A DNA stretch of 64,000 bases, taken from assembly GCA_035461765.1 (NCBI GenBank), contig DATHUY010000083.1, positions 1-64,000 on the forward strand, in the 5' to 3' direction. Below the pieces are notes generated by a model. The model was given only the letters and a program-made list of their open reading frames with translations. It searched no databases and was not told the DNA's origin. Made by a program: the position numbers and the translations under genes. How positions within the stretch are numbered: the first letter of the stretch is position 1; each line of letters opens with the position of its first letter. This DNA is from Longimicrobiales bacterium (GTDB lineage Bacteria; Gemmatimonadota; Gemmatimonadetes; Longimicrobiales; RSA9). Positions 1 to 64,000 of the stretch are shown here, one piece after another.

Positions 1-1305
1 GTCCTCGCCCATCTCGCGATGGCGCACGATGTTCTCGATGACGACAATGGCGTCGTCGATCAGGATACCGATCGACAGCGACAGGCCCATCAGCGTCAGC
101 ATGTTCAGCGTGAAGCCGAGGATGTTCATGAGCACGAACGAGGAGATCACGGACACGGGCAGCGCGAGTGACGTGATCGCCGTCGCCTTCCAGTCGTTCA
201 GGAACAGCATCACGACGATAATGGTCAGGATCGCGCCCAGCACCAGCTCGAAAATGACGTCCTCGACGGAATGGCGGATCTGCTCGGAGTTGTCGCGCAC
301 GATGGAGATGTCGACGCCCGCCGGCAGTTCGGCGCGCATCTCATCGATCTCCTCCTTCACCTCATCGGCGACCGCGACCGTATTGGCGCCGGAGACCTTC
401 TGCACGTCGAGCGACACCGCGCGCTGGTTGTTGACGAACGCGAGCGAGCGCTCTTCCTCCGTGGAGTCCTCGACGCGGGCGATCTGCGACAGCCGCACGG
501 GCTGGCCGCTCCGGTTCGCGACGACGACGGATTCGAACTGGGACGGGTCGGTGATGCGGCCGGTGACGCGTACCAGCTCCTCGCTCGTGCCGCGCTCGAC
601 GCGACCGGCGGGGGCCTCGACGTTCTGCCGCTGCAGCGCGCCCATGACTTCCTCGACCGACACGCCGTAGGACTGCATCTGCGCGGGATCGATGAAGATG
701 CGGATCTCGCGCAGCAGTCCGCCCGCGAGCTGCACGTTGCCGACGCCGCTCACACTCTCGAGCCGGCGCCGCACATCCTCGTCGGCCATGCGCGTCAGCT
801 CGGCGACGCCCATCGTATTCGATGCCAGCGCCAGCGAGATGATCGGAGCATCGGCCGGGTCGAACTTCTGCACGACCGGCGGATCGATGTCCGTCGGCAG
901 CTGCCGGCGGATGAGGTCGATCTTGGAGCGAACGTCCGTCGCGGCCTGATCGCCGTCGCGGCCGAGATCGAACTCGACGATGACCTGTGACACGCCCTCG
1001 AGCGAGATGGACGTGATGCGGTCCACGCCCTCGAGCGGGTTGAAAGCCTCCTCGAGCCGCCGCGTCACCTCGCGTTCGACCGTCTCCGGACTCGCTCCGA
1101 CATAGATCGTCTGTACGGCGACGACCGGGATATCCACGTCCGGGAACTGGTCGATCGGCAGACGGCGGAAGCTGAAGAGGCCGAGCACGATCAGGCCGAG
1201 CATCAGCATCGTCGTGAATACCGGACGCCGGATCGCGACATCGCTGAGTCCGCTGCCGCCGATTGCGCCGTGCTTCTCCTGATCCGGCTTCCTCGACTCC
1301 GTCAT
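1..1305 (-). CDS. RND multidrug efflux pump, inner-membrane subunit (N-terminal part)
   Basis: Proton-driven RND transporter of the AcrB/MdtB class; only the first 435 residues are present because the gene runs off the window start (the family is about 1030-1050 aa). Seen: first membrane segment after a short N-terminus with the typical RRPVFTTML start, porter-domain sequence, and the TM4 motif GILIDDAIVVIENI with the paired aspartates D417 and D418 that carry protons in AcrB. The ATG overlaps the stop of the adaptor gene (ATGA), so the two are translationally coupled. It is the last gene of an operon with regulator, TolC-like protein and adaptor. The substrate cannot be read from this fragment. 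Confidence 0.93.
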   Translation of the reverse strand, partial: MTESRKPDQEKHGAIGGSGLSDVAIRRPVFTTMLMLGLIVLGLFSFRRLPIDQFPDVDIPVVAVQTIYVGASPETVEREVTRRLEEAFNPLEGVDRITSISLEGVSQVIVEFDLGRDGDQAATDVRSKIDLIRRQLPTDIDPPVVQKFDPADAPIISLALASNTMGVAELTRMADEDVRRRLESVSGVGNVQLAGGLLREIRIFIDPAQMQSYGVSVEEVMGALQRQNVEAPAGRVERGTSEELVRVTGRITDPSQFESVVVANRSGQPVRLSQIARVEDSTEEERSLAFVNNQRAVSLDVQKVSGANTVAVADEVKEEIDEMRAELPAGVDISIVRDNSEQIRHSVEDVIFELVLGAILTIIVVMLFLNDWKATAITSLALPVSVISSFVLMNILGFTLNMLTLMGLSLSIGILIDDAIVVIENIVRHREMGED

Positions 1306-2444
1306 CTGCCTGCCTCCGCCGCTGATGCCGGGCCGCCCTCGTTGGAGAAGCGGACCGGGGTTCCCTCCTGTACCGAGCCGGGCACCGCGAGCACGCGGTC
1401 GCCCGCGCTCAGCCCCGACACGATCTCGATCTGGCCGGTGACGTCGTCGCGCACACCGGTCACCACCGGGCGCCGCGTCAGGCGGTTCTGGTCGATGAGC
1501 CACACGTATGTACCGGCGTCCTGAGTGCGGACGGCGCCCGCGGGCACGGCCAGCACGCTGTCGGTCACCTGGCTGAGCACGCGACCGGTCGCGAAGACGC
1601 CGCCGACAATGCGATTGCCGGGATTCGGCAGGCGCAGATAGACACCGACCTGGCGCGTCGCCGGATCCGCGGTCGGCTCGACACGCGCGACCACACCCTC
1701 GAACACCTGGCCGGGATACGCATCGACCGTGAACTCGACGCGCTGTCCGCGCTGGACACGTGCAGCCGACTGCACCGGCACCTGGCCGGCCAGCTCGAGC
1801 TCACTCGTGTTCACCACCGTCACCAGCGGGTCGCCCGGATTCACTACCTCACCCTGACTGACATGGCGCCCGCTCACTTCACCGCCGATCGGCGACGTGA
1901 TGTTCGCACGCCGCGCGGACTCCGACGCGGAAGCCGCCTGCGCCCGCGCCGCCGCGAGCTGGCCCTGCGCAGCCTGGTATGCAGCCTCCGCGGTCTGCAG
2001 ATCGATGCTCGAGATCGCGCCGCGCTCATGCAGCGTGCGCGCCGACTCCAGCCGCTGCCGCGCGAGCGCCAGGTTCGCTTCCGCGGACGACACCTGCGCC
2101 GCGGCGCCAGCGGCCGCGCTGCGGATGCCCTCCGCCTCGATCACTGCGATCAGCTGACCCGTGCGGATGGGATCGCCGCGATCGACCGCCAGCCGGCTGA
2201 CGATGCCGGGCACCTGCGAGCGCACCTCAACGATCCGCTCGGGATTCAGCGTGCCGGTCAGCACGATTCCGCCCGTAATCTGTGTCGGCTGTACGATCGC
2301 AATGTCGGTCGGCTGGAGCACGACCGCCTCCGGCCCCTCCTCCGCCACGGCAGCGTCACCCTCTGCGTCGCCGCCACCGCACGCCGCCGTGAACACCAGC
2401 ATCATCAGTGCGAGCCCTCTCACAGGCCGCATCGATTCGTTCAT
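1302..2444 (-). CDS. RND efflux periplasmic adaptor (membrane fusion protein), lipoprotein
   Basis: HlyD/AcrA-family adaptor linking the RND pump to the outer-membrane channel. The start was placed at MNESMRPVRG because it gives a lipoprotein signal (LVFTAAC, lipidated C22) and has a purine-rich GGGGGAT upstream; an in-frame upstream extension has no signal. Residues ~55-115 form the biotinyl-lipoyl half-motif, followed by an Ala/Gln/Glu-rich helical hairpin (~100-175), the second lipoyl half with the usual SPIGGEV sequence, then the beta-barrel and membrane-proximal domains. Length (380 aa) is normal. It lies 22 bp after the TolC-like gene and overlaps the pump start by 4 bp. Confidence 0.93.
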   Translation of the reverse strand: MNESMRPVRGLALMMLVFTAACGGGDAEGDAAVAEEGPEAVVLQPTDIAIVQPTQITGGIVLTGTLNPERIVEVRSQVPGIVSRLAVDRGDPIRTGQLIAVIEAEGIRSAAAGAAAQVSSAEANLALARQRLESARTLHERGAISSIDLQTAEAAYQAAQGQLAAARAQAASASESARRANITSPIGGEVSGRHVSQGEVVNPGDPLVTVVNTSELELAGQVPVQSAARVQRGQRVEFTVDAYPGQVFEGVVARVEPTADPATRQVGVYLRLPNPGNRIVGGVFATGRVLSQVTDSVLAVPAGAVRTQDAGTYVWLIDQNRLTRRPVVTGVRDDVTGQIEIVSGLSAGDRVLAVPGSVQEGTPVRFSNEGGPASAAEAGR

Positions 2445-2466
2445 GTATGTATCCCCCGCCCCGTTG

Positions 2467-3942
2467 TCAGCGAACATCGATGAGTGTGACGCCCAGCGCA
2501 CGCTCCGCACGCGCCAGCGCCAGATAGAAATCGTGGTAAGCATTCGCCTCGTTCATGCGCGCCTGCTGCAGCGCGAGACGTGCGTCCGACACGTCCAGCT
2601 GCGTCGCCAGTCCTTCCGCGTAGCGCAGCTCCGTCAGCTCGTACACCCGCGTCGCCTGCGCCACGGTCCGCGTCGCCGCGGCGATCTGCGCGCGCGCCTG
2701 CTCCAGCTCGCCCTGCGCCTGCTCGTACTCCAGCCGCACTCCCTCCCGCAACTGATCCGCCTGCAACTCCGCCTGCCGCACCTGCGCCTGCGCCGCATCC
2801 ACCTCGGCACCGCGCCGGAACCCCTGGAACAGCGGCCACTGCACCACGAACCCGACCGTCCAGTCATCCTGCCAGTCGCTCGGTACGAATCCGCTCGGGA
2901 ACGCCTGCCGCGACAGGTTCGCCTGCAGATTCACGTTCGGCAGGAACGCGCCCCGTGCGATATCCACCTGTTCACGCCGGACCTCGACCTGCTGCTCCGC
3001 CGCCTCGATCGACGCGCGCCGCGCCAGCTGCGGCTCCGCTTCCGCAAGGCTCGGCAGCAGCACGTCCGCCGGGTCGGGCAGCGCCGGGTCCGTTGCCGCC
3101 AGACTCGATGTCAGTCGCAGTGGCGCATCGATCGGCAGGTTCACGAGTCGCTTCAGATTCAGCGACGCGAGCTCGCGCGCATTGCGCGCCTGCACCAGCT
3201 GCGGCCGCAGGTTCTCCAGCTCGACCTCCGCCCGCAGTGCGTCCAGCTCCGACGCCTGCCCCGTCTCCAGCAGCAGCTGCACCCGCTCGAGGTGCTGCTG
3301 CGCGAGATCGACGCTCGCTTCGACGATGACCTCCGCCTCCTGCGCCAGCAGCGCGCCGTAATACGCCTGCCGCACCTGCAGCGCCACGTCCGCGCGCGCT
3401 TCCGTCAGCGACGCCTCCGCCGCCGTCTCCGCGTGCCGCGCCAGCTGCACACCCGACATAATCCGTCCACCCGAGAACAGCGGCTGGTTCAGGGACGCGG
3501 CCGCCAGCCACGCGTTCTCACGACCGAACGGCAGGTTCCCGAACAGACTGCCCAGTGCACCGAACGCCGCGTTCGGCGTGTTGCGCTCCAGGTAGGCGAC
3601 ACGCTCCGCGAGCGCCGCCAGCGAGTCCGGCTCGAACCGCAGACTGTCCGGAATCTCGAAACCCGCGCCCTGGAACACCGAGCGGATCGTCTTCGTGTAG
3701 CCGACCTGCGTGTTGATCTGCGGCAGCAGTGACGAACGCGCACTGCGCACCTGCGCCGACGCCACACGCACCTGCTGCTCAGCCACCCGCACTTCCTCAC
3801 TGCGCTCCAGCGCCATCGACAGCGCCGCCGTCAGACTCAGCTCCACCGAGTCCGTCCGCTCCTGCGCCGACACCGGCACTGCACTCATGAACGCCAGCAG
3901 TACCAGCGATCCCGCCGCACCTGCCAGCCTGCTCACTCTCAT
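2467..3942 (-). CDS. TolC-like outer-membrane efflux protein
   Basis: Outer-membrane factor that forms the exit duct for the adjacent RND pump. The 491-residue protein has a cleavable signal (MRVSRLAGAAG... ending SAVPVSAQ) and two OEP repeats rich in heptad-like Ala/Gln/Leu/Glu helices (about 40-250 and 270-480), as in TolC/OprM. The chosen ATG has GAGGAGAG just upstream; the longer in-frame extension lacks a signal. First structural gene after the regulator, 32 bp downstream of it, so expression is probably driven from the dyad-controlled promoter upstream of the regulator. Confidence 0.92.
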   Translation of the reverse strand: MRVSRLAGAAGSLVLLAFMSAVPVSAQERTDSVELSLTAALSMALERSEEVRVAEQQVRVASAQVRSARSSLLPQINTQVGYTKTIRSVFQGAGFEIPDSLRFEPDSLAALAERVAYLERNTPNAAFGALGSLFGNLPFGRENAWLAAASLNQPLFSGGRIMSGVQLARHAETAAEASLTEARADVALQVRQAYYGALLAQEAEVIVEASVDLAQQHLERVQLLLETGQASELDALRAEVELENLRPQLVQARNARELASLNLKRLVNLPIDAPLRLTSSLAATDPALPDPADVLLPSLAEAEPQLARRASIEAAEQQVEVRREQVDIARGAFLPNVNLQANLSRQAFPSGFVPSDWQDDWTVGFVVQWPLFQGFRRGAEVDAAQAQVRQAELQADQLREGVRLEYEQAQGELEQARAQIAAATRTVAQATRVYELTELRYAEGLATQLDVSDARLALQQARMNEANAYHDFYLALARAERALGVTLIDVR

Positions 3943-3974
3943 TTCACTCTCCTCGCACCCGTGCACGTCCGCCC

Positions 3975-4451
3975 TCACTTCTCCGCCATCCCGTGCCGCG
4001 CGCACCACCTCTCGCGCGCCTCACGCATCGTCGCCAGCAGATGCTCATGGAAGTCCGCGAAATCCTTCAGCCGCCGGCGCACCTTCTCGTCCGCCGCGGC
4101 CTCCGCCCCCGCCGCCATCGCCTCGCGCATCTGTTCGAACCGCTCCAGCCGCAGCGCTACCATGCGCGCCATCATGCGATCGCCAATCTGGTAGTAAACG
4201 CGCCGGTCTCCCGCCCGTGTCACCCGCTCCAGCGCACCCAGCCGCTCCAGCAGCCGTGTGTCCTGGCTGATGCTGCCCCGGCTCGCCTGAAGCGCCGTCG
4301 CCAGGTCCTCCAGCGACTGCGGTTCGGTCGTCAGCAGCAGATGCCCGAAGATTCGACCCGCAATCCGCGTGAGGCCGTCCTGCTCCAGGATCTGTCCGAT
4401 CCGCTCTACAAAGCGCGCCTGCGCGCCGTCCGTCCCGTGTGAATCTGCCAT
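3975..4451 (-). CDS. GbsR/MarR-type transcriptional regulator of the efflux operon
   Basis: 158-residue winged-helix protein. Residues ~15-100 (RFVERIGQILEQDGLTRIAG, then the LEDLATALQASRGSISQDTRLLERLG recognition-helix region split over two helices) match the GbsR/MarR-like family that controls efflux and osmolyte genes; a charged helical C-terminus follows. The start MADSHGTD is preferred because the upstream in-frame extension would cover the perfect dyad and the promoter region. It heads the efflux operon, so local autoregulation and derepression by pump substrates is the natural reading (inference). MarR versus GbsR assignment is by eye. Confidence 0.82.
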   Translation of the reverse strand: MADSHGTDGAQARFVERIGQILEQDGLTRIAGRIFGHLLLTTEPQSLEDLATALQASRGSISQDTRLLERLGALERVTRAGDRRVYYQIGDRMMARMVALRLERFEQMREAMAAGAEAAADEKVRRRLKDFADFHEHLLATMREARERWCARHGMAEK

Positions 4452-4476
4452 GGCGCGAACGCTAACCGCGCTGTGA

Positions 4477-4496
4477 CGTTCAGTCAAGACTGAACG
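4477..4496. promoter_or_regulatory. Perfect 9+2+9 palindrome, probable operator of the efflux regulator
   Basis: The sequence CGTTCAGTCAAGACTGAACG has two perfect 9-bp arms around AA. It sits 25 bp upstream of the regulator start codon, where a repressor would block the promoter of the regulator-TolC-adaptor-RND operon. Symmetry and position are seen; the protein that binds it is inferred. Confidence 0.7.
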
Positions 4497-4627
4497 GACC
4501 AAACGACGACGCCCGCTCACCATCTGGCCGATCCGGCTTCAATTACTGCGACGAATGAGGGGGTGGAAACTCGACAGGCAGGGTCTTGTGTGCGGGATGC
4601 GTCGCGGCAGGTCTGCCCACTTTAGCG

Positions 4628-4762
4628 GATTCAATCGCGGAGGGCGCGGAGGGTTGGAGAGCGCGGAGAGGCGGATCGACCGCTCGGAGATGTGCCACTC
4701 ACTCTCCCGGCCCATGTTCCTCTACCGCCCTCCAGATCCTCCGCGCCCTCCGCGATTGAATC
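4628..4762. repeat. Intergenic element bounded by perfect 25-bp inverted repeats
   Basis: The arms at 4628-4652 and 4738-4762 are exact reverse complements; each begins GATTCAATCGCGGAGGG and ends GCGCGGAGG. The 85-bp interior repeats the purine-rich GCGGAG theme. The 345-bp gap between the efflux regulator and the helicase stop holds only this element and the dyad operator; I see no coding sequence. The element begins 34 bp past the helicase stop codon, so it may act as a folded 3' end of that transcript, or be a REP/MITE-like repeat. No second copy occurs in the window. Confidence 0.75.
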
Positions 4763-4796
4763 TGTTAATACCCCTACCCCTTCCCCTCCCCGAGCC

Positions 4797-6497
4797 TCAA
4801 TCCTGCCGACGCACGAAAGCCCTCTTCCCCCGGATCTTCGTGCCCCGTAGCGCCGCGACGACCGCGGCTGCGGCGGAATCCGGCACTTCGACGAAGGACG
4901 AGTCGTCGGCGATCTCGATGGCGCCGATGTCGCGGCCGCTGATGCCGGCCTCATTGGCGATGGCGCCGACGAGGTCCTGCGGCCGGATGCCGGCGCTGCG
5001 GCCGACGCCGATGAAGATGCGGGCGGTGCCGGTGTCCTGGCCGCGTCGTGCCCTGCCGCGTGCAGGTGCGCGTCCTTCGTCCTCGCCGCGGCGCGCGCGC
5101 GGGCTCCGTTCACTGCGCTCTCTGGCGGGCTTGTCACGGGGTGGCGCGACGTCGCGGATCTCCTCGTCGGATGAAGTGCCATCGGCCTCGTGGGCGAGTT
5201 TGACGGCGGCCATGGCGACGTCCATGACATCGAACTCGGAGGCGAGGGACTCGACGATGACGCGGTAGTGGTCCATGTCGTCGGCGAGGATCGTTTCGCG
5301 GAGCGAGGCGCGGGTGATCTCGAGGCGACGGGCGTGCAGGTCGGCGACGGTGGGCACCTTCTCGACGTTGATGCGCTGGCGTGTCATGCGTTCAATGTTC
5401 TTGAGCATGCGGTGCTCGCGCGGCTCGGCGAGCGTTATGGCGACGCCTTCGCGGCCGGCGCGGCCGACGCGGCCGATGCGATGGACGTAGGCGGCTGGGG
5501 CGGATGGCACGTCGTAATTGATGACGTGGGTGAGCTGATCGATGTCCAGCCCGCGCGCGGCGACATCCGTGGCGATGAGCAGGTCCGCGATGCCGGTGCG
5601 GAGTCTGCCCATGGCGCGGTCGCGCTGTTCCTGGGACATGCCGCCGTGCAGCGCCTCGGCGCGGTAGCCGCGGGCATTCAGCGTGTCGGAGATCTCGTCG
5701 ACCTCATTACGTGTGCGGCAGAAGACGATGGCCGCCTCGGGCGCCTCGACATCGAGCACGCGTCCGAGGGCGAGCAGTTTCTGCGCACGCGGTACGATGT
5801 AGGCGGTCTGCCGCACGAGCGGCGCGGCGCCTTCCTCCACGCGTTCGCGCGCGATCTCGATGCGGATGGGGTCGCGCAGCTGACGACGTGCGAGCGCTGC
5901 GATACGTGGTGGCATAGTCGCCGAGAACAGAACGGTCTGTCGATCTTCGGGCGTCTCGCTGAGAATGGCGTCGAGGTCCTCGGCAAAGCCCATGTCGAGC
6001 ATCTCGTCCGCCTCGTCGAGCACGACCACGCGCACATTCTCGAGCGCGAGCGTGCCGCGCCGGATGTGATCGAGCGCGCGGCCGGGCGTGGCGACGACGT
6101 AATGGACGCCGCGGCTGAGCGCACGCAGCTGACTGCCGATCGGCTGGCCGCCGTAGATCGGCAGCACCCGGGCGTTCAGTTCGCGGCCGTAGCGGTGCAT
6201 CGCTTCGGCCACCTGCACGGCCAGCTCGCGCGTTGGCACGAGCACGAGTGCGACGGGATGCGCGGCGTCGCTGTTCTCCGCCAGCAGCTGGAGCAGCGGC
6301 AGCGCGAATGCCGCCGTCTTGCCCGTCCCTGTAGCCGCCTGGCCGAGCAGGTCGCGACCTTCCAGCAGCGGTGGTATCGACTCGCGCTGGATCGGGGTCG
6401 GTTCTTCGTACCCCAGTCCCGTCAATGCCGTCAGCAGCGGATCGGCAAGTCCGAGCTCTGCGAATGTAGTCGTATCATCTGCGGCGTTCGCCGACAT
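4797..6497 (-). CDS. deaD: DEAD-box ATP-dependent RNA helicase with DbpA-type RNA-binding domain
   Basis: CsdA/DeaD-class helicase for RNA unwinding in ribosome assembly and cold response. Seen in order: Q motif region (TPIQRESIPPLL), Walker A AATGTGKT (~53-60), PTRELA, TPGR, DEAD, SAT, then the second RecA domain with ARGLDI and HRIGRVGRAG. A basic, Arg-rich linker (~440-480) leads to a C-terminal DbpA/CsdA-type RNA-recognition domain (ARIFIGVGRSAGIRPQDLVGAI, then IEIADDSSFVEVP). The 566-aa length fits. It ends before the inverted-repeat element and lies 15 bp after the nitronate monooxygenase stop, so the two could be co-transcribed, although their functions are unrelated. Confidence 0.95.
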   Translation of the reverse strand: MSANAADDTTTFAELGLADPLLTALTGLGYEEPTPIQRESIPPLLEGRDLLGQAATGTGKTAAFALPLLQLLAENSDAAHPVALVLVPTRELAVQVAEAMHRYGRELNARVLPIYGGQPIGSQLRALSRGVHYVVATPGRALDHIRRGTLALENVRVVVLDEADEMLDMGFAEDLDAILSETPEDRQTVLFSATMPPRIAALARRQLRDPIRIEIARERVEEGAAPLVRQTAYIVPRAQKLLALGRVLDVEAPEAAIVFCRTRNEVDEISDTLNARGYRAEALHGGMSQEQRDRAMGRLRTGIADLLIATDVAARGLDIDQLTHVINYDVPSAPAAYVHRIGRVGRAGREGVAITLAEPREHRMLKNIERMTRQRINVEKVPTVADLHARRLEITRASLRETILADDMDHYRVIVESLASEFDVMDVAMAAVKLAHEADGTSSDEEIRDVAPPRDKPARERSERSPRARRGEDEGRAPARGRARRGQDTGTARIFIGVGRSAGIRPQDLVGAIANEAGISGRDIGAIEIADDSSFVEVPDSAAAAVVAALRGTKIRGKRAFVRRQD

Positions 6498-6512
6498 GTT
6501 TCTTTCCCTGGC

Positions 6513-7514
6513 TCATGTTACGTGCTGCGAAGCTTCCGTGGCGCGCAGCTTGTCGCCGAACTCGCGCATGACCTGCGCCACCGGCTTCACCTCGTGGATG
6601 CCGTCGACACTGCGACCGGCCTGCCAGTAGTCCTGCGTTGCGTTCGGGTCGAGCGATGCCTTGCGCAGCTGCATCGCGGACCGCACTGCGTAGAACGTGC
6701 GCATCCAGTGCTTCGTGCGACGGCCGCGCAGCATCCAGCGCGCGAACGGTCCAGCCTTCGTCCCGACGCGCTCGACGTACGGCGTGCGGATCACGGCCAG
6801 TGGTACACCCGTGATGCGTTCACTCAGGACAATGTCTTCCTCGTCCGCGTCCACGATCGCGCGCTTGTACGCGTCGCTCGCGGTACACTCCGTCGTCGCA
6901 ATGAAACGAGTGCCGAGCTGCGCGCCGTCGTAACCGATGCGCAGCGCGGCCAGGAGGTCGTCCGGATCGCCGATGCCGCCTGCACACACCAGCGGCAGGC
7001 CGAGCGGCGCCAGCTCATCGAACAGCTGCTGCGGCGTCTTCGGACCCGCGTGGCCGCCCGCGCGGCTGTTCACGGCGATCAGGCCGTGCACGCCGCCGGC
7101 GATCGCCTTGTCCGCCCACTTCCGTTCGGTGACGTCGTGATACACCCGGGATTCGGCGCCGGCACGATCAACCACCCAGCGCGGGTTGCCCAGCGACGTC
7201 ACGAAGAAGCGGACGCCCTCCTCGAGTGCGATGTCGATCCAGCGCTCCATGCGCTCGCGGTATATGCGCGAAGACCCCTCGAGCAGTGCATTCATGCCGA
7301 TCGGCCGGTCGGTCAGCCGCCGGATGTAACGCAGGCCTTCGCGGAAATCGTGGCCGTGCACGTACGTGAGCGATACCGGCTGCACGACTCCGATGCCGCC
7401 CGCGTCGGACACGGCCGCCACGAGCTCCGGGTTGCTGCACGGGTACATGGCGCCGCCGATGATCGGGAGCGTGATGCCGAGGTCGCCGGTCATGCGGGTG
7501 TCTGCGAGGCTCAT
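6513..7514 (-). CDS. Nitronate monooxygenase / 2-nitropropane dioxygenase-type flavoprotein
   Basis: FMN-dependent TIM-barrel enzyme of the NMO family (333 aa), which oxidises alkyl nitronates or reduces related substrates. Seen: N-terminal PIIGGAMYPCSNPELVAAVS (family opening, normally P-x-x-x-G-M), GGIGVVQ, the GGHAG flavin-phosphate loop in a NSRAGGHAGPKT context, VCAGGIGDPDDLLAAL and GAQLGTRFIATTEC, a strong NMO signature. ATG overlaps the stop of the DUF4442 gene (ATGA). The start at MSLADTRM is set by that overlap; upstream in-frame sequence is out-of-context low-complexity. The exact substrate is not predictable. Confidence 0.88.
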   Translation of the reverse strand: MSLADTRMTGDLGITLPIIGGAMYPCSNPELVAAVSDAGGIGVVQPVSLTYVHGHDFREGLRYIRRLTDRPIGMNALLEGSSRIYRERMERWIDIALEEGVRFFVTSLGNPRWVVDRAGAESRVYHDVTERKWADKAIAGGVHGLIAVNSRAGGHAGPKTPQQLFDELAPLGLPLVCAGGIGDPDDLLAALRIGYDGAQLGTRFIATTECTASDAYKRAIVDADEEDIVLSERITGVPLAVIRTPYVERVGTKAGPFARWMLRGRRTKHWMRTFYAVRSAMQLRKASLDPNATQDYWQAGRSVDGIHEVKPVAQVMREFGDKLRATEASQHVT

Positions 7515-7996
7515 ACGCGCTCCAGCTGCCAGGTGACGCGGACCGTCGTCACGGTCATGCCCGTGGCATCGCGGATGTCGGCGTACACATCCGCCGTCAC
7601 CGGCTCCGTCACCTCGGGCAGTGCGGCCGTTCCGGTGGCGGTCAGCGTGCCGCGCGCCTTGTGCAGGTACTCGATCGTGATCGCCGTCGGAATGCCGCGC
7701 ACGCCCTTCGGCATCGCCGCCGCTGCTGCCAGGCCGCTCGACAGCTCGCCCAGGTTCGCGAGTGCGATCGCATGGATCGACCGGAGATGATTGCGCACCG
7801 CGCGCCGGTCCTTGAGCTGGACCACCGCGCGACCCGGCTCGAGCTCGAGCACGCGCGCCTTCATGGTCCCGGAGTACGGCGCCGCGCGGCCGACCATCCG
7901 GCTGAACAGCCACCGCCCGCCCGGCACTCCGCGCAGCCGGTTCCAGGACCTGAGCAGCCGGGCTCCAAAGGACGCGTCGCGCGCAGTGTCAGTCAT
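7511..7996 (-). CDS. DUF4442 hotdog-fold protein (PaaI-like thioesterase relative)
   Basis: 161-residue protein whose central part (SGTMKARVLELEPGRAVVQL, HLRSIHAIALANLGELSSGLA) is typical of DUF4442 hotdog proteins: the HAIALANLGE stretch is the family's central helix. Such proteins are presumed acyl-CoA or acyl-ACP thioesterases, but few have been tested. It is translationally coupled to the nitronate monooxygenase, suggesting a shared small-molecule or fatty-acid detoxification role (inference). It is transcribed away from the SLC13 transporter. Confidence 0.8.
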   Translation of the reverse strand: MTDTARDASFGARLLRSWNRLRGVPGGRWLFSRMVGRAAPYSGTMKARVLELEPGRAVVQLKDRRAVRNHLRSIHAIALANLGELSSGLAAAAAMPKGVRGIPTAITIEYLHKARGTLTATGTAALPEVTEPVTADVYADIRDATGMTVTTVRVTWQLERV

Positions 7997-8148
7997 GGCG
8001 CATGAGACTACGTCGCCGGGGGTGCGGCCACAACGCTGCGGCTGTGACTACCGGGGCCGGCGCCGGTAACGGACGCGGTTCGAAGGCACGGCACGGACTG
8101 GCCCCCGTGCGATGCTCGACCGCATATTGCCCGCAGCCGCTCAAGGGG

Positions 8149-9663
8149 ATGACACCGACGCCGGAGCTCACCATCGGACGACGCCAGCGTATCGGTCTAT
8201 TCGCCGGACCCGTTCTGCTTGCCGTGCTCCTCCTGCTCGACCCGCCGTCGGGGATGACGCTGCCGGCCTGGCGCACGGCGGCCATCGGGATCTTCATGGC
8301 GTGCTGGTGGATAACCGAGGCCGTGCCGATTCCGGCGACCGCCCTCACGCCGCTGCTGCTCTTCCCGCTGCTCGGCGTGCTGCCGGTCGGGTCGACGGCG
8401 GCGCCATACGCCAACCCGATCATCTTCCTGTTCCTGGGCGGCTTCGTCATCGCCCTTGCCATGGAGCGCCACGGCCTGCATCGCCGCATCGCGCTGCGCG
8501 TCGTGCGCATGATGGGCGTGCACCCGCCGGTCCTGGTGCTCGGGTTCATGGCCGCGACCGCGTTCCTGAGTATGTGGGTGAGCAATACGGCGACGGCCGT
8601 GATGATGCTGCCGATCGGGCTCTCCGTCGTGCAGCTGGTGAGGCCCGAGGCCGGGGACGGACCCATGGACTTCAACTTCGCGATCGCGCTGATGCTGGGG
8701 ATCGCATACGCCGCGAGCATTGGCGGTCTCGCGACGCTGATCGGCACACCGCCGAACGCACTGCTCGCCGCCTTCATGCGCGAGACATACGACGTCGAAG
8801 TCGGCTTCGCGCAGTGGATGGTCGTCGGCCTGCCACTCGCGATCGTGTCGCTGCCCCTGTCCTGGCTGGTTCTGACGAAAGTCGTTTTTCCCATCCGCAT
8901 CCGCGAGATACCGGGCGGTGCGGCCGCAATACAGCGCGAGTACGCGAAGCTCGGCCCGATATCGCGCGCCGAACGAAGTGTGGCCGTCATCTTCGTCGTC
9001 ACTGCGTTGCTGTGGGTCACGCGCCCGCTCCTTGACGCGTGGCTGCCGGGCCTGTCCGACACATCGATCGCGATTGCCGCGGCACTCGCCACGTTCGTCG
9101 TGCCGGTCAGTCTCCGGGATGGCGAGTTCCTGATGGACTGGGAGACCGCCGAGCGCCTGCCCTGGGGCGTGCTGCTCCTGTTCGGTGGCGGGCTCGCGCT
9201 CGCGGACGCCGTCACCACCACCGGGCTGGCCGGCTGGATCGGGGAGGCGCTCGCAGGTCTCCAGGCGTGGCCGCTCCTGCTCATCATCGTGCTCATTACA
9301 GCGGTCGTCATCTTCCTGACCGAGCTGACGAGCAACACCGCGACCGCGGCCGCGTTCCTGCCCCTCGTCGCATCGCTCGCTCTCGGCATCGGCGAGAACC
9401 CGTTCGTGCTGCTCGTGCCCGCGGCGATCGCGGCCAGCTGCGCGTTCATGCTGCCCGTCGCCACGCCGCCGAACGCCATTGTCTATGGCAGCGGTTACGT
9501 GACGGTGCCGCAGATGGCGCGCGCCGGGATCTGGCTCAACATGCTCTTCATCGCGCTCATCACGCTGATGGTATACTCACTCGTGATCGTCGCATTCGGC
9601 ATCGAGCTCGGCACACTGCCCGAGTGGTCGGCCAGGGTGGGACCAGGAGGTTCATTGCCATGA
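8149..9663 (+). CDS. SLC13/DASS-family sodium:dicarboxylate (anion) symporter
   Basis: About 504 residues with some 11 membrane segments. Both repeats carry the diagnostic SNT motifs (SNTATAVMMLP and SNTATAAAFLP), which bind substrate and sodium in VcINDY, each followed later by a TPPNA loop (IGTPPNALL, VATPPNAIV). This places it in the divalent-anion:sodium family taking C4-dicarboxylates, citrate or sulfate; which one is not clear. The start is uncertain: MTPTPELT is chosen because upstream in-frame sequence is not membrane- or signal-like, but its AAGGGG is too close to be an ideal ribosome site. Its stop overlaps the GH9 start (ATGA). Confidence 0.9.
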   Translation: MTPTPELTIGRRQRIGLFAGPVLLAVLLLLDPPSGMTLPAWRTAAIGIFMACWWITEAVPIPATALTPLLLFPLLGVLPVGSTAAPYANPIIFLFLGGFVIALAMERHGLHRRIALRVVRMMGVHPPVLVLGFMAATAFLSMWVSNTATAVMMLPIGLSVVQLVRPEAGDGPMDFNFAIALMLGIAYAASIGGLATLIGTPPNALLAAFMRETYDVEVGFAQWMVVGLPLAIVSLPLSWLVLTKVVFPIRIREIPGGAAAIQREYAKLGPISRAERSVAVIFVVTALLWVTRPLLDAWLPGLSDTSIAIAAALATFVVPVSLRDGEFLMDWETAERLPWGVLLLFGGGLALADAVTTTGLAGWIGEALAGLQAWPLLLIIVLITAVVIFLTELTSNTATAAAFLPLVASLALGIGENPFVLLVPAAIAASCAFMLPVATPPNAIVYGSGYVTVPQMARAGIWLNMLFIALITLMVYSLVIVAFGIELGTLPEWSARVGPGGSLP

Positions 9664-11498
9664 ATACGCGCACGCTCGCCATCAATTCGAGCACACTCGC
9701 GCGCACGCTCGACATGATGCGCACGCTGCTGCCCGTCACGCTGTTTGCTCTTGCCGGCTGCGCCACCACGTCGGAGTCCGACCTGCCAGCCGCCATCCGT
9801 TATAACCAGCTCGGCTATCTCCCGGATGCGCCGAAGGTGGCCGTCCTGTGCTCGCGCGATCAGCGGCTCCCGCCCAGCTTCCGCGTCAACGACGCGAACG
9901 GCCGCACCGTGCTCGGTCCGGTCGCCATCGAGAATGCCGGACCGTTCGGCGGCTGCACCGCGTCCGCGCGTCTCGACTTCACGGCCATCACCGGGAGCGG
10001 CAACTACACGATCGAGGCCGCTCCGGACCTGGCTGTCACCGTGCGCGTTGCGGCCGATGTGTATCGCGGCACGGCCGACTCGCTGCTCGCCTACATGCGC
10101 CAGCAGCGCTCACTCTACAATCCGTTCTTCCGCGACTCCGTGCACCACCGCACCGACGCGATCCTGGTCGACCACCCCGAGGCGGGCACGTTCCTGCCCG
10201 TCGCCGGCGGCTGGGCGGATGCCGCGGACTATCTCCAGTACGTGACGACATCCGCGCATGCGACGTTCGTCATGCTCGCGGCACATCGCGATCACGCGTC
10301 GTCGTTCACGGATGCGTTCGACGCGCACGGACTGCCGGGCGCCAACGGCATCGCGGACGTTCTGGACGAGGCGCGCTGGGGACTCGAGTGGCTCGTGCGC
10401 ATGCATCCGCGCGACGACCTCATCCTGAACCAGATCGCCGACGACCGCGACCACATGAACGCCGACACGCCGCCTACCGACATGTCCGATTACGGTTGGG
10501 GACCGGGCGGCTTCCGGCCCGTCTATCCGTGCACCGGCAGGCCGCAGGGCCTGTTCGACGGGAAGAACCGCTCTGACGGCGTCGCATCGACCGCCGGCAA
10601 GATGGCCGCGGCGTTCGCGCTCGGCGCACTGTCACTGCGCGATCACGATGCAGCGTTCGCGGACACGCTGAGTCGCAAGGCACACACGGCGTATCAGGCC
10701 GGTCGCGACAACCCCGGCGTATGCCAGACCGCGCCCGGCCGCGCACCGTATTTCTACGAAGAGGCCAACTGGGTGGATGACATGGAGCTCGCCGCGGCGG
10801 AAATGCACGCGCTCACCGGCGACACGGTGTACCTGCGCCACGCACTGGAGTATGCCGCACAGGAGCCGGTCACCCCGTGGATGGGCGCGGACACCGCGCG
10901 CCACTACGAGTGGTATCCGTGGCACAACTACGGTCACCACGAGACCTGGCGCGGCGCCGGACCGGACGGCAGGGCCACCCTGGTCGATTACTACCGCCGC
11001 GGTCTCGCCGCCGTCGCCGCACGCGCCGACAACGGCTTCCTCATTGGTATCCCCTTCATCTGGTGCTCCAACAACCTCATGGCCGCGTTCGCCACTCAGG
11101 CCCGGCTCTACCGCGAGATGTCCGGCGACGACACGTACATCGAACACGAGTTCGCCGCCATCGACTGGCTGTTCGGCACCAATCCCTGGGGCACCTCCAT
11201 GGTCGTGGGACTGCCCCGTAGCGGCGACTATCCCGTCGATCCCCACTCCGACGTGTCGCGCCTGCTCCAGGATCACCTGAGCCAGAAGGGCGGCCTCGTC
11301 GACGGACCCGTCTATCGCTCGATCTACGAGAACCTGCTCTACATATCGCTGGTGCATCCCGACGAGTACGCCGAATGGAATACGGGCCACATCGTCTACC
11401 ACGACGACTGGGGGGACTACTCGACCAACGAGCCGATCATGGACGGAACCGCCGTGCTGGTTTACGTTCTGGCCGGGCTCGGATCGCGCGCTCCGTGA
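9660..11498 (+). CDS. Glycoside hydrolase family 9 lipoprotein (endoglucanase-like)
   Basis: 612-aa secreted GH9 enzyme. Lipoprotein signal with lipobox LFALAGC, an N-terminal Ig-like CelD_N domain (IRYNQLGYLPDAPKVAVL through ~110), then an (alpha/alpha)6 barrel. Catalytic-region motifs: GGWADAADYLQY with the base Asp pair of GH9 (usually GGWYDAGD), a late SRLLQDHLS region, and the C-terminal DYSTNEPIMDGTA, whose Glu is the general acid. The start has AGGAGG nine bases upstream and overlaps the transporter stop. It probably cleaves beta-glucans or cello-oligosaccharides at the outer membrane; the exact substrate and endo/exo mode are not known. Confidence 0.9.
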   Translation: MNTRTLAINSSTLARTLDMMRTLLPVTLFALAGCATTSESDLPAAIRYNQLGYLPDAPKVAVLCSRDQRLPPSFRVNDANGRTVLGPVAIENAGPFGGCTASARLDFTAITGSGNYTIEAAPDLAVTVRVAADVYRGTADSLLAYMRQQRSLYNPFFRDSVHHRTDAILVDHPEAGTFLPVAGGWADAADYLQYVTTSAHATFVMLAAHRDHASSFTDAFDAHGLPGANGIADVLDEARWGLEWLVRMHPRDDLILNQIADDRDHMNADTPPTDMSDYGWGPGGFRPVYPCTGRPQGLFDGKNRSDGVASTAGKMAAAFALGALSLRDHDAAFADTLSRKAHTAYQAGRDNPGVCQTAPGRAPYFYEEANWVDDMELAAAEMHALTGDTVYLRHALEYAAQEPVTPWMGADTARHYEWYPWHNYGHHETWRGAGPDGRATLVDYYRRGLAAVAARADNGFLIGIPFIWCSNNLMAAFATQARLYREMSGDDTYIEHEFAAIDWLFGTNPWGTSMVVGLPRSGDYPVDPHSDVSRLLQDHLSQKGGLVDGPVYRSIYENLLYISLVHPDEYAEWNTGHIVYHDDWGDYSTNEPIMDGTAVLVYVLAGLGSRAP

Positions 11499-11599
11499 TT
11501 CCCTGCTCGATTCCGGCCGTCGGCGAGGCCCGACCGGACCACCCCGTGAGCCGCGCGGAGGGCAGTGAAACCCACGCGCGGCCGGGGTGTAGAGGCTGT

Positions 11600-11624
11600 G
11601 CAGGCTGCTCCGGCAGCCTGCTTT
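11600..11624 (+). terminator. Putative intrinsic terminator after the GH9 gene
   Basis: GCAGGCTGC and GCAGCCTGC pair as a 9-bp stem with a TCCG tetraloop, followed by TTT. It lies about 100 bp after the GH9 stop and before the next gene's ribosome site. Confidence 0.6.
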
Positions 11625-11678
11625 CCTGCTAAATCAGAGCGAGCGACGTCTGCTCCGCCAGCAACGAAGGTGTTGTCC

Positions 11679-12548
11679 ATGCGTCCTGTTTCAGCATCCC
11701 GCCTGTCCGCCGGTGCCATCCTCGTCATTATCGCATTCATCACCGCCGCCGCCGGCTCGACCCGCGCAGAAGCCGCGAGTGACGGCACAGTGAGCCGGCT
11801 GGTCGCCGGGACTGCGCCCGTGACCGCTGCGTCGGACGACCTCTCCGACGTGTCGTCCGACAGGGCCGTGGCGATGCCGGCCATCGCCAGGCGGACTTCG
11901 ACTCCCGCGGACGCACCGTCCGACAGGGCCGATGAGGCTCTGCGCGCGCTGGCCGATCGCGTGACGCGCTCCAGCCATTCGGACGCGCTCCGCACTGCGT
12001 TCACCGCCTATTACAACTACCGCAGCGCCAATCCCGGCAGCGTCACGAAGCCCTATCTCTACTATGTCGACATGGGCCTCGATAACGGCACCGCGCGCGG
12101 TTACGTGTTCGACATGGACCAGCTGACCGTCGTCGACGGCCCGTTCACCGTCGCCCACGGCCGCGGCTCAGCTCGCACCCGCGATGGCGTGCCGACCAGC
12201 TTCTCCAACCGGCCCGGCAGCAAGGCCACGTCACTCGGACTGTACCTCGCCCAGGAGACATACAACTTCAGCGGCAAGTCCGGCGGCCGGCGCTACACGT
12301 CCGTAGGCCTCCGCATGCGCGGTGAATCCGGCAAGTTCAACAGCGCCGCCCGCAGCCGCGGCATCGTCGCACATGGCGCCCCCTACGTCACCGCCGGTTC
12401 GGCCGGCCGCAGCGAGGGCTGCCCCGCCATGGAGATGAAGCGCGCCCAGCGCCTCCTCCCCATGATCGCCAACGGCGGCGTCGTTTTCATCTACTCGCCG
12501 AAGGCCTCCGACTGGCTCAGCAGGGATCCCTGGATCCTCGCCGACTGA
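11679..12548 (+). CDS. Secreted murein L,D-transpeptidase-like protein (YkuD_2 family)
   Basis: 289-aa exported protein. After an N-terminal signal/anchor (~10-30) and a low-complexity Ala/Ser/Asp linker, residues ~120-280 match the YkuD_2 family: YLYYVDMGLDNGTARGYVFD, FSNRPGSKATSLGLYLAQET, IVAHGAPYV and GRSEGCPAMEM, the last two giving the His and Cys of the catalytic site. These proteins are thought to cut or cross-link peptidoglycan stem peptides. GAAGG eight bases before the ATG supports this start; longer in-frame sequence has no signal. The stop codon abuts a 154-bp palindromic element. Confidence 0.88.
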   Translation: MRPVSASRLSAGAILVIIAFITAAAGSTRAEAASDGTVSRLVAGTAPVTAASDDLSDVSSDRAVAMPAIARRTSTPADAPSDRADEALRALADRVTRSSHSDALRTAFTAYYNYRSANPGSVTKPYLYYVDMGLDNGTARGYVFDMDQLTVVDGPFTVAHGRGSARTRDGVPTSFSNRPGSKATSLGLYLAQETYNFSGKSGGRRYTSVGLRMRGESGKFNSAARSRGIVAHGAPYVTAGSAGRSEGCPAMEMKRAQRLLPMIANGGVVFIYSPKASDWLSRDPWILAD

Positions 12549-12702
12549 CACCGGACCCGGCTTCACTTTGCGGTTACGCGCCATCCAACTATGGCGCCGA
12601 TCCCCAATGGCGCCTCGCTCAGGCGGGAGACCAGGCGCGACTCGGCTGTGGATAGCCGATGCATCGACCGGCCATAACCGCAAAGTGAAGCCGGGTCCGG
12701 TG
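12549..12702 (+). repeat. 154-bp palindromic element, copy 1
   Basis: Perfect 28-bp inverted repeats bound the element (12549-12576 and 12675-12702); the arm begins CACCGGACCCGGCTTC and ends TTTGCGGTTA. It starts at the very base after the L,D-transpeptidase stop codon. Copy 2 (39374-39527), read on the other strand, has the same length, near-identical arms, and interior matches such as GTGGATA and GATCC. Copy 1 is oriented with its upstream gene, as is copy 2. Between this copy and the DUF3037 stop (12703-12880) I see no gene or clear signal. Confidence 0.88.
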
Positions 12703-12880
12703 AAACTGCCCGACTTCCCCACATCGTTTCCACAGCCGGCCCCGGCCTTTTCCCCATCGTCTGTGGATAACCCACGCCCGCCCCCGCTCGCGCGCGAGAC
12801 CGAAGTCGTAGCCCCACCAGGAGGGCGCCGCCTGGCGCGTGTCTGCGTCATCGCGGCGCGTAAGATCTCTGACCCCGGAG

Positions 12881-13267
12881 CTAGACGTATCCCCGATACA
12901 GCTGATCCAGCTCCGCCGCCGGATCCATGCAGACGCCTTCGTGGACAGGCGCCGGCTGGAGCACGTCGGAGCGGGGTGCACTGATCCAGTGGAATCGCTC
13001 GGAGGGAGAGACGAGAGCGATGGGTCCGGCGCTGTCATCGCCGCGGCAGATCGCGTCGTAGCAATGCAGGTAACGCAGGAGCAGCTCGACATCGACGTCG
13101 GGGGCGAGTTCGCGGAGCGTGTCCTCGTCCATGATGGCGCGCATCCCGAGGAACTCCGCGGAACGGGCGTGGAGTACGACACCGACGTTGACGAACGCGC
13201 CGGTATGCACGTGCGGCACGACGCGCAGCACGGTGAAATGATAGGTGGTCCAGGTCGCGGTATTCAT
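12881..13267 (-). CDS. DUF3037 protein
   Basis: 128-residue soluble protein. The N-terminus (YHFTVLRVVPHVHTGAFVNV followed by GVVLHARSAEFLG) is the DUF3037 signature; the remainder includes the LLLRYLHCYDAICRGDD and RFHWISAPRSDVLQ stretches also usual in this family. Function unknown. DUF3037 genes are repeatedly found beside HipA-like kinases, as here, where the ATG overlaps the kinase stop (ATGA). That suggests the two act together, for example as kinase and partner. Third gene of a MATE-kinase-DUF3037 operon. Confidence 0.85.
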   Translation of the reverse strand: MNTATWTTYHFTVLRVVPHVHTGAFVNVGVVLHARSAEFLGMRAIMDEDTLRELAPDVDVELLLRYLHCYDAICRGDDSAGPIALVSPSERFHWISAPRSDVLQPAPVHEGVCMDPAAELDQLYRGYV

Positions 13268-14094
13268 CGGCGCGCCTGTCGTCGCTGCGGCGGCTCGGCG
13301 ATCACCGTTTCGCGTGCGCGCACGGCTTCGGCGACAAATGCACGAGGCCCGCGCAGCCGCTCGCTCAGGTACCGCACATAGCGCTGGCGCGCCGCATCTG
13401 CATCGGGAAAGACGGCGGGATCCTCGAGTAGCGGGTCGGGGATGTCGCGCAGGATGTCGTGGATCACGTCCTCGGTGATACGACCGGCGAGCTCGTCATC
13501 GACGTCCTGTATGGCATCGCTCGATGTAATGAGCACGTGATCGCGGATGAGCGGGAAAGGCGACCGCGTGCGGGTTTCGTCGACGCTCTCCCAGTCGTGG
13601 TGGACGTACAGCGCCGCGCCATGGTCGATCAGCCACGGCTGGCGCTGCCACACGAGCAGGTTCGTGTTGCGATGTGTGCGATCCGGGTTCGTCACGAATG
13701 CATCGAGCCATACCAGCCGTGCGGCGAAGTCGGGGGTCACGACATCGTGCGCAGCTGCGAGCGCGAAGTTGAACGCGCCGTCGAGGTAGCGCAGGCCTAC
13801 GTTCGTGCCGTGGCTGGCGCGGAGCAGGTCCTGGATCTCGGGGTCCGGCTCGCTCACACCGAACTGCGGCGGCACATCGACAATGGCGATGTCGGGAGTG
13901 GGCAGGCCGATGACGCGGGCGAGGCGTGCGACGATCAGCTCGGCGACGAGCGCGCGCGGACCCTGCCCTGCGCCGCGGAACTTCACGACGTAGAGGCCAT
14001 CCTCGGTATCGACGATCGCCGGCAGCGATCCGCCCTCGCGCAGCGGCTGGACGTATCGGTGCGCGGTGTACGTCGGCAGGGGCGCCACGTTCAC
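13264..14094 (-). CDS. HipA-like Ser/Thr kinase
   Basis: 276-aa single-domain kinase related to HipA but much shorter than the 440-aa toxin, lacking its N-terminal subdomain. Seen: YVVKFRG with putative ATP-binding K38, glycine-rich start, catalytic loop TNPDRTHRNTNLL (D138, N143) and the IDHG metal motif (D157). The GTG start overlaps the MATE stop (GTGA) and has no other candidate nearby. Kinase residues are intact, so an active enzyme is expected; the target is unknown. Pairing with DUF3037 instead of a HipB DNA-binding antitoxin argues against a classical hipBA module. Confidence 0.84.
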   Translation of the reverse strand: MNVAPLPTYTAHRYVQPLREGGSLPAIVDTEDGLYVVKFRGAGQGPRALVAELIVARLARVIGLPTPDIAIVDVPPQFGVSEPDPEIQDLLRASHGTNVGLRYLDGAFNFALAAAHDVVTPDFAARLVWLDAFVTNPDRTHRNTNLLVWQRQPWLIDHGAALYVHHDWESVDETRTRSPFPLIRDHVLITSSDAIQDVDDELAGRITEDVIHDILRDIPDPLLEDPAVFPDADAARQRYVRYLSERLRGPRAFVAEAVRARETVIAEPPQRRQARR

Positions 14095-15566
14095 GCGTGG
14101 CCGATGTCGACGGAGATCGTACGCCAGCGTCCCTGGCGGAACCGGATCACGCTCAGGACACAGCGCGTCATGTGCCCGATGAGTATTGCGAGCCAGATAT
14201 CGATGGCGTCGAGTGTGCCCATCTGGTCGAGGACGAAGCACATGCCGAGCGGGATCACGACCTGCGAGATGATGGATATGTGGAGCGGACTGCGCGTATC
14301 GCCGGTGCCCTGCAACCCGCCGGTGTAGGTGAGCGCGACGGCGATGAAGACACCCGAGATGCTCAGCACGCGCATGAGCTGCACGCCGAGCTCGACGACT
14401 TCGGGCTCCGCCATGCCGAAGATGCTGAGGAGCTGGCGCGGCATCACGAGGAACAGCACACCGACCACGGCGGCGCCCGACACGGCGATGCGGCCGGCGG
14501 CGTGGACGGCGTCGGCCGCGCGCTCCGGCTGGCCGGCGCCGAGGTTCTGGCCCGCCATGGCAGCGGCGGCGCCCATGAGCCCGACCGACGTCCACGTGAT
14601 CAGCGAGAAGAGCTGCGTGTAGACCACCGTGTATGCGGCCTGTGCCGCCGCACTCTGCGCGAGCGACCCGATGTACGCCAGCAGCATGACGCCGCCCACG
14701 TTCATTGCGATCCCCTGCACACCGGTCGGCAGACCGAAGCGGAACAGGGCGCGGATGATCGGCCAGTCCGGACGCAGCTTCGAGTTCTTCGGGAACTCGA
14801 CGACCCAGCGGCCGCGGTAGAGCGCGTAGATGGCGTACGCGCCGACACTGCACATGGCGATGACGGTGCCCAGAGCCGCGCCGGTCGTACCGAGGGCCGG
14901 TACCGGACCAAGGCCGGGGATCAGGATGACGTTCAGCACCAGGTTCGCGATGGTCGCGATGATGCCGAGCCGCATCGGCGTCTGCGCATCGCCAGCGGAA
15001 CGGAGCGCACCGCCGAGCATGAAGAAGATGAGCAGGCCCCAGCTGAAGACGAACATGATGCGCAGATACGGCAGCGCCTCGGCGGCTACTTCCGGCGTCG
15101 CATTGACGACGTTCAGCAGGGACGGCGCGAGCACGTAACCGAGCGGAGCGAGCACGCCGAGCGACAGAACGAACGCGGTGAGGAAACCCTGGTAGACGGT
15201 GCGGTTCACCTTCTCGTCATCGCCCGCGCCCGCGAAGCGTGCGACGAGCACGCTCATGCCGGTGAACAGCGAGGAGATGAACACGACGACGACGAGGAAG
15301 ATCTGCCAGGAGACACCGATCGCCGCATTGCCGGTGTAGCCGACATAGCGTCCGACCATCACGTGGTCGACGATGCCCTGGAGTCCGCCGATGATGTTCT
15401 GCAGCATCGTCGGCCAGGCGAGCTTCCACACGGCCGGCGTGAGCGGCCCCTCGATGATCGATCGATCGAAACGCGTGCGGCGCGGCGGTGCCGGCGGCGG
15501 CAGCGGGTCGGCCACCGTGGCCTTCAGCGGCTCCGCCGCGGCCTCGTCCTCAGCCGGCTGGCTCAT
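14091..15566 (-). CDS. MATE-family multidrug/toxin antiporter
   Basis: 491-aa protein with 12 predicted membrane segments in two MatE repeats. Segments such as AWPTMLQNIIGGLQGIVDHV and, in the second half, TTGAALGTVIAMC and GGLQGTGDTRSPL are typical; the VDHVMVG stretch of TM1-2 and the GALRSAGDAQTPM loop match the NorM/DinF families. The start at MSQPAEDE is preferred since GGAG lies eight bases upstream; MEPTMSQP four codons earlier is possible. A Pro-rich cytosolic tail (~30 aa) precedes TM1. First gene of an operon with a HipA-like kinase. Confidence 0.92.
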   Translation of the reverse strand: MSQPAEDEAAAEPLKATVADPLPPPAPPRRTRFDRSIIEGPLTPAVWKLAWPTMLQNIIGGLQGIVDHVMVGRYVGYTGNAAIGVSWQIFLVVVVFISSLFTGMSVLVARFAGAGDDEKVNRTVYQGFLTAFVLSLGVLAPLGYVLAPSLLNVVNATPEVAAEALPYLRIMFVFSWGLLIFFMLGGALRSAGDAQTPMRLGIIATIANLVLNVILIPGLGPVPALGTTGAALGTVIAMCSVGAYAIYALYRGRWVVEFPKNSKLRPDWPIIRALFRFGLPTGVQGIAMNVGGVMLLAYIGSLAQSAAAQAAYTVVYTQLFSLITWTSVGLMGAAAAMAGQNLGAGQPERAADAVHAAGRIAVSGAAVVGVLFLVMPRQLLSIFGMAEPEVVELGVQLMRVLSISGVFIAVALTYTGGLQGTGDTRSPLHISIISQVVIPLGMCFVLDQMGTLDAIDIWLAILIGHMTRCVLSVIRFRQGRWRTISVDIGHA

Positions 15567-15584
15567 GGTCGGCTCCATCCGGCC

Positions 15585-15593
15585 AATATAGCA
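15585..15593 (-). promoter_or_regulatory. Extended -10 promoter element for the MATE operon
   Basis: Read on the minus strand, TGCTATATT is an extended -10 (TGnTATAAT type) about 20 bp before the MATE start; no clear -35 is seen. The 117-129 bp between the MATE and GH84 genes must hold both divergent promoters. Confidence 0.45.
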
Positions 15594-15695
15594 TGAGGCG
15601 CCAGTCGCATGCGACGCTGCCTCCGAGAACGGCTGCATGGCCCGCGCGCCACCCTGGCACTATGATGCGCGTGCATTCAATACGAGGAGCACGTC

Positions 15696-16754
15696 ATGGA
15701 TCTCGGGATCATCGAAGGATTCTACGGCCGCCCGTGGACGTGGGAGGAGCGCGCCGCGACCGCCTCCTTCCTCGCACCGCACGGCTACCGTTTCTACCTC
15801 TATGCCCCCAAGGCCGATACGTATCTGCGCCGACGCTGGCAGGAGCCCCACCCTGCCGAGGACGCCAGCCGGCTCGGCGACTTCGCCGCGCACTGCCGCA
15901 GTCTGGACGTGCGTTTCGGCGTCGGCCTCAGCCCCTACGAGCTCTACCAGAATTTCGACAATGCGGCGCGCGCGGCGCTCGGCGACAAGCTCGCGTTCCT
16001 GGACGAGCTCGGCATCCGCGACCTGGCCGTGCTCTTCGACGACATGCGCGGTGACCTCCCCGACCTGGCTCACCGTCAGGTCGAGATCGTCGACTGGATC
16101 GCGACCCGCACGCGCGCGGACCGTATCATCGTGTGTCCGACGTACTACTCGGACGATCCCGTGCTCGACCGCGTCTTCGGCCGGCGCCCCGACCGATACG
16201 TCGAGGAGTTCGGCGCGCTCATGGACCCGCGGTTCGAGATCTTCTGGACAGGCGAGGAGGTGGTGTCGCGGGAGATCTCGGTCGGCCACGCGCAACGGGT
16301 GACCGAGCAGCTGCGCCGCAAGCCGTTCCTCTGGGACAACTATCCCGTGAACGACGGGCAGCGCATGTCGCAGTATCTGCATCTGCGCGGCTTCACGGGT
16401 CGGCCGGCCGGCCTCGCGGATCATCTCGCGGCGCACGGCGTCAATCCCGCGCTGCAGCCGACGCTCACGCGCATCCCCGCTCTCACGCTCGTCGAGAGCT
16501 ATCGCCGCGGTGCGGATTACCAGTACGGCGACGCGATGCGGCGGGCGGCGACCGAGGTCCTGGGCAGTGAGCTGGGTGCCCTTGTGCGCGACGATACGCT
16601 CATCCTCCAGGACGTCGGCCTGGATCGGCTGGGGGACAAGGAATCACTGCTGCGGCAGCACTACGAGGGCGTGGACCACCCGGGCGCGCGCGAGATCATC
16701 GCGTGGCTCGATGGCGGGTACCGTATCACGGACGAGATCGTTCACACGCAGTGA
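15696..16754 (+). CDS. GH84-type beta-N-acetylglucosaminidase (O-GlcNAcase/NagJ-like)
   Basis: 352-aa TIM-barrel enzyme. It opens with GIIEGFYGRPWTWEER, the hallmark of GH84, continues with YAPKADTYLRRRWQEPHP, and carries the adjacent catalytic aspartates in LFDDMRGD (D115, D116) used for substrate-assisted cleavage. No signal peptide is visible, so it is probably cytoplasmic, unlike most clostridial homologues. Substrates could be N-acetylglucosamine-containing oligosaccharides or protein-linked GlcNAc. GAGGAG lies upstream of the ATG, and a TATGAT box (15661-15666) precedes it. Its stop codon lies inside the first copy of a 41-bp direct repeat. Confidence 0.9.
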   Translation: MDLGIIEGFYGRPWTWEERAATASFLAPHGYRFYLYAPKADTYLRRRWQEPHPAEDASRLGDFAAHCRSLDVRFGVGLSPYELYQNFDNAARAALGDKLAFLDELGIRDLAVLFDDMRGDLPDLAHRQVEIVDWIATRTRADRIIVCPTYYSDDPVLDRVFGRRPDRYVEEFGALMDPRFEIFWTGEEVVSREISVGHAQRVTEQLRRKPFLWDNYPVNDGQRMSQYLHLRGFTGRPAGLADHLAAHGVNPALQPTLTRIPALTLVESYRRGADYQYGDAMRRAATEVLGSELGALVRDDTLILQDVGLDRLGDKESLLRQHYEGVDHPGAREIIAWLDGGYRITDEIVHTQ

Positions 16755-16839
16755 GCCCGCCCCTCGGCGGACTCAGGGTGTCGCACTGCGCGATCACTGT
16801 GAGCCCCCCGCTCCGCGGAGTCAGGGTGTCGCAGTGCGC
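16751..16839. repeat. Two-copy 41-bp direct repeat at converging gene ends
   Basis: Copies at 16751-16791 and 16799-16839 match at 36 of 41 positions; both contain TCAGGGTGTCGCA. The first starts on the GH84 stop codon; the second encodes the last codons and stop of the converging PH-domain gene. This looks like duplication of the 3' coding end. Confidence 0.75.
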
Positions 16840-17591
16840 AGGGCGCGGGCTTCCTCCAGGAGGCTGCGCGCTGCGGTGAGTACGGGTGACGCGACGTCGT
16901 CGTCGTAGACGTCGTCGGGGTCGCCGAGCCCGCTGTCGCGGTGCCGGCGGATGCGTTCCCGCAGGATGCTCCGGATCTCGTCGGCGTTGTCGACGCCTTC
17001 GAACAGCGCTTCGTGCGTATGTCCGCCGGAGCCGCCGCCCTTGTGCTCCGAGGCGCCGGAGCCCCCACCTGCGGCGCGCACTGCGACGGTAGCCAGTCCG
17101 AAGATGCGCTGAAGCGGGTTCCGCCGAATCGATATGTTCTGGATGTTCGCGTAGGACATCGTCTTTTCGCGCATGACGAGCGTGCCCTCGCGTATGCGCA
17201 GGCTGCGATCCGCCAGGATGTACCACCGCATCTCGAAGTCGAGTCGCAGCAGCATGTAGCTGAACGGCAGCTGCGCGACGAACACCGTCCAGGCCCACAC
17301 CTCGATCAGTCTCCAGCCCGTGAAGCGGGCCAACTCCGGACTGCGATCCGCTACAGTGATCAGGAACAGCGTGCCGCCGACCAGCGCGATCAGGGCACCC
17401 AGCTGCCGCATCGCCCAGATCGCCACCTTGTAATGGAAGTAGCGCCGCGACGCGTGGAACGTCAGCACCGGACCCGCATCGCCCGCCGGCGGCTGCGGCC
17501 GTGCGGGCACGCGCAGCAGGCGGAGCGTAAGCGATCGCAGTGTGCCGGTCCCCGCGCTGCTCCCGCGAGCATCCGTCACTGTGCTAGTCAT
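16821..17591 (-). CDS. Bacterial PH-domain membrane protein (YdbT-like), second of a pair
   Basis: 256 residues: a soluble N-terminus, two membrane segments (~58-80 and ~93-115), then a bPH_2 domain. The motif WYILADRSLRIREGTLVMREKTMSY, split around the loop, and ANIQNISIRRNPLQRIFGLATV is the classic bPH_2 pattern (YILTDRRL...R...G...ANIQSVSV). The Ser/Gly-rich insertion after ~175 and the acidic tail are not conserved features. Overlaps the upstream PH gene by 8 bp, so they probably form a complex like YdbS/YdbT. Those proteins are implicated in membrane-envelope stress or transport of antimicrobial peptides, but the role here is not known. Confidence 0.82.
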   Translation of the reverse strand: MTSTVTDARGSSAGTGTLRSLTLRLLRVPARPQPPAGDAGPVLTFHASRRYFHYKVAIWAMRQLGALIALVGGTLFLITVADRSPELARFTGWRLIEVWAWTVFVAQLPFSYMLLRLDFEMRWYILADRSLRIREGTLVMREKTMSYANIQNISIRRNPLQRIFGLATVAVRAAGGGSGASEHKGGGSGGHTHEALFEGVDNADEIRSILRERIRRHRDSGLGDPDDVYDDDVASPVLTAARSLLEEARALRTATP

Positions 17592-18186
17592 CGTCCGCCC
17601 CGCGCGCTGTTGCGGTACGCTCGAGCCGCAGCGCGCGCAGCTCGGCGGCGACCGCGTTCAGCACCTCCGTCAGCTCCTGAATGTCCGGCGACGCGCTGCG
17701 GATCGATGGCACCTGCGACGCGGCCGGGGCGCCTGAACCTGCACCGCGCGTTCGCGCATACAGGAAGTCGCGGAGCGCATCCACTTCGCGCATGCCCTCG
17801 ATCGTCATCTCGGCGCTCGAGCTGCCGCTCGCCGTCTGGAGCTGGATCTTGGCCAGACCCAGCCACCGCTCGACCAGATTGCTCGAGAGCTGAATGTCCT
17901 GGATGCGCGCGTACGTCAGCGACACCTCGCGTCGGAACAGAATCCCCCAGCGCATGGTGATCCCCTGCTCGTCGATGTCGTAACGCAGCGTGTGGTAGCG
18001 GAAATACGCCGGGATCATGGCGAAGATGAAGAATGGCCCGAACAGCAGTGATCCGAGCATGTAGTAGGTCAGCAGGCTGCGATCGGGCGGAAGCGTCACC
18101 GGCAGGCGGGCAAAGGGCAGCTCGCGCTGCGCAGCCTCCGCCTCGACACCGCCCGCCTTCATCGTCACTGGCATCCCGCGCTCCAT
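17584..18186 (-). CDS. Bacterial PH-domain membrane protein (YdbS-like), first of a pair
   Basis: 200 residues. One hydrophobic hairpin (~40-65, LLTYYMLGSLLFGPFFIFAM), then a bPH_2 domain: YHTLRYDIDEQGITMRWGIL and VSLTYARIQDIQLSSNLVER, ending near 145, with a helical tail. GGAGG five bases before the ATG supports this start. Coupled by an 8-bp overlap to the second PH gene. Function is inferred only as membrane-associated lipid- or protein-binding scaffold. Confidence 0.82.
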   Translation of the reverse strand: MERGMPVTMKAGGVEAEAAQRELPFARLPVTLPPDRSLLTYYMLGSLLFGPFFIFAMIPAYFRYHTLRYDIDEQGITMRWGILFRREVSLTYARIQDIQLSSNLVERWLGLAKIQLQTASGSSSAEMTIEGMREVDALRDFLYARTRGAGSGAPAASQVPSIRSASPDIQELTEVLNAVAAELRALRLERTATARGADDD

Positions 18187-18299
18187 TGCGCCTCCGCTGT
18201 GATCTCCATGGCTGTCCTGTCCCTACGTCGCGGTACCGGCCGGGTTTCCGCCGTGCGCTGCACCGCGAATGGGCGGCTGACCGGGGTCCCTCGTGCGGC

Positions 18300-19607
18300 T
18301 CATCTGAATACTGGCTGGAGCCACGCCGTCTGCCAGCCCATGGTTTTCCCTGTCGTTGGATCCACGTGGGGCTTCGATGACACCACCCGCGCGCGCACGT
18401 AGCGCTCGTCGCCGCGGAACTCGTACGCCGCGCGGATACCCGTCACTTCCGCCAGGATCTCGCCGACGCCCGCGTCGTACGTGCGCGTGGTGCGCACCGT
18501 GTCGCCGGCCGCATCCAGGACCGGCGATCCTTCGAGCGGCGTCGTCGTGCGGGTGCCAATGAACTGCGTGCGATAGACCACCCCTGCCTCCGGCTCGATC
18601 TCGATGCGAATGCCTTCACGATCGCGCTGCTCGCGGCGGATCGTCACGCCAGTCGATGCGTAGAAGTCACCGGCCGTCAGTGATGTGGCGAGAGCATTGC
18701 TCGTGAGCTCGCGCGCGCGCACCATGACCCACCCGCGGCCGGGCCGCGAGATCGTGTCTCCGTACTCGCGATAGTCGTGCGCATCATCGGTCGCGGCGGC
18801 AAACAACGGCGGCAGCCCCGCCGCGTGTCGCAGTGACAGCGCAACGTCCCAGATGCGCTCGGTGCCCGCATGCAGCGTGTCGCCCGCGTTGTTCACCATC
18901 GTGTGACCGTTGAACACCTCGAAGATCCTGGCGTGGGGAATCGCTGCGAGATCTTCCGCCGTGAGAGACCAGACGAAGTTCGGGTGATTCACGATCGCGA
19001 CGAGCGCGCGCCCGGTCGCGACGCGCTGCTCCTCGACCGCTGCCAGGTTATTGCGGATCCGCTCACCCGTGCTGGAGCCGCCCTGCGGCGGGATCGCCGC
19101 GGCGAGGTTGAACGCGTTGACGTGGGCACCCTCGCGGTCCGTGATCTCTTCCGCCTGGAGCAACAGGAAACGTCCGGGCTGCTCGAACAGCCGCCGGTAC
19201 TCCTCGAGTGGCCGGAGCCGCACGAGGTGGCGGTTGCCATCACGATGCTCCTGCACCCACTCCGCGCCGAAGCGCTCGCGGTAGCCCGGCAGCGCACGCC
19301 GCGCGGACTCGTTGCGCGGCGGCCACCCGTCGTCCGGTGCGTTCACGTCGACCCAGCGCTCGCCCTCGGCGAGCATGTCGTGCTCGGTGAGGGCGAGAAA
19401 GTCGTAGCCATTCTCGAGATACCAGGCGACGATCATCTCGGGATAGTCGGTGCCGTCACTCCACACGGAATGTGTGTGCAGGTTGCCTTTCCACTGACTC
19501 AGGGGGGAGGCGCAACCGGCGGCGACTGCCACCAGGAGCACGGCGCCGATGGCAGAGCGCAGGCGTTGCTGCATCATGTCATTACTGCCTCGGACGGGAG
19601 CGTTCAT
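18300..19607 (-). CDS. PHP-domain phosphoesterase-like lipoprotein
   Basis: 435 aa with lipoprotein signal (VAVAAGC, C32) and an N-terminal PHP domain: NLHTHSVWSDG (H44, H46, D51) and ALTEHD (E75, H76, D77) supply the metal-binding residues, with further motifs in VNHPNF and ATDDAHDY. PHP enzymes hydrolyse phosphate esters with a trinuclear metal site, but secreted single-domain PHP lipoproteins are of unknown substrate. The C-terminal third is beta-rich. A gap of 113 bp separates it from the PH pair, and 30 bp separate its start from the EEP lipoprotein stop, so it may follow that gene in an operon. Confidence 0.85.
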   Translation of the reverse strand: MNAPVRGSNDMMQQRLRSAIGAVLLVAVAAGCASPLSQWKGNLHTHSVWSDGTDYPEMIVAWYLENGYDFLALTEHDMLAEGERWVDVNAPDDGWPPRNESARRALPGYRERFGAEWVQEHRDGNRHLVRLRPLEEYRRLFEQPGRFLLLQAEEITDREGAHVNAFNLAAAIPPQGGSSTGERIRNNLAAVEEQRVATGRALVAIVNHPNFVWSLTAEDLAAIPHARIFEVFNGHTMVNNAGDTLHAGTERIWDVALSLRHAAGLPPLFAAATDDAHDYREYGDTISRPGRGWVMVRARELTSNALATSLTAGDFYASTGVTIRREQRDREGIRIEIEPEAGVVYRTQFIGTRTTTPLEGSPVLDAAGDTVRTTRTYDAGVGEILAEVTGIRAAYEFRGDERYVRARVVSSKPHVDPTTGKTMGWQTAWLQPVFR

Positions 19608-19637
19608 GCTCCAGGATAAGGCATTCGTGCCCTCGTG

Positions 19638-20480
19638 TCAGTGGAGGCGAAGGTCGGCGATCACCGGCCGGTGGTCCGAGGCCTGTGCTGCCGGTACGTG
19701 CAGTGCCACTGGGCTGAAGTGGCGGGACAGCAGAATGTAATCGATACGCTTGTCCGGCGCGTGCGCGGGATAGGTCAGGCCGTGCTCCTCGTTCGCGCTC
19801 CAGGCATCGCGCAGCTCCGCGAGGAGCGGCTGGAGCTCCGGAGCGGACGGCGGCGCGTTGAGATCGCCCATGAGCACGGTCGGTCGGGTCTCTGCCGCCA
19901 GCACCTCGAGCATCGCGCGAACCTGCTGCTCCCGCACGCGCGAGTCGGCGCGGTAGTCCAGGTGTGTGTTGAATACATGGACGCGCATACCGCCGATTAC
20001 GGTCACCGCCTCGAGGAACCCGGGCAGCGGTACCGGCTCGGTCTCGTTCGTCTGTGTGGAGAGTCGCGGTACGACGTGATTGGTGAACTCCACGATCGGC
20101 GTGCGGCTTAGAATGGCGAGTCCGAATCTGCGCGCCGGCGGCAGCTCATAGATCGGTCCGAAGCGCACGTGCATGCCCAGCGCTTCCCCGAGCTCAGCGG
20201 CCTGATCCGCGAACCGGCTCCGCTCACTCCAGTGAACGTCCACCTCCTGGAGGGCGACAATATCCGGCGCGGCCGCCCGGATCACAGCGGCAACCGCAGC
20301 CAGGTCGCCACCTCCCGCCGCGATGTTGTAGGTCATGACGCGCACCGGATACGGATCGCGCGCCGTCGCGCACGCGGCCGCGGCCGCTACGGCGACGAGC
20401 ACCAGCACTGCGGCCCGGTTACGCCATGAGTGCGAGCCTGGCGGCCCGGCCGCGCCACCGGTCTCCCGATCTGCCCACAT
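19638..20480 (-). CDS. Endonuclease/exonuclease/phosphatase (EEP) family lipoprotein
   Basis: About 280 residues. The lipobox region VAAAAAC follows a transmembrane-like signal. The EEP fold is clear: VMTYNIAAGGGDL, IVALQEVDVHW (metal Glu), FNTHLDYR, LMGDLNAPP (catalytic Asp/Asn), RIDYILLS and ASDHRPVIADL (final His). Family members are secreted DNases, sphingomyelinases or inositol-phosphate phosphatases. Start at MWADRETG is chosen because GGAGG lies seven bases upstream; an earlier in-frame ATG eight codons before is weaker. Together with the PHP lipoprotein it may scavenge phosphate (inference). Confidence 0.88.
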   Translation of the reverse strand: MWADRETGGAAGPPGSHSWRNRAAVLVLVAVAAAAACATARDPYPVRVMTYNIAAGGGDLAAVAAVIRAAAPDIVALQEVDVHWSERSRFADQAAELGEALGMHVRFGPIYELPPARRFGLAILSRTPIVEFTNHVVPRLSTQTNETEPVPLPGFLEAVTVIGGMRVHVFNTHLDYRADSRVREQQVRAMLEVLAAETRPTVLMGDLNAPPSAPELQPLLAELRDAWSANEEHGLTYPAHAPDKRIDYILLSRHFSPVALHVPAAQASDHRPVIADLRLH

Positions 20481-20648
20481 CGTGCGCCTCCGCTGATATC
20501 TCATGGCGGCCCCCGCCGGCTCTCCCGGCGAGAGTCTGCGGGCAGCACGAAGGTACGCGGTCGGCTGCCGCCCTGCTACAGCGAACTTGCTGCCCGCACG
20601 CTATTATGCACACGCTGTCCCGACATCAGTCCGAACCAGGAGGTCGTG

Positions 20649-21176
20649 TTGATAAACGGGTCACGATTCGTTCTGCTGACGGCTGCGATCCTGCTGGCCG
20701 GCTGCGAAGGTGCAGCCCCCGAGACCGCACCGCCGCCCGACGCGGGCGCTGCGGAGCACCCGGACACCGCCTCGAGGGTGGGCACGGCGGACACCTCACA
20801 TGCTGTTGCGGCCGACACAGGCGTTCATGAGGAGATGGCTCTGCTGCCCATCATGCGGCACCTTGCCGAGGACATGGCGGCAATGCAGAGCGCGCTCTGG
20901 CTGGAGGACTTCGCCACCGTGGAGCAGCATGCATCCGCGATCGCCGACCACGCGCACATGTCAGCGGAGGAAGTCGCACGCATCCGCACGGAGCTGGGTG
21001 CGGAGATGCCGCAGTTCGAGAGCGCCGATGCAGCCGTGCACGAGGCGGCAGTGCAGATGCACGAGGCCGCACGCGAACGTGACACGGATGCGGTGCTCGA
21101 CCGGCTCGCGGACGTGCAGCGCGGCTGTGTCGCCTGCCACGAACGGTTCCGCGAACGCCTGCGCACGACACAGTAG
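20649..21176 (+). CDS. Cytochrome c'-like (class II) lipoprotein
   Basis: 175-aa lipoprotein with signal ending in AILLAGC. After an Ala/Pro/Asp-rich linker the helical part carries one haem motif, CVACHERFR, near the C-terminus. That placement is typical of the four-helix class II cytochrome c' fold. It starts with TTG: AGGAGG lies five bases upstream and no suitable ATG exists, whereas upstream extensions lack a signal. The gene ends 9 bp before a metal-exporting ATPase, so it may sense metal, NO or redox state for that pump, or carry electrons (inference). It diverges from the EEP lipoprotein gene. Confidence 0.78.
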   Translation: MINGSRFVLLTAAILLAGCEGAAPETAPPPDAGAAEHPDTASRVGTADTSHAVAADTGVHEEMALLPIMRHLAEDMAAMQSALWLEDFATVEQHASAIADHAHMSAEEVARIRTELGAEMPQFESADAAVHEAAVQMHEAARERDTDAVLDRLADVQRGCVACHERFRERLRTTQ

Positions 21177-21185
21177 ACGCGTCGA

Positions 21186-23240
21186 ATGAAGACACCGGCG
21201 CTGCTGCGCATCGTATTCGGGCGCGACGCGCTCACGGAAGATGACCGCGAGGCCGCGTATCACCTGCGCGTGACGTTCGTCGTCGCCGTCGCGCTCGTGG
21301 CAGGCCTCGTGCTCGGCTGGATGTCGCCGACACTGCAGCCGTGGCGCTGGCTGCCGTTCCTCGTCGCCTACGTCGTGGGCGGCTGGCGCATTGCGCTGGA
21401 TGGCTGGGCCGATCTGAAGCACGCCCGCCTGAACATCGACTTCCTGATGGGCGCCGCGGCAGTCGGTGCCGCGATCGTGGGCGCCCCGCTCGAGGGCGTC
21501 ATCCTGATCTTCCTGTTCAGCCTGTCGAAGGCGCTCGAGGCGTACGCGATGGGTCGCACGCGCCACGCGATTGCGCTGCTCATGGACCTGCGGCCCGAGG
21601 AAGCGACGCTCGCGGACGAGGACGGTCGCGACATCGGCCGTATCGCGGTCGACGACCTCACGCCCGGTCAGCTGATCCTGGTCCGACCCGGTGAGCGCCT
21701 GGCGGCGGACGGCCGCGTGCGCTCCGGTCGCACCGAGATCGATCAATCGGCGATTACCGGCGAGGCCATTCCGGTGCGCAAGACCGTCGGCGATGGGGTG
21801 TATGCCGCCACGATCAATCAGGGCGGCTCCCTCGTCGTCGAGGTGACGAAGCCGGCGGGTGAGACGATGCTGGCGAAGATCGTGCGCCTGGTCGAGGAAG
21901 CGCGCGAGGAGCGCGCACCGGCACAGCACTTCATCGACCGCTTCGCTCATCCCTACACGCTGGCCGTCGTCGTCGGGACGATCCTGGCCGCCATCGTTCC
22001 GCCCCTGCTCTGGGGCGCTACATGGGGAGACGCGTTCTATCGCGCGATGACACTGCTGGTCGTCGCGAGTCCCTGCGCACTCGTCATCTCCACACCGTCG
22101 GCGATCCTGTCGGGCATCGCGAACGGCGCGCGTCACGGCGTCCTCTTCAAGGGTGGCGCCTACCTCGACCTCGCCGGCACCATCGACACGATCGCGTTCG
22201 ACAAGACCGGCACCCTGACCGTGGGGCGCCCCACCGTGGTGGACATCGTGAGCCATGCCGAGCTCGACAACCGCGTGCAGCCGTCGCCCGCCAACGGCGA
22301 TGCACTGCTGCGCCTGGCCGCGGCCGTCGAGCAGACATCCGAACATCATCTCGCACGGGCCGTCGCGGCCGAGGCGCATGCGCGCGGCATCTCCGTGCCG
22401 CAGGTGCTGGACTTCCAGTCGTTCCCCGGCAAGGGCGTGCACGGCAGCGTCGACGGGCAGCAGGTCTGGGTCGGAAACGCCGGCATGGCGCAGCTCGAAA
22501 ACGTGCGCCTCGGTCCGCTCATCCAGGGATGGACCGCCGAGCAGACGTCACGCGGGCGTTCCGTCGTGTACGTCGGGGTGCCCGGCGAGCTGCAGGGCGC
22601 GATGTCGTTTGGCGATGAGCTGAAGCCCGGCGTCGCCGCGAGTGTCCGTCACCTGAAATACGAGGGCATACGCTGGATCACCGTGCTGTCCGGCGATCAT
22701 CCGGACGCCGTGCGGGCGATTGCGGCCGAGATCGGCGCGGACGAGGTGAAGGCCGGGCTGCTCCCGCACGAAAAGGTCGACGTAGTGAAACAGCTGGTCG
22801 CGAGCTCACGCGGTGTCGCCATGGTCGGCGACGGCGTCAATGACGCCCCTGCTATGGCGTCCGCGACGATCGGCATCGCCATGGGCGCGATCGGCACCGA
22901 TGTCGCCATCGAGACTGCGGATGTCGTGCTGATGAGCGACGACATCGACAAGATCGATTACGTCATTCATCTCGGTAAGCGCGCACGCCGCGTGGTACGG
23001 CAGAACGTATACTTCAGCATCGGCTGGATGCTGTTCCTCGTCGTGCTGGCGCTGACGATCGGGATTCCGCTGCCATTGGCCGTCGTCGGCCATGAAGGCA
23101 GCACCCTGCTCGTCGCGGGCAACGGGCTCAGACTCCTCGCCGGCAAGCCGCACGGCCCGGGGCCCGAGGCCCTGGCAGCTGCCCGCCCCGGGTTCATCCC
23201 GATGGAATCAGAAGCACCGGGCAGCGCGCACCTCGTGTGA
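21186..23240 (+). CDS. P1B-4-type heavy-metal ATPase (CtpD/CoaT/PfeT-like)
   Basis: 684 aa, no N-terminal metal-binding domain. Seen: TGE (191-193), SPC in TM6 (295-297), DKTGT phosphorylation site (D339), GDGVND and, in the last membrane region, HEGST (636-640). SPC plus HEG[G/S]T defines the P1B-4 subgroup, whose members export Co2+, Fe2+ or Zn2+. The locus that usually reads His-Pro in the nucleotide domain reads SEHHLARAV here (H387, H388). It follows the cytochrome c'-like gene by 9 bp; no Shine-Dalgarno is obvious. Its last 47 bp overlap the 3' end of the convergent stress-protein gene. Confidence 0.9.
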   Translation: MKTPALLRIVFGRDALTEDDREAAYHLRVTFVVAVALVAGLVLGWMSPTLQPWRWLPFLVAYVVGGWRIALDGWADLKHARLNIDFLMGAAAVGAAIVGAPLEGVILIFLFSLSKALEAYAMGRTRHAIALLMDLRPEEATLADEDGRDIGRIAVDDLTPGQLILVRPGERLAADGRVRSGRTEIDQSAITGEAIPVRKTVGDGVYAATINQGGSLVVEVTKPAGETMLAKIVRLVEEAREERAPAQHFIDRFAHPYTLAVVVGTILAAIVPPLLWGATWGDAFYRAMTLLVVASPCALVISTPSAILSGIANGARHGVLFKGGAYLDLAGTIDTIAFDKTGTLTVGRPTVVDIVSHAELDNRVQPSPANGDALLRLAAAVEQTSEHHLARAVAAEAHARGISVPQVLDFQSFPGKGVHGSVDGQQVWVGNAGMAQLENVRLGPLIQGWTAEQTSRGRSVVYVGVPGELQGAMSFGDELKPGVAASVRHLKYEGIRWITVLSGDHPDAVRAIAAEIGADEVKAGLLPHEKVDVVKQLVASSRGVAMVGDGVNDAPAMASATIGIAMGAIGTDVAIETADVVLMSDDIDKIDYVIHLGKRARRVVRQNVYFSIGWMLFLVVLALTIGIPLPLAVVGHEGSTLLVAGNGLRLLAGKPHGPGPEALAAARPGFIPMESEAPGSAHLV

Positions 23241-24069
23241 CACCCGATGCCACACTGCCGATCAGAAACCGCTTCACCGCACCGTACCCGTGCGTCGCGA
23301 GAATGATGAGATCGGCACCGTCCTCCTCACCCACGCGGACGATCTCCTCGGCCGGGTGATCCCCCCAGCGCACCAGCTCGCGCACCTTCACGTCGGGCAC
23401 ACCCATCCGCACCCGCGCCGCCTCCACCTCCCGTTCGAGCTCGGGTCCGATGACCGCCGTATCGAACGCGATCTCCTTCACGTCATAGACGCGCGGGATG
23501 ACGTGCAGCACCGTGAGCTCGAGCCCGTTCCCGCTGAACGCAGCACCCCACTGGAGCGCCACGTCCAGAGCCTTCGAGCCGGACTCGGACAGGTCCTGCG
23601 GCACGAGCAGCCGGCGCAGCGGCATCGACATGCCATCGCCGATGACGAGGCATGGCACCTCGGCCGTGCGGATCACGCGGTCGGCCGTAGTGCCGAGGAA
23701 CGAGTCGCCGGCCGGCCGTGGCCGATGCCGCCCCACGACGATCAGATCGGCGCCCACGGCCGCCGACCGCTGCTCGATCGCATCGTGCGCCTTCTCCACG
23801 AGCACCTCGCGGCTCGCGACGGGCGGAGCCGTGCGCGGCAGTGCGCGACGGATCTGCTCATCCAGCTCGCGCGCGGCATCGCGTACCCAGTCGTCGATGC
23901 CTGGCACCTCCGGATTGCGCGGTGTATACGCGGACAGCTCCATGTCGAACGCATGCACGATGTGCAGGTCCGCTCCCGTCAGCTCGGCCAGTGCTGCGGC
24001 CGCGCGCACGACCGCGTCGGTAGACTCGGTCAGATCGCTGGCGGCCAGGATCGATCGAATGTGATTCAC
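23194..24069 (-). CDS. Tandem-domain universal stress protein
   Basis: 291 residues formed by two Usp domains (about 3-145 and 150-290). Each ends with a nucleotide-binding loop: LIVVGRHRPRPAGDSFLGTTADRVIRTAEVPCLVIG in the first (cited in pieces: GRHRP, GTTADRV) and ILATHGYGAVKRFLIGSVAS in the second; the G-x2-G-x9-G-S/T pattern suggests ATP binding. It is the last gene in an operon with a metallo-hydrolase (4-bp overlap) and a calcium-type ATPase. Its 3' end overlaps the convergent metal ATPase by 47 bp. Confidence 0.92.
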   Translation of the reverse strand: MNHIRSILAASDLTESTDAVVRAAAALAELTGADLHIVHAFDMELSAYTPRNPEVPGIDDWVRDAARELDEQIRRALPRTAPPVASREVLVEKAHDAIEQRSAAVGADLIVVGRHRPRPAGDSFLGTTADRVIRTAEVPCLVIGDGMSMPLRRLLVPQDLSESGSKALDVALQWGAAFSGNGLELTVLHVIPRVYDVKEIAFDTAVIGPELEREVEAARVRMGVPDVKVRELVRWGDHPAEEIVRVGEEDGADLIILATHGYGAVKRFLIGSVASGVTRGARCPVLLIPSG

Positions 24070-25448
24070 GTCGCGCTCCTTTCTGTTTGCCCATCGAGCA
24101 CCGCGGACTCCGCGTGCACCGGCACATGGCAGTGCCAGCCGAGCGCTTCCTCGATGCGCGACTTCAGCGCGGCGGCCGCTTCCGGCTCACCATGCGTGAT
24201 GAACGTCTGCTTCGGCGGCGCCTCGAAATGACGGAGCCAGTCGAGGATCTCCGTGTAGTCGGCGTGCGCGGACAGGTTGTCGAGAACATGAACATCGGCA
24301 TGGATGGGCACGTGCTTGCCATGCATCTTGACCGTGCGCGCGCCGGCGACCATGAGCGCCCCGCGGGTGCCAACCGCCTGGTGCCCCACGAACAGGATCG
24401 TGTTGCGCGCGTCCGGCGCGAACGCCTTGAGGTGGTGCAGCACTCGTCCGCCCGTAGCCATGCCGCTCGCGGAGATGATCACGCGCGGGAATCGCATGCG
24501 TCCGATCTCCTTCGATTCTTCCACTGATTCCGTCGCCTTCGCGACGTCGCATACGGCGTCGCATTCCGCCGCGCTCAGTCCATGCTCCAGCGGGTGGCGG
24601 CGGAAGATCTCGATCGCGGATGCGGCCATCGGGCTGTCCACGTAAATCGGGATGTCCGGCATCCGCTGCTCCTGCTTCAGCCTGTACAGCAGATACAGCA
24701 GCGACTGCGTGCGGCCCACCGCGAATGCCGGGATCAGCACGACACCGCCGCGGCTGCTCGTGCGCCGGATGACTTCCTCCAGCTGGTCGAGCGGGTCGAC
24801 GGGCTCGTGACGCCGATCGCCATAGGTGGATTCGACGACCAGATGATCTGCCTGCCGCACGATCGCAGGCGTCGGCAGCAGTGGATCATGTGAGCGGCCG
24901 AGATCGCCCGAGAAGAGCACCGTCGTATCACCCACCCGGAGCAGGATCATCGCGGCGCCGAGGATGTGACCTGCGGGCAGGAACGTCGCGGATATGCCGT
25001 CTCCTAGGTCCAGCTGGCGTTCGAACGGCACCGTGTTCAGATTCGCGAGCGATTCCCGCGCGTCCTGAAGCGTGTAGAGCGGCAGCGCGGGATGGTGCTT
25101 CGAATAGCCGTGCCGGTTGGCGTACTCCGCCTCTTCCTCCTGGAGGTAGCCGCTGTCCGGCAGCAGGATGCCGCACAATGCACGCGTGGCCGGCGTGCAG
25201 TGGATCTGACCGCGATAGCCGTCACGCACGAGCAGCGGGACGTACCCCGAATGGTCGAGGTGCGCGTGCGTGAGCAACACGGTGTCGACGTCCGCGGGTG
25301 CGATTGCGAGCGGCTCCCGGTTGCGCAGCCGCAGCTCCTTCAGACCCTGGAACAGACCGCAGTCCACCAGGATGCGGCGGCTTCCCGTGCTCACCAGGTA
25401 CTTCGATCCCGTCACCGTCCCCGCTGCGCCCAGAAACCGGATCTGCAA
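24066..25448 (-). CDS. MBL-fold beta-CASP RNA metallo-hydrolase
   Basis: 460-aa protein of the archaeal-CPSF/TTHA0252-like group of RNA-processing enzymes. Seen: FLGAAGTVTGSKYLV, zinc motif HAHLDH (61-66), GHILGAAM, FSGDLGR, the beta-CASP domain with VESTYGDR, IPAFAVGRTQ and IYVDSPMA, then the C-terminal RMMBL segment with VDNLSAHADYTE-like LDNLSAHADY and ITHGEPEAA. Expected activity is endo- or 5' exoribonuclease. Its stop overlaps the universal stress protein start, and it begins 21 bp after the Ca-type ATPase. This trio recurs in stress or low-energy gene sets of other bacteria (general knowledge, not checked). Confidence 0.92.
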   Translation of the reverse strand: MQIRFLGAAGTVTGSKYLVSTGSRRILVDCGLFQGLKELRLRNREPLAIAPADVDTVLLTHAHLDHSGYVPLLVRDGYRGQIHCTPATRALCGILLPDSGYLQEEEAEYANRHGYSKHHPALPLYTLQDARESLANLNTVPFERQLDLGDGISATFLPAGHILGAAMILLRVGDTTVLFSGDLGRSHDPLLPTPAIVRQADHLVVESTYGDRRHEPVDPLDQLEEVIRRTSSRGGVVLIPAFAVGRTQSLLYLLYRLKQEQRMPDIPIYVDSPMAASAIEIFRRHPLEHGLSAAECDAVCDVAKATESVEESKEIGRMRFPRVIISASGMATGGRVLHHLKAFAPDARNTILFVGHQAVGTRGALMVAGARTVKMHGKHVPIHADVHVLDNLSAHADYTEILDWLRHFEAPPKQTFITHGEPEAAAALKSRIEEALGWHCHVPVHAESAVLDGQTERSAT

Positions 25449-25469
25449 TTCGGAACTCCGCGTGAAATC

Positions 25470-28187
25470 TCAATGGACCGCTTCAGTCTGACGATGCGCC
25501 TGCGCCAGCGCGATCACCTGCCCGATGACCGCCGGCAGTGCTGCGAGCGGCAGCACGATCAGCCAGTCACGGGGGGCGAGCGGCACCACGCCCAGGAGAC
25601 GCGCCAGGGGAGCAAGGTATACGGCCAGGAACTGTAGTGCGACCGTGAGCAGCGCGGCGCCGAGCGCCCAGCGGTTGCTGATGATCCGCCGCCAGCCCAG
25701 CGCCGGGCCGCCACCGCGTGCATTGGCCAGGTGGAACGTCTGCGCGAGCGCGAGCGTCATGAACGCGATGGTGATCCCTGTCGGCAGGTCGGTCCCGGCT
25801 CCGCGGAGCGCGATGACGAACGCAGCGAGCGTCACGCCCGTGATGAGTGCGCCGTAGAACGCGATCCTGCGGAGAAAGGCGGCCGACATGATGGCCTTCT
25901 GCGGATCGTAGGGCGGCCGGGTCATGACACCGGGCTCTCCCGGCTCCGCGGCGAGGGAGAGTGCCGGGAAGGTGTCCGTGATGAGGTTCAGCCACAGGAT
26001 CTGGAGCGGCAGAAGCGGCTGCGGCAGGCCGGTCACGCTCGCGCCCAGGATGACGAACACCTCCGCCACGTTGCAGCTGAACAGGTAGAACACGAACTTC
26101 CGGATGTTGTCGAAGATGACGCGCCCTTCTTCGACAGCGGCGCCCACGGTCTCGAAACGATCGTCCTGGAGGACCACCGAGGCCGCCTCCTTCGCGACAT
26201 CGGTCCCGCGCACCCCCATCGCGACACCGATATTCGCCTTCTTCAGTGCGGCCGCGTCGTTCACACCGTCGCCCAGCATCGCGACCACTTCGCCGCCCTG
26301 CTGGAACGCCTCGACGATGCGCAGCTTGTCTTCGGGGCTCACGCGGCTGAGAGCGGAGACATCGCGCAGCCGCTCCCTGTCGATATGGCCGAGCTCGTGA
26401 CCCTCGAGCACGGCGCCCGTTTCGCGCAGGATTCCCAGCTCACGTGCGACAGCTTCGGCCGTCAGGCGCTGGTCGCCCGTGATCATCACCGTGCGGATGC
26501 CGGCGGTGTGCAGCCGCTCGATCGTCGCCTTCACGCCTGACGCCGGTGGATCGCTCATGCCGGCAAAGCCGACGAACGTCAGGTCCTGGAGCGACTCCGC
26601 ATCGCTGCCGCCCGCAGGCCCGGTTGCAAGGGCCAGCACGCGCAGTCCGCGTGAAGCCAGCGCCTGGTTCTGCTCGAGCACGGCCTCGCGCATCCCCGTG
26701 GTCATCTCGACCACACCATCGGCCGTGAGCATTTTCGTGCTCCGCTCGATCACCCGGGCAGGCGCGCCCTTCACGTAACCGACATCGCCGTGGAACGTCG
26801 CCATCATCATCCGCTCGCTCGAGAACGGGACCACACCCGTCTCCGGCCAGCGCTCGTGCAGGTGATCGCGATCGAGCCCGGCCTTGCGTGCGGCCACCAG
26901 CAGCGCCGCTTCCGTCGGATCGCCGCGGATATGCCAGCCATCGGCGTGGTGCACGAGCGATGCGCGATTGGTCAGCGCGCCGATGCGCAGTGCGAGATGG
27001 ATCGGTGATTCCGCTGCGACCGTCACGTCAGCGCCATCCGCAGTAATGCCGCCCTCCGGGTCGTAACCCGCGCCGCTGAACTGGAATTCCGTGTCTGCCG
27101 TCCAGACCACCGTGACGGTCATCTCACCCGCGGTGAGCGTGCCCGTCTTGTCGGTGCAGACGATCGTGGCGGAGCCGAGCGCTTCGACGGCCGGAAGCCG
27201 GCGCACGAGAGCGTTGCGCCGCGCCATCCGCGCGACACCGACGGCCAGCGCAATCGTCGACACGGCCGGCAGACCTTCCGGCACGGCGGCGATCGCGAGC
27301 GCGACTCCCGTCTCGACCATGCGGCCGAAATCCTCGCCGCGCCACACGCCGACGCCCACCACGACGATGCCAACCGCGAGCGTCACCCACACGAGCCTGC
27401 GGCCGAGCGCGTCGAGTCGCTCCTCCAGCGGCGTGCGCTCTTCACGGATGCCGCCCATCAGCCCACCGATACGGCCGACCTCCGTCTGCATTCCGGTCGC
27501 CGTCACGACCGCCCGGCCGCTGCCGGCCACCACCGCAGTGGACATGTAGATCGCCGTCGTGCGCTCGGCGAGCGACGTATCCGGGGGCAGCGTCGCCTCC
27601 GCATCCTTGTCCACGGGCAGCGACTCGCCCGTGAGGGGCGCCTCGTTCGTGCGCAGCTCCGCTGCCTTGATGAGCCGCGCATCCGCCGGCACGGCCTGGC
27701 CGGCCTCGACAATGATCACGTCGCCGGGAACCAGTGACGTGGACTCGACCTCCTGGCGATCTCCGTCGCGCAGCACCGTCGCTTTCGGCACCTCCAGCCG
27801 CAGCAGCGCGGCCATCGCGCCGCGTGCGCGGAACTCCGTCACGAAGCCGATCGTCGCGTTGATGACGAGCACACCGAGTATCGCGATCGCTTCGATCGGG
27901 TCGCCGATCAGCCAGGCCACCCCCGTCGCGACGACGAGAAGCAGCACGACCACGCTGCGGAACTGGTCACCCAGGATCCGCCATGCAGAGACCGGCTTGC
28001 CGGTGCGCAGTGAGTTCGGCCCGTATTGCTCGAGTCTGCGGACCGCGTCCTGCTGTGTGAGGCCGTCAGGGTCGGAATTGAGGTTGCGGAGGAGGTCGTC
28101 CGGGGAGGTCGCGTGCCACGCGTCGGATGGAGCCGTGCCCGCTGGGTGTGCCGTCGAGCGCGCGGGTCCATCCATGCCGGAGGCCAT
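25470..28187 (-). CDS. P2-type cation ATPase, probably Ca2+-exporting
   Basis: About 905 aa with 10 membrane segments. An N-terminal cation-ATPase domain (DDLLRNLNSDPDGLTQQDAV) precedes TGES, PEGLP in TM4, DKTGT, GDP(T/P)E and GDGVNDAAAL. Residues that bind calcium in SERCA seem kept: Glu in PEGLP, Asn and Glu in CNVAEVF (TM5), Asn and Asp in NLITDTFPALSLA (TM6). That favours Ca2+ over Na+/K+ or H+. The start is uncertain between MASGMDG (used) and MDGPARS four codons later; no strong ribosome site is seen. First gene of the operon with the beta-CASP enzyme and stress protein. Confidence 0.9.
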   Translation of the reverse strand: MASGMDGPARSTAHPAGTAPSDAWHATSPDDLLRNLNSDPDGLTQQDAVRRLEQYGPNSLRTGKPVSAWRILGDQFRSVVVLLLVVATGVAWLIGDPIEAIAILGVLVINATIGFVTEFRARGAMAALLRLEVPKATVLRDGDRQEVESTSLVPGDVIIVEAGQAVPADARLIKAAELRTNEAPLTGESLPVDKDAEATLPPDTSLAERTTAIYMSTAVVAGSGRAVVTATGMQTEVGRIGGLMGGIREERTPLEERLDALGRRLVWVTLAVGIVVVGVGVWRGEDFGRMVETGVALAIAAVPEGLPAVSTIALAVGVARMARRNALVRRLPAVEALGSATIVCTDKTGTLTAGEMTVTVVWTADTEFQFSGAGYDPEGGITADGADVTVAAESPIHLALRIGALTNRASLVHHADGWHIRGDPTEAALLVAARKAGLDRDHLHERWPETGVVPFSSERMMMATFHGDVGYVKGAPARVIERSTKMLTADGVVEMTTGMREAVLEQNQALASRGLRVLALATGPAGGSDAESLQDLTFVGFAGMSDPPASGVKATIERLHTAGIRTVMITGDQRLTAEAVARELGILRETGAVLEGHELGHIDRERLRDVSALSRVSPEDKLRIVEAFQQGGEVVAMLGDGVNDAAALKKANIGVAMGVRGTDVAKEAASVVLQDDRFETVGAAVEEGRVIFDNIRKFVFYLFSCNVAEVFVILGASVTGLPQPLLPLQILWLNLITDTFPALSLAAEPGEPGVMTRPPYDPQKAIMSAAFLRRIAFYGALITGVTLAAFVIALRGAGTDLPTGITIAFMTLALAQTFHLANARGGGPALGWRRIISNRWALGAALLTVALQFLAVYLAPLARLLGVVPLAPRDWLIVLPLAALPAVIGQVIALAQAHRQTEAVH

Positions 28188-28369
28188 GCGCTGATATACG
28201 GGGGTCCGACTGCGCGAAGCAAGGCGATGCAAAGCTCGCAGCGGCCGAAGGCCCCCGTCGTCGCTATATCATTACTCGAAGCATCAGAGCACCTTACCCC
28301 CGCCGCTGACACCAGGACGCACTGTTTCCCGTAGGGATGACAGGTATATCACCGGAACAGGAGGATGCA

Positions 28370-28726
28370 TTGGGCAGACACGTAAGGATTCTCGGCTGGC
28401 TGCACATCGCACTCGGCATCTTCGATCTGCTGCTCGGCATGGCCGCGTTCGGCATCATGTCGGGCATCGGCGTCGTCTCCGGCGATCCGCATGCGTTCGG
28501 AGTCATGTCGCTGATTGGCGGCTTCGCCGGTGCTGTCATGCTCGTGATGGCGATTCCGAACCTGCTCTGCGGGCTGGGCCTGCTCCGCAACTGGGGCGGC
28601 TGGGTCATCGTGCTCGCCGTGATTCTCGGACTGATCAACGTGATGAACGTTCCGGTCGGCACGGCCATCGCCATCTACACGTTCTGGATCGCCTGGAAGC
28701 TCTACGACACCCCCACCCCCGTCTGA
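28370..28726 (+). CDS. Small four-helix membrane protein, function unknown
   Basis: About 118 residues with four hydrophobic segments (ILGWLHIALGIFDLLLGM, FGVMSLIGGFAGAVMLVM, LLCGLGLLRNWGGWVIVL, VPVGTAIAIYTFWIAW). The pattern resembles small uncharacterised inner-membrane proteins of the DoxX/DUF2127-like sort, but I do not recognise a family. A TTG start is proposed since AGGAGG lies five bases ahead; the ATG eleven codons upstream (28337) has no usable spacing. Followed by a strong bidirectional terminator. Confidence 0.72.
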   Translation: MGRHVRILGWLHIALGIFDLLLGMAAFGIMSGIGVVSGDPHAFGVMSLIGGFAGAVMLVMAIPNLLCGLGLLRNWGGWVIVLAVILGLINVMNVPVGTAIAIYTFWIAWKLYDTPTPV

Positions 28727-28758
28727 GCGTGGCAGTCACGCCTGAACGGGGATGAAAC

Positions 28759-28792
28759 ATGCGCCCGCGCAGCATCGGCTGTGCGGGCGCAT
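28759..28792. terminator. Strong bidirectional terminator between converging genes
   Basis: ATGCGCCCGCGCAGC pairs with GCTGTGCGGGCGCAT (15 bp, one G-T) around an ATCG loop. T-rich bases follow on the plus strand (TGTTGT) and on the minus strand (GTTTCAT). It lies between two converging small genes and could end both. Confidence 0.75.
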
Positions 28793-28851
28793 TGTTGTGC
28801 CTGGACCTGCCGTCGACCGGCCCGCATGGCGGGCGCCGGCGGCGGCCTGGA

Positions 28852-29118
28852 TCAGACCGCCGACTGGTCCTCGATCTTCTCACCGCGGTCGGCATGGACC
28901 CGCCACGTGTTCGTCTGCGGCCCGCCGTGGGAGCGCCGGCCCGTGACCGGCGTGATCTCGAAGAAGTCGATCGTCGGGTCATCGCTCATGCGCTCGAGGC
29001 TGCGGAGTATGCCGGCTGCCTCGATCTCCGACCCTGTGTTCGTGACGATGTCAGCCAGCAGCGCCGATGGGTCGGCGCCCGCGACCGCTTTGCGGGGCAG
29101 GGTGAACGACTGCTTCAT
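28852..29118 (-). CDS. Small protein of unknown function
   Basis: 88 residues beginning MKQSFTLPRKAVAGADPSAL, with no signal or membrane segment, a central helical stretch (EIEAAGILRSLERMSDD) and a polar C-terminus. AGAGGAG eight bases before this ATG decides the start over longer in-frame alternatives. A minus-strand TATATT box at 29174-29179 is a plausible -10 about 55 bp upstream. I do not recognise a family. It diverges from the exonuclease gene. Confidence 0.6.
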   Translation of the reverse strand: MKQSFTLPRKAVAGADPSALLADIVTNTGSEIEAAGILRSLERMSDDPTIDFFEITPVTGRRSHGGPQTNTWRVHADRGEKIEDQSAV

Positions 29119-29237
29119 GTTTTCTCCTCTGGAGCGGGAACTCACGGTGGGACCGCGTCGGGGACGCTTCCCGAATATAACGGCTCCACGCAAGATCCGC
29201 CGCATATCCTCATGAAGCGCCATCTCCCGCCTCACAT

Positions 29238-29243
29238 TATACT
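29238..29243 (+). promoter_or_regulatory. -10 element giving a near-leaderless exonuclease mRNA
   Basis: TATACT ends five bases before the exonuclease ATG, so transcription would start at or next to the start codon. No Shine-Dalgarno or good -35 is seen. Confidence 0.4.
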
Positions 29244-29248
29244 GCGCC

Positions 29249-30094
29249 ATGATCGTTCATCTCATAGACGGAACCTACGAGCTGTTCCGCCACTTCTACG
29301 GCCTGCGCCGCTTCAGCAAGGACGGCGATCCGCCGTATGGCGCGGTGCTCGGCGTGCTGCGGACCGTCCTCCAGATGGTGGAGCAGGGAGCGACGCATAT
29401 CGGCGTCGCGACCGATCACGTCATCGAGTCCTTCCGCAACGATCTGTGGGCGGACTACAAGACCGGCGCGGGCATCGAGCCCGCCCTCTTCGCGCAGTTC
29501 CACCCCCTCGAGGGGGCGCTGACCGCGATGGGGGTCGAGGTCTGGCCCATGGTCGAGCTCGAGGCCGATGACGGCCTCGCCTCCGCCGCCCACCTCGCCG
29601 AGGCCGACCCGCGCGTGCAGAAGGTCTGCATCTGGACGCCGGACAAGGACCTGGCGCAGTGCGTCCGCGGTGATCGCGTCGTGCAGATGGACCGGCGCGG
29701 CAGCAGGATCCGCGATGAGGCCGGTGTGATCGAGAAGTTCGGTGTGCCGCCGCGGCTGATCCCCGACTACCTGGCACTGGTCGGTGACGCCGCGGATGGC
29801 TATCCGGGGATCCCGGGCATCGGTGCCGTGACGGCGGCACGGCTGCTGAACGCGCACGGCGGCATCGAAGAATTCCCGGCCGGCGTGCTCGGCGACAATC
29901 GCGACATGGCCCTGCTGTTCCGCGACCTCGCCACGCTGCGGACCGGCGCGCCGCTGTTTCAACATGTCGACGAGCTGCGCTGGTCCGGACCGATGGACGA
30001 CTTCGAGGAATGGACCGCCCGCATGGGCGACGAGCGTCTGCTCGAGCGTTGCCGCAAGGCGGAAAAGCTGGCGGCGTCGCGCGACGTGTCTTAG
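29249..30094 (+). CDS. Stand-alone 5'-3' exonuclease (FEN/PolA N-terminal type)
   Basis: 281-aa PIN-like/FEN nuclease. Seen: VHLIDGTYELFRHFY (first metal Asp), the helical arch FRNDLWADYKTG, EADDGLASAA, WTPDKDLAQCV (paired Asp), and the helix-hairpin-helix LVGDAADGYPGIPGIGAVTA. These match the exonuclease half of DNA polymerase I with no polymerase part. It should remove RNA primers or flaps. The gene appears to be leaderless. It ends 12 bp before the first DUF305 gene, which has its own TAGAAT box overlapping the exonuclease stop. Confidence 0.9.
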   Translation: MIVHLIDGTYELFRHFYGLRRFSKDGDPPYGAVLGVLRTVLQMVEQGATHIGVATDHVIESFRNDLWADYKTGAGIEPALFAQFHPLEGALTAMGVEVWPMVELEADDGLASAAHLAEADPRVQKVCIWTPDKDLAQCVRGDRVVQMDRRGSRIRDEAGVIEKFGVPPRLIPDYLALVGDAADGYPGIPGIGAVTAARLLNAHGGIEEFPAGVLGDNRDMALLFRDLATLRTGAPLFQHVDELRWSGPMDDFEEWTARMGDERLLERCRKAEKLAASRDVS

Positions 30095-30106
30095 AATGCC
30101 TGATCC

Positions 30107-30745
30107 ATGAAAACGACAATCATTTCCGCGGCGGCTCTCGCGGGCCTGCTCGCCACGACCGCATGCAGCAGCGCCGTGGCACGCACGGACGCGCGGTCGA
30201 TCGACCTGTCCCCCGCCCCGACCCTGCCGCACACTGCCGCCGACGTACACTTCATGTCCGGCATGATCCCACATCACGCGCAGGCCGTGGTGATCGCGGG
30301 CTGGGCCGCCGAGCGCAGCGAGCGCTCCGATGTCAGGATCCTCGCCGAACGCATCATTGTCGGGCAGCGCGATGAGATCGCGCTCATGCAGCGATGGCTG
30401 CGCGATCGCAGCGAGCCTGTACCCGCTGCGGACGCGACGCATCTGCGCATGACGATGAATGGCATGGAGCACGACATGATCATGCCCGGGATGCTGACCG
30501 GGGAGGAGCTGGCGCAGCTGGATCGCGCCCGCAGCACGGAGTTCGACCGCCTCTTCCTCATCTTCATGATCCGGCATCACGAAGGCGCCATCACCATGGT
30601 CGATCAGCTGTTCGGCTCCGCCGGCGCGGCGCAGGACGAGATAGTGTTCCGCTTCGCTTCCGATGTCTATGCAGACCAGACAACCGAAATCGATCGTATG
30701 CTCACGATGCTCGACAGCCTGACCGTCGAGGGGGGCAGACGCTGA
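30107..30745 (+). CDS. DUF305 lipoprotein, cassette A
   Basis: 212-aa exported protein, lipobox LLATTAC (C20). DUF305 is a ferritin-like helical bundle with repeated His/Met motifs: FMSGMIPHHAQAV, MEHDMIMPGML and FMIRHHEGAI are all seen. Related CopM and similar proteins bind copper or silver, so a metal-binding periplasmic role is likely (family knowledge plus inference). It is followed 44 bp later by an LVIVD lipoprotein; the pair is duplicated at 36.5-39.3 kb. A TAGAAT box at 30092-30097 would give a very short leader. Confidence 0.9.
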   Translation: MKTTIISAAALAGLLATTACSSAVARTDARSIDLSPAPTLPHTAADVHFMSGMIPHHAQAVVIAGWAAERSERSDVRILAERIIVGQRDEIALMQRWLRDRSEPVPAADATHLRMTMNGMEHDMIMPGMLTGEELAQLDRARSTEFDRLFLIFMIRHHEGAITMVDQLFGSAGAAQDEIVFRFASDVYADQTTEIDRMLTMLDSLTVEGGRR

Positions 30746-30789
30746 CCCGATTCGTTCGTTCCTGCTGTGCCACTCCAACGGAGCTCCAC

Positions 30790-32610
30790 ATGACAAAGCA
30801 ATCGCTGTCCGACCGGCCGGTCCGGTCGACGACGGTCCTGTTCGCGTTGCTCGCGACCGGACTGCTGTCGCTCTCGGCTTGCGCCTCGGCCCCCGCCTCG
30901 AGCGTCTCGATGACACCCGACATGTCGACATCGCCACCGAGCCCGGACCCGCGCATCGGTCTCGGCGCCGGTCACCTCGATGCGGAGCAGGCGGCGTGGA
31001 ACATGACGCTGCTCTCGAACACGCCGCCCGCCGAGGGCTTCGTCGGTGTCACGAACTCCGACCTCGCATTCAGCGGCAATTACGTCTATCAGGGCAACTA
31101 CAACGGCTACCAGGTGTGGGACGTCAGCAATCCGCGCCGGCCGACACTCACCACGTCATACCTCTGCCCGGCCTCGCAGAGTGACGTGTCGGTGTATCGC
31201 AACCTGCTGTTCGTGTCCGGCGAGGGGCAGTCGGGTCGGACGGATTGCGGCACGCAGGGCGTCGCCGACTCCGTGAGCGCGATCCGGCTCCGCGGCATCC
31301 GCATCTTCGATGTTACGGACGTGATGAACCCGAAATACGTCGCGAACGTCCAGACATGCCGCGGCTCGCATACGCACACCGTGGCATCAGACCCGCGCGA
31401 CCCCGACCACGTCTACATCTACGTGTCAGGCTCGTCGCGCGTGCGTTCTCCGAACGAGCTGCCCGGCTGCTCGGCGCTGGCACCGGACGAGGATCCGAAT
31501 TCGGCGCTGTTCCGCATCGAGGTGATCCGCGTGCCGCTGAACGCACCGCAGCAGGCCGTAATCGTCAGCTCACCGCGCATCTTCGACGATCTCGCCGCAC
31601 CGCCGCGGCGCGGTCAGCCCGCTTCGGCGAATCCGGGCGGAAATCGCGTCAATGCGGCCGCGGCCGAACGTCGGCGGACCGGGCCGAACCAGTGCCACGA
31701 CATCACGACCTATCCCGCAGTCGGTCTGGCCGGCGGCGCGTGCGGCGGCTACGGCCTGCTCCTCGACATCAGCGATGTCGCCAACCCGCGCCGCATCGAT
31801 GCCGCCGCCGACTCCAACATGTCCTTCTGGCATTCCGCGACATTCAGCAATGACGGGGACAAGGTCCTGTTCTCCGATGAGTGGGGCGGCGGCCGCGGTG
31901 CGCGGTGCCGCGCGACGGACGACATGAAGTGGGGCGCGAATGCGCTGTTCACGATCGAGAACCGCCGCATGAACTTCAAGTCGTACTACAAGATGCCCGC
32001 GGCTCAGACCGAATGGGAAAACTGCGTGGCGCATAATGGCTCGCTGATCCCGATTCCCGACCGCGAAGTCATGGTGCAGGCGTGGTATCAGGGCGGGATC
32101 TCCGTGTTCGACTGGACGGACGTGAACAACCCGAAGGAGATCGCGTTCTTCGACCGCGGCCCGCTCGAGGACGGTGAGCTGACCAGCGCCGGCTCATGGT
32201 CCGTGTACTGGTACAACGGCCAGATCATCAGCTCCGAGATCGCGCGCGGCCTCGACGTGCTGGCGCTGATGCCCAGCGCATTCATCTCGCAGAACGAGAT
32301 CGATGCCGCCAACACGGTCCGCTTCGAGTTCATGAACGCGCAGGAGCAGCAGAGGTTCGTGTGGCCGCCGAGCTTCCCGCTCGCGAAGGCATACCTCGAC
32401 CAGCTCGAGCGCGGTAACGGCTTCGATGCGGATGCGATCGCTGCCGCGCGCGCGGAGCTGGCCACTGCAGAGCGCGCTTCGGGGCAGGAGCGGCGCAGCG
32501 CACTGACACGACTGGCGACGCGCCTGACGGCCGACGCCGCGGGCGCGCGTGACGCCGCGAAGGTGAAGAAGCTGGCCACCGCGGTAGCGGAGCTCGCCGC
32601 GGCCAACTGA
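30790..32610 (+). CDS. LVIVD-repeat beta-propeller lipoprotein, cassette A
   Basis: 606 aa, lipobox LSLSAC (C31). The body is built of LVIVD-type blades (YQVWDVSNPRRPTL, IRIFDVTDVMNPKYV, LLLDISDVANPRRID, ISVFDWTDVNNPKEI). Cys/His motifs shared with its paralogue include TCRGSHTHT, QCHDIT, FWHSATF and NCVAHNGS; they may bind metal or form disulfides. An Ala-rich helical tail (~500-606) ends the protein. Function is unknown; pairing with DUF305 suggests joint metal handling at the outer membrane. GGAG eight bases upstream supports the start. A terminator follows. Confidence 0.87.
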   Translation: MTKQSLSDRPVRSTTVLFALLATGLLSLSACASAPASSVSMTPDMSTSPPSPDPRIGLGAGHLDAEQAAWNMTLLSNTPPAEGFVGVTNSDLAFSGNYVYQGNYNGYQVWDVSNPRRPTLTTSYLCPASQSDVSVYRNLLFVSGEGQSGRTDCGTQGVADSVSAIRLRGIRIFDVTDVMNPKYVANVQTCRGSHTHTVASDPRDPDHVYIYVSGSSRVRSPNELPGCSALAPDEDPNSALFRIEVIRVPLNAPQQAVIVSSPRIFDDLAAPPRRGQPASANPGGNRVNAAAAERRRTGPNQCHDITTYPAVGLAGGACGGYGLLLDISDVANPRRIDAAADSNMSFWHSATFSNDGDKVLFSDEWGGGRGARCRATDDMKWGANALFTIENRRMNFKSYYKMPAAQTEWENCVAHNGSLIPIPDREVMVQAWYQGGISVFDWTDVNNPKEIAFFDRGPLEDGELTSAGSWSVYWYNGQIISSEIARGLDVLALMPSAFISQNEIDAANTVRFEFMNAQEQQRFVWPPSFPLAKAYLDQLERGNGFDADAIAAARAELATAERASGQERRSALTRLATRLTADAAGARDAAKVKKLATAVAELAAAN

Positions 32611-32634
32611 TCCGCTCAGGGGAACGGCACCACA

Positions 32635-32678
32635 TGAACGCACCGTGGGACGACATGCCTGCGGTGCGTTCATTCTTT
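32635..32678 (+). terminator. Intrinsic terminator after LVIVD cassette A
   Basis: TGAACGCACCG pairs perfectly with CGGTGCGTTCA (11 bp) and is followed by TTCTTT. It lies 25 bp past the LVIVD stop. Confidence 0.85.
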
Positions 32679-32702
32679 CCGGCGACGGGTCGAGTGTGAG
32701 TC

Positions 32703-33581
32703 ATGTTCCGTAGACACAGCCTCACCATCGCGCTCATCGTCGTGGCAGGAGCACTTGCCTGGCTGCTCACGACACAGCGCACACGCACCGTCTTCGAGAC
32801 GCACTCGGAGTTCGGCAGGGTGCGCGTCACGGAACGCAGCGACGGCCTCCGCTCGCTCATCACGGGGGACGGCCGCGCGCGGCAGAGCGCCATCTATCCC
32901 GGCCGGCCGATGCACCTGGAGCTGGCTTACTCGCGGGTCGGCATGGCGGGCCTCGCACTCGTACCGCCCGATGCGCGCATTCTCTTCGTCGGTCTGGGCG
33001 GCGGTGCGATGCCGATGTACACGCGTCAGGTGATGCCGGACGCACACATCGATGTGGTTGAGATCGATCCCGTCATCGTGGAGGTCGCGCAGCGCTGGTT
33101 CGGCTTCAGACCCGACGCGCAGATGGTCGTGCACACCGGGGACGGGCGTGCATTCATCGAGAATGCTCCGCCTGCGACGTATGATCTCATCGTTCTCGAT
33201 GCGTTCTCGGATGACGAGGTGCCTTATTCGCTTACGACGCGCGAGTTCCTCCAGGCGGTCCGTGCGGCGCTGACCCCGGAGGGAGTGGTGGTAAGCAATC
33301 TATGGACGGGATCTCCGGCGTATCAGGCGATGCTCACGACGTACGACACCGTGTTCGACGAGGTGCATCTCCTGCGCGTGCCACGCCGTGCACAGCACAT
33401 TCTCGTCGCGGGGACCGGAGCACGGCCTCTGGACGCGGCGACCATGGCGAATGCCGCGCGGACGTTCGCAGCCCGCGTCGAGACCGGCTTCGATCTACCG
33501 CGGCTGGTGGAGGAGGGCTATGAGCCGGTGCCTCCCACGGATGCGCCGGTGCTGGAGGATCGCAGTACCGGGAGCCCCTGA
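32703..33581 (+). CDS. Membrane-anchored spermidine-synthase-like methyltransferase-fold protein
   Basis: 292 aa. One N-terminal membrane segment (LTIALIVVAGALAWLL), then a Rossmann aminopropyltransferase/methyltransferase fold: LFVGLGGGAMPMYTR (cofactor loop), DVVEIDPVIVEVA (ribose-binding Glu), TGDGRAFI and LIVLDAFSDDEVPY, where the Asp of spermidine synthase would be. The anchor is unusual for a polyamine enzyme and no SAM decarboxylase is near, so true spermidine synthesis is doubtful. Shine-Dalgarno is weak. It sits between the two DUF305-LVIVD cassettes. Confidence 0.8.
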   Translation: MFRRHSLTIALIVVAGALAWLLTTQRTRTVFETHSEFGRVRVTERSDGLRSLITGDGRARQSAIYPGRPMHLELAYSRVGMAGLALVPPDARILFVGLGGGAMPMYTRQVMPDAHIDVVEIDPVIVEVAQRWFGFRPDAQMVVHTGDGRAFIENAPPATYDLIVLDAFSDDEVPYSLTTREFLQAVRAALTPEGVVVSNLWTGSPAYQAMLTTYDTVFDEVHLLRVPRRAQHILVAGTGARPLDAATMANAARTFAARVETGFDLPRLVEEGYEPVPPTDAPVLEDRSTGSP

Positions 33582-33644
33582 TGGCGCGCAGCCTGCAGCG
33601 CGTGAAGTGACGCCGTGCCACCACCTCTTCGATGGAAGATCATC

Positions 33645-34115
33645 ATGGCACTTCAACTCACGTCGCCCGCCTTCGCGCACAACGCCGTCATACCGCGTGA
33701 GCACACCTGCGATGGCGCCGACACATCACCGCCGCTGGCATGGACGGGTGTGCCGGAGGACGCGCGCAGCCTGGCACTCATCGTGGATGATCCCGACGCA
33801 CCGGACCCGGCCGCGCCGAAGCGTACGTACGTGCACTGGGTCCTGTACGACATCCCCACCTCGGTCATGTCACTCGACGCGGGATCGGCGCCGCCGGACG
33901 GCGCGCGCGACGGCATCAACGACTGGAATCGGACCGGGTACGGCGGACCGTGCCCGCCGATCGGCCGGCACAGGTACTTCTTCAAGCTCTACGCGCTGGA
34001 CACCGCGCTCGGCGACCTGGAGCAGCCTGCGAAGGCAGCGCTGGAGCGGGCAATGGACGGGCATATCGTAGCCCGCGCGGAATTGGTCGGGACCTACGAG
34101 AAGTCGACCGGCTGA
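33645..34115 (+). CDS. PEBP/YbhB family (Raf-kinase-inhibitor-like) protein
   Basis: 156-residue cytosolic protein. Family motifs: DGADTSPPLAWTGVPE, DDPDAPDP, VHWVLYDIP, GGPCPP and GRHRYFFKLYALD, the ligand-pocket residues of the phosphatidylethanolamine-binding family. Bacterial members (YbhB, YbcL) have no firmly established role. The start MALQLTSP follows a GGAAG; upstream in-frame codons are not family-like. Confidence 0.93.
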   Translation: MALQLTSPAFAHNAVIPREHTCDGADTSPPLAWTGVPEDARSLALIVDDPDAPDPAAPKRTYVHWVLYDIPTSVMSLDAGSAPPDGARDGINDWNRTGYGGPCPPIGRHRYFFKLYALDTALGDLEQPAKAALERAMDGHIVARAELVGTYEKSTG

Positions 34116-34139
34116 CATACAGGCCCCGCTTTCGACGCA

Positions 34140-35681
34140 GTGGCGCTTTCCGTGCATCGCAACGGCGGCATGGGGACGCCTCCGACCACCCGCCGCGACG
34201 CCGCGCTCTCCCCGAGAGTGCTGGACCGGCTTGCACTCGACCTCCAGGAACTGCGGCAGGAGGTGCTGAAAGGCGAGGCGGCACTGGCGGATGCGCTGGA
34301 CGCGGTACATCCGGACAATCGCCCGAGCGCGCGCAATCTCGTGCATTACCTGTCGCTGCGGCGCCACGACATCCGTGCGCTGCAGCTGCGCCTCGCACGC
34401 ACAGGCCTCTCCTCGCTCGGCCGGCTGGAGCCCCACGTCCTGGTCACCCTGGACCGTACCCTCGCCATGCTCGCGCTCGCGCGCGGCGGCGAGCCGCCGG
34501 ATTTCGAGACGCCACCGATCTCGTTCGGCGAAGGCAATCGCATCCTCGCCAGCAATACGCGCCGCCTGCTCGGCGTGCGCCCGCGCCAGCGCGCCGTCCA
34601 CATCGTCGTGACTCTGCCGACGGAGGCCGCGACGGACCCGCAGCTGGTGCGTGACCTCCTTGCGGCGGGAATGACATGCGCGCGGGTCAACTGCGCACAC
34701 GATGATGCCGCCGCGTGGGCCGCGATGGCGGAGAACGTGCGCACGGCAGCGAGCGCGCTCGGTCGCGAGTGCCGGCTGCTGGTGGATCTCGGCGGCCCGA
34801 AGCTGCGGACAGGCGCGGTCGCGGGCGGCGCGGACCGGCTGGTGCTGGCGGTGGGCGACTGCTTCGAGCTGGTCGCGGCGGAGGGTGTGCCGCTGCGTGA
34901 GACGGCGCGGCCACGGATCGCGTGTTCGACGCCCGAGATCTTCCGGTACGTGCAGGCAGGGGAGCCGATCTGGTTCAATGATGGCCGCATCGGCGGTGTG
35001 ATCGAGGACCGGATCAGCGACGGCATCGTCGTCCGCGTCACGCATGCGAAGAAGGGCGGCAGCAAGCTGCGCCCCGAGCGTGGCATCAACCTGCCGGAGA
35101 CCGATCTGACACTACCGGCGCTCACGGACAAGGACTTGCGCGACCTGGCCACGGTCATCCCGTGGGCCGATGCGATCGAACTGTCGTTCGTGCAGCGCAT
35201 TGAGGATGTCCAGGCGCTGCACGCCGCGCTCGACGAGCACGGCGCGGACCATGTCGGCGTCATCCTCAAGATCGAGAAGCGTCGTGCATTCGCGGATCTG
35301 CCGCTCCTGCTGCTCGCCGCAATGAAGCGCCGGAGCTGTGCCTTGATGATTGCGCGCGGCGACCTGGCCGTCGAAGCGGGGTTCGAGCGCATGGTGGAGG
35401 TGCAGGAAGAGATCCTGTGGATTGCCGAAGCCGCGCACGTGCCTGCGATCTGGGCCACGGAGGTGCTGGACGAGCTCGCGAAGGAAGGCACGCTGTCGCG
35501 CGCCGAGGTCACGGACGCGGCGATGGCCGCGCGCGCGGAAGCCGTCATGCTGAACAAGGGACCATTCGTGGTCGATGCCATTGCAACGCTCGACAACATC
35601 ATCGATCGCATGCAGGATCACCTCGCGAAGAAGCGGTCTCTGTTCCGCGCGCTGAGTGTCACCCGGAGCCTGTGGAAGTAG
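34140..35681 (+). CDS. Atypical pyruvate kinase, predicted K+-independent, no C-terminal domain
   Basis: 513 aa: a helical N-terminal domain (~1-135) not found in standard enzymes, then the kinase barrel, which ends at RALSVTRSLWK without the usual regulatory C-terminal domain. Catalytic residues by alignment: R182, N184, D216, K378, E380, D408 (ARGDLAVE), T440. The K+-ligand Ser and Thr of muscle enzyme are A186 and L217, and the Glu of GPEIR is K221 (GGPKLRTG), the change known in K+-independent kinases. Starts with GTG; the ATG at 34170 (MGTPPTT) is an alternative. Overlaps the converging phosphatase gene by 23 bp. Confidence 0.85.
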   Translation: MALSVHRNGGMGTPPTTRRDAALSPRVLDRLALDLQELRQEVLKGEAALADALDAVHPDNRPSARNLVHYLSLRRHDIRALQLRLARTGLSSLGRLEPHVLVTLDRTLAMLALARGGEPPDFETPPISFGEGNRILASNTRRLLGVRPRQRAVHIVVTLPTEAATDPQLVRDLLAAGMTCARVNCAHDDAAAWAAMAENVRTAASALGRECRLLVDLGGPKLRTGAVAGGADRLVLAVGDCFELVAAEGVPLRETARPRIACSTPEIFRYVQAGEPIWFNDGRIGGVIEDRISDGIVVRVTHAKKGGSKLRPERGINLPETDLTLPALTDKDLRDLATVIPWADAIELSFVQRIEDVQALHAALDEHGADHVGVILKIEKRRAFADLPLLLLAAMKRRSCALMIARGDLAVEAGFERMVEVQEEILWIAEAAHVPAIWATEVLDELAKEGTLSRAEVTDAAMAARAEAVMLNKGPFVVDAIATLDNIIDRMQDHLAKKRSLFRALSVTRSLWK

Positions 35682-36201
35682 CGTCGGCCCCGAGCATCCG
35701 CAGCTGCTTCGGAACCAGTGACCACAGCAGGAGCCCACTCCGCAGCCCCGCGTGCCCGCGCCCGTGCGCCCGCACATCCAGCATTACCGCTGCCCCCTTC
35801 TTTATGCGCACCACCGGTTCCGCCCGGCCGGTCATGAGCAGCCCGACGACGCCGCCCAGCTGCATGTCGTGCCCGACGATCGCAATCGTTTCCTTCCGTC
35901 CGGCATCCTGAAGCCACTCCACCAGGTGGGATGCGGACTCACCCGGTCGCAGCGCCTCCAGCTCGGTCAGGGCCGGACCGCCGAACTCGGCCCTGACGAT
36001 CTCCGCCGTCTCCAGCGCCCGCACGAGCGGGCTCGTCGCCAGCACATCGATGTGCGAGACCAGCCTGTGCAGCCCCGCGGCACCCAGGCGCATCCGCTCC
36101 CGCCCGTCGGCCGTGAGCGGTCGCAGATCGTCATTCACTCCCGTCTTCGCGAACTCCTTCACGCTCTCCGCGCGCGCGTGACGTATCACCAGCAGCCGCA
36201 T
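35659..36201 (-). CDS. sixA: SixA-type histidine phosphatase
   Basis: 180-residue member of the histidine phosphatase superfamily. The phosphoacceptor motif is VIRHARAE (H8); SPLVRALETAEIV and AIVGHDMQL supply the other Arg and His residues. SixA removes phosphate from HPt domains in E. coli; in other phyla the target is unknown. GGGGAG upstream of MRLLVIRH decides the start; the in-frame extension upstream is not conserved in character. Its 3' end overlaps the pyruvate kinase gene. Confidence 0.88.
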   Translation of the reverse strand: MRLLVIRHARAESVKEFAKTGVNDDLRPLTADGRERMRLGAAGLHRLVSHIDVLATSPLVRALETAEIVRAEFGGPALTELEALRPGESASHLVEWLQDAGRKETIAIVGHDMQLGGVVGLLMTGRAEPVVRIKKGAAVMLDVRAHGRGHAGLRSGLLLWSLVPKQLRMLGADATSTGSG

Positions 36202-36526
36202 GTGCTCCCCTCCCGTTGCCGTTGGACGATCCGGATCACCGCGAGGACTGCGCCCGCGGCTCCGGCCCCGCACGAGGGGCCGGTTGTAAACCGATCCCGC
36301 AGAATACGTTAGGGCGGAGCCCTGACTGCGGCCAACGCCGGGCATGGGCCCCCTCCGCTGGCGGCAGACGCCGCTGGATGGAATTATGCAGTCAATGACC
36401 GCGCCGCGCCGCCGCACTTGATGCCCGCGGTACGGTCGGCGCTGAAACTCGCGCGCCGCCCGCCGTGTATGGCCTTATGCATGTAACCGGCGGCACGCGG
36501 CCGCATCACCCCGGAATCAGAGGTTC
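36202..36526. other. Divergent intergenic region, no gene seen
   Basis: This 325-bp gap between the phosphatase and DUF305 cassette B holds only short GC-rich dyads and AT-richer patches (GAATTATGCA near 36382, CCTTATGCATG near 36474) that could be promoter parts. I see no protein-coding signal, terminator or repeat. Confidence 0.5.
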
Positions 36527-37216
36527 ATGACACGATCAGAGCTGCGGCTCATTGCCGCCCTTCTAGCCCCCATCGTGCTTCCCGCGTGCTCACAGGCCAC
36601 CGCGAGCCCGGCCGCTACGGCGCCCGCGCCAACGGCTGCCGATGAGGAATTCGAGGCGATTTTCCGCGCCCGGATGGATAGCGCGCGAACGCGCTATACC
36701 GACGCCGATGTGCATTTCATGACGGGGATGATCCACCACCATGCGCAGGCCATCGAGGTATCGCGTATGGTGCCCGGCCGCGGGGCCAGCCAGCCGGTGC
36801 AGACGCTGGCGGCGCGGATCATCAATGCGCAGCAGGATGAGATCGCCACGATGCAGCGGTGGCTGCGCAATCGCGACCAGCCCGTGCCGGAGCTGCACAT
36901 CACCGATACCGGCGTAATGGTCCACGGCGCGGACCACGCCATGCACATGCCGGGCATGCTCACGCCCGAGCAGATCCGCCAGCTGGACGCCGCGCGCGGC
37001 GCGGAATTCGACCGGCTGTTCCTCACGTTCATGATCCAGCACCACCGCGGCGCCGTGACCATGGTCCGCGAGCTGTTCGCCATGGATGGCGCCGGACAGG
37101 ACGAGGAGGTATTCAAGTTTGCTTCCGACGCGCAGGTCGATCAGGCGACGGAGGTGGCCCGCATGGAGCTCATGCTGTCAGAGATGAGCTCCGGGGATCG
37201 TTCTCAGAAGCCGTAA
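36527..37216 (+). CDS. DUF305 lipoprotein, cassette B
   Basis: 229 aa, paralogue of the cassette A protein with lipobox VLPAC. DUF305 motifs FMTGMIHHHAQAI, MHMPGML and FMIQHHRGAV match copy A, with an added His in the first. It has a longer N-terminal linker (EFEAIFRARMDSARTRY). Likely periplasmic metal-binding helical bundle. The LVIVD partner gene follows after 42 bp. Confidence 0.9.
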   Translation: MTRSELRLIAALLAPIVLPACSQATASPAATAPAPTAADEEFEAIFRARMDSARTRYTDADVHFMTGMIHHHAQAIEVSRMVPGRGASQPVQTLAARIINAQQDEIATMQRWLRNRDQPVPELHITDTGVMVHGADHAMHMPGMLTPEQIRQLDAARGAEFDRLFLTFMIQHHRGAVTMVRELFAMDGAGQDEEVFKFASDAQVDQATEVARMELMLSEMSSGDRSQKP

Positions 37217-37258
37217 GCTCACACTCGAACCCCCATCGCTCTAACCAGGAAACCCGCT

Positions 37259-39313
37259 ATGAGTTCAGTATCAGAATGCAGTTCCTTCGCCCGTCCGGGC
37301 GTCGCACGTTTTTTCTCGCTGCCGCTCGCCGTGTCGCTGCTGGCCGCGGCCGCGTGCGCACCGGCGGTCACTACCACCACGGCCGTGCCGTCCGGCAGCG
37401 CCGCCGACAACCGTGCTGCTGACGCGCCGATGCCCGATCCGCGCGTGGGCCTTCGCGCCGGGCTGACCAACGCGGAAGAAGCCATATGGAATCTGCGCGT
37501 GCTCTCGAAGACGCCGCCGCCGCCGGACTTCATCGGCGTGACCAATTCGGACCTGGCGTTCTCCGGCAACTACGCGATCCAGGGCAACTACAACGGCTTT
37601 CAGGTCTGGGACATCTCCAACCCCAGCGCGCCCGTGTTCACGAAGGGATTCGTGTGCCCCGCTTCGCAGAGCGACGTATCGGTATATCGCAACCTGCTGT
37701 TCGTCTCGGGCGAGGGACTGGGCGGCCGTCTGGACTGCGGTACGCAGGGCGTGCCGACCGCAGTCAGTGCCGACCGCCTGCGCGGCATACGCATCTTCGA
37801 CATCACGGACATCCGTAACCCGCGCTATGTCGCGAACGTCCAGACCTGTCGTGGCTCGCACACGCACACCGTGCTGAAGGATCCGAACGACGACCAGAAC
37901 GTCTACATCTACGTGTCCGGCTCAGCCGGCGTACGACCCGCCGAGGAGCTCCCGGGCTGTGTCGCCGCGCCCCCGAGCGAGGATCCGAACTCGGCCCTGT
38001 TCCGCATCGAGGTGATCCGCGTCCCGCTCGCCAACCCGCAGATGGCCACGATCGTGAACTCGCCGCGCATTTTCGAGGGACTGGTCGCACCGCCGCGCCA
38101 TGGCCTGTCGCCGGCCGATGAGGCCGCGGCCGCCCGTGCACGTCAGGAGGCGGAGCGCGCCCGCGCCGAGGGCAAGTTCGTCGTCGAGATTCAGGGGTCA
38201 CTGCAGGTGTTGCCCGATCAGTTCGTCAATGCGCAGCTCGACAGCATCGTCAAGGCGCGCGGAGCCACGGGTGCGCCGACGCCAGCGGACAGTGCTAAGC
38301 TGAAGGCGGAGATACAGGGCATTGTCGACCGCATGATTGCCGCCCAGATGGGCCCGCAGCAGGGTGCGGACGGACCGCGGCCCGGCCCGACGCAGTGCCA
38401 CGACATCACCGTGTACCCGGCGGTCGGCCTGGCCGGCGGGGCGTGTGAGGGTTACGGCCTGCTGCTCGACATCAGCGATCCGGTCAATCCGAGACGCCTC
38501 GACGCGGCAGCCGACTCCAACTTCTCGTACTGGCATTCGGCTACGTTCAACAACTCGGCCACCAAGGTGCTCTTCAGCGACGAGTGGGGCGGCGGCGGCC
38601 AGCCGAAGTGCCGTGCACTCGATCCACGCGAGTGGGGCGCCAACGCGATCTTCACGATCGAGAATCGCAGGCTGCAGTTCCGCAGCTACTACAAGCTGCC
38701 GGCCGTGCAGACGGAGTTCGAGAACTGCGTCGCGCACAACGGCTCCATCATCCCGATCCCGGGCCGCGACGTAATGGTCCAGGCGTGGTACCAGGGCGGC
38801 ATCTCCGTATTCGACTGGACGGATCCCGAGAACCCCTACGAGATCGCGTTCCACGACCGTGGCCCGAGCAGCGCAACCGAGATGGGTCCGGGCGGCAGCT
38901 GGTCCGTGTACTGGTACAACGGTGCGATCGTCAGCTCCGAGATCGCACGCGGCCTCGACATCTTCGAGCTGGTACCGAGTGCGCACCTCTCGCAGAACGA
39001 GATCGACGCGGCGAACACGGTCAGGCTCGAGTACCTGAACACACAGGGTCAGCCGCAGTATGTCTGGCCGCCGTCGTTCGCGCTGGCACGCGCGTACGCC
39101 GATCAGCTCGAGCGCAGTAACGGGCTGTCGGGCAGTCAGCTCGCAGCCGTGCGCACAGCGCTTACGAATGCAGAGCGCGCTTCAGGCTCCGCGCGCAGCA
39201 CCGCGCTGACGTCGCTCGCAGGCACGATCGACGGCTACGCCGGCGGATCGTCGGACGCGGCGCGCGTCCGGCTGCTCGGCGGCGCCGTAAGAGATCTGGC
39301 TGGCGTGCGTTAG
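37259..39313 (+). CDS. LVIVD-repeat beta-propeller lipoprotein, cassette B
   Basis: 684 aa, lipobox LAAAAC (C33), close paralogue of the cassette A protein over the whole propeller; shared blocks include CPASQSDVSVYRNLLFVSGE, TCRGSHTHT, QCHDIT and NCVAHNGS. It differs by an insertion of about 75 residues, helical and Ala/Arg/Glu-rich (AAAARARQEAERARAEGKF and following), between the fourth and fifth blades. AGGAAA precedes the ATG. A strong terminator follows. Function unknown; retention of all Cys/His blocks in both copies suggests they matter. Confidence 0.87.
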   Translation: MSSVSECSSFARPGVARFFSLPLAVSLLAAAACAPAVTTTTAVPSGSAADNRAADAPMPDPRVGLRAGLTNAEEAIWNLRVLSKTPPPPDFIGVTNSDLAFSGNYAIQGNYNGFQVWDISNPSAPVFTKGFVCPASQSDVSVYRNLLFVSGEGLGGRLDCGTQGVPTAVSADRLRGIRIFDITDIRNPRYVANVQTCRGSHTHTVLKDPNDDQNVYIYVSGSAGVRPAEELPGCVAAPPSEDPNSALFRIEVIRVPLANPQMATIVNSPRIFEGLVAPPRHGLSPADEAAAARARQEAERARAEGKFVVEIQGSLQVLPDQFVNAQLDSIVKARGATGAPTPADSAKLKAEIQGIVDRMIAAQMGPQQGADGPRPGPTQCHDITVYPAVGLAGGACEGYGLLLDISDPVNPRRLDAAADSNFSYWHSATFNNSATKVLFSDEWGGGGQPKCRALDPREWGANAIFTIENRRLQFRSYYKLPAVQTEFENCVAHNGSIIPIPGRDVMVQAWYQGGISVFDWTDPENPYEIAFHDRGPSSATEMGPGGSWSVYWYNGAIVSSEIARGLDIFELVPSAHLSQNEIDAANTVRLEYLNTQGQPQYVWPPSFALARAYADQLERSNGLSGSQLAAVRTALTNAERASGSARSTALTSLAGTIDGYAGGSSDAARVRLLGGAVRDLAGVR

Positions 39314-39334
39314 AGACCGCGGCTGGCTGCAGAA

Positions 39335-39370
39335 AAAGGGGCGGTGGAGCTGATGCTCCGCCGCCCCTTT
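39335..39370. terminator. Bidirectional terminator after LVIVD cassette B
   Basis: AAAGGGGCGGTGGAGC pairs with GCTCCGCCGCCCCTTT (16 bp, one G-T) around TGAT, with an A-tract before and T-tract after. It can serve the LVIVD gene and, read the other way, transcripts from the minus-strand operon. Confidence 0.85.
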
Positions 39371-39373
39371 CCT

Positions 39374-39527
39374 CACCGGACCTGGCTTCGGTTTGCGGTT
39401 GTGACCGATCCACGCATGAAATTATCCACAATCGAGCCTCGTTTGGCACTGCTATTCATGCTTCACAAGCAGTGGATCGCGCATGGCCGGATAGAGCATA
39501 ACCGCAAACCGAAGCCGGGTCCGGGTG
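39374..39527 (-). repeat. 154-bp palindromic element, copy 2
   Basis: The arms 39376-39400 and 39500-39524 are reverse complements with one mismatch; on the minus strand it begins CACCCGGACCCGGCTTC. Length equals copy 1 exactly. On the minus strand it starts one base after the stop codon of the large regulator, as copy 1 starts right after its gene. It fills nearly the whole space between the terminator and that stop. Confidence 0.88.
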
Positions 39528-39528
39528 A

Positions 39529-42456
39529 TTACCCGCCCGGAACGATGTCCGCTGACCGGATCCGCTCATACAGCTCCAGCGTCTCCTCTTCGGGCTCCAG
39601 CTCGAGGCTCTGAAGAACGGCGAGCAGCCGGTCGTAATGGCGCAATGCGTGTGCGCGCCGGCCCGCACGCGTGAGGGCCAGCAGCAATCCGCGGTGCGCC
39701 GCCTCGTGCAATGGCTCGCACGCGATGACGCGTTCGTACACTTCGGCGGCGTCGGCGTCGTCACCGGCAGTTTCCAGGAGCTCCGCGAGCCGCAGTCCCA
39801 CGTTGCAGTACAGACGGCGCAGGCGGTCCTGCACATCGTCGCGCCACGCGCCAGCGGTCTCGCCCGCCAGGAAGTGATCGCGATAGAGACGCATGGCGCT
39901 TCGCAGCGCCGGGACCGCAGCGTCGCCGTCCAGCGCCATGGCCGACTCGGCCTGCTCCTGAAACGCGGCGACATCGAAATCCACGGTGACACCCGGCGCA
40001 ATCATGTAGCGTTCGCCGTCCAGCACGACCCAGTCCGCGTGGCCGATCGTTCGACGTACGTGATGCATGGTGACGTGGAAGCTGTTGCGCACCTGAGCAG
40101 GCGACGCCTCCGGCCAGAGCGCAGCGCCGATCTCCGCACGTGTGCGGCCCTGCGGCCGCAGCAGGAGGAAGGCGAGGAGCTCCTTCGGCTTGGCGTACGG
40201 CCAGGCACTGACCGCGGTACCCTGTACTTCCACCTCGAAAGGTCCGAGAGCGCGGACGCACAGATCTGTTGCCACAGGGCTCGGCGCAGGCGACGCGGCC
40301 GCTGGGACAGGCACTGCTGTGTCCGCAGTGCGCACCGCGGGAAGAGGCGCAATCGGCTGCACGGCGGCGGGCTGCGTTGCAGCACCCCCGAGCACTTCAT
40401 CGAGAGCGTGTGCCGGCTGCACGTGAGTCCCTTCGTCGAAGGCGCGCTCGTACTCAACGTCGCCGAGCAATTCGCGCAGCCGTCCGACCAGGCGGTCCAT
40501 GACCACATCATCGTGCTGGAACCGGTTGGCACCGATGTGACGACGCATGGCGGAGGCAATGCCGATCTCACGCGCTGCTGCCCGCGGATCGCGCTCCGAA
40601 CGACAGTAAGCGCGGTAGTCGATCGCGCGCGCGATGAAGAGGAACGATGGATCACGGCGCAGCGCCTCGAGCGATTCGAGGACCATCGCCTCCATCTTTT
40701 CCATCCCGGCACTCCCAATGAGGACGGTCGCGTATGTTTGCAGGGCGACGGCCAGCTCGCGATCCTGACCGAAGCTGCGCGCGATCTGTACGGCCTCTTC
40801 CATCATCTCGATCGCGCGCTCCCGGTTCCCCGCACCGAACTCCGCCATGCCGCCGAGCAGCAGTGCGAGCCGCAGACCGTATTCATCGCCGTTCGCGCGC
40901 ATCCACCGCTCCGCGCGTGCCGTGTACTCGCGCGCGGTGGGTGACAGCGAGCTCGACCAGGTCATGCCGATGTAGTTCAGCGCGTACGCTTCCAGCCGTG
41001 CATCGCCGACGGCCGCAGCCAGCACGGCCGCTTCCTCGAGGTACGGCCGGGCGACGGCGGGCTGGGCGCGCAGCGCGGCCAGCGCACCGATCGCGAACAG
41101 CAGCGCGGCACGCTCGCGCGTCGGCTCCCGTGCAGCCGGCAGCTCGAGTGCATCGCTGAGCCAGCGGTGCGCCTCCACCCAGTAACGGGTGCTGAACCAG
41201 AACCACCAGAGCATCCCGACCAGACGCACGTGCTGCTGCGGGTCGTGTTCGCGCGTCCAGGAGAGCACCTCCCGGATGTTGTCCAGCTCTGGCTCAAGCT
41301 GTGCGAACGCGCTGCGCCGCGCACGCGTCGTGAACGACGGCTCGACAGCGGCAACTCGCGCACTGATCACGGCAGCGAGCCGGCCGCGCACGCGCTCCGT
41401 CTCGCCCGCCTCTGCCAGCCGCTGCTCCGCATACTGCCGCATGGTCTCGAGCAGGTGGTAGCGCGCACTGCCGTCCTGTTCACGCACCACGATCATCGAG
41501 CGGTCCGCCAGCACTGCGATCAGGTCGAGCACTGTGTGCGGCGCGATACCATCGCCTGACGCCACCTCCTCGACCATATCGAGCGTGAATCCCCCGCGGA
41601 ATACGGCCAGACGGCGCAGCACGACGCGGGCTTCCTCGCGCAGCAGGTCATGACTCCAGTCGAGCGCAGCGCGCAGCGTGCGATGCCGCGGCAGCGCAGT
41701 CCGTGCGCCAGACGTGAGCAGTGAGAACGCGTCACTCAGCCGGTCGCGGATCTGCTCCGGTGAGAGGTGGCGCACGCGCGCGGCGGCGAGCTCGATTGCG
41801 AGAGGGATGCCGTCGAGGTGCATGCAGATGTCAGCGATGACGCGTGCATTGGCGGCTGACAGCGTGAACGACGGGAGCACGTCGCGGGCGCGATCCACGA
41901 AGAGTCGTACGGCATCGGAGGAGGCGAGTGCGTCCAGACCGTCGTCGGGCGCAGGCAGTGCGAGCGGCGGCACCAGCCAGGCACGCTCACCCGCGACGCC
42001 GAGCGCCTCGCGACTGGTCGCAATGATGCGCAGGTGCGGACACGCGCGCAGCAGCGTGTCCGCGAGCGCGGCGCAGGTATCGACGAGATGCTCGCAGTTG
42101 TCCAGCACGAGCGTCAGTGACCGGTCGCCGAGCGTCGCGATGATGGAGTCCGCGGACGCAGCACCGCCCTCCGTCGGCGAACCGAGCGCGCGCTGAACAG
42201 CAGCCGCAACGAGGCGCTCCTCCATGAGCGGCGCGAGCTCGACCCACGCGACGTCGTCAGCATCTGTCCCGGGAATCTGCGTCACGAGCTGGAGTGCGAG
42301 TCGTGACTTGCCGCTGCCGCCCGCGCCTGTCAGCGTGAGCAGACGCGCCGACTCCGCAAGCTGCCGCAGTGCCGCGAGCTCGCGCTCGCGGCCGATGAAG
42401 TGCGTCAGCTCGACGGGCAGTGTACCGCGCCCTGGCCCGGATCCGGTTGTCGTCAT
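39529..42456 (-). CDS. Large STAND/SARP-type regulator with reversed domain order
   Basis: 975 aa. N-terminal NB-ARC/AAA module: FIGRERELAAL, Walker A GAGGSGKS (44-51), Walker B LTLVLDNCEH, IIATSREALGV and GIPLAIELAAARV; then helical TPR-like repeats (~330-700); an Ala/Pro linker; and at 732-975 a winged helix (RALGPFEVEVQG, AKPKELLAFLLL, RNSFHVTMHHVRRTIG) plus BTAD domain, the DNA-binding part of SARP activators. In AfsR-type SARPs the DNA-binding part is N-terminal; here it is C-terminal. Probably an ATP-controlled activator. The ATG used (MTTTGSG) has no clear ribosome site. It lies 58 bp after the hydrolase-like gene. Confidence 0.87.
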   Translation of the reverse strand: MTTTGSGPGRGTLPVELTHFIGRERELAALRQLAESARLLTLTGAGGSGKSRLALQLVTQIPGTDADDVAWVELAPLMEERLVAAAVQRALGSPTEGGAASADSIIATLGDRSLTLVLDNCEHLVDTCAALADTLLRACPHLRIIATSREALGVAGERAWLVPPLALPAPDDGLDALASSDAVRLFVDRARDVLPSFTLSAANARVIADICMHLDGIPLAIELAAARVRHLSPEQIRDRLSDAFSLLTSGARTALPRHRTLRAALDWSHDLLREEARVVLRRLAVFRGGFTLDMVEEVASGDGIAPHTVLDLIAVLADRSMIVVREQDGSARYHLLETMRQYAEQRLAEAGETERVRGRLAAVISARVAAVEPSFTTRARRSAFAQLEPELDNIREVLSWTREHDPQQHVRLVGMLWWFWFSTRYWVEAHRWLSDALELPAAREPTRERAALLFAIGALAALRAQPAVARPYLEEAAVLAAAVGDARLEAYALNYIGMTWSSSLSPTAREYTARAERWMRANGDEYGLRLALLLGGMAEFGAGNRERAIEMMEEAVQIARSFGQDRELAVALQTYATVLIGSAGMEKMEAMVLESLEALRRDPSFLFIARAIDYRAYCRSERDPRAAAREIGIASAMRRHIGANRFQHDDVVMDRLVGRLRELLGDVEYERAFDEGTHVQPAHALDEVLGGAATQPAAVQPIAPLPAVRTADTAVPVPAAASPAPSPVATDLCVRALGPFEVEVQGTAVSAWPYAKPKELLAFLLLRPQGRTRAEIGAALWPEASPAQVRNSFHVTMHHVRRTIGHADWVVLDGERYMIAPGVTVDFDVAAFQEQAESAMALDGDAAVPALRSAMRLYRDHFLAGETAGAWRDDVQDRLRRLYCNVGLRLAELLETAGDDADAAEVYERVIACEPLHEAAHRGLLLALTRAGRRAHALRHYDRLLAVLQSLELEPEEETLELYERIRSADIVPGG

Positions 42457-42514
42457 GAACGGCTGCAGGATGGAGGTGACCGCCCCTGCAATCTGACGCC
42501 GCGGGCTGCCCGAA

Positions 42515-42943
42515 TCAACGGGACGGCGGTGCGACCGTTTCCAGCAGCTCGAACGCTTCGCCGGATCGGTCGACCAGCCGCTCCGCCAGCCACGCCAGGT
42601 CCGCTGCGAGCACGACTGCCGGACGATCCAGCCCCAGCCCGTCGATGACGCCGACGATCCATTCGGCGGCCGCCGGGCCATCATCATCGCCCGCCATCCA
42701 TCGATGTCCGGCGTCCGGTGCACCTGCAGCGTCGTCTGCCATGGTGGGCCGTATCGGGTCGCCCAGCGGCGGAACGGGCGCGATCACCCGGCCGCCGCCC
42801 GCGTAGTGGTGGATCAGGCGCATTCGTTCGGCTGCGTCTCCGGTCAGAACCACCACGACGCGATCGCCGCGGCCGCAGCGCAGGTAGTGCGTCTCCTGCA
42901 CACCCACCTGCACCACGGCCTCGATGATGCCGCCCTCCGTCAC
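42515..42943 (-). CDS. Alpha/beta-hydrolase-like protein lacking the nucleophile
   Basis: 142 residues. The order THYLRCGRGDRVVVVLTG, GGGRVIAPVPPLG, then AAAEWIVGVIDGLGLDRPAV followed by VLAADLAWLAERLVDRSGEAF imitates the first half of alpha/beta hydrolases (HG loop, DxPGxG, GLDRxxLVGHSxGG), but the GxSxG elbow is replaced by VLAADLAW and the acid/His half is absent. So it is probably non-enzymatic. GTG start overlaps the stop of the Ig-like lipoprotein (GTGA). The family guess is weak; the reading frame and coupling are firmer. Confidence 0.55.
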   Translation of the reverse strand: MTEGGIIEAVVQVGVQETHYLRCGRGDRVVVVLTGDAAERMRLIHHYAGGGRVIAPVPPLGDPIRPTMADDAAGAPDAGHRWMAGDDDGPAAAEWIVGVIDGLGLDRPAVVLAADLAWLAERLVDRSGEAFELLETVAPPSR

Positions 42944-44535
42944 TGCCGCATCCGGAACAGGTAGTCCTGCTGGGCCGCCGTGCCGACTGCGGCGCGCATG
43001 ATGGCGTGTCCCGCGTTGTACGCTGGCAGAAGCGTATATGTGTGGCCCGGTGTGGTGCTGGACTGCATGGAGTAGCCGGTCGCGCCACCCACCAGGATCG
43101 TGTATGCGCCGGAATCGACTACCGTGCGCCTGATCACCCTCTGATTCACGCCATTCACGACCGCCCAGCCTTCAAGCACCAGTACACGCTCGTACGCACC
43201 GTCATCCATCAGTGTCAATGAGCCGTCAACCGGCCACAGCTGTATGTCGCGCACGTTGCCATCCGGGTCCGTCCACTGCTCCGTGCCGACCGTCGGCGGC
43301 ATGTGCCACTGATGGTCCCACCAGTCGTACGTCAGATCGAACACCTGCGGTCCCTGGGCCGTAGCGAACACGGTCACGAGCGCCGTCGCGTGCAGGCTGT
43401 CGCCGACGCTTGCGCGTATCTGAGTCGTGCCCTTGCTCCGCCCACGCACGTTCCCGTTCGTGTCCACGATGGCGATCGTGGTATCCTCCACAGACCACGT
43501 CACCTCCGGATCCTCGATCCTGCCGTCACGTCCGGTTGCGACCAGGTGCTGACTGAAGTCGAGAACCTGGTTCACCCAGATGCCGCGCTGATAGGGATAG
43601 ATGCTCAGATAGAGGACCCCCTGCGGCGGCGGTGGCAGCGTCGTCACCTGCACCGTGATCTCCGCGGTGATGCCATCGACATTCGCGCGGATGACCGCCT
43701 CGCCCGGCATCTTCGCAAGCAGGCTGGCGAACTGCGACACGCCGATCGGCGTAATGCTCGCGACCGATTCGGCAGTGCTCGTCCAGCTTACTGGCCGACC
43801 GCTGATGATCGCGCCGTTCGCATCCTTCGCGATCGCCTGGAGCGGCGTCTCGTGATTGACTGGCAGTGAGAAGTTCGACGGCGTGATCTCGACAGTAGCC
43901 ACGGCCGCCGGCGGCGGTGTCGTCGTCACGACCTGCACCTCCGCCTCCGTCGTGACGCCATCGATCGTGGCACGGACGGTCGCGGTTCCGTACAGCTGCG
44001 CGCTCACCGTGGCCCACCCGGCGACTGCTGCGGGCGTGACCAGCACACCCTGACCCTCGACGGTCCACGTCACGGCCCGGCCCGTGATGATCTCGCCGCC
44101 AGCCGTGCGCGCCACCGCCTCGAGCGCAGCATCCTGACCAGCTTCGAGCACCAGTGTGGCCGGCAGCACCGTCACGCTCACCACCTGCGCAACAGCGTGC
44201 ACCGTGACATTCACGAAGCCCGTGCGACCGCCCGCCTCCGCTTCGATGCGGGCCACCCCCGGCGCCTTTGCCGCGACGACGGCCGTGCCGCCATGGACCA
44301 CGACCGTGGCGATGTCAGGTCTCAGGTTCCGCCACAGCACCTGCTCGACCACCACGTCGCCGTCCGCCGTCATCGGCACGGCCGTGATCGTCGTCGAATC
44401 ACCCACCACCAGGACCTGGTCCGCAGGCCCCACCTCTACCCGGTCCACTCGCACCGTGCTCGTCGGGTCGTCCTCACAGGCCGTCAGCATTGCGATCGAC
44501 AGGACCGCCGCCGCCCGCCTCATCCATCTATTCAT
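42940..44535 (-). CDS. Ig-like (Big2) repeat lipoprotein
   Basis: 531 aa. Lipobox AMLTAC (C20). At least four bacterial Ig-like repeats: two start VDRVEVGPADQVLVVGDSTT and VVSVTVLPATLVLEAGQDA, a third VATVEITPSNFSLPVNHET, and a divergent fourth around VLDFSQHLVATGRDG; each contains a W-x-x-x/VxWT core and a TATVRA or TQIRAS strand. The C-terminal ~120 residues (DLTYDWWDHQWHMPP to end) form a separate beta-rich domain. Likely a surface adhesin or structural lipoprotein. GAGGGGG upstream of the ATG. It heads an operon with the hydrolase-like protein and the large regulator. Confidence 0.85.
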   Translation of the reverse strand: MNRWMRRAAAVLSIAMLTACEDDPTSTVRVDRVEVGPADQVLVVGDSTTITAVPMTADGDVVVEQVLWRNLRPDIATVVVHGGTAVVAAKAPGVARIEAEAGGRTGFVNVTVHAVAQVVSVTVLPATLVLEAGQDAALEAVARTAGGEIITGRAVTWTVEGQGVLVTPAAVAGWATVSAQLYGTATVRATIDGVTTEAEVQVVTTTPPPAAVATVEITPSNFSLPVNHETPLQAIAKDANGAIISGRPVSWTSTAESVASITPIGVSQFASLLAKMPGEAVIRANVDGITAEITVQVTTLPPPPQGVLYLSIYPYQRGIWVNQVLDFSQHLVATGRDGRIEDPEVTWSVEDTTIAIVDTNGNVRGRSKGTTQIRASVGDSLHATALVTVFATAQGPQVFDLTYDWWDHQWHMPPTVGTEQWTDPDGNVRDIQLWPVDGSLTLMDDGAYERVLVLEGWAVVNGVNQRVIRRTVVDSGAYTILVGGATGYSMQSSTTPGHTYTLLPAYNAGHAIMRAAVGTAAQQDYLFRMRQ

Positions 44536-44637
44536 GACCGCCCCCTCATTGTGGTTTCTGTGCCCGGTGAAAAATCTGGGGCGGGGGTATTAGCGGCGTA
44601 TTAAAACGAGGCAGGGTGCGGTGGAATCGTGGAGCGG

Positions 44638-44671
44638 CGGCCGCGCGCGGTCGTATTTACGCGCGCGGCCG
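44638..44671 (-). terminator. GC-rich hairpin after the serine hydrolase
   Basis: CGGCCGCGCGC pairs perfectly with GCGCGCGGCCG around a 12-base AT-richer loop, 15 bp past the hydrolase stop on the minus strand. There is no U-tract, so termination is likely but not certain. Confidence 0.5.
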
Positions 44672-44686
44672 GGGTGGGGGCGTCGG

Positions 44687-46063
44687 TCAGCGGATCTTCC
44701 GTCCCGGCATGTCCTGTCCGTTCTGATGCAGGACGAGACCGCTGACGGTGCCGTCGGGAGCGATCCGGAACGTGACCTGGGCGTCCACCTCCCGGATGAA
44801 GAACTCGGTCTCCGATGCCGCCCACAGGCGGATGACCGGCTGGCCGGTGGCCTGCGCGCGGAGCGTCCCATCGACGAGCGTCACCTCGATGCTGAACTGC
44901 GGCGCCAGCTCGTACGTCCCGACATAGCGCGACAGCACATCCGCCGGCACGTCCACCGCCTGCCGCGCCGGCGGCGCGAGCGGCAGCGCGGGATCGAGCA
45001 GGTGCAATGCGATGTCATCCGCTCCCGCGCCGCCCGAGTTCGCCATCAGCACGATGCCGCGACCGGTTGCGGGGACGATGCCGACGAACGTCCGGAACCC
45101 GCCCGTACCGCCGTTGTGCCAGACGATGGTGTCCGTCGCGGTCGTCATGCGGTGCCAGCCGAGGCCGACCATCATGTTCTGCCCGGCCGCGGCGCGCGGC
45201 GCCATCGAGAGATCGATCGATGCGCGGAGCGGGCCGGCACCGCGAAGCGCTGCCTCGGCGAACGTCAGCATGTCGTCGATGCTCGAGCGCAGCGAGCCCG
45301 CGCCGGCGAGGACCTGCTGACCCCACCACGGCACAGTGTCGCCGCTCGCACTGTGACCGGCCACCGCCCGCTCCTGCATCCAGGGCGTCAGCGTGCTTCC
45401 CGTGTTATCCATCCCGAGGGGCTCCAGAATCCGCTCCCTCACCAGCTCGTCGTACGGCATTCCCGCCCGCAGCGCGAGAACGTGGCCGAGCAGGCCTACA
45501 CCCACATTCGAGTACTCGTACTGCGCACCCGGATCGCGCGGGAGCGTGTAGCCGCTCAGGAACTCGTAAAGCTGCTCGGCCGTGTAGTCGACATAGGGAT
45601 TCAGCGGATCGGCCGGGCGGAAGTTCGACGGCATGCGCGGCAGGCCGGACGTCTGCGTGGAGAGGTGACCGAGCGTGATCTCCGCGCCGTTCCGCGCGGG
45701 CATCGTCACTTCCGCGGGCAGGTACTTCGCCGCGGGATCCTCGAGCGACACCTCGCCGCGCCGCACCATGTCCGCCAGCAGGATCCCGGTGAACACCTTG
45801 GTGATCGAGCCAATCTCGAAGACGCTCTCACGACTGAGTGAACGGCCGGGTCCGGCATTGCCGGACGCTAGAAAACGCGTGCGGCCGTCCGGCTCGATGA
45901 GGCCAATGGCGATGCCCGCGACGGTGCCCTGCGCGACCCGTCCGTCGATCAGCGCCTGGATGACGGAGTCGGACGGAAACGTGGACTGCGCGGGCGCGGA
46001 GGCTGCCAATACCAGGAGGAGCGCCAGGGACAGAAGCGCCGGGGCGGAACGATGTCGAATCAT
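44687..46063 (-). CDS. Exported serine hydrolase, class C beta-lactamase/DD-peptidase family
   Basis: 458 aa with a cleavable signal (MIRHRSAPALLSLALL, ending ASAPAQS). Active-site elements: SITK (S86, K89), YEYSNVG (Tyr-Ser-Asn) and WHNGGTGG (third motif, HxG form usual in esterase/DD-peptidase relatives). A C-terminal beta-rich domain (~350-458, RYVGTYELAPQFSIEVTLVD) resembles DUF3471. It is more probably a peptidase or esterase than a resistance enzyme. The start is set by the signal; Shine-Dalgarno is weak. Confidence 0.9.
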   Translation of the reverse strand: MIRHRSAPALLSLALLLVLAASAPAQSTFPSDSVIQALIDGRVAQGTVAGIAIGLIEPDGRTRFLASGNAGPGRSLSRESVFEIGSITKVFTGILLADMVRRGEVSLEDPAAKYLPAEVTMPARNGAEITLGHLSTQTSGLPRMPSNFRPADPLNPYVDYTAEQLYEFLSGYTLPRDPGAQYEYSNVGVGLLGHVLALRAGMPYDELVRERILEPLGMDNTGSTLTPWMQERAVAGHSASGDTVPWWGQQVLAGAGSLRSSIDDMLTFAEAALRGAGPLRASIDLSMAPRAAAGQNMMVGLGWHRMTTATDTIVWHNGGTGGFRTFVGIVPATGRGIVLMANSGGAGADDIALHLLDPALPLAPPARQAVDVPADVLSRYVGTYELAPQFSIEVTLVDGTLRAQATGQPVIRLWAASETEFFIREVDAQVTFRIAPDGTVSGLVLHQNGQDMPGRKIR

Positions 46064-46190
46064 TGACGACCAGCTTTCGGCTGAGGAATCGCGTCCCTTC
46101 ACGATAACATGCGCGGCCACGGTCGCCAGTCGCGTTGGCCGGACGGTGGCGGGGTCAACGTCTCCGCGTTCCGGATCGTACGCGTGACGG

Positions 46191-46204
46191 CGGTCTCGAG
46201 ACCG
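46191..46204. promoter_or_regulatory. 14-bp perfect palindrome in a divergent intergenic region
   Basis: CGGTCTCGAGACCG is a perfect palindrome, 128 bp before the serine hydrolase start and 193 bp before the histidine kinase start. It may be an operator for either gene. The remaining 330 bp of this gap (46064-46396) show an AT-richer patch near 46300-46325 suitable for the kinase promoter, and no gene. Confidence 0.4.
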
Positions 46205-46396
46205 ATTTCCTCGCGCGTCGGGAGACTCCCCACAATTGCGTGGTGGATTGCCTGTTTTTCGGCGGAACTGGTCAGATTCGCCCACTTCCTGCTGGTATTA
46301 CAGCGTCACACGGCTTCATATTGATTGTGCCCTCACATTCCGTCGCGGACGTTCCGTCCGTCCTTTTCGAGGTGCCCGCCGCTCTCCGGAGGGGTC

Positions 46397-48434
46397 ATGG
46401 CCAGTGGCCGCGAACCCGACGTCGATCCGATGATGGCCGCACGGCTCACCGCCAGCATGTCGCTCCTGCGCGTTCTCCTGGGCGCCTGCGCGGCGGTCCT
46501 GGTGCTGTTCGGTGTGTATGAGGTGCTGCTCGCGACATGGCTGAGCGAGGCGGACGCGGGCCTGCGAAGCATCCTCCACGACATCCGTGCCGCTGCGACC
46601 GCTCTCATCGTCGCTGGAGTGGCCGGCTGGCTGATACTGCGCGATGGCCCGCCACTGCTGGCAGCGGGGCCCCTCCCGCTGGACGGTGCGGCCGGAGGAC
46701 GTGTCGACCCCGAGCAGAAGCGGCTGCATTACGCACGCTGGTTCATCCTGATGCGCTGGATCGCAATCGTGGTCGCGATCCTGGCGGTAGTCGGTGCAGT
46801 GGACATTGCGAATCTGCTGCCTGCGCGCGTGAGCCCGTCGCTCATGGGCCTGATCGCCTGTCTGACGATCCTCAACCTCGGCTACACCCTCTACCTCCGC
46901 ATGGGGGGCTCCGCAACGGTCGGATTCCTGATGGTGCAGGTCTACGTCGACCTGCTCTTCCTCATCGCCATGCTGCACTATTCCGGCGGCATCGAGAACC
47001 CGCTGTCGCCGCTACTGCTGCTGCATGTGATCATCGCGGGTATCGTGCTGAGCCGCATGCATGCCTATGTGGTGGCAGCCGTGGCGAGCGTTCTCTTCGG
47101 TCTGCTCGCGTGGGGTGAGTGCACGGGCGTGCTGCCGCATTACCTGCTGTCGCTGTTCCCGCACGAGCATATCAATGGTATCGTCCGCCACGCCGCACAC
47201 GACCCGCTGTACGCCGCGAGCCGCGTAACGCTCCAGACGCTGATCATGTTCCTGGTCGCATACTTCACAACCACGCTCGTCGACCGGATCCGCGCGGACG
47301 AGCGCCAGCTCGAGGAGCAGGCGGATCGCGCGCTGGCACAGGCGCAGACGCTGGAGCGCGCGCTGGATACGACGGACACGGCGCTCTGCCTGTGCGATCG
47401 CGAGCTGCACCCGTACTGGTCGAATGCCCGCTGGACGGAGTGGGTCGCGCACACCCCCGAGTTGAGCTGCACCATGCGGTCATGCGGGTCACCCGCAACG
47501 TCCACCCTCCAGGATGGGATCGTCCGCAGCGACGAAGTCAGCAGCAGCGGCGAGACGGGAGCGAGTCACGGCAGCACGAACCGGGTCTTTCATGTGACGA
47601 CGGCGCCGGTCCGCGACCGGGCTGGCCAGATCAGCCAGGTGGTGACGCTGGCGCGCGATGTCACCGAGCAGCACGCGGCGCAGGCGCGTGCTCTGCGCGC
47701 GGAGCGGCTCGCCGCGGTCGGCGAGCTGGCCGGTCAGGTGGCGCACGAGGTGAACAATCCGATCGCCATCATCAGCGCGAAGGTCCGGCTGCTGCTTGCG
47801 GCGCAGCCCGGCACACTGACGCCGAAGGCGACGCAGGAGCTGACGAAGGTCGCTGAGCTGACGGATCGCGTTGCACGGATCGCGCAGGGACTGCTCTCGT
47901 ACTGTCGCCCGGCGCCTGGCACGCGCATGCCGATCGACCCCGTTCTGCCACTGCGGCGCGCTCTTGCGTTCGTGGATGCACGGGCGGCCGCAGCGGATGT
48001 GCAGCTCTGCGACGAGTTGCCGCCACGTCTGCCCCACGTGAACGCAAATGCAGCAGAGCTGGAGCAGGTCTTTCTGAACGTACTCCTGAACGCGCTGGAT
48101 GCGATGCCGGATGGCGGTCGGCTGCAGCTGCGGGCGGAGATGGCCACTCCAGCCGCTGGCACCGCCGATATTGCCCTGCACATCGCGGACACGGGCATGG
48201 GCGTTCCGGCCGAGCTGCGCGCGCGCGTCTTCGAGCCGTTCCTCACCACCAAAGGGGGGAAGGGGTCGGGGCTCGGCCTCTCCATCTGTCAGGGGCTGGT
48301 GCGCAGTCATGGCGGCGAGATCGATCTGGCGAGCGAACCCGGCCGCGGCACGTGTGTGACAGTCCGGCTGCCAACGCTGAACGGTGCGCTCGGCATCGCC
48401 CCTTCCACGTCCCACCCCGGGGGGATGCACGTCG

Positions 48435-48442
<8 letters not shown>
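46397..48442 (+). CDS. NtrB-like membrane sensor histidine kinase
   Basis: 681 aa. About seven membrane segments in the first 300 residues, a coiled stretch (RADERQLEEQADRALAQAQT), a PAS-like domain (~305-440), then HisKA with QVAHEVNNPIA (phospho-His) and HATPase_c with NVLLNALDAMP (N box), DTGMGVP (G1), FEPFLTTK (F) and GSGLGLSI (G2). The HEVNNP form of the H box is typical of kinases that pair with NtrC-family regulators, as here: its stop overlaps the regulator start by 8 bp. GGAGG precedes the ATG. The signal is unknown but perceived in or at the membrane. Confidence 0.92.
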
Positions 48443-49820
<1,378 letters not shown>

Positions 49821-49905
49821 CCCACCCTCCGCACCCGCACGATCGCTCCAATGACTAACCCGCCGCGCCCGGCAGACTTCGTTTGCGTCGAGCTGCTGCT
49901 TCGAT

Positions 49906-49956
49906 GTGTTCCATTCGTGTGACTCTCCGCTTCCTGCTGTCACGCAGATGGAACAC
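49906..49956. promoter_or_regulatory. Long imperfect inverted repeat, candidate NtrC-type enhancer
   Basis: Arms 49906-49923 (GTGTTCCATTCGTGTGAC) and 49939-49956 (GTCACGCAGATGGAACAC) are complementary at 15 of 18 positions with a 15-base spacer. It lies 200-250 bp upstream of the sigma-54 promoter match, the usual distance for enhancer sites. It also follows the regulator gene by 85 bp, so a transcript hairpin is an alternative, although no U-tract follows. The rest of 49821-50219 shows no gene. Confidence 0.5.
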
Positions 49957-50155
49957 TTCCATTAAATGCTGTGGCCCATGACAACCGCCCACTAGCTGGA
50001 CTGATCGTGGTCTGCCGGGGTTGGGACAGTGTCTCGCCGGCGTGACAGCGACCCGCCGCACGCCCTCCGCTCCGTCGCGCGATAGCGGCCGTAACACATT
50101 ACCCCATCACAACCTGCAGGATATGTCGAAGTGTGCAGTGCGCACGGCGAAATGC

Positions 50156-50169
50156 GGCACCACCGTTGC
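50156..50169 (+). promoter_or_regulatory. Sigma-54 (-24/-12) promoter of the cytochrome-molybdoenzyme operon
   Basis: GGCACCACCGTTGC matches the GGCAC-N5-TTGC consensus with the invariant GG and GC exactly ten bases apart. Transcription would start near 50181, leaving about 39 bases before the first gene. An NtrC-family activator with an intact GAFTGA loop is encoded just upstream. Confidence 0.68.
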
Positions 50170-50219
50170 CTTCTGTTTCCTGCAGCACCCGTCAGCCACA
50201 GTCGCTGCGAGACGACGCG

Positions 50220-50633
50220 ATGAGCCGCACCAACGTTCTGGTTGTCAGCGCCGGATCAGGGATGGGGGAATGGCTGGCGAGCCACCTGAGCCGCGATCAG
50301 TTCGCGGTTCGCACGGTGCGGCCGGGCGCAGCACTCATCGAGGCGGTGCGCTCGCGACAGCCGCACCTCGCCGTACTCGACCAGATCGATGCACATCCGG
50401 AGACGGCTCAGCTGGCAGTGGCGCTGCTGAAGGATCGCTATCCCGGTGTGCGTATCGTCGCGCTGAGCGGCGCGTCATCGGAAGCCGACGGCGAGGTCGT
50501 GGAGCAGGGCATCTTCTGTTATCTCGCGAGCTGCTCGCGTGAGGAACTGCTGCGTGTCATTGAGGCCGCAGCAATGGCGGGGCAAGGCAGGGGCCTCCCA
50601 CAAATCGAATCGGAACCGGGGAGCGTTCGATGA
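50220..50633 (+). CDS. Degenerate receiver-domain (pseudo-REC) protein
   Basis: 137-aa single CheY-like domain. The fold is visible (NVLVVSAGSGMGEWLASHL, LAVLDQIDAHPE, VRIVALSGAS, FCYLASCSREELLRVIEAA). The phosphorylation-site Asp is D54, but the acidic pair normally after the first strand is S10-A11 and the conserved Lys before the last helix is missing, so ordinary Mg-dependent phosphorylation is unlikely. It has no output domain. It is the first gene after the sigma-54 promoter, and its stop overlaps the start of the nine-haem lipoprotein (ATGA). A role as regulatory or assembly partner is inferred. Confidence 0.7.
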   Translation: MSRTNVLVVSAGSGMGEWLASHLSRDQFAVRTVRPGAALIEAVRSRQPHLAVLDQIDAHPETAQLAVALLKDRYPGVRIVALSGASSEADGEVVEQGIFCYLASCSREELLRVIEAAAMAGQGRGLPQIESEPGSVR

Positions 50634-52042
50634 GAACCAAGAAGGGTACCGCGTTCGTCCTGCTCATGATGGCAGTGGTGGTCGCGTGTGATGACGGTCT
50701 CGTTTCCGACGATCCGCAACCGTGGGAGAATCTGCCCGTGGGCGCCGGTGACTTCCTCGGATACTCGTCCGTGGAAAGCAAGTCGACGACATGCGGCAAC
50801 TGCCACAAGGGGAAGCAGGCGGTCTGGCAGGAGACGGCGCATGCGGATGCGTGGTCGACGCTGTGGGAAAGCAGTGCGAAGCAGACCATGTGCGAGGCGT
50901 GTCACAGCGTTTCTTCGCGGGGCAATCTGGTAGCCGATGCGGGCGTGGGATGGGTCGGCACGGGCAACGAGCGCTACCACGATGTACAGTGCGAGTCGTG
51001 TCACGGCCCGGGTCTGACGCATGTGCTGAATCCGGACGCGGATGGCACGAAGCCGCTCGCGTCGATAGCGGTGCCGGAGGATATGACGCGTGGCTGTGCG
51101 GAGTGTCATTCCGGGTCACACCGCCCGTTCGCCGAGGAGTGGAGCGAGTCGAAGCACGCGCGTGTGGTCGAATCGCGGTCTGCGAATCCGAGCTGCAACG
51201 GGTGCCACGAGGCCAAGGCGATTCTGCAGGGGTGGGGCGTGAATTCGACGTTCCTGGAGGAGTCCGCACCGACCGACCATCTGGCGGTGACATGCGCGGT
51301 GTGCCACGACCCGCACAATGCCGAGCACGAAGGGCAGCTGCGCTTCGCACTGAATGTCGCGGACGAGGAACAGAACCTGTGCATGAAGTGCCACCACAAG
51401 CGTGGCGTGCCCGATCTGTCCTCCACTTCGGCGCAGGCGCGCGGTCCGCACTCCCCGGAGGGGCCGCTGCTGCTCGGAGAAGCAGGCTGGGTGCCGCCCG
51501 GAATGCAGTTGTCGGGAATCGTGGGCAGCCACGGCAGTGATCGCAACGAGCGGATGTGCGCGACGTGTCACGTGAACAATCACCAGTTCACGGATCCGCT
51601 AACCGGCAGCTTCACCGCGCGTGCGACGGGGCACAGCTTTCAGGCCATTCCCTGCGCCGATGCAGCCGGCATTCCAACCGGCGCGGCGGACTGCGATATG
51701 GCAGAGCGCTCGTTCCGCAGCTGCGTGAGCTGCCATCTGTCGGAGTCGGCGGCACGCAGCGCCATGACGGTCGCTCAGATGCGGATCGCGCGACTGGCTG
51801 ATGAAGTCGGCGCACTCATCGCCCGGGTACCGGCGTCCGAGCTCAGCTCGAGCAATCCGGCCTACACGACCGCGGAAGGCGCGCGCTTCAACATGCAGCT
51901 CGCGCAGAAGAAGGGTTCGATCATTCACAATCCATTCCTCGTCGAGGCCCTGCTGCTGGCGAGCATTCGCCAGCTGGAGGTCGATTATCAGGTCACTCCG
52001 TCCGCGGGCCTCGTGCTGGATGCCCAGTTGACGTCGCACTGA
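50630..52042 (+). CDS. Nine-haem c-type cytochrome lipoprotein
   Basis: 470 aa, lipobox AVVVAC (C20). Nine CxxCH motifs: CGNCH, CEACH, CESCH, CAECH, CNGCH, CAVCH, CMKCH, CATCH, CVSCH, spread over residues ~55-370. The pattern recalls the pentahaem/octahaem-related family of multihaem cytochromes (cytochrome c554/OTR-like), but I cannot assign a known enzyme; the usual Lys-ligated CxxCK catalytic haem is absent. The last ~100 residues are haem-free and helical. Predicted to be lipid-anchored, probably in the outer membrane, as electron donor or acceptor of the conduit. A 78-bp gap follows. Confidence 0.88.
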   Translation: MRTKKGTAFVLLMMAVVVACDDGLVSDDPQPWENLPVGAGDFLGYSSVESKSTTCGNCHKGKQAVWQETAHADAWSTLWESSAKQTMCEACHSVSSRGNLVADAGVGWVGTGNERYHDVQCESCHGPGLTHVLNPDADGTKPLASIAVPEDMTRGCAECHSGSHRPFAEEWSESKHARVVESRSANPSCNGCHEAKAILQGWGVNSTFLEESAPTDHLAVTCAVCHDPHNAEHEGQLRFALNVADEEQNLCMKCHHKRGVPDLSSTSAQARGPHSPEGPLLLGEAGWVPPGMQLSGIVGSHGSDRNERMCATCHVNNHQFTDPLTGSFTARATGHSFQAIPCADAAGIPTGAADCDMAERSFRSCVSCHLSESAARSAMTVAQMRIARLADEVGALIARVPASELSSSNPAYTTAEGARFNMQLAQKKGSIIHNPFLVEALLLASIRQLEVDYQVTPSAGLVLDAQLTSH

Positions 52043-52120
52043 CGGGCCTGGCCGGCTGCGGGCGCATGCCCGCGGCCGGCGCGGTCCCCGGAAGGGGCGG
52101 GACAGTGACCGGAGGGCAAC

Positions 52121-52864
52121 ATGAGCACACAGGCAGAGTGGTTCTTCCGCCGGGGCCGCCGCGGGGTGGTGCCGGTGGTAATCAGTGCCGCTCTGCTGCT
52201 CGCGGGGCTCGCGCCGGTACGTTCATCTGCCGATCTCCAGGTTCCTGGCGCCAGCTCCACGGAATTCGATCACCGGCGTCACGAGCGTATCTCCTGTGAT
52301 CGGTGTCACGGCACGGGCGAGCAGCACCGCACGCTGCTGCTGCGTACGGCAGACGACTGCCTCGCCTGTCACCATGAGCCCGAACGCGCCAATGAATGCA
52401 CGGCGTGCCACGAGCGGTCACAGCTGCCCGAGCCCGGCACCGTTCAGGTATCGCTCGAGCTGACCGTGTGGCAGGGCGGTCGCCCGCGCGATCTGCGGTT
52501 TGGGCATGTGCTGCACGGGCGCGTCGAATGCCGCGACTGTCACGGTTCGCCCGTCACGCTGCAGATGGATCGCACCTGCGGATCCTGTCACGAAGGCCAC
52601 CATACTGCAGCGGCGGACTGTGAATCATGCCACGTGTCGCCCGGTCCTGCCGTGCATGACGCATCTGCTCACCTGTCGTGTGGCGGCGGCGGCTGCCACG
52701 GCGCGCAGACGGCGCCTGCCGTCGCATCCCGCAGCCTGTGCATTGCGTGCCATGCGGAGCAGCGCACGCATGAACCGTCCGGCGACTGCGCCCGCTGCCA
52801 CCAGGTGCCTGCCTTCGGCACGCTGCCGTCCCATCTGGTCGGCGCTGACGGAGGGCGCAGATGA
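52121..52864 (+). CDS. Periplasmic multihaem cytochrome c (8 CxxCH + 1 CxxxxCH)
   Basis: 247 aa with a signal segment (VVPVVISAALLLAGLAPV). Haem motifs: CDRCH, CLACH, CTACH, CRDCH, CGSCH, CESCH, the expanded CGGGGCH, CIACH, CARCH. FDHRRHERISCDRCH and FGHVLHGRVECRDCH show the class III/NrfH-like H-x-x-H spacing before haem motifs. About one haem per 27 residues marks a molecular wire like MtrA/PioA in the porin-cytochrome complexes. Stop overlaps the barrel gene start (ATGA), supporting the pairing. GGAGGG lies before the ATG. Confidence 0.88.
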   Translation: MSTQAEWFFRRGRRGVVPVVISAALLLAGLAPVRSSADLQVPGASSTEFDHRRHERISCDRCHGTGEQHRTLLLRTADDCLACHHEPERANECTACHERSQLPEPGTVQVSLELTVWQGGRPRDLRFGHVLHGRVECRDCHGSPVTLQMDRTCGSCHEGHHTAAADCESCHVSPGPAVHDASAHLSCGGGGCHGAQTAPAVASRSLCIACHAEQRTHEPSGDCARCHQVPAFGTLPSHLVGADGGRR

Positions 52865-54405
52865 GCGCGCGGCGTGATTTCACAATGAATGTGCGGGTGC
52901 TACCGTCCGCAACGCGAATGTGCGCCCGCCACGCGCCGGGCGTACTCGCGTATCTCGCTGCGCTGGCGGCGCTGCTCGCCTGGGCCGCGCCGCTCACGGC
53001 TCAGGCGGTCCGCGTCACCGGCGCCACGACATTCCGCTACATCGAGATCCGTCCGTTCGTGCGGGACAGTGTGCCGGCGGACTCTGCGGCCGGTACGGGT
53101 GTGCTGCGGCAGACGGCCGACGGCCGAGTGGTGCGTTGTGTGCCGGGCGAGGCGTACTGCGCGAACGTGCGACCCGGTGGACGGATCTCGAGCGTGCCGG
53201 TCGTGCACGACATGGAGGCGAATGCCTGGGGTCTCGGCACGGGTCTCCGTCTGTTCGCCCATGTGCGCGCGCGCACGAGCTTCGGCGGTGATGCCGGGCT
53301 GTGGCCACAGGGCGACGACGCCTTCGACGTGCTCGCTGCTTACGGTGAACTGGAACGTACGCGCGTGCGCGTGCGACTTGGGCGGCAGTGGCATGTCTCC
53401 GGGCTCGGCTTCTACAACTTCGACGGGCTGTCCGTGGCGGCGCGGCCGGTACGCAGCGTATGGATCGAAGCGTATGGCGGCCGCAGCCTGTTGCGTGGAC
53501 TGAACGAGAGTCGCGGCGGCGGGGCGCTGGAGTCGGTTGAGGCGTTCGCACCGCCGTCATCCGGTGTGCTGCTCGGCACGTACGCACGCTACCGAGCTGA
53601 CACGCGATTCGCGATCGGCAGCGGCTACCATGTCGAGTTCCGCACTGACGGCCACGGTCTGTACTCCGAGCTCGCCATGGCGGATGCGATGGTCCGTGCC
53701 GGCGGCCTTTCCCTGGCAGGTTCTGTGGAGCTCGATGTAGCGAGTGCCGCTCTCAACGAGGCACGCATGAGCGTGAGCACCGTGTCGCTCGGTCGGGTGA
53801 CGCTCAACGGCGAGCTGCGCCGCTACCGCCCCTACTTCGAGTTGTGGACGATCTGGGGTGCATTCGATCCCGTCGGCTTCGATGAGGTGCGCAGCGGTGC
53901 GGCGTGGAGTCCGACGCCGCACGTGATCCTTCGCGGTGAAGCGTCTTACCGCAGGTACGGAGAGGCCGGCCGGATGCAGGGTCTGGCCGCACTGCGGACG
54001 GACGGCTGGGGTCTCGGCGCCGGCGTGACCTGGTCGCCCACCGCACCATGGCAGCTCGACGCTTCATGGCACGTCGAAGTCGCTGCCGGTGCTGCGCGCC
54101 GGGACGTTCAGGGCGTACTGACCCGGCGGTTCGGCGACGTAGCCACGCTCTCCGTGCAGGGGCTTGCATTCCAGCGGTTCTACGAGTTCCGACTCGACGA
54201 GAGCACTGTCGCCGGACTGGGTGGCGAAGCGTCCGTGCGCGCATCCGACCGGCTGCGCGTGTTTGCCAATGCGGCCGCATACCGCCACCTCGGTGCCGGT
54301 GACGTGGCCGCGATGGACTGGACACAGCGGCGCGCGACGCTGCGCGTGCAGTGGACCGCCGGCGCGGAGCCCGGTCTGCCGGGAGCCGCAAGGGGGCCCA
54401 GATGA
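52861..54405 (+). CDS. Outer-membrane beta-barrel protein of a porin-cytochrome conduit
   Basis: 514 aa with a signal (LAYLAALAALLAWAAPLTAQ). The mature part alternates polar and aromatic residues in many 9-12 residue strands (VRVRLGRQWHVSGLGFYNFD, RSVWIEAYGGRSLLRG, SLAGSVELDVAS, PYFELWTIWGA, WQLDASWHVEVAAG), with a last strand RATLRVQW. No plug or TonB box is seen. It lies between multihaem cytochromes with 4-bp overlaps on both sides, as MtrB/PioB porins do beside MtrA, so it probably sheathes a cytochrome through the outer membrane. Sequence family not recognised. Confidence 0.8.
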   Translation: MSARRDFTMNVRVLPSATRMCARHAPGVLAYLAALAALLAWAAPLTAQAVRVTGATTFRYIEIRPFVRDSVPADSAAGTGVLRQTADGRVVRCVPGEAYCANVRPGGRISSVPVVHDMEANAWGLGTGLRLFAHVRARTSFGGDAGLWPQGDDAFDVLAAYGELERTRVRVRLGRQWHVSGLGFYNFDGLSVAARPVRSVWIEAYGGRSLLRGLNESRGGGALESVEAFAPPSSGVLLGTYARYRADTRFAIGSGYHVEFRTDGHGLYSELAMADAMVRAGGLSLAGSVELDVASAALNEARMSVSTVSLGRVTLNGELRRYRPYFELWTIWGAFDPVGFDEVRSGAAWSPTPHVILRGEASYRRYGEAGRMQGLAALRTDGWGLGAGVTWSPTAPWQLDASWHVEVAAGAARRDVQGVLTRRFGDVATLSVQGLAFQRFYEFRLDESTVAGLGGEASVRASDRLRVFANAAAYRHLGAGDVAAMDWTQRRATLRVQWTAGAEPGLPGAARGPR

Positions 54406-55826
54406 GACACCGGCGCGTCATCCTCCTTGCAGTCACGCCGCTCGTCATCTGCGGCGGCGCGCTCGCTGCTGCGATCGGGGCCTCGCGGGGCTTTCCACAC
54501 GAATTGCACGAGCGGCTCTTCCCGGTGTGCGAGGGCTGCCATTCGGGAATGAGGACCGGCGACGCGGCGGAAGCGTACCCGGACGCCTCCGCCTGTGAAC
54601 GCTGCCATGACGGCGCGCGCGTGGTACGGGTGGACTGGGAACGGCCGGCAGCGCAGCCCACCAACCTGCGCTTCTCGCATACCGCACATCTGCGGCAGAC
54701 GTCGCTCGCGGGCGAGCCCGCGGACTGCTCCAGGTGCCACGCGCGCGCGGGCGGCGCAGGTCGTATGGATGTTGCCCCGGCCGAGCCGGACCGCTGCATC
54801 CAGTGCCATGCCCACCGGGCGCCCACGCATCTCGACGCCACCGTCGAGTGCAGCCGGTGCCACATCGCACTGACGGATGCCGGCGCCATTCCGCTCGAGC
54901 GTGTCGCCGACTTCCCTTCTCCGCCGTCCCATGGCACCACGGACTTTCTGTCCACACACGGACCTGATGCATCGGGCGAGGGCGCGTCATGCAGCGTGTG
55001 TCATGCGCGCGAGAGCTGCGAGCGCTGCCATCCGAACGCGGCGGGGCTGGCGCCCATCGCGGCGCTCGCGCGGGACTCGCGTATCGCTGCGCTCGAGAGC
55101 GGGCGCGCGCCGGAATACCCACTTCCCGCGACACACGCTTCCGACTGGACGCTGACACACGGCGAGCCGGCACGCGCCGGCATAGACGGCTGCGCCAACT
55201 GCCACACGCAACCCGGCTGCACGGCGTGCCACACCAGGGATGATGCAGAGACACGGAACGTGATCGGCGCGCTGGCCGATGGCGTGACGCAGACCGCGCC
55301 CGGCGTCAATTCCGGCAGCTTCACCACGCGCATGCATGCGGCCGACATCGCCTCGACCCACGGCACTGCCGCAGCCAGCGGCAGCCTCGAATGTGCGCAG
55401 TGCCACACGCAGCGCGAGTGCGCCACGTGTCATGCGGGATCGCGTGCATTCCATGCGGACAACTTCGTGGAGCGTCACGCCATGGAGGCGTTCGGCGGCG
55501 GCGGCAGCTGCCAGTCGTGTCACACGACCGAGACGTTCTGCCGCGCCTGTCATGAGCGCTCCGGCCTGAGCTCGACCGCCGCCATGAGTGCCGCGTTTCA
55601 CGATGCGCAGCCGATGTGGCTGCTGGCGCACGGCCAGGCCGCGCGCATGAGCATGGACACATGCACGTCATGCCATCGCCAGACGGATTGCGTGCGCTGT
55701 CATTCCGCCGCGGGCGGATGGGGCGTCAGTCCTCACAGCCGCGGCTTCGCTGCGCAGCGGCTCGGCGAGCGCACACCGCAGACGTGCGCATTCTGTCACG
55801 CCGGCGATCCGCGGGTCAGAGAATGA
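54402..55826 (+). CDS. Sixteen-haem c-type cytochrome
   Basis: 474 aa with an N-terminal hydrophobic signal or anchor (RVILLAVTPLVICGGALAAAI). Sixteen CxxCH motifs: CEGCH, CERCH, CSRCH, CIQCH, CSRCH, CSVCH, CERCH, CANCH, CTACH, CAQCH, CATCH, CQSCH, CRACH, CTSCH, CVRCH, CAFCH. The motifs often come in close pairs (CSVCHARESCERCH, CANCHTQPGCTACH, CAQCHTQRECATCH), with STHG or LTHG or LAHG boxes giving distal His between pairs. This suggests internal repeats. ATGA overlap with the barrel gene. It probably carries electrons between the periplasm and the conduit, or on the cell surface. Confidence 0.9.
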   Translation: MRHRRVILLAVTPLVICGGALAAAIGASRGFPHELHERLFPVCEGCHSGMRTGDAAEAYPDASACERCHDGARVVRVDWERPAAQPTNLRFSHTAHLRQTSLAGEPADCSRCHARAGGAGRMDVAPAEPDRCIQCHAHRAPTHLDATVECSRCHIALTDAGAIPLERVADFPSPPSHGTTDFLSTHGPDASGEGASCSVCHARESCERCHPNAAGLAPIAALARDSRIAALESGRAPEYPLPATHASDWTLTHGEPARAGIDGCANCHTQPGCTACHTRDDAETRNVIGALADGVTQTAPGVNSGSFTTRMHAADIASTHGTAAASGSLECAQCHTQRECATCHAGSRAFHADNFVERHAMEAFGGGGSCQSCHTTETFCRACHERSGLSSTAAMSAAFHDAQPMWLLAHGQAARMSMDTCTSCHRQTDCVRCHSAAGGWGVSPHSRGFAAQRLGERTPQTCAFCHAGDPRVRE

Positions 55827-55860
55827 TGATGCAGCATCTCACCCCAGCACACGAAACGCC

Positions 55861-58203
55861 ATGAGCACCGTGGACAGAAGGACGTTCCTGATGGAAATCG
55901 CTCTCGCATCCGCCGCAGCAGCCGGCGCCACGGCAGGGCGCGGTGCGTTCCAGACGGCGGGCGCTGCTGTGGCGGGCACCGGTCCCGGCCCCGTCGTCTG
56001 GAACAAGGCCCCCTGTCCCTTCTGCAGTGTCGGCTGCGGCCTGCTGGTGGGGGTGCGTGACGGCCGTGCGATCGCGGTGAAGGGCGACACGGATTCGCCG
56101 GTGAGCCGAGGCCTCGCGTGCGTCAAGGGTTACCATGCGGCTCAGGCGCTCTACGGCCCGGACCGCCTCCTCCGGGCACGGATCCGCCGCAACGGCACGC
56201 TCGTCGACGTGCCCATGCAGGAGGCGCTCGACCTGGTCGCGACTCGTCTGCGCGACACGATCGCCAGGCATGGCAGTGACAGTGTCGGCGTGTACGGCTC
56301 GGCCCAGTGGAGCGTGCCGGATCGCTATGTCGCCGCAAAGCTGTTTCGCGGCGTGCTCGGCACCAGTCTCATCGACAGCGACACGGGTCTCGAGACCGCC
56401 AGCGGCGCCGCCGGGCTGATCGGCAGCTTCGGGATGGACGGCGCTGCCGGCTGCTATGACGACATTGAGTTCGCTGACGTGATCGTGCTGTGGAACCACA
56501 ACATCGCGGAAGCGGATCCGGTGCTCTTCTCGCGCATTCTGGAGCGCCGCCGCACGAATCCGGCCGTCCGCATCATCGATATGACGACGCGCATGTCGCG
56601 TACGAGCTATGCCGCCGACCGCACACTCGTCTATACGCCGCGCACCGAGATCGCCCTGGCCAACGCGATCTGCCACGAGATCGTGAGCCGCGGCTGGTCG
56701 AACGAAGGATTCATCAAACGTCACGTCGCGTTCCGCAGGGGCGAGGAGGATATCGGCTATGGCATGGGCGATGACCCGCTCGTCAGCGAGACGGCCGTGG
56801 GGACCGACCATACGGCGTACGTCCGCTTCCTGGCCGGCTACTCACCGGACCGCGTCGAGTCCGTCAGCGGCACTGCGGCCTCGGACATACGGTGGCTGGC
56901 GTCGCTCTACGGCGATCGCTCGCGCCGTGTCATGTCCGTGTGGGGCGCCGGAATAAACCGCCAGGCACGGGGGACCTGGATCAACAACACGCTCTACAAC
57001 ATCCATCTGCTGACCGGCAGGGTCGCGACACCGGGCAACGGCGCGCTCTGTACCACGGGCGCCGCGGACGCGTGCGCTGCAGTCGAATGCGGCGGCCGGC
57101 TCACGCCGGCGGACGGGTCGTCAATCGCGGCGACCGACCAGCAGCGCGCCCTCGCAGCCCGGCTCTGGGGCACCGACGAGGCGCGCATCAACGGCGAACC
57201 AGCGCCGGGAATCCTGCCGCTGTTCCGCAAGCTGGAGGACGGTGATCTGCGCTTCCTGTGGATCCAGGGCTCCGACCCGCTCCGCAGCCTGCCCAACCTG
57301 CAGCGCTACCGCGCGGCGGCGGCACGAGCCGATCGCTTCATCGTCGTCAGCGATGCCTATCCTACACCGACCGCGGACGCTGCCGACGTCGTGCTGCCCA
57401 CTGCATTCTGGATCGAGCGCGAAGGGATTACCGGCAACTCCGAGCGGCGTGTGCAGCACTTCGACCGCATGCTTTCGCCGCCCGGAGACGCGATGGATGT
57501 CGCGTGGCAGATGATCGAGGTGGCACGTCGCCTGGGCGCACAGCGTCTGTTCCCGTGGGCACGGGGGCGCCACGTGGAAGCGAGCTGGGACGAGTACGCA
57601 CGATTCCACGCAGCCGTCAGCAGACGCCTGCCGCCGATTGCCGAGCTGCGTGCACGCCCCGGCCTCGTGTGGCCGTTCGTCGACGGCCGCGAGACCCGCT
57701 GGCGCTACAGTACCGGACGCGACCCCGCCGCCGACGCCCGGCGTGGCGAGTTCGATTTCTACGGACACGCCGATCATCGTGCGTGGATCTGGCTGCGGCC
57801 CCATCAGCCGCCTGCAGAGTCGCCGAATGACGAGTATCCGTTCTGGCTGACGACCGGTGTCGTGCTGGAGCACGACGTCACGGCCACGGCCACGCGCCGC
57901 GTGCCCACCCTGCACCGTGCCATGCCGAAAGCGTGCGCTCATCTGAACGCGCAGGACGCGGCGCGACTCGGTATCCGGTCCGGCGAACGGGTGCGACTCA
58001 TCACCCGCCGGGGCCGGCTCGAGATCGACGCATGCATCGATCAGCGCACCCGTCCGGCGCGCGGCAGCGTCTTCGTGCCGCATTTCGACGAAGCGCTGCC
58101 GATCAATTTCCTCACACTCGACGCGTCGTGTCCGCTCTCGGGCCAGCCCGACTCCGCGTGCGCTGTCCGTGTCGAGCGGATCACAGTCCGGAGTGCCACG
58201 TGA
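55861..58203 (+). CDS. Tat-exported NapA-like molybdopterin oxidoreductase with non-Cys Mo ligand
   Basis: 780 aa. Tat signal DRRTFLMEIALASAAAAGA. [4Fe-4S] ligands C52, C55, C59 and C87; relay Lys K89 in ACVKGY as in NapA. Further NapA-like blocks: VYGSAQWS, GCYDDIEFADVIVLWNHNIAEADPVL, MTTRMSRTS, TPRTEIALANAIC, IWIQGSDPLRSLPNL-like WIQGSDPLRS, PTAFWIEREGITGNSERRVQ and PLSGQPD in the C-terminal cofactor domain. Where NapA has the Mo-binding Cys (NARHCMAS), this protein reads DTGLETAS with E178. So it is a full-length, family-true enzyme with an altered active site; nitrate reductase activity should not be assumed. NapB-like and quinol-oxidising genes follow. Confidence 0.88.
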   Translation: MSTVDRRTFLMEIALASAAAAGATAGRGAFQTAGAAVAGTGPGPVVWNKAPCPFCSVGCGLLVGVRDGRAIAVKGDTDSPVSRGLACVKGYHAAQALYGPDRLLRARIRRNGTLVDVPMQEALDLVATRLRDTIARHGSDSVGVYGSAQWSVPDRYVAAKLFRGVLGTSLIDSDTGLETASGAAGLIGSFGMDGAAGCYDDIEFADVIVLWNHNIAEADPVLFSRILERRRTNPAVRIIDMTTRMSRTSYAADRTLVYTPRTEIALANAICHEIVSRGWSNEGFIKRHVAFRRGEEDIGYGMGDDPLVSETAVGTDHTAYVRFLAGYSPDRVESVSGTAASDIRWLASLYGDRSRRVMSVWGAGINRQARGTWINNTLYNIHLLTGRVATPGNGALCTTGAADACAAVECGGRLTPADGSSIAATDQQRALAARLWGTDEARINGEPAPGILPLFRKLEDGDLRFLWIQGSDPLRSLPNLQRYRAAAARADRFIVVSDAYPTPTADAADVVLPTAFWIEREGITGNSERRVQHFDRMLSPPGDAMDVAWQMIEVARRLGAQRLFPWARGRHVEASWDEYARFHAAVSRRLPPIAELRARPGLVWPFVDGRETRWRYSTGRDPAADARRGEFDFYGHADHRAWIWLRPHQPPAESPNDEYPFWLTTGVVLEHDVTATATRRVPTLHRAMPKACAHLNAQDAARLGIRSGERVRLITRRGRLEIDACIDQRTRPARGSVFVPHFDEALPINFLTLDASCPLSGQPDSACAVRVERITVRSAT

Positions 58204-58997
58204 CACGCGAGCGTCACGCCCGGAACGCATTGCGCCGCATTGCGCTCACAACTGCCGCCGTGCTGGTGATGGTCGTACTCATCACCGGCGTGGATACGGT
58301 CGCGGCCCGTCTCGATCCCGATGGGCCGCCGGCCCCGCGTTTCGAGCCGCTCCCGGAGCCGATACCGGAGGAGGCCGGCGTATTCCGCACGCATGTCGGC
58401 GAGCTGGCGTCGGGCGATGCCGAACGGCGCAGTGACGTGCATCCCCGCACGCTCGCCACGTTCCGGATGCTGCGCGCCTGGCCCGGTGCGCCACCGCGCG
58501 TGCCGCACGGCCTGACTGCCGAGGAGTTCCGCGCTTCCAGCTGCAACACCTGCCACGAGCGCGGTGGATTCGTCGCGCGTTTCGCCTCGTACGCGCCGGT
58601 CACGCCCCACCCGGAGCTCAGCGCCTGTCTGCAGTGCCACGCAACAGACGCGACACTCGTCGGCATCGACTACCCCGATCAGGGCAGGGATGCCGTGTGC
58701 CGACAGTGTCACGATCCGGCCAATCCGTCAGGCGACCGCATCCCATCACCCCCGCCGGAACTCTGGCCAGTCCCGTCATCGGTGCGTGACGGGATGCCGC
58801 AGCTGATTCCCCACGACCTGGCGATGCGCGCGAACTGCCTCGCGTGTCACGCCGGTCCGTCCGCCGTAGCGGAGATCCGCACCACGCACCCGGAACGCAG
58901 TGACTGCCGGCAGTGTCACCTCCCGCTCGCCGCTGACGCCGACGTGTTCCAGCGCCCGCCCGCTCCACTGTTCCACCTGCCTGGAGCTGAACAATGA
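58200..58997 (+). CDS. Pentahaem NapB-like cytochrome c
   Basis: 265 aa with an N-terminal membrane/signal segment (LTTAAVLVMVVLITGV). Five haems: CNTCH, CLQCH, CRQCH, CLACH, CRQCH. Segments such as APPRVPHGL, GMPQLIPHDLAMRANCLACH and ERSDCRQCHLP resemble the diheme NapB subunit of periplasmic nitrate reductase, which has two haems and the same PPxIPH and CxQCHxP features; here three more haems are added. Starts with GTG overlapping the molybdoenzyme stop (GTGA), so it is most likely its direct electron partner. Ends overlapping the tetrahaem gene. Confidence 0.8.
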   Translation: MTRERHARNALRRIALTTAAVLVMVVLITGVDTVAARLDPDGPPAPRFEPLPEPIPEEAGVFRTHVGELASGDAERRSDVHPRTLATFRMLRAWPGAPPRVPHGLTAEEFRASSCNTCHERGGFVARFASYAPVTPHPELSACLQCHATDATLVGIDYPDQGRDAVCRQCHDPANPSGDRIPSPPPELWPVPSSVRDGMPQLIPHDLAMRANCLACHAGPSAVAEIRTTHPERSDCRQCHLPLAADADVFQRPPAPLFHLPGAEQ

Positions 58998-59686
58998 GCG
59001 CACACACAGCGGTGCTCATCACCTGTGCGGCGCTGATCGCGCTGCCGGCCACGGGCTGCTCGGACAGTGACACCGGAGGCGGCGCGCTCGCACGGGCCAG
59101 CGCTGCCGACGTTGCGCATGTCGAGCCCGGCCTGCTCCCCGTCGTGGCGGGACTGCCGGTCGACGGGCGCACGGGTCCTGACGGCGCACCGTTCGAGGTG
59201 GCGCCACGTGCTCGGGAGGTCGCGGGGGCGCACGCGCGTCGTTTCGGCGGGCGCACGCTGATGATCGGGCTGCGCACGCGCACGCCGGACCTGACGCAGT
59301 ATCCCTGCACGGCATGTCATCTCGGCCGCGGCCTGGTACCGTCACAACAGCGCGCGACAGACGCACACCAGGACATCCCGACGGCGCACCCCGCGGCGGC
59401 CGGCGGCGGCTGCATCATGTGTCACGCAGCAGCGGACGTGGAGCTGCTGGAACTGCAGAGTGGTGAGCGGGTGAGCGTGGACCACGCGTACCGCCTGTGC
59501 GCACAGTGTCACTTCGCGCAGGCGGATGAATGGTCGGCCGGCGCGCATGGCAAGCGACTCGACGGCTGGCAGGGCCGCCGCGTGGTGATGGGCTGCGCCG
59601 ACTGTCACGATCCGCACCAACCGCAGACCGGTCAGCGCAAGCCGTTCCGCGGGCCGCGTCTCGATCCGAGTGGGAGGACGCGATGA
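58994..59686 (+). CDS. Tetrahaem cytochrome c lipoprotein
   Basis: 230 aa, lipobox LPATGC (C22). Four haems: CTACH, CIMCH, CAQCH, CADCH, with conserved His between (HAYRLCAQCHFAQADEWSAGAHGKR), recalling the tetrahaem NapC/NrfH-like or cytochrome subunits of Cbc-type quinone oxidoreductases. Followed with a 4-bp overlap by the Fe-S protein and then NrfD, so it is probably the periplasmic cytochrome of that complex. Anchored in the inner or outer membrane by lipid; which is not clear. Confidence 0.85.
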   Translation: MSAHTAVLITCAALIALPATGCSDSDTGGGALARASAADVAHVEPGLLPVVAGLPVDGRTGPDGAPFEVAPRAREVAGAHARRFGGRTLMIGLRTRTPDLTQYPCTACHLGRGLVPSQQRATDAHQDIPTAHPAAAGGGCIMCHAAADVELLELQSGERVSVDHAYRLCAQCHFAQADEWSAGAHGKRLDGWQGRRVVMGCADCHDPHQPQTGQRKPFRGPRLDPSGRTR

Positions 59687-60672
59687 GCACCGAGCGCGAG
59701 CTGCGCCTCGATGACGTGCTGCGTGAGGCAGAAGCGCACGAATCGATTCTGGATCGACCGACCGACCGGCGCGGGGCGCTGCGGGTGCTGCTCGCCGGGC
59801 TCGCCGCCGCAGCGCAGGCCACGGGCGCGTGCTCGCCCGTAAGCGGCGCGACTGCGGAGGAGCAGGAAGCGAAGCAGCTCGAATGGCGTGAGCACATCAA
59901 GCAGCACTACCGCCGGATGACGGAAGACGAACGGACGGCGACGATTGCACGGCTGGAGCGACTCGCACAGCTGAAGCATGGTACGGAGATCACCATGCAG
60001 TCCACCGCCGCGCAGCCGGGCGTCGAGTTCGGCTATGCATTCAACATCTCGAAATGCAAGGGCTTCCGCAGCTGCATCGAGGCGTGCATCAACGAGAACA
60101 ACCTCGATAGGAAGAGCGCCACGCAGTACATCCGCATCTTCGAGCTGGAGGATGGTGTGATCGATCTGGATCACGGCGATGCAACGTTCGAGCACGATGT
60201 CCCCGCCGAGGACCATTTCTACCTCGGAACGCAGTGCTTCCAGTGCGCGGATCCGCCGTGCGTAAAGGTGTGCCCGGTCGGTGCGACGTGGCAGGAGCCG
60301 GACGGCATCACTGTCATCGACTACGACTGGTGCATCGGCTGCCGCTACTGCATGGCTGCCTGCCCGTACTGGGCCCGCCGATTCAACTGGCGCGAGCCGG
60401 AAGTGCCTGCGGGGGAGATGAACCCGAACCAGCACTATCTGGGGAACCGCATGCGCAAGAAGGGCGTGGTCGAGAAGTGCACGTTCTGCGTGCACCGCAC
60501 ACGGCAGGGCCGGCTGCCCGCGTGCGCCGAGGCGTGCCCGACGGGTGCGCGCGTCTTCGGTAACCTGCTCGATCCGGCTTCGGAGATACGATGGGTGCTC
60601 GCCAACAAGCGGGTGTTCCGGCTCAAGGAGGACCTGATGACCGAGCCGCGTTTCTGGTACTTCAGCGACTGA
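59683..60672 (+). CDS. Ferredoxin-type 4Fe-4S electron-transfer subunit (NrfC/DsrO/HmcB-like)
   Basis: 329 aa. N-terminal Tat-type signal (DRRGALRVLLAGLAAAAQ, with a possible lipobox QATGAC). Cluster motifs: CKGFRSCIEAC (C-x5-C-x3-C, wider than the usual CxxC), CFQCADPPCVKVCP, CIGCRYCMAACP and CTFCVHRTRQGRLPACAEACP, enough for four [4Fe-4S] clusters. It should shuttle electrons between the NrfD membrane protein and the cytochromes. ATG overlaps the tetrahaem stop; 7 bp separate it from nrfD. Confidence 0.92.
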   Translation: MSTERELRLDDVLREAEAHESILDRPTDRRGALRVLLAGLAAAAQATGACSPVSGATAEEQEAKQLEWREHIKQHYRRMTEDERTATIARLERLAQLKHGTEITMQSTAAQPGVEFGYAFNISKCKGFRSCIEACINENNLDRKSATQYIRIFELEDGVIDLDHGDATFEHDVPAEDHFYLGTQCFQCADPPCVKVCPVGATWQEPDGITVIDYDWCIGCRYCMAACPYWARRFNWREPEVPAGEMNPNQHYLGNRMRKKGVVEKCTFCVHRTRQGRLPACAEACPTGARVFGNLLDPASEIRWVLANKRVFRLKEDLMTEPRFWYFSD

Positions 60673-60679
60673 GCGCCAC

Positions 60680-62005
60680 ATGCACCTGACGGCATTCGCG
60701 CGCAACGCATTGCATTCCGCCACCACCGGCGGCCGCCGCTATCACCTGTGGATGGCGACGCTCACCTTCATCATTCTGCTCGGCGGATACGCCTACTCCA
60801 TCCAGCTGCGCGAGGGCCTAGGCGTCACCGGCATGAACGACCACGTCAGCTGGGGACTCTACATCTCCAACTTCACGTTCCTGGTCGGCCTCGCCGCCGC
60901 GGCCATGATGCTCGTCCTGCCCGCCTACATCCTGAAGGACGTCGATTTCGCGCGTGCCGTGCTCATGGCGGAAGCCGTTGCAGTGGCAGCGCTGGTCATG
61001 TGCCTGCTGTTCGTCGTCGTCGATGTCGGCAACCCGATGGCAGCGTGGCACCTCATACCCGGCGTCGGCCTCCTCAACTGGCCCCGTTCGCTGCTGGCCT
61101 GGGATGTCATCGTGCTGCATGGCTACCTGGCCATCAATCTGGCCATCCCCTTCTACATCCTGTACAGCCGCTTCGCGGGACGCACGCCGCAGAAGCACAA
61201 GTACCTGCCATGGATGTACGTTGCCGTCATCTGGGCGGTCAGCATCCACATGGTCACGGCGTTCCTGCTCGCCGGGCTGCCCGCGCGGCCGTATTGGAAC
61301 ACGGCACTGCTCGGACCGCGGTTCCTCGCGTCCGCATTCACCGCGGGCCCCGCATTCGTGATCCTGCTGCTCTGGCTCATTCGCCGTGAGACTCACTACG
61401 ACATAAGCGATGGCGCATTCACGAAGCTGGCGCTGATCACGACCGTGGCGGCACAGGTGAATCTGATAATGCTGCTGTCTGAGATCTTTTACAAGTTCTA
61501 CTCACCGACGCATCACGGCATCAATGCGCGCTACCTGTTCTTCGGCATTGACAGCCATACGCGTCTGGTCCCGTGGATCTGGACGGCCGTGGGACTCAAT
61601 GTCGCCGCCACCGTCGCACTCACCATTCACCCGCTGCGCCGCAGCACGCGCTGGCTGATGCTCGCGTGCGCCGTGCTGTTCATCTCCATCTGGATCGAGA
61701 AGGGCATCGGCCTCGTCATCCCCGGATTCGTGCCGTCGCCCCTGGGCGAGATCGTCGAATACTCGCCGACGTGGATCGAGATCGCCGTCACCGCCGGGGT
61801 GTGGGCGCTCGGCCTGGCAGTGCTCACCGTGCTCGTTCGTGTTGCGCTCCCCATCGAGCTGGGGCACGCTCGCAGTCCGCGCATCGAGCGGCAGCAACAT
61901 CCGGTGATCCGGCCCATGAAGGGTCACAGCACAGCCGGAAGCCGCACCCGAGTAACGACGGCGCGCAGCGTTCGCACTCCGGAACCGCCGGTGCGGATCC
62001 GTTGA
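60680..62005 (+). CDS. nrfD: NrfD/PsrC-family membrane quinone oxidoreductase subunit
   Basis: 441 aa, about ten membrane segments, no cofactor motifs, as in HmcC/DsrP/NrfD proteins that exchange electrons with menaquinone. Typical features: NDHVSWGLYISNFTFLVGL in TM2, VVDVGNPMAAWHL, LLSEIFYKFYSPTHHG, LVPWIWTAVGL and WIEKGIGLVIPGF. The hydrophilic C-terminal tail (~395-441) is basic and likely cytosolic. It forms the quinone-linked module with the Fe-S and tetrahaem proteins. The direction (quinol oxidation or reduction) depends on the unknown substrate. Confidence 0.92.
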   Translation: MHLTAFARNALHSATTGGRRYHLWMATLTFIILLGGYAYSIQLREGLGVTGMNDHVSWGLYISNFTFLVGLAAAAMMLVLPAYILKDVDFARAVLMAEAVAVAALVMCLLFVVVDVGNPMAAWHLIPGVGLLNWPRSLLAWDVIVLHGYLAINLAIPFYILYSRFAGRTPQKHKYLPWMYVAVIWAVSIHMVTAFLLAGLPARPYWNTALLGPRFLASAFTAGPAFVILLLWLIRRETHYDISDGAFTKLALITTVAAQVNLIMLLSEIFYKFYSPTHHGINARYLFFGIDSHTRLVPWIWTAVGLNVAATVALTIHPLRRSTRWLMLACAVLFISIWIEKGIGLVIPGFVPSPLGEIVEYSPTWIEIAVTAGVWALGLAVLTVLVRVALPIELGHARSPRIERQQHPVIRPMKGHSTAGSRTRVTTARSVRTPEPPVRIR

Positions 62006-62051
62006 GGCTTCATCGGTCGGCGCCGCCGGCCATTCACTCCTTGGAGGCACC

Positions 62052-63083
62052 ATGAACAGGTATTCGCCAAACGACACCCGCTACCCGCTGGCGGCGTTCG
62101 TGGCGGGATTCGTCGCTGCCGGCCTGCTCGGCGGCTCGCTCTACATCGCTGGTGTACCGACACCGGCTGCTGCGGCGGCGGGCGTGCTGTTCGGTGGCCT
62201 GCTCGCGTCATCGCTCAAATACGCGGACCAGTGGGAGAAGGCAGTACTGCTGCGACTGGGTCGCTACCGCGGACTGCGCGGCCCGGGCTATTTCGTGGTC
62301 GTGCCGCTGATCGAGCGGGTGAGCTACCACATTGATCAGCGAATCCGCACCACTGCCTTCGGCGCCGAGTCGTGCCTCACGCGCGACACGGTCCCTGTCA
62401 ATGTCGATGCGATTGCGTTCTGGGTCGTCAACGACCCCGAGCGCGCCGCGCTGGAAGTGCAGGACTACGACGAGGCAGTGATCCTTTCAGCCCAGACCGC
62501 TCTGCGCGATGCCATAGGCAAGCACGACCTCGCGGAGCTGATCCAGTCGCGTGTCGAGCTGGGGCACGGACTCAAGGACGCACTCGAGCGCAAGATGCTG
62601 AACTGGGGCATCCAGGTGCAGTCGGTCGAGATCCGCGACGTCATCATCCCGCCCGCGCTCGAGGACGCGATGTCCCGTCAGGCACAGGCGGAGCGCGAGC
62701 GCCAGGCCCGCATCATCCTCGGTACGGCGGAAACGGAGATCGCCGCGAAATTCGTGGAAGCGGCCGACGCCTACCGGGACCACCCGCTCGCAATGAACCT
62801 GCGTGCGATGAACATGCTCTACGAGAGCATCGTGAAGCGCGGCTCCCTGATGGTGGTGCCATCCGGCCTGGCCGATTCACTCAACCTGCCGCGGACGATG
62901 GGTATGATGGGCGCAGCGGGGCTCGTGCCGCGCAACGACGGTCCGCTCCAGGTCGAACTGATGGGACCGGACGAGCTCACCCATCCGCACGATGGCGCAG
63001 CCGCCCTTGTGAGCGTGGCACACCACGAGGACGCGGCCGGTGACGGGGCCGGCGCCGGGACCGATGCCCGCTTTCGATCCTGA
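62052..63083 (+). CDS. SPFH/band-7 slipin-type membrane protein
   Basis: 343 aa. Two hydrophobic segments at the N-terminus (~14-35 and 40-55), then the band-7/SPFH domain: WEKAVLLRLGRYRGLRGPGYF and VVVPLIERVSYHIDQRIRT, with TRDTVPVNVDAIAFWVV and ETRDVIIPPAL-like EIRDVIIPPAL, features of slipins and stomatins. An Ala/Glu-rich helical part (MSRQAQAERERQARIILG) supports ring oligomerisation. A role in organising the membrane around the adjacent respiratory complex is inferred only from place. TTGGAGG precedes the ATG. Confidence 0.9.
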   Translation: MNRYSPNDTRYPLAAFVAGFVAAGLLGGSLYIAGVPTPAAAAAGVLFGGLLASSLKYADQWEKAVLLRLGRYRGLRGPGYFVVVPLIERVSYHIDQRIRTTAFGAESCLTRDTVPVNVDAIAFWVVNDPERAALEVQDYDEAVILSAQTALRDAIGKHDLAELIQSRVELGHGLKDALERKMLNWGIQVQSVEIRDVIIPPALEDAMSRQAQAERERQARIILGTAETEIAAKFVEAADAYRDHPLAMNLRAMNMLYESIVKRGSLMVVPSGLADSLNLPRTMGMMGAAGLVPRNDGPLQVELMGPDELTHPHDGAAALVSVAHHEDAAGDGAGAGTDARFRS

Positions 63084-63190
63084 ATAGCAGCGGCGGTCCG
63101 CGCACCGCGGGACCGGACGCACAGCAGGCGCGCGCCTGCGCCATCGAGGACTCGGACGCGCGCTCACCCGATCCGTGACGGGAGGGACAG

Positions 63191-63880
63191 ATGAGCACGA
63201 CAATGCACTACCTGCCTGACGCATCAGACCTCGTGGTGCCTCGCTTCGGCTGGATGGCCACCATGACCGGCTCCTGGGCCCTCGCCGGCGGCGCAGCCGG
63301 CGGTCTCGCCACGGCCGGACTCCTCCTGCTCGGCCGCATCCACCCGGACGCGCTCCTGCTCACTGCCGCATTCCTGACCACGCTCGGCAGCGGGTTCGGC
63401 ATGGTACATGGTGCCGTCCTCGGCTATCTCGGGCGCCCCCCGCAGGATACCGGGCAGAGCCGGTTCCCGGGGCTCACGGTCTCACTGGCGGCCCTCTTCG
63501 CCTTCGTGGCGGCCATGATCATCGCCGTATGGCTCTCCATCGCGATGCTCGCGGCAATGGCCGGGCAGCCGGCGGGCTGGGCGATCGTCATGATTGCGCT
63601 CCCGATCGCCGTCGGCAGCCTGGTGTGGGCGACCATCCTCGGATGGTATGCCGTCGAGAACGCCTACGGCCGCTGGCCGGACCACCGCATCGGCAGCTTC
63701 CTCATCGGCGGAGCCTTCATCGTGCTGCTCGCCGCATTCCTGGCCCTGCGACCAATGATACCTGGCACGCAGTTGCAGTTGTCGATACCCGCGGGAATGA
63801 TCGTCGCCGGACTAGCCGCGCTATGGCTCGCCGCGCCCGCGATCTTCTTTGGCCTGCGGCTGATCCATCAAAGTCGGTGA
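63191..63880 (+). CDS. Polytopic membrane protein of unknown function
   Basis: 229 aa, about six hydrophobic segments (WALAGGAAGGLATAGLLLLG, LLTAAFLTTLGSGFGMVHGA, LAALFAFVAAMIIAVWLSIA, AIVMIALPIAVGSLVWATIL, FLIGGAFIVLLAAFLAL, MIVAGLAALWLAAPAIFFGL). No family recognised. GGAGG upstream. It is co-oriented with the preceding operon but separated by 107 bp from the SPFH gene. After it, 63881-64000 shows no gene. Confidence 0.75.
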   Translation: MSTTMHYLPDASDLVVPRFGWMATMTGSWALAGGAAGGLATAGLLLLGRIHPDALLLTAAFLTTLGSGFGMVHGAVLGYLGRPPQDTGQSRFPGLTVSLAALFAFVAAMIIAVWLSIAMLAAMAGQPAGWAIVMIALPIAVGSLVWATILGWYAVENAYGRWPDHRIGSFLIGGAFIVLLAAFLALRPMIPGTQLQLSIPAGMIVAGLAALWLAAPAIFFGLRLIHQSR

Positions 63881-64000
63881 GCGGGCCGGTCCGAGGTCAG
63901 GGTGCGCGCACACCTTCCTGCGAGCAGGAAGAGCGAGCCGTGTCAACGGGTGCGGTCCCGGGCCGGCGCGCCGCCTTCCGTCGTATCGACAGACGTGATC

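Follow-up and report, generated by a model that had tools for sequence, protein, structure and literature searches.

The question raised by this locus is how a long respiratory operon comes to be switched on in a Longimicrobiales bacterium, given that the operon lies directly behind the genes of a sensor kinase and a sigma-54 activator (Table 1). The original prediction held that a sigma-54 promoter, together with a distant inverted repeat, couples this pair to the operon. The analysis of the surrounding 64,000 nucleotides, here called the window, and of related loci makes it very probable that a local sigma-54 switch operates here, running from the kinase through the activator and three operator dyads to a sigma-54 promoter and the respiratory genes.

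Table 1. Features of the window (the whole 64,000-nucleotide stretch analysed) and distances from dyad centres to the GG of the -24/-12 element at each locus. Ranks are window-wide and come from a dyad matrix trained on the relatives only.
Feature	Position	Strand	Details
Sensor histidine kinase	46325..48442	+	PilS-like 6-TM, PAS, HisKA and HATPase (Pfam); start codon uncertain
Sigma-54 activator	48435..49820	+	Receiver, AAA+ (GAFTGA) and Fis-type HTH (Pfam); start overlaps kinase end
Operator 1, TGTTCCATTCGTGTGACT	49907..49924		Dyad, 3 mismatches; matrix rank 5; centre 240.5 bp before GG
Operator 2, TGTCACGCAGATGGAACA	49938..49955		Dyad, 2 mismatches; matrix rank 6; 31 bp from operator 1; centre 209.5 bp before GG
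Operator 3, TGTCTCGCCGGCGTGACA	50030..50047		Dyad, 1 mismatch; matrix rank 1, 21 bits; centre 117.5 bp before GG
-24/-12 element, GGCACCACCGTTGC	50156..50169	+	Exact core; predicted start ~50180-50181
Degenerate stand-alone receiver	50220..50633	+	First gene of the predicted operon; 40-47% identical in six relatives
Conduit-like module	50630..55826	+	9-, 8- and 16-haem cytochromes around a barrel (CxxCH counts, Pfam)
Presumed outer-membrane barrel, 514 aa	52861-54405	+	Inferred from context
NapA-like molybdoenzyme, two small multihaem cytochromes, DsrO-like FeS protein, DsrP/NrfD-like membrane protein	55861..62005	+	NCBIfam, Pfam
Dyads, window			240.5/209.5/117.5 bp
Dyads, L132			261.5/231.5/117.5 bp
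Dyads, L127			263.5/231.5/119.5 bp
Dyads, L130			264.5/232.5/120.5 bp
Dyads, L131			267.5/236.5/119.5 bp
Dyads, L133			261.5/229.5 bp
Dyads, L134			144.5/115.5 bp

The activator has a clear Sigma54_activat domain (228.8 bits, Pfam) and, as had been noted, an intact loop, which reads ERGAFTGA. The kinase matches HATPase_c and 6TM_PilS in Pfam, with HisKA and PAS_4 slightly below their cut-offs, and AtoS is its nearest NCBIfam model. The pair had been taken for NtrBC, an assignment that does not hold: neither protein reaches the NCBIfam equivalog cut-off (387 of 559 bits for NtrC, 91 of 240 for NtrB). The activator shares the domain order of NtrC, but the kinase, unlike NtrB, has a PilS-like six-transmembrane domain, and the activator scores 424 of 714 bits against AtoC and 346 of 763 against GlrR, whose cut-off it likewise does not reach. 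Judged by these profiles, the pair is AtoSC/PilSR/GlrR-like rather than NtrBC proper.

The candidate promoter GGCACCACCGTTGC has the exact GG-N10-GC spacing previously described and matches the TGGCAC-N5-TTGC element. It is the sole exact GGCAC-N5-TTGC in the 64-kb window, and the chance expectation of the exact core is about 0.0015 for one strand of the 399-bp spacer. In the whole 4.68-Mb genome, however, this pattern occurs 35 times, no more than its reversed control (62 times), and the element alone is thus modest evidence. A genome without rpoN would have spoken against a sigma-54 promoter, and the gene is present (C121:770-1246, Sigma54_DBD 213.7 bits).

Upstream of this element, pattern search finds three copies of a dyad with the 18-bp consensus TGTCAC-N6-GTGACA, which differs from the NtrC site, GCACCA-N5-TGGTGC. 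The original prediction had described one 18-bp inverted repeat (15/18) at enhancer distance, 200-250 bp upstream. Such a repeat exists (arms 49903-49923 and 49939-49959, 21 nt each, 81% complementary, 15 nt apart), but a more apt description is a pair of imperfect dyads on the same helix face; these are each asymmetric and lie in opposite orientation, which generates the long repeat. Sites at enhancer distance are therefore borne out, but there are three of them, and the third and best had been overlooked. Two further features may be mentioned here. A strong dyad match of 15.5 bits at 55518-55535, within the 16-haem cytochrome coding sequence, is probably due to chance. In addition, a TAACACATT block at 50092-50100, about 60 bp before the GG, recurs at a similar place in one related locus (L133), with looser GTAAC/GTTAC versions in two others (L127 and L132), and is perhaps a site for a bending protein or some other factor.

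The trio of kinase, activator and degenerate stand-alone receiver is found at six further loci, five from Gemmatimonadota and one labelled Planctomycetota, with activators 56-67% identical to that of the window. The first comes from a genome of the same family (G002; L063, the same locus as L132; activator 65% identical), and the others are L127 (G183, same class as the window), L130 (G133:C104), L131 (G134:C358), L133 (G396:C93) and L134. The named records are MAGs of Gemmatimonadetes or Gemmatimonadaceae except L134 (JACQVW010000062.1), a Planctomycetota-labelled MAG contig from a groundwater study that also yielded several of the Gemmatimonadetes matches; its copy of the cassette may reflect horizontal transfer or mis-binning. 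Orthologues of the kinase are present in L132, L127, L130 and L133, with a fragment in L131. The distribution is patchy, since a receiver orthologue occurs in 3 of 395 genomes of a phylum-wide draw and none was found in a genome of the same genus (G001). A fourth, weak receiver match, in a 528-aa frame, was set aside because it looks like a receiver domain within a larger protein. Dyad-pair matches at G332:C147 and G239:C1, which have no cassette genes nearby, were likewise rejected.

A pairwise alignment of the window spacer with its G002 counterpart, at the DNA level, was uninformative, and the dyads were recognised by reading the G002 spacer, which carries a perfect TGTCAC-N6-GTGACA palindrome and, at a distance of 114 bp, a copy with one mismatch, and by pattern search. 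The search proposed in the original prediction, for the repeat at orthologous loci, proved fruitful in that all six relatives have dyads in this spacer and a -24/-12 candidate behind them. The consensus used to pick the relatives' dyads came to light in one of those relatives, but the locus being scored was always left out of training; scored in this way, the spacer contains the two best sites of each relative's locus and the best one of the window. The geometry is strict. Three dyads are present in five loci, and in each of these the proximal one lies 117.5-120.5 bp from the GG; the next lies at 229.5-236.5 bp in five loci, and the two distal dyads are 29-32 bp apart in all seven. Compared with most relatives, the window has its distal pair shifted by about 22 bp, or two helical turns, towards the promoter. 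No proximal dyad can be recognised in L133, and L134 carries just two dyads. Half-sites are 78% identical across loci, compared with 47% for the DNA between the motifs, a value close to the shuffled level of 46%. For the promoter, a GG-N10-GC scan upstream of the receiver gene, run with no positional prior, places the best site 64-84 bp before that gene in six of seven loci and the second best there in L131 (72-84 bp in the six relatives, 64 bp in the window), with the L132 counterpart being weak (mismatches 5/12). In L131, a Glu/Leu/Phe/Val dehydrogenase gene (1737-3026, minus strand) separates the activator gene from the operators, while operators, promoter and receiver gene stay undivided, an arrangement that speaks for the receiver promoter as the one served by these sites. 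The presence of rpoN, the intact activator, and the retention by six relatives of dyads, promoter and spacing together support the sigma-54 promoter reading.

What the promoter would control is less constant. In the window, the genes from 50220 to 62005 overlap or are closely spaced, a layout consistent with one transcript. The barrel protein within the conduit-like module has no family match. The genes behind the module combine a NapA-like molybdoenzyme (677 of 904 bits, below the NCBIfam cut-off) with DsrO-like (193 of 200) and DsrP-like (397 against a cut-off of 350) quinol-side proteins; in three other loci (L066, L068 and L071), the molybdoenzyme module does not follow the conduit but is arranged divergently from it. 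Among the relatives, the cassette is followed by a cytochrome c and an alternative complex III operon with ActD (L127), FeS-NrfD-cytochrome c genes (L133), a 502-aa protein and a 13-haem cytochrome (L134), proteins with weak porin matches (L130 and L132), or a cytochrome c fragment at the contig end (L131). Conversely, no strong dyads lie upstream of 20 homologues of the first cytochrome of the window, including the paralogue on G000:C108, and sigma-54 matches upstream of these homologues are few, with no clear excess (0.27 per kb, the window itself having 0.16 per kb on each strand). That paralogue belongs to a second conduit cluster in the same genome (L062, 4464-10753), arranged cyt1-cyt2-barrel-cyt3. 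Conduit orthologues were consequently dropped as a test set, as the motif follows the regulator and not the homologues of the first cytochrome. The varied targets and the 20 homologues without dyads indicate that the switch goes with the regulator cassette rather than with the conduit; a sigma-54 switch on a cytochrome operon is supported at this locus, but it is tied to the kinase-activator-receiver genes and is lacking at the conduit homologues elsewhere. Kinase, activator, operators, promoter and pseudoreceiver behave as a cassette, which in the relatives is placed before different respiratory or outer-membrane operons. In genome-wide scans with a single motif, neither the dyad nor the -24/-12 core clearly exceeded the reversed control, and no wider regulon is therefore claimed.

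One may argue that the dyads bind another regulator, for example of the CRP/FNR type, and that the operon is read mainly from a promoter of another class or from the activator's own transcript. CRP-type proteins also recognise TGT...ACA dyads, and a CRP-like protein is encoded upstream of the kinase in L127. Nevertheless, this explanation is unlikely, because the dyads accompany the activator in seven of seven loci and are missing where a conduit homologue occurs without this activator, they keep a fixed distance to the -24/-12 element, a scan of the window spacer found no sigma-70-like promoter, and their TGT-N12-ACA spacing is that of the sigma-54 activator QseF. Most likely, as far as can be read from these patterns, the three dyads are binding sites of the adjacent activator itself. 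A second explanation, in which a weak terminator ends the kinase-activator operon and includes the -24/-12 sequence, draws on a scan that gives a 5-pair stem (50154-50169) with a T-rich tail, one found where 0.2 are expected; it is very improbable, as the stem is short with only three G-C pairs, the T tract is interrupted, and relatives keep GG-N10-TGC at this place (e.g. GGCACGCATCCTGC and GGCACGAGTCCTGC) without comparable T tracts. Finally, accidental matches in a GC-rich spacer would suit the fact that neither motif alone clearly exceeds its reversed control genome-wide, but when the window spacer was shuffled 2000 times with dinucleotides preserved, no shuffle reached the best or third dyad score, and with sites and geometry kept in six diverged relatives, the comparative evidence in practice refutes chance.

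The sigma-54 promoter is followed by the same first gene in all seven loci, the stand-alone receiver. Its predicted fold is receiver-like (pLDDT 82.8, with receiver matches in Foldseek), and the FrzS receiver is its nearest solved relative by profile. Asp54 is kept in all seven, the acid pair is replaced, with Ser10 invariant, and the Lys is absent. Lacking the acid pair and the conserved Lys of phosphorylatable receivers, the protein probably cannot be phosphorylated normally, and feedback on the kinase or activator is a natural guess for its role.

Several known systems resemble parts of this arrangement. At E. coli glmY, QseE/QseF (GlrK/GlrR) acts through three upstream sites with the consensus TGTN12ACA (PMC6075780). 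Common to both cases are a two-component sigma-54 activator, three upstream sites and a controlled gene next to the regulator genes, and the outer half-sites and spacing of that consensus are those of TGTCAC-N6-GTGACA (PMC6075780), with an exact fit at operators 2 and 3 of the window and TGT-N12-ACT at operator 1. The two differ in that the window activator scores well below the GlrR cut-off, no QseG-type lipoprotein gene was noted at the window locus, and the target is a respiratory operon headed by the pseudoreceiver gene rather than a small RNA. In Desulfovibrio, DVU3142 is predicted, from gene adjacency and conserved sites, to control the Ohc octahaem cytochrome operon, and is thus likewise a sigma-54 activator assigned to neighbouring cytochrome, FeS and membrane electron-transfer genes (PMC4641369). 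However, the DVU3142 gene is divergent from its operon (PMC4641369), whereas in the window the pair and operon are co-directional, a pseudoreceiver gene intervenes, and targets vary among relatives. The RpoN regulon of Geobacter sulfurreducens also links sigma-54 to cytochromes, including those of extracellular electron transfer, but it is global, and the accessible part of that report does not describe a dedicated cassette with three phased operators (PMC2725144). Hence, this kind of control is already known, as the DVU3142/Ohc case illustrates, and what is new is the swapping of targets, the strict operator-promoter geometry and the conserved pseudoreceiver. Within a partial coverage of the literature, no paper was found that places such operons of Gemmatimonadota under the control of sigma-54.

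In the mechanism we propose, the membrane kinase would, on a signal, phosphorylate the activator, whose dimers would bind the three dyads and loop onto sigma-54 polymerase at the -24/-12 element. Transcription would then start near 50181 and run through the pseudoreceiver gene and the cytochrome, NapA-like and NrfD genes. It is a tentative extension, and somewhat doubtful, that the cassette is portable, has been put upstream of different Gemmatimonadota respiratory complexes including alternative complex III, and has its output limited by the pseudoreceiver acting back on the kinase or activator.

The locus and its relatives offer a testable case in which operator-promoter geometry is held within a few bp while the flanking DNA has fully diverged and the operon has been exchanged. 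This suggests that, in a phylum that has received little study, one sensory cassette governs electron-transfer complexes of different kinds, and the operator consensus provides a means of finding the targets of the cassette and, via these targets, its signal.

Follow-up and report, generated by a model that had tools for sequence, protein, structure and literature searches.

Genes and layout of the run

The DNA analysed here, a 64,000-nucleotide stretch from a Gemmatimonadota contig (the window), carries a run of 12 co-directional genes on the + strand. The original prediction placed a 43-haem operon at 50220-63083, joining a porin-cytochrome conduit, a molybdoenzyme and a quinone module, and every gene that it named is present there on the + strand. 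From the pseudo-receiver gene to the SPFH gene, neighbours overlap by 4 bp at 6 of 10 junctions, and the remaining gaps measure 78, 34, 7 and 46 bp. The predicted total of 43 haems is reached when one conserved CxxxxCH site is counted together with 42 CxxCH motifs. The cytochromes match multihaem domains of c7/c3 type.

46400..48442, + strand: PilS-type sensor histidine kinase that probably regulates the run, with an uncertain start position (Pfam HATPase_c, 6TM_PilS)
48441..49820, + strand: NtrC-type sigma-54 response regulator (Pfam Response_reg, Sigma54_activat)
50220..50633, + strand: stand-alone pseudo-receiver domain that opens the run (Pfam Response_reg E=8e-4, under the cut-off; usual acidic pair missing in the sequence)
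50630..52042, + strand: MHC1, 9-haem lipoprotein, putative outermost cytochrome (9 CxxCH; lipobox Cys20)
52121..52864, + strand: MHC2, 9-haem periplasmic cytochrome, short form (8 CxxCH and 1 CxxxxCH)
52861..54405, + strand: outer-membrane beta-barrel of ~22 strands (AlphaFold mean pLDDT 82; Foldseek matches are outer-membrane porins)
54402..55826, + strand: MHC3, 16-haem cytochrome with N-terminal anchor or signal (16 CxxCH)
55861..58203, + strand: NapX, NapA-like subunit with Tat signal and [4Fe-4S] cysteines; Glu178 at the Mo-ligand Cys site
58200..58997, + strand: C5, membrane-anchored 5-haem cytochrome (5 CxxCH), conserved beside NapX
58994..59686, + strand: C4, 4-haem lipoprotein (4 CxxCH, lipobox)
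59683..60672, + strand: DsrO/NrfC-like Fe-S subunit, probable Tat lipoprotein (NCBIfam DsrO 193 bits, cut-off 200)
60680..62005, + strand: NrfD/DsrP-like quinone-reactive membrane subunit (10 TM segments by hydropathy only; DsrP model 397 bits, cut-off 350)
62052..63083, + strand: SPFH/Band 7 protein, conserved in the module at 73-82% identity (Band_7/SPFH)
63191..63880, + strand: membrane protein of ~6 TM segments by hydropathy, without Pfam match, uncertain member of the run

The run consists of two separable modules, i.e. the conduit (MHC1, MHC2, barrel and MHC3) and a NapA-like/5-haem/4-haem/Fe-S/NrfD/SPFH module. A loose -24/-12 pattern for a sigma-54 promoter upstream of the run had 0 + strand matches in 49820-50220, and its frequency across the window was at chance level. 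Sigma-70 and terminator scans, which are weak at 68% GC, found no internal + strand break past the first gene, and Rfam and tRNA scans of the window gave no matches.

A conduit outside the MtrCAB family by sequence

The lipobox cysteine of MHC1 is invariant across 29 homologues, and a profile search with this protein matched PDB 6qvm, 6i5b and 6r2q_A, the match to MtrA being weak. MHC2 owes its ninth haem to an odd site, CGGGGCH, with counterparts CGGSGCH / CSGSGCH in the homologues L099 and L082. Most MHC2 relatives are longer, with 17-18 haems and an N-terminal membrane-anchored NapC/NrfH-like part that the window protein lacks; long MHC2 proteins with their own quinol-reactive part are retained in several linked conduits. 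In MHC3, all 16 CxxCH motifs are invariant in 32 homologues. Its AlphaFold model was weak (pLDDT 71, with the C-terminal half near 50) and matched nothing in Foldseek, and it was left out.

The barrel has no Pfam or NCBIfam match. MtrB appeared neither in the PDB profile search nor among the 50 best Foldseek matches, which were generic (general porins, AlgE and MOMP). Judged by sequence, the barrel is not an MtrB/PioB homologue and the conduit lies outside the MtrCAB family. What stands of the predicted MtrCAB-type conduit is the gene plan: as in MtrCAB and OmcB-type systems, a lipoprotein cytochrome, periplasmic cytochrome(s) and a barrel are encoded in tandem. The run differs from these systems in its ~22-strand barrel, its 9+9+16 haems and its restriction, within our sample, to one Gemmatimonadota class. 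The MtrB barrel, for comparison, has 26 strands.

A 16-haem-type gene lies directly 3' of the barrel gene in 44 of 47 homologous loci, an order beyond chance, and in 32 of them the MHC1 gene, read in the same direction, precedes the barrel gene. The modelled and translated proteins thus fit the general porin-cytochrome plan, i.e. a barrel with multihaem cytochromes, one of them a putative surface lipoprotein.

The NapA-like subunit and its quinone module

NapX is a molybdopterin oxidoreductase with intact molybdopterin-type Pfam domains. Its best NCBIfam model is NapA (677 bits, under the cut-off of 904), while the QrcB model gave 56 bits (cut-off 440). It aligns full-length to NapA structures, and NapA proteins are its closest relatives; it is not a QrcB or ActB orthologue. 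The Tat arginines (R6, R7) and the [4Fe-4S] cysteines (C52, C55, C59 and C87) are invariant, and Lys89 and Arg370 are also kept. At the Mo site the window reads GLET versus NARxCMAS, with Glu178 replacing the Mo-ligand cysteine. This cysteine is kept in 14 other module forms and in 5 canonical NapA sequences. It is replaced by Glu (window) or Tyr/Thr (11 relatives) in 12 sequences, which form one clade (support 100/100) nested within the cysteine forms. The NapA-like clade is a series running from intact cysteine through an intermediate (L099) to cysteine-less forms. The cysteine-less forms also depart from residues that all 19 other sequences share, mainly in clusters around 174-195, 362-364 and 404-411. 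A canonical Nap identity for the module was rejected, as canonical Nap (L092-L096) is another clade in the tree.

By these sequence features NapX is not a normal nitrate reductase. Electron exchange with a periplasmic molybdoenzyme, which had been proposed, is unlikely here in the form of an active nitrate reductase, because the Mo-ligand cysteine is gone. Most likely, from sequence and analogy, NapX has turned into a non-catalytic or altered electron-transfer hub between menaquinone and the conduit.

The other module genes are strongly conserved: the NrfD, Fe-S and SPFH proteins share mostly 70-82% identity among module copies. PDB homologues of the Fe-S subunit include PsrB-like proteins and subunit B of alternative complex III. 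The module was not equated with DsrMKJOP, since no DsrM, K or J is annotated in the run; its NrfD passes the DsrP model and its Fe-S protein falls just under the DsrO cut-off, but NapX and larger cytochromes stand in place of DsrM, K and J. Nor is it the alternative complex III of this genome, as a separate cluster of that type lies on contig C47 (L055).

The closest architecture is that of QrcABCD of sulfate reducers and alternative complex III (ActA-H), which combine a multihaem cytochrome, a Mo-enzyme-like subunit without a working Mo site, an Fe-S subunit and a ten-TM NrfD-type subunit (PMC6303296). The run likewise encodes an Fe-S subunit, a ten-TM NrfD-type subunit (TM by hydropathy) and multihaem cytochrome. 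It differs in having two cytochromes (5 + 4 haems), an SPFH partner and an adjoining conduit, and in that NapX appears by sequence to derive from NapA, recently and inside one class.

Joining of the modules and a candidate electron path

Among 395 phylum genomes (GTDB representatives of Gemmatimonadota), the conduit occurs in 116, all in one class, throughout which its genes stay together, and the NapA-like module in 25. The conduit is found in 22 of the 25 module genomes versus 94 of 370 others (Fisher p 4e-10, uncorrected for kinship). The two are linked in 11 of the 22 genomes with both, against 0.13 expected under random placement, and the linked loci span several families. The predicted association of conduit, molybdoenzyme and quinone module thus holds far above chance, but a co-directional layout that would suit a single operon is confined to the window and G024, as the blocks are divergent in most linked relatives. 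The blocks also occur independently, which goes part of the way to refuting the prediction on its own terms: the conduit is without molybdoenzyme in most genomes (the source genome has two further such copies), and the module is without conduit in, for example, the one-contig genome G056; yet the link recurs.

In trees, the barrel and MHC3 of the window group with family f2 (G175, G177 and G101), while its NapX, on a long branch, clusters with the cysteine-less forms of f6/f7, and AU tests reject alternative groupings for both. Since conduit and module of the window differ in their closest kin, the blocks joined more than once; in these sequence trees, joining occurred in two separate conduit lineages and modules were exchanged. 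The NrfD tree and AU test were left out because of a badly trimmed row (L037).

We give an even chance to the run being a quinone-to-outside electron path of two modules with NapX as hub, which suggests a former enzyme that now connects the respiratory chain to the cell exterior. For this path we infer co-expression, complex formation, the route of the electrons and their direction. NrfD and the Fe-S subunit would exchange electrons with menaquinone at the inner membrane. From there they may pass through NapX and the two anchored cytochromes, C5 and C4, together a Qrc/alternative-complex-III-like complex. MHC2 and MHC3 would carry electrons across the periplasm and through the barrel to MHC1, which could react with a donor or acceptor beyond the cell. 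NapX would descend from a quinol-linked nitrate reductase that lost its Mo-ligand cysteine and neighbouring pocket residues and kept its [4Fe-4S] cluster. As the window MHC2 is without the NapC/NrfH-like part, the NrfD module can fill the quinol role; the ten-TM NrfD type also goes with cofactor-less QrcB and ActB (PMC6303296). Net flow is more probably outward, i.e. quinol oxidation. Points against the hub reading are the three linked genomes that retain the Mo-ligand cysteine, the long MHC2 of several linked conduits, the generic Foldseek matches of the barrel with none for MHC3, and the genomes in which the two blocks lie apart.

The reverse direction, in which electrons from an external donor, for instance Fe(II), reach menaquinone through the conduit and, in cysteine-bearing relatives, nitrate at NapA, is rather unlikely but deserves serious weight. 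NapA is intact, with its Mo-ligand cysteine, in three linked genomes (L035, L037 and L072), and Qrc, with its similar architecture, reduces menaquinone (PMC6303296). No sequence feature fixes the direction. Against uptake, the NapC/NrfH-like part on most sister MHC2 proteins comes from a family best known for oxidising quinol.

Somewhat less probable is that NapX has remained catalytic, as a molybdoenzyme acting on a new substrate, its Mo held by two pterins without a thiolate or through Glu/Tyr, the conduit supplying or removing electrons. Arsenite oxidase is active though its Mo has no protein ligand, so loss of the ligand is no proof of lost catalysis. In addition, of the 263 positions that never vary among cysteine-bearing homologues, 139 are fixed in the cysteine-less clade as well, among them the Fe-S ligands, Lys89 and Arg370. 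The source genome encodes MoaA for Moco synthesis and other molybdopterin proteins, so NapX could still carry Mo; MoaA was found in 24 of 28 genomes, and the MobA model was below cut-off in all. However, the replacement residue is variable (Glu, Tyr or Thr), the next residue varies freely, other pocket sites vary, and there are just two new clade-wide invariants, a pattern unlike a new fixed active site. The long branch of the window sequence also counts against catalysis.

That two independent systems merely lie side by side, i.e. a conduit served by its own quinol dehydrogenase from another locus and a Nap-type respiratory complex in decay, is improbable. Each block does occur alone, linked copies are mostly divergent and a cysteine-less NapA resembles enzyme decay. 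However, linkage arose in two conduit lineages, the conduit barrel is present in 12 of 12 genomes with cysteine-less NapX and the blocks are 34 bp apart in the window; decay does not fit the strong conservation of the rest of the module. Equally doubtful is that the barrel is a common porin admitting a soluble substrate, with MHC1-3 as a periplasmic relay or cytochrome reductase and electrons not crossing the outer membrane: the generic Foldseek matches and lack of homology to known conduit porins favour it, but the conserved 16-haem-type gene after the barrel and the upstream MHC1 with its invariant lipobox do not.

The prediction, which knew of no described system with all three parts in one operon, needs qualifying. 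As in the run, a porin, a multihaem cytochrome and a molybdoenzyme gene share one operon in DmsEFABGH, the extracellular DMSO/iodate reductase of Shewanella (PMC11302344). The porin and cytochromes of the run are of other families, and NapX is NapA-type, not DmsA-type. The DmsEFABGH molybdoenzyme works at the surface as an active terminal reductase, and CymA, whose gene is at another locus, oxidises the quinol, whereas NapX has a Tat signal, lacks the Mo-ligand cysteine and brings its own NrfD/Fe-S pair. One earlier paper describes an alternative-complex-III-like NrfD cluster next to a porin-cytochrome complex, in MAG OFTM248 from the Oslofjord tunnel (Planctomycetota/KSB1; PMC10732223), a single case in another phylum for which a NapA-type subunit beside the conduit was not reported. 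Against literature that excludes most subscription papers, the run has slightly less than an even chance of encoding a respiratory complex not described before, with a nitrate reductase subunit that is losing its Mo site within one class and now wires an NrfD quinone module to a Gemmatimonadota-specific conduit.

If so, quinones would have one more way to the outside in addition to those of the CymA, CbcL and ImcH families, and the Mo-less CISM subunits QrcB and ActB would be joined by another of separate origin. The NapA-like series lets one ask how catalytic molybdoenzyme subunits become scaffolds for electron transfer, as QrcB and ActB are inferred to have done, and the NrfD module is a testable candidate quinone link for the conduit, not a CymA-, CbcL- or ImcH-type cytochrome. 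Almost nothing has been described of extracellular electron transfer in Gemmatimonadota, a common phylum in soil and sediment, with surveys recording single MtrCAB or a few CbcL/ImcH cases (PMC8805035, PMC6295460); the conduit family, whose barrel does not resemble MtrB, occurs in ~29% of the sampled phylum genomes.

A single-strand run of conduit and module genes

In the window, carried by a 127,877-bp contig of a 4.68-Mb genome (99% complete), a cytochrome conduit (MHC1 to MHC3) and a NapA-NrfD module (NapX to SPFH) follow each other:

46400-49820, +, sensor kinase (PilS-type), then NtrC-type regulator, just upstream of the run
50220-50633, +, pseudo-receiver
50630-52042, +, MHC1, 9 haems
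52121-52864, +, MHC2, 9 haems
52861-54405, +, barrel
54402-55826, +, MHC3, 16 haems
55861-58203, +, NapA-like subunit (NapX)
58200-58997, +, C5, 5 haems
58994-59686, +, C4, 4 haems
59683-60672, +, Fe-S subunit
60680-62005, +, NrfD
62052-63083, +, SPFH
63191-63880, +, small membrane protein

The single strand and predominant 4-bp overlaps of the original prediction were borne out, with such overlaps at 6 of the 10 junctions from pseudo-receiver to SPFH and a widest gap of 78 bp; ∼400 bp separate the NtrC-type regulator from the pseudo-receiver. Its 43 haems are correct provided that one CxxxxCH motif of MHC2, kept in homologues, is counted. HK/RR pairs also lie near conduits at loci L043 and L059. 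Upstream on the opposite strand (44687-46285) is an ordinary neighbour, a serine beta-lactamase-fold protein with DUF3471.

Conduit and module across the phylum

The barrel had no matches in Pfam or NCBIfam, but is predicted to form ∼22 strands (AlphaFold with 29 sequences; pLDDT 82), and Foldseek matches of the model were outer-membrane porins. A profile search found it in 116 of 395 phylum genomes, every one of the window's class. Among 47 loci examined, a 16-haem-type gene lies directly 3′ of the barrel in 44, and 32 have MHC1 upstream in the same orientation. The lipobox cysteine of MHC1 is invariant, and its profile matched PDB 6qvm, 6i5b and 6r2q_A, which we take to be OcwA-type proteins and MtrA. 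MHC2 takes a longer form in most conduits, a fusion with 17-18 haems (L033, L034, L038, L040, L042, L045-L047, L049-L054, L057-L059, L064, L070-L073, L079-L081, L107) with an N-terminal membrane anchor and NapC/NrfH-like part, assigned from weak Pfam NapC/NirT matches and an FCxxCHxM motif; the window has just the C-terminal 9-haem part. The long form possibly unites a quinol dehydrogenase with a conduit cytochrome. In four loci of families f4/f5 (L060, L061, L062, L069), the same barrel family stands next to cytochromes with 19 and 21 haems, and MHC3 has a 12-haem (or diverged) form.

NapX orthologues (53-59% identity) occur in 25 of the 395 genomes, all of the window's class, usually accompanied by C5, C4, Fe-S and NrfD genes and often by SPFH. 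Barrels are present in 22/25 module genomes versus 94/370 others (Fisher 4e-10, kinship ignored). The predicted coupling of conduit, molybdoenzyme-like and quinone parts recurs: both blocks adjoin in 11 genomes (0.13 expected by chance placement), with several other module genomes on contigs too short to judge. Co-directional order, however, is confined to the window and G024 (L072); in the other nine (G150, G105, G166, G186, G255, G299, G354, G175, G177) the two blocks diverge, their MHC1 and NapA-like genes lying back to back. Nor is linkage constant, as the blocks are separate in G056 (a one-contig genome; L083/L084), G161 (L085), G276 (L100) and G286 (L101), and two additional, near-identical conduits without a NapA module occur in the window's genome, L051 (G000:C32) and L052 (G000:C108). 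These carry 18-haem MHC2 fusions and may have arisen by duplication or represent strain variants in the MAG. In G336 (L099) and G120 (L082), an 8-haem MHC2-like gene alone precedes the module. In G161, another cytochrome set (6, 7 and 15 haems plus an NHL-repeat lipoprotein; L085 1-7300, G161:C76, co-directional) lies directly before it, in a manner reminiscent of the Desulfovibrio ferrophilus DFE clusters.

Linked barrels fall in two well-separated lineages. The barrel tree, with which the MHC3 tree agrees, groups the window with f2 genomes G175, G177 and G101, whereas its NapX groups with the cysteine-less f6/f7 clade. Constraining the window to f2 was rejected for NapA (AU p 5e-9), as was constraining it to f6/f7 for the barrel (p 2e-67). 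These conflicts indicate separate histories, so the blocks were united at least twice, or exchanged.

Loss of the molybdenum ligand and a proposed role for NapX

The predicted molybdoenzyme is not an ordinary NapA: the Mo-ligand cysteine is absent, and NARLCMAS (14 module forms and 5 canonical NapA) has become GLETAS, with Glu178 replacing Cys. Eleven relatives have Tyr or Thr at this position. The 12 cysteine-less sequences form one side of a fully supported branch versus canonical NapA, and all except L099 lie in a clade nested within cysteine forms. L099 (936-5294, G336:C51) looks intermediate, since its Cys is already Tyr and its second pocket motif is still near the intact form. The other 19 sequences have 263 invariant sites, and 139 of these, including Lys89, Arg370 and the Fe-S cysteines, are invariant in the cysteine-less group too; its losses concentrate at 174-195, 362-364 and 404-411. 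All 12 genomes with cysteine-less NapX have the barrel. Among assessable loci, 8/9 cysteine-less versus 3/10 cysteine-bearing modules are conduit-linked (Fisher p 0.02), an association that is suggestive only because independent events are few.

There is good support for regarding NapX as something other than an ordinary nitrate reductase. NrfD scores over the DsrP cut-off and has ten hydrophobic segments by hydropathy; in a published phylogeny, NrfD proteins of the ten-TM type go with 'catalytic' subunits that depart from standard Mo/W-bisPGD enzymes, among them QrcB and ActB, which lack the cofactor (PMC6303296). Read most simply, the module encodes a Qrc/ACIII-like quinone complex built around a Nap-derived subunit that would now be an electron hub, feeding or fed by the Gemmatimonadota conduit; we infer the direction of electron flow. 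Alternatively, NapX could retain some catalysis with Mo bound without a thiolate, and the window's genome, which has MoaA, probably makes Moco; a non-catalytic NapX is therefore offered as a proposal.

Our open-access literature search found no account of the conduit-module union, nor of the window's conduit family or the NapA-C5-C4-FeS-NrfD module. Among the nearest parallels are dmsEFABGH, where a conduit is likewise joined to a molybdoenzyme, there active (PMC11302344), and one MAG with an ACIII-like NrfD cluster adjoining a porin-cytochrome complex (PMC10732223). MtrCAB has been reported from one Gemmatimonadetes genome (PMC8805035), and known quinone links for conduits are the CymA, CbcL and ImcH families (PMC6295460). 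The window's genome also has a separate alternative-complex-III-like cluster (L055, G000:C47:1-5100) with an NrfD-type protein, a 1050-aa Fe-S/Mo-like fusion and a 5-haem cytochrome.
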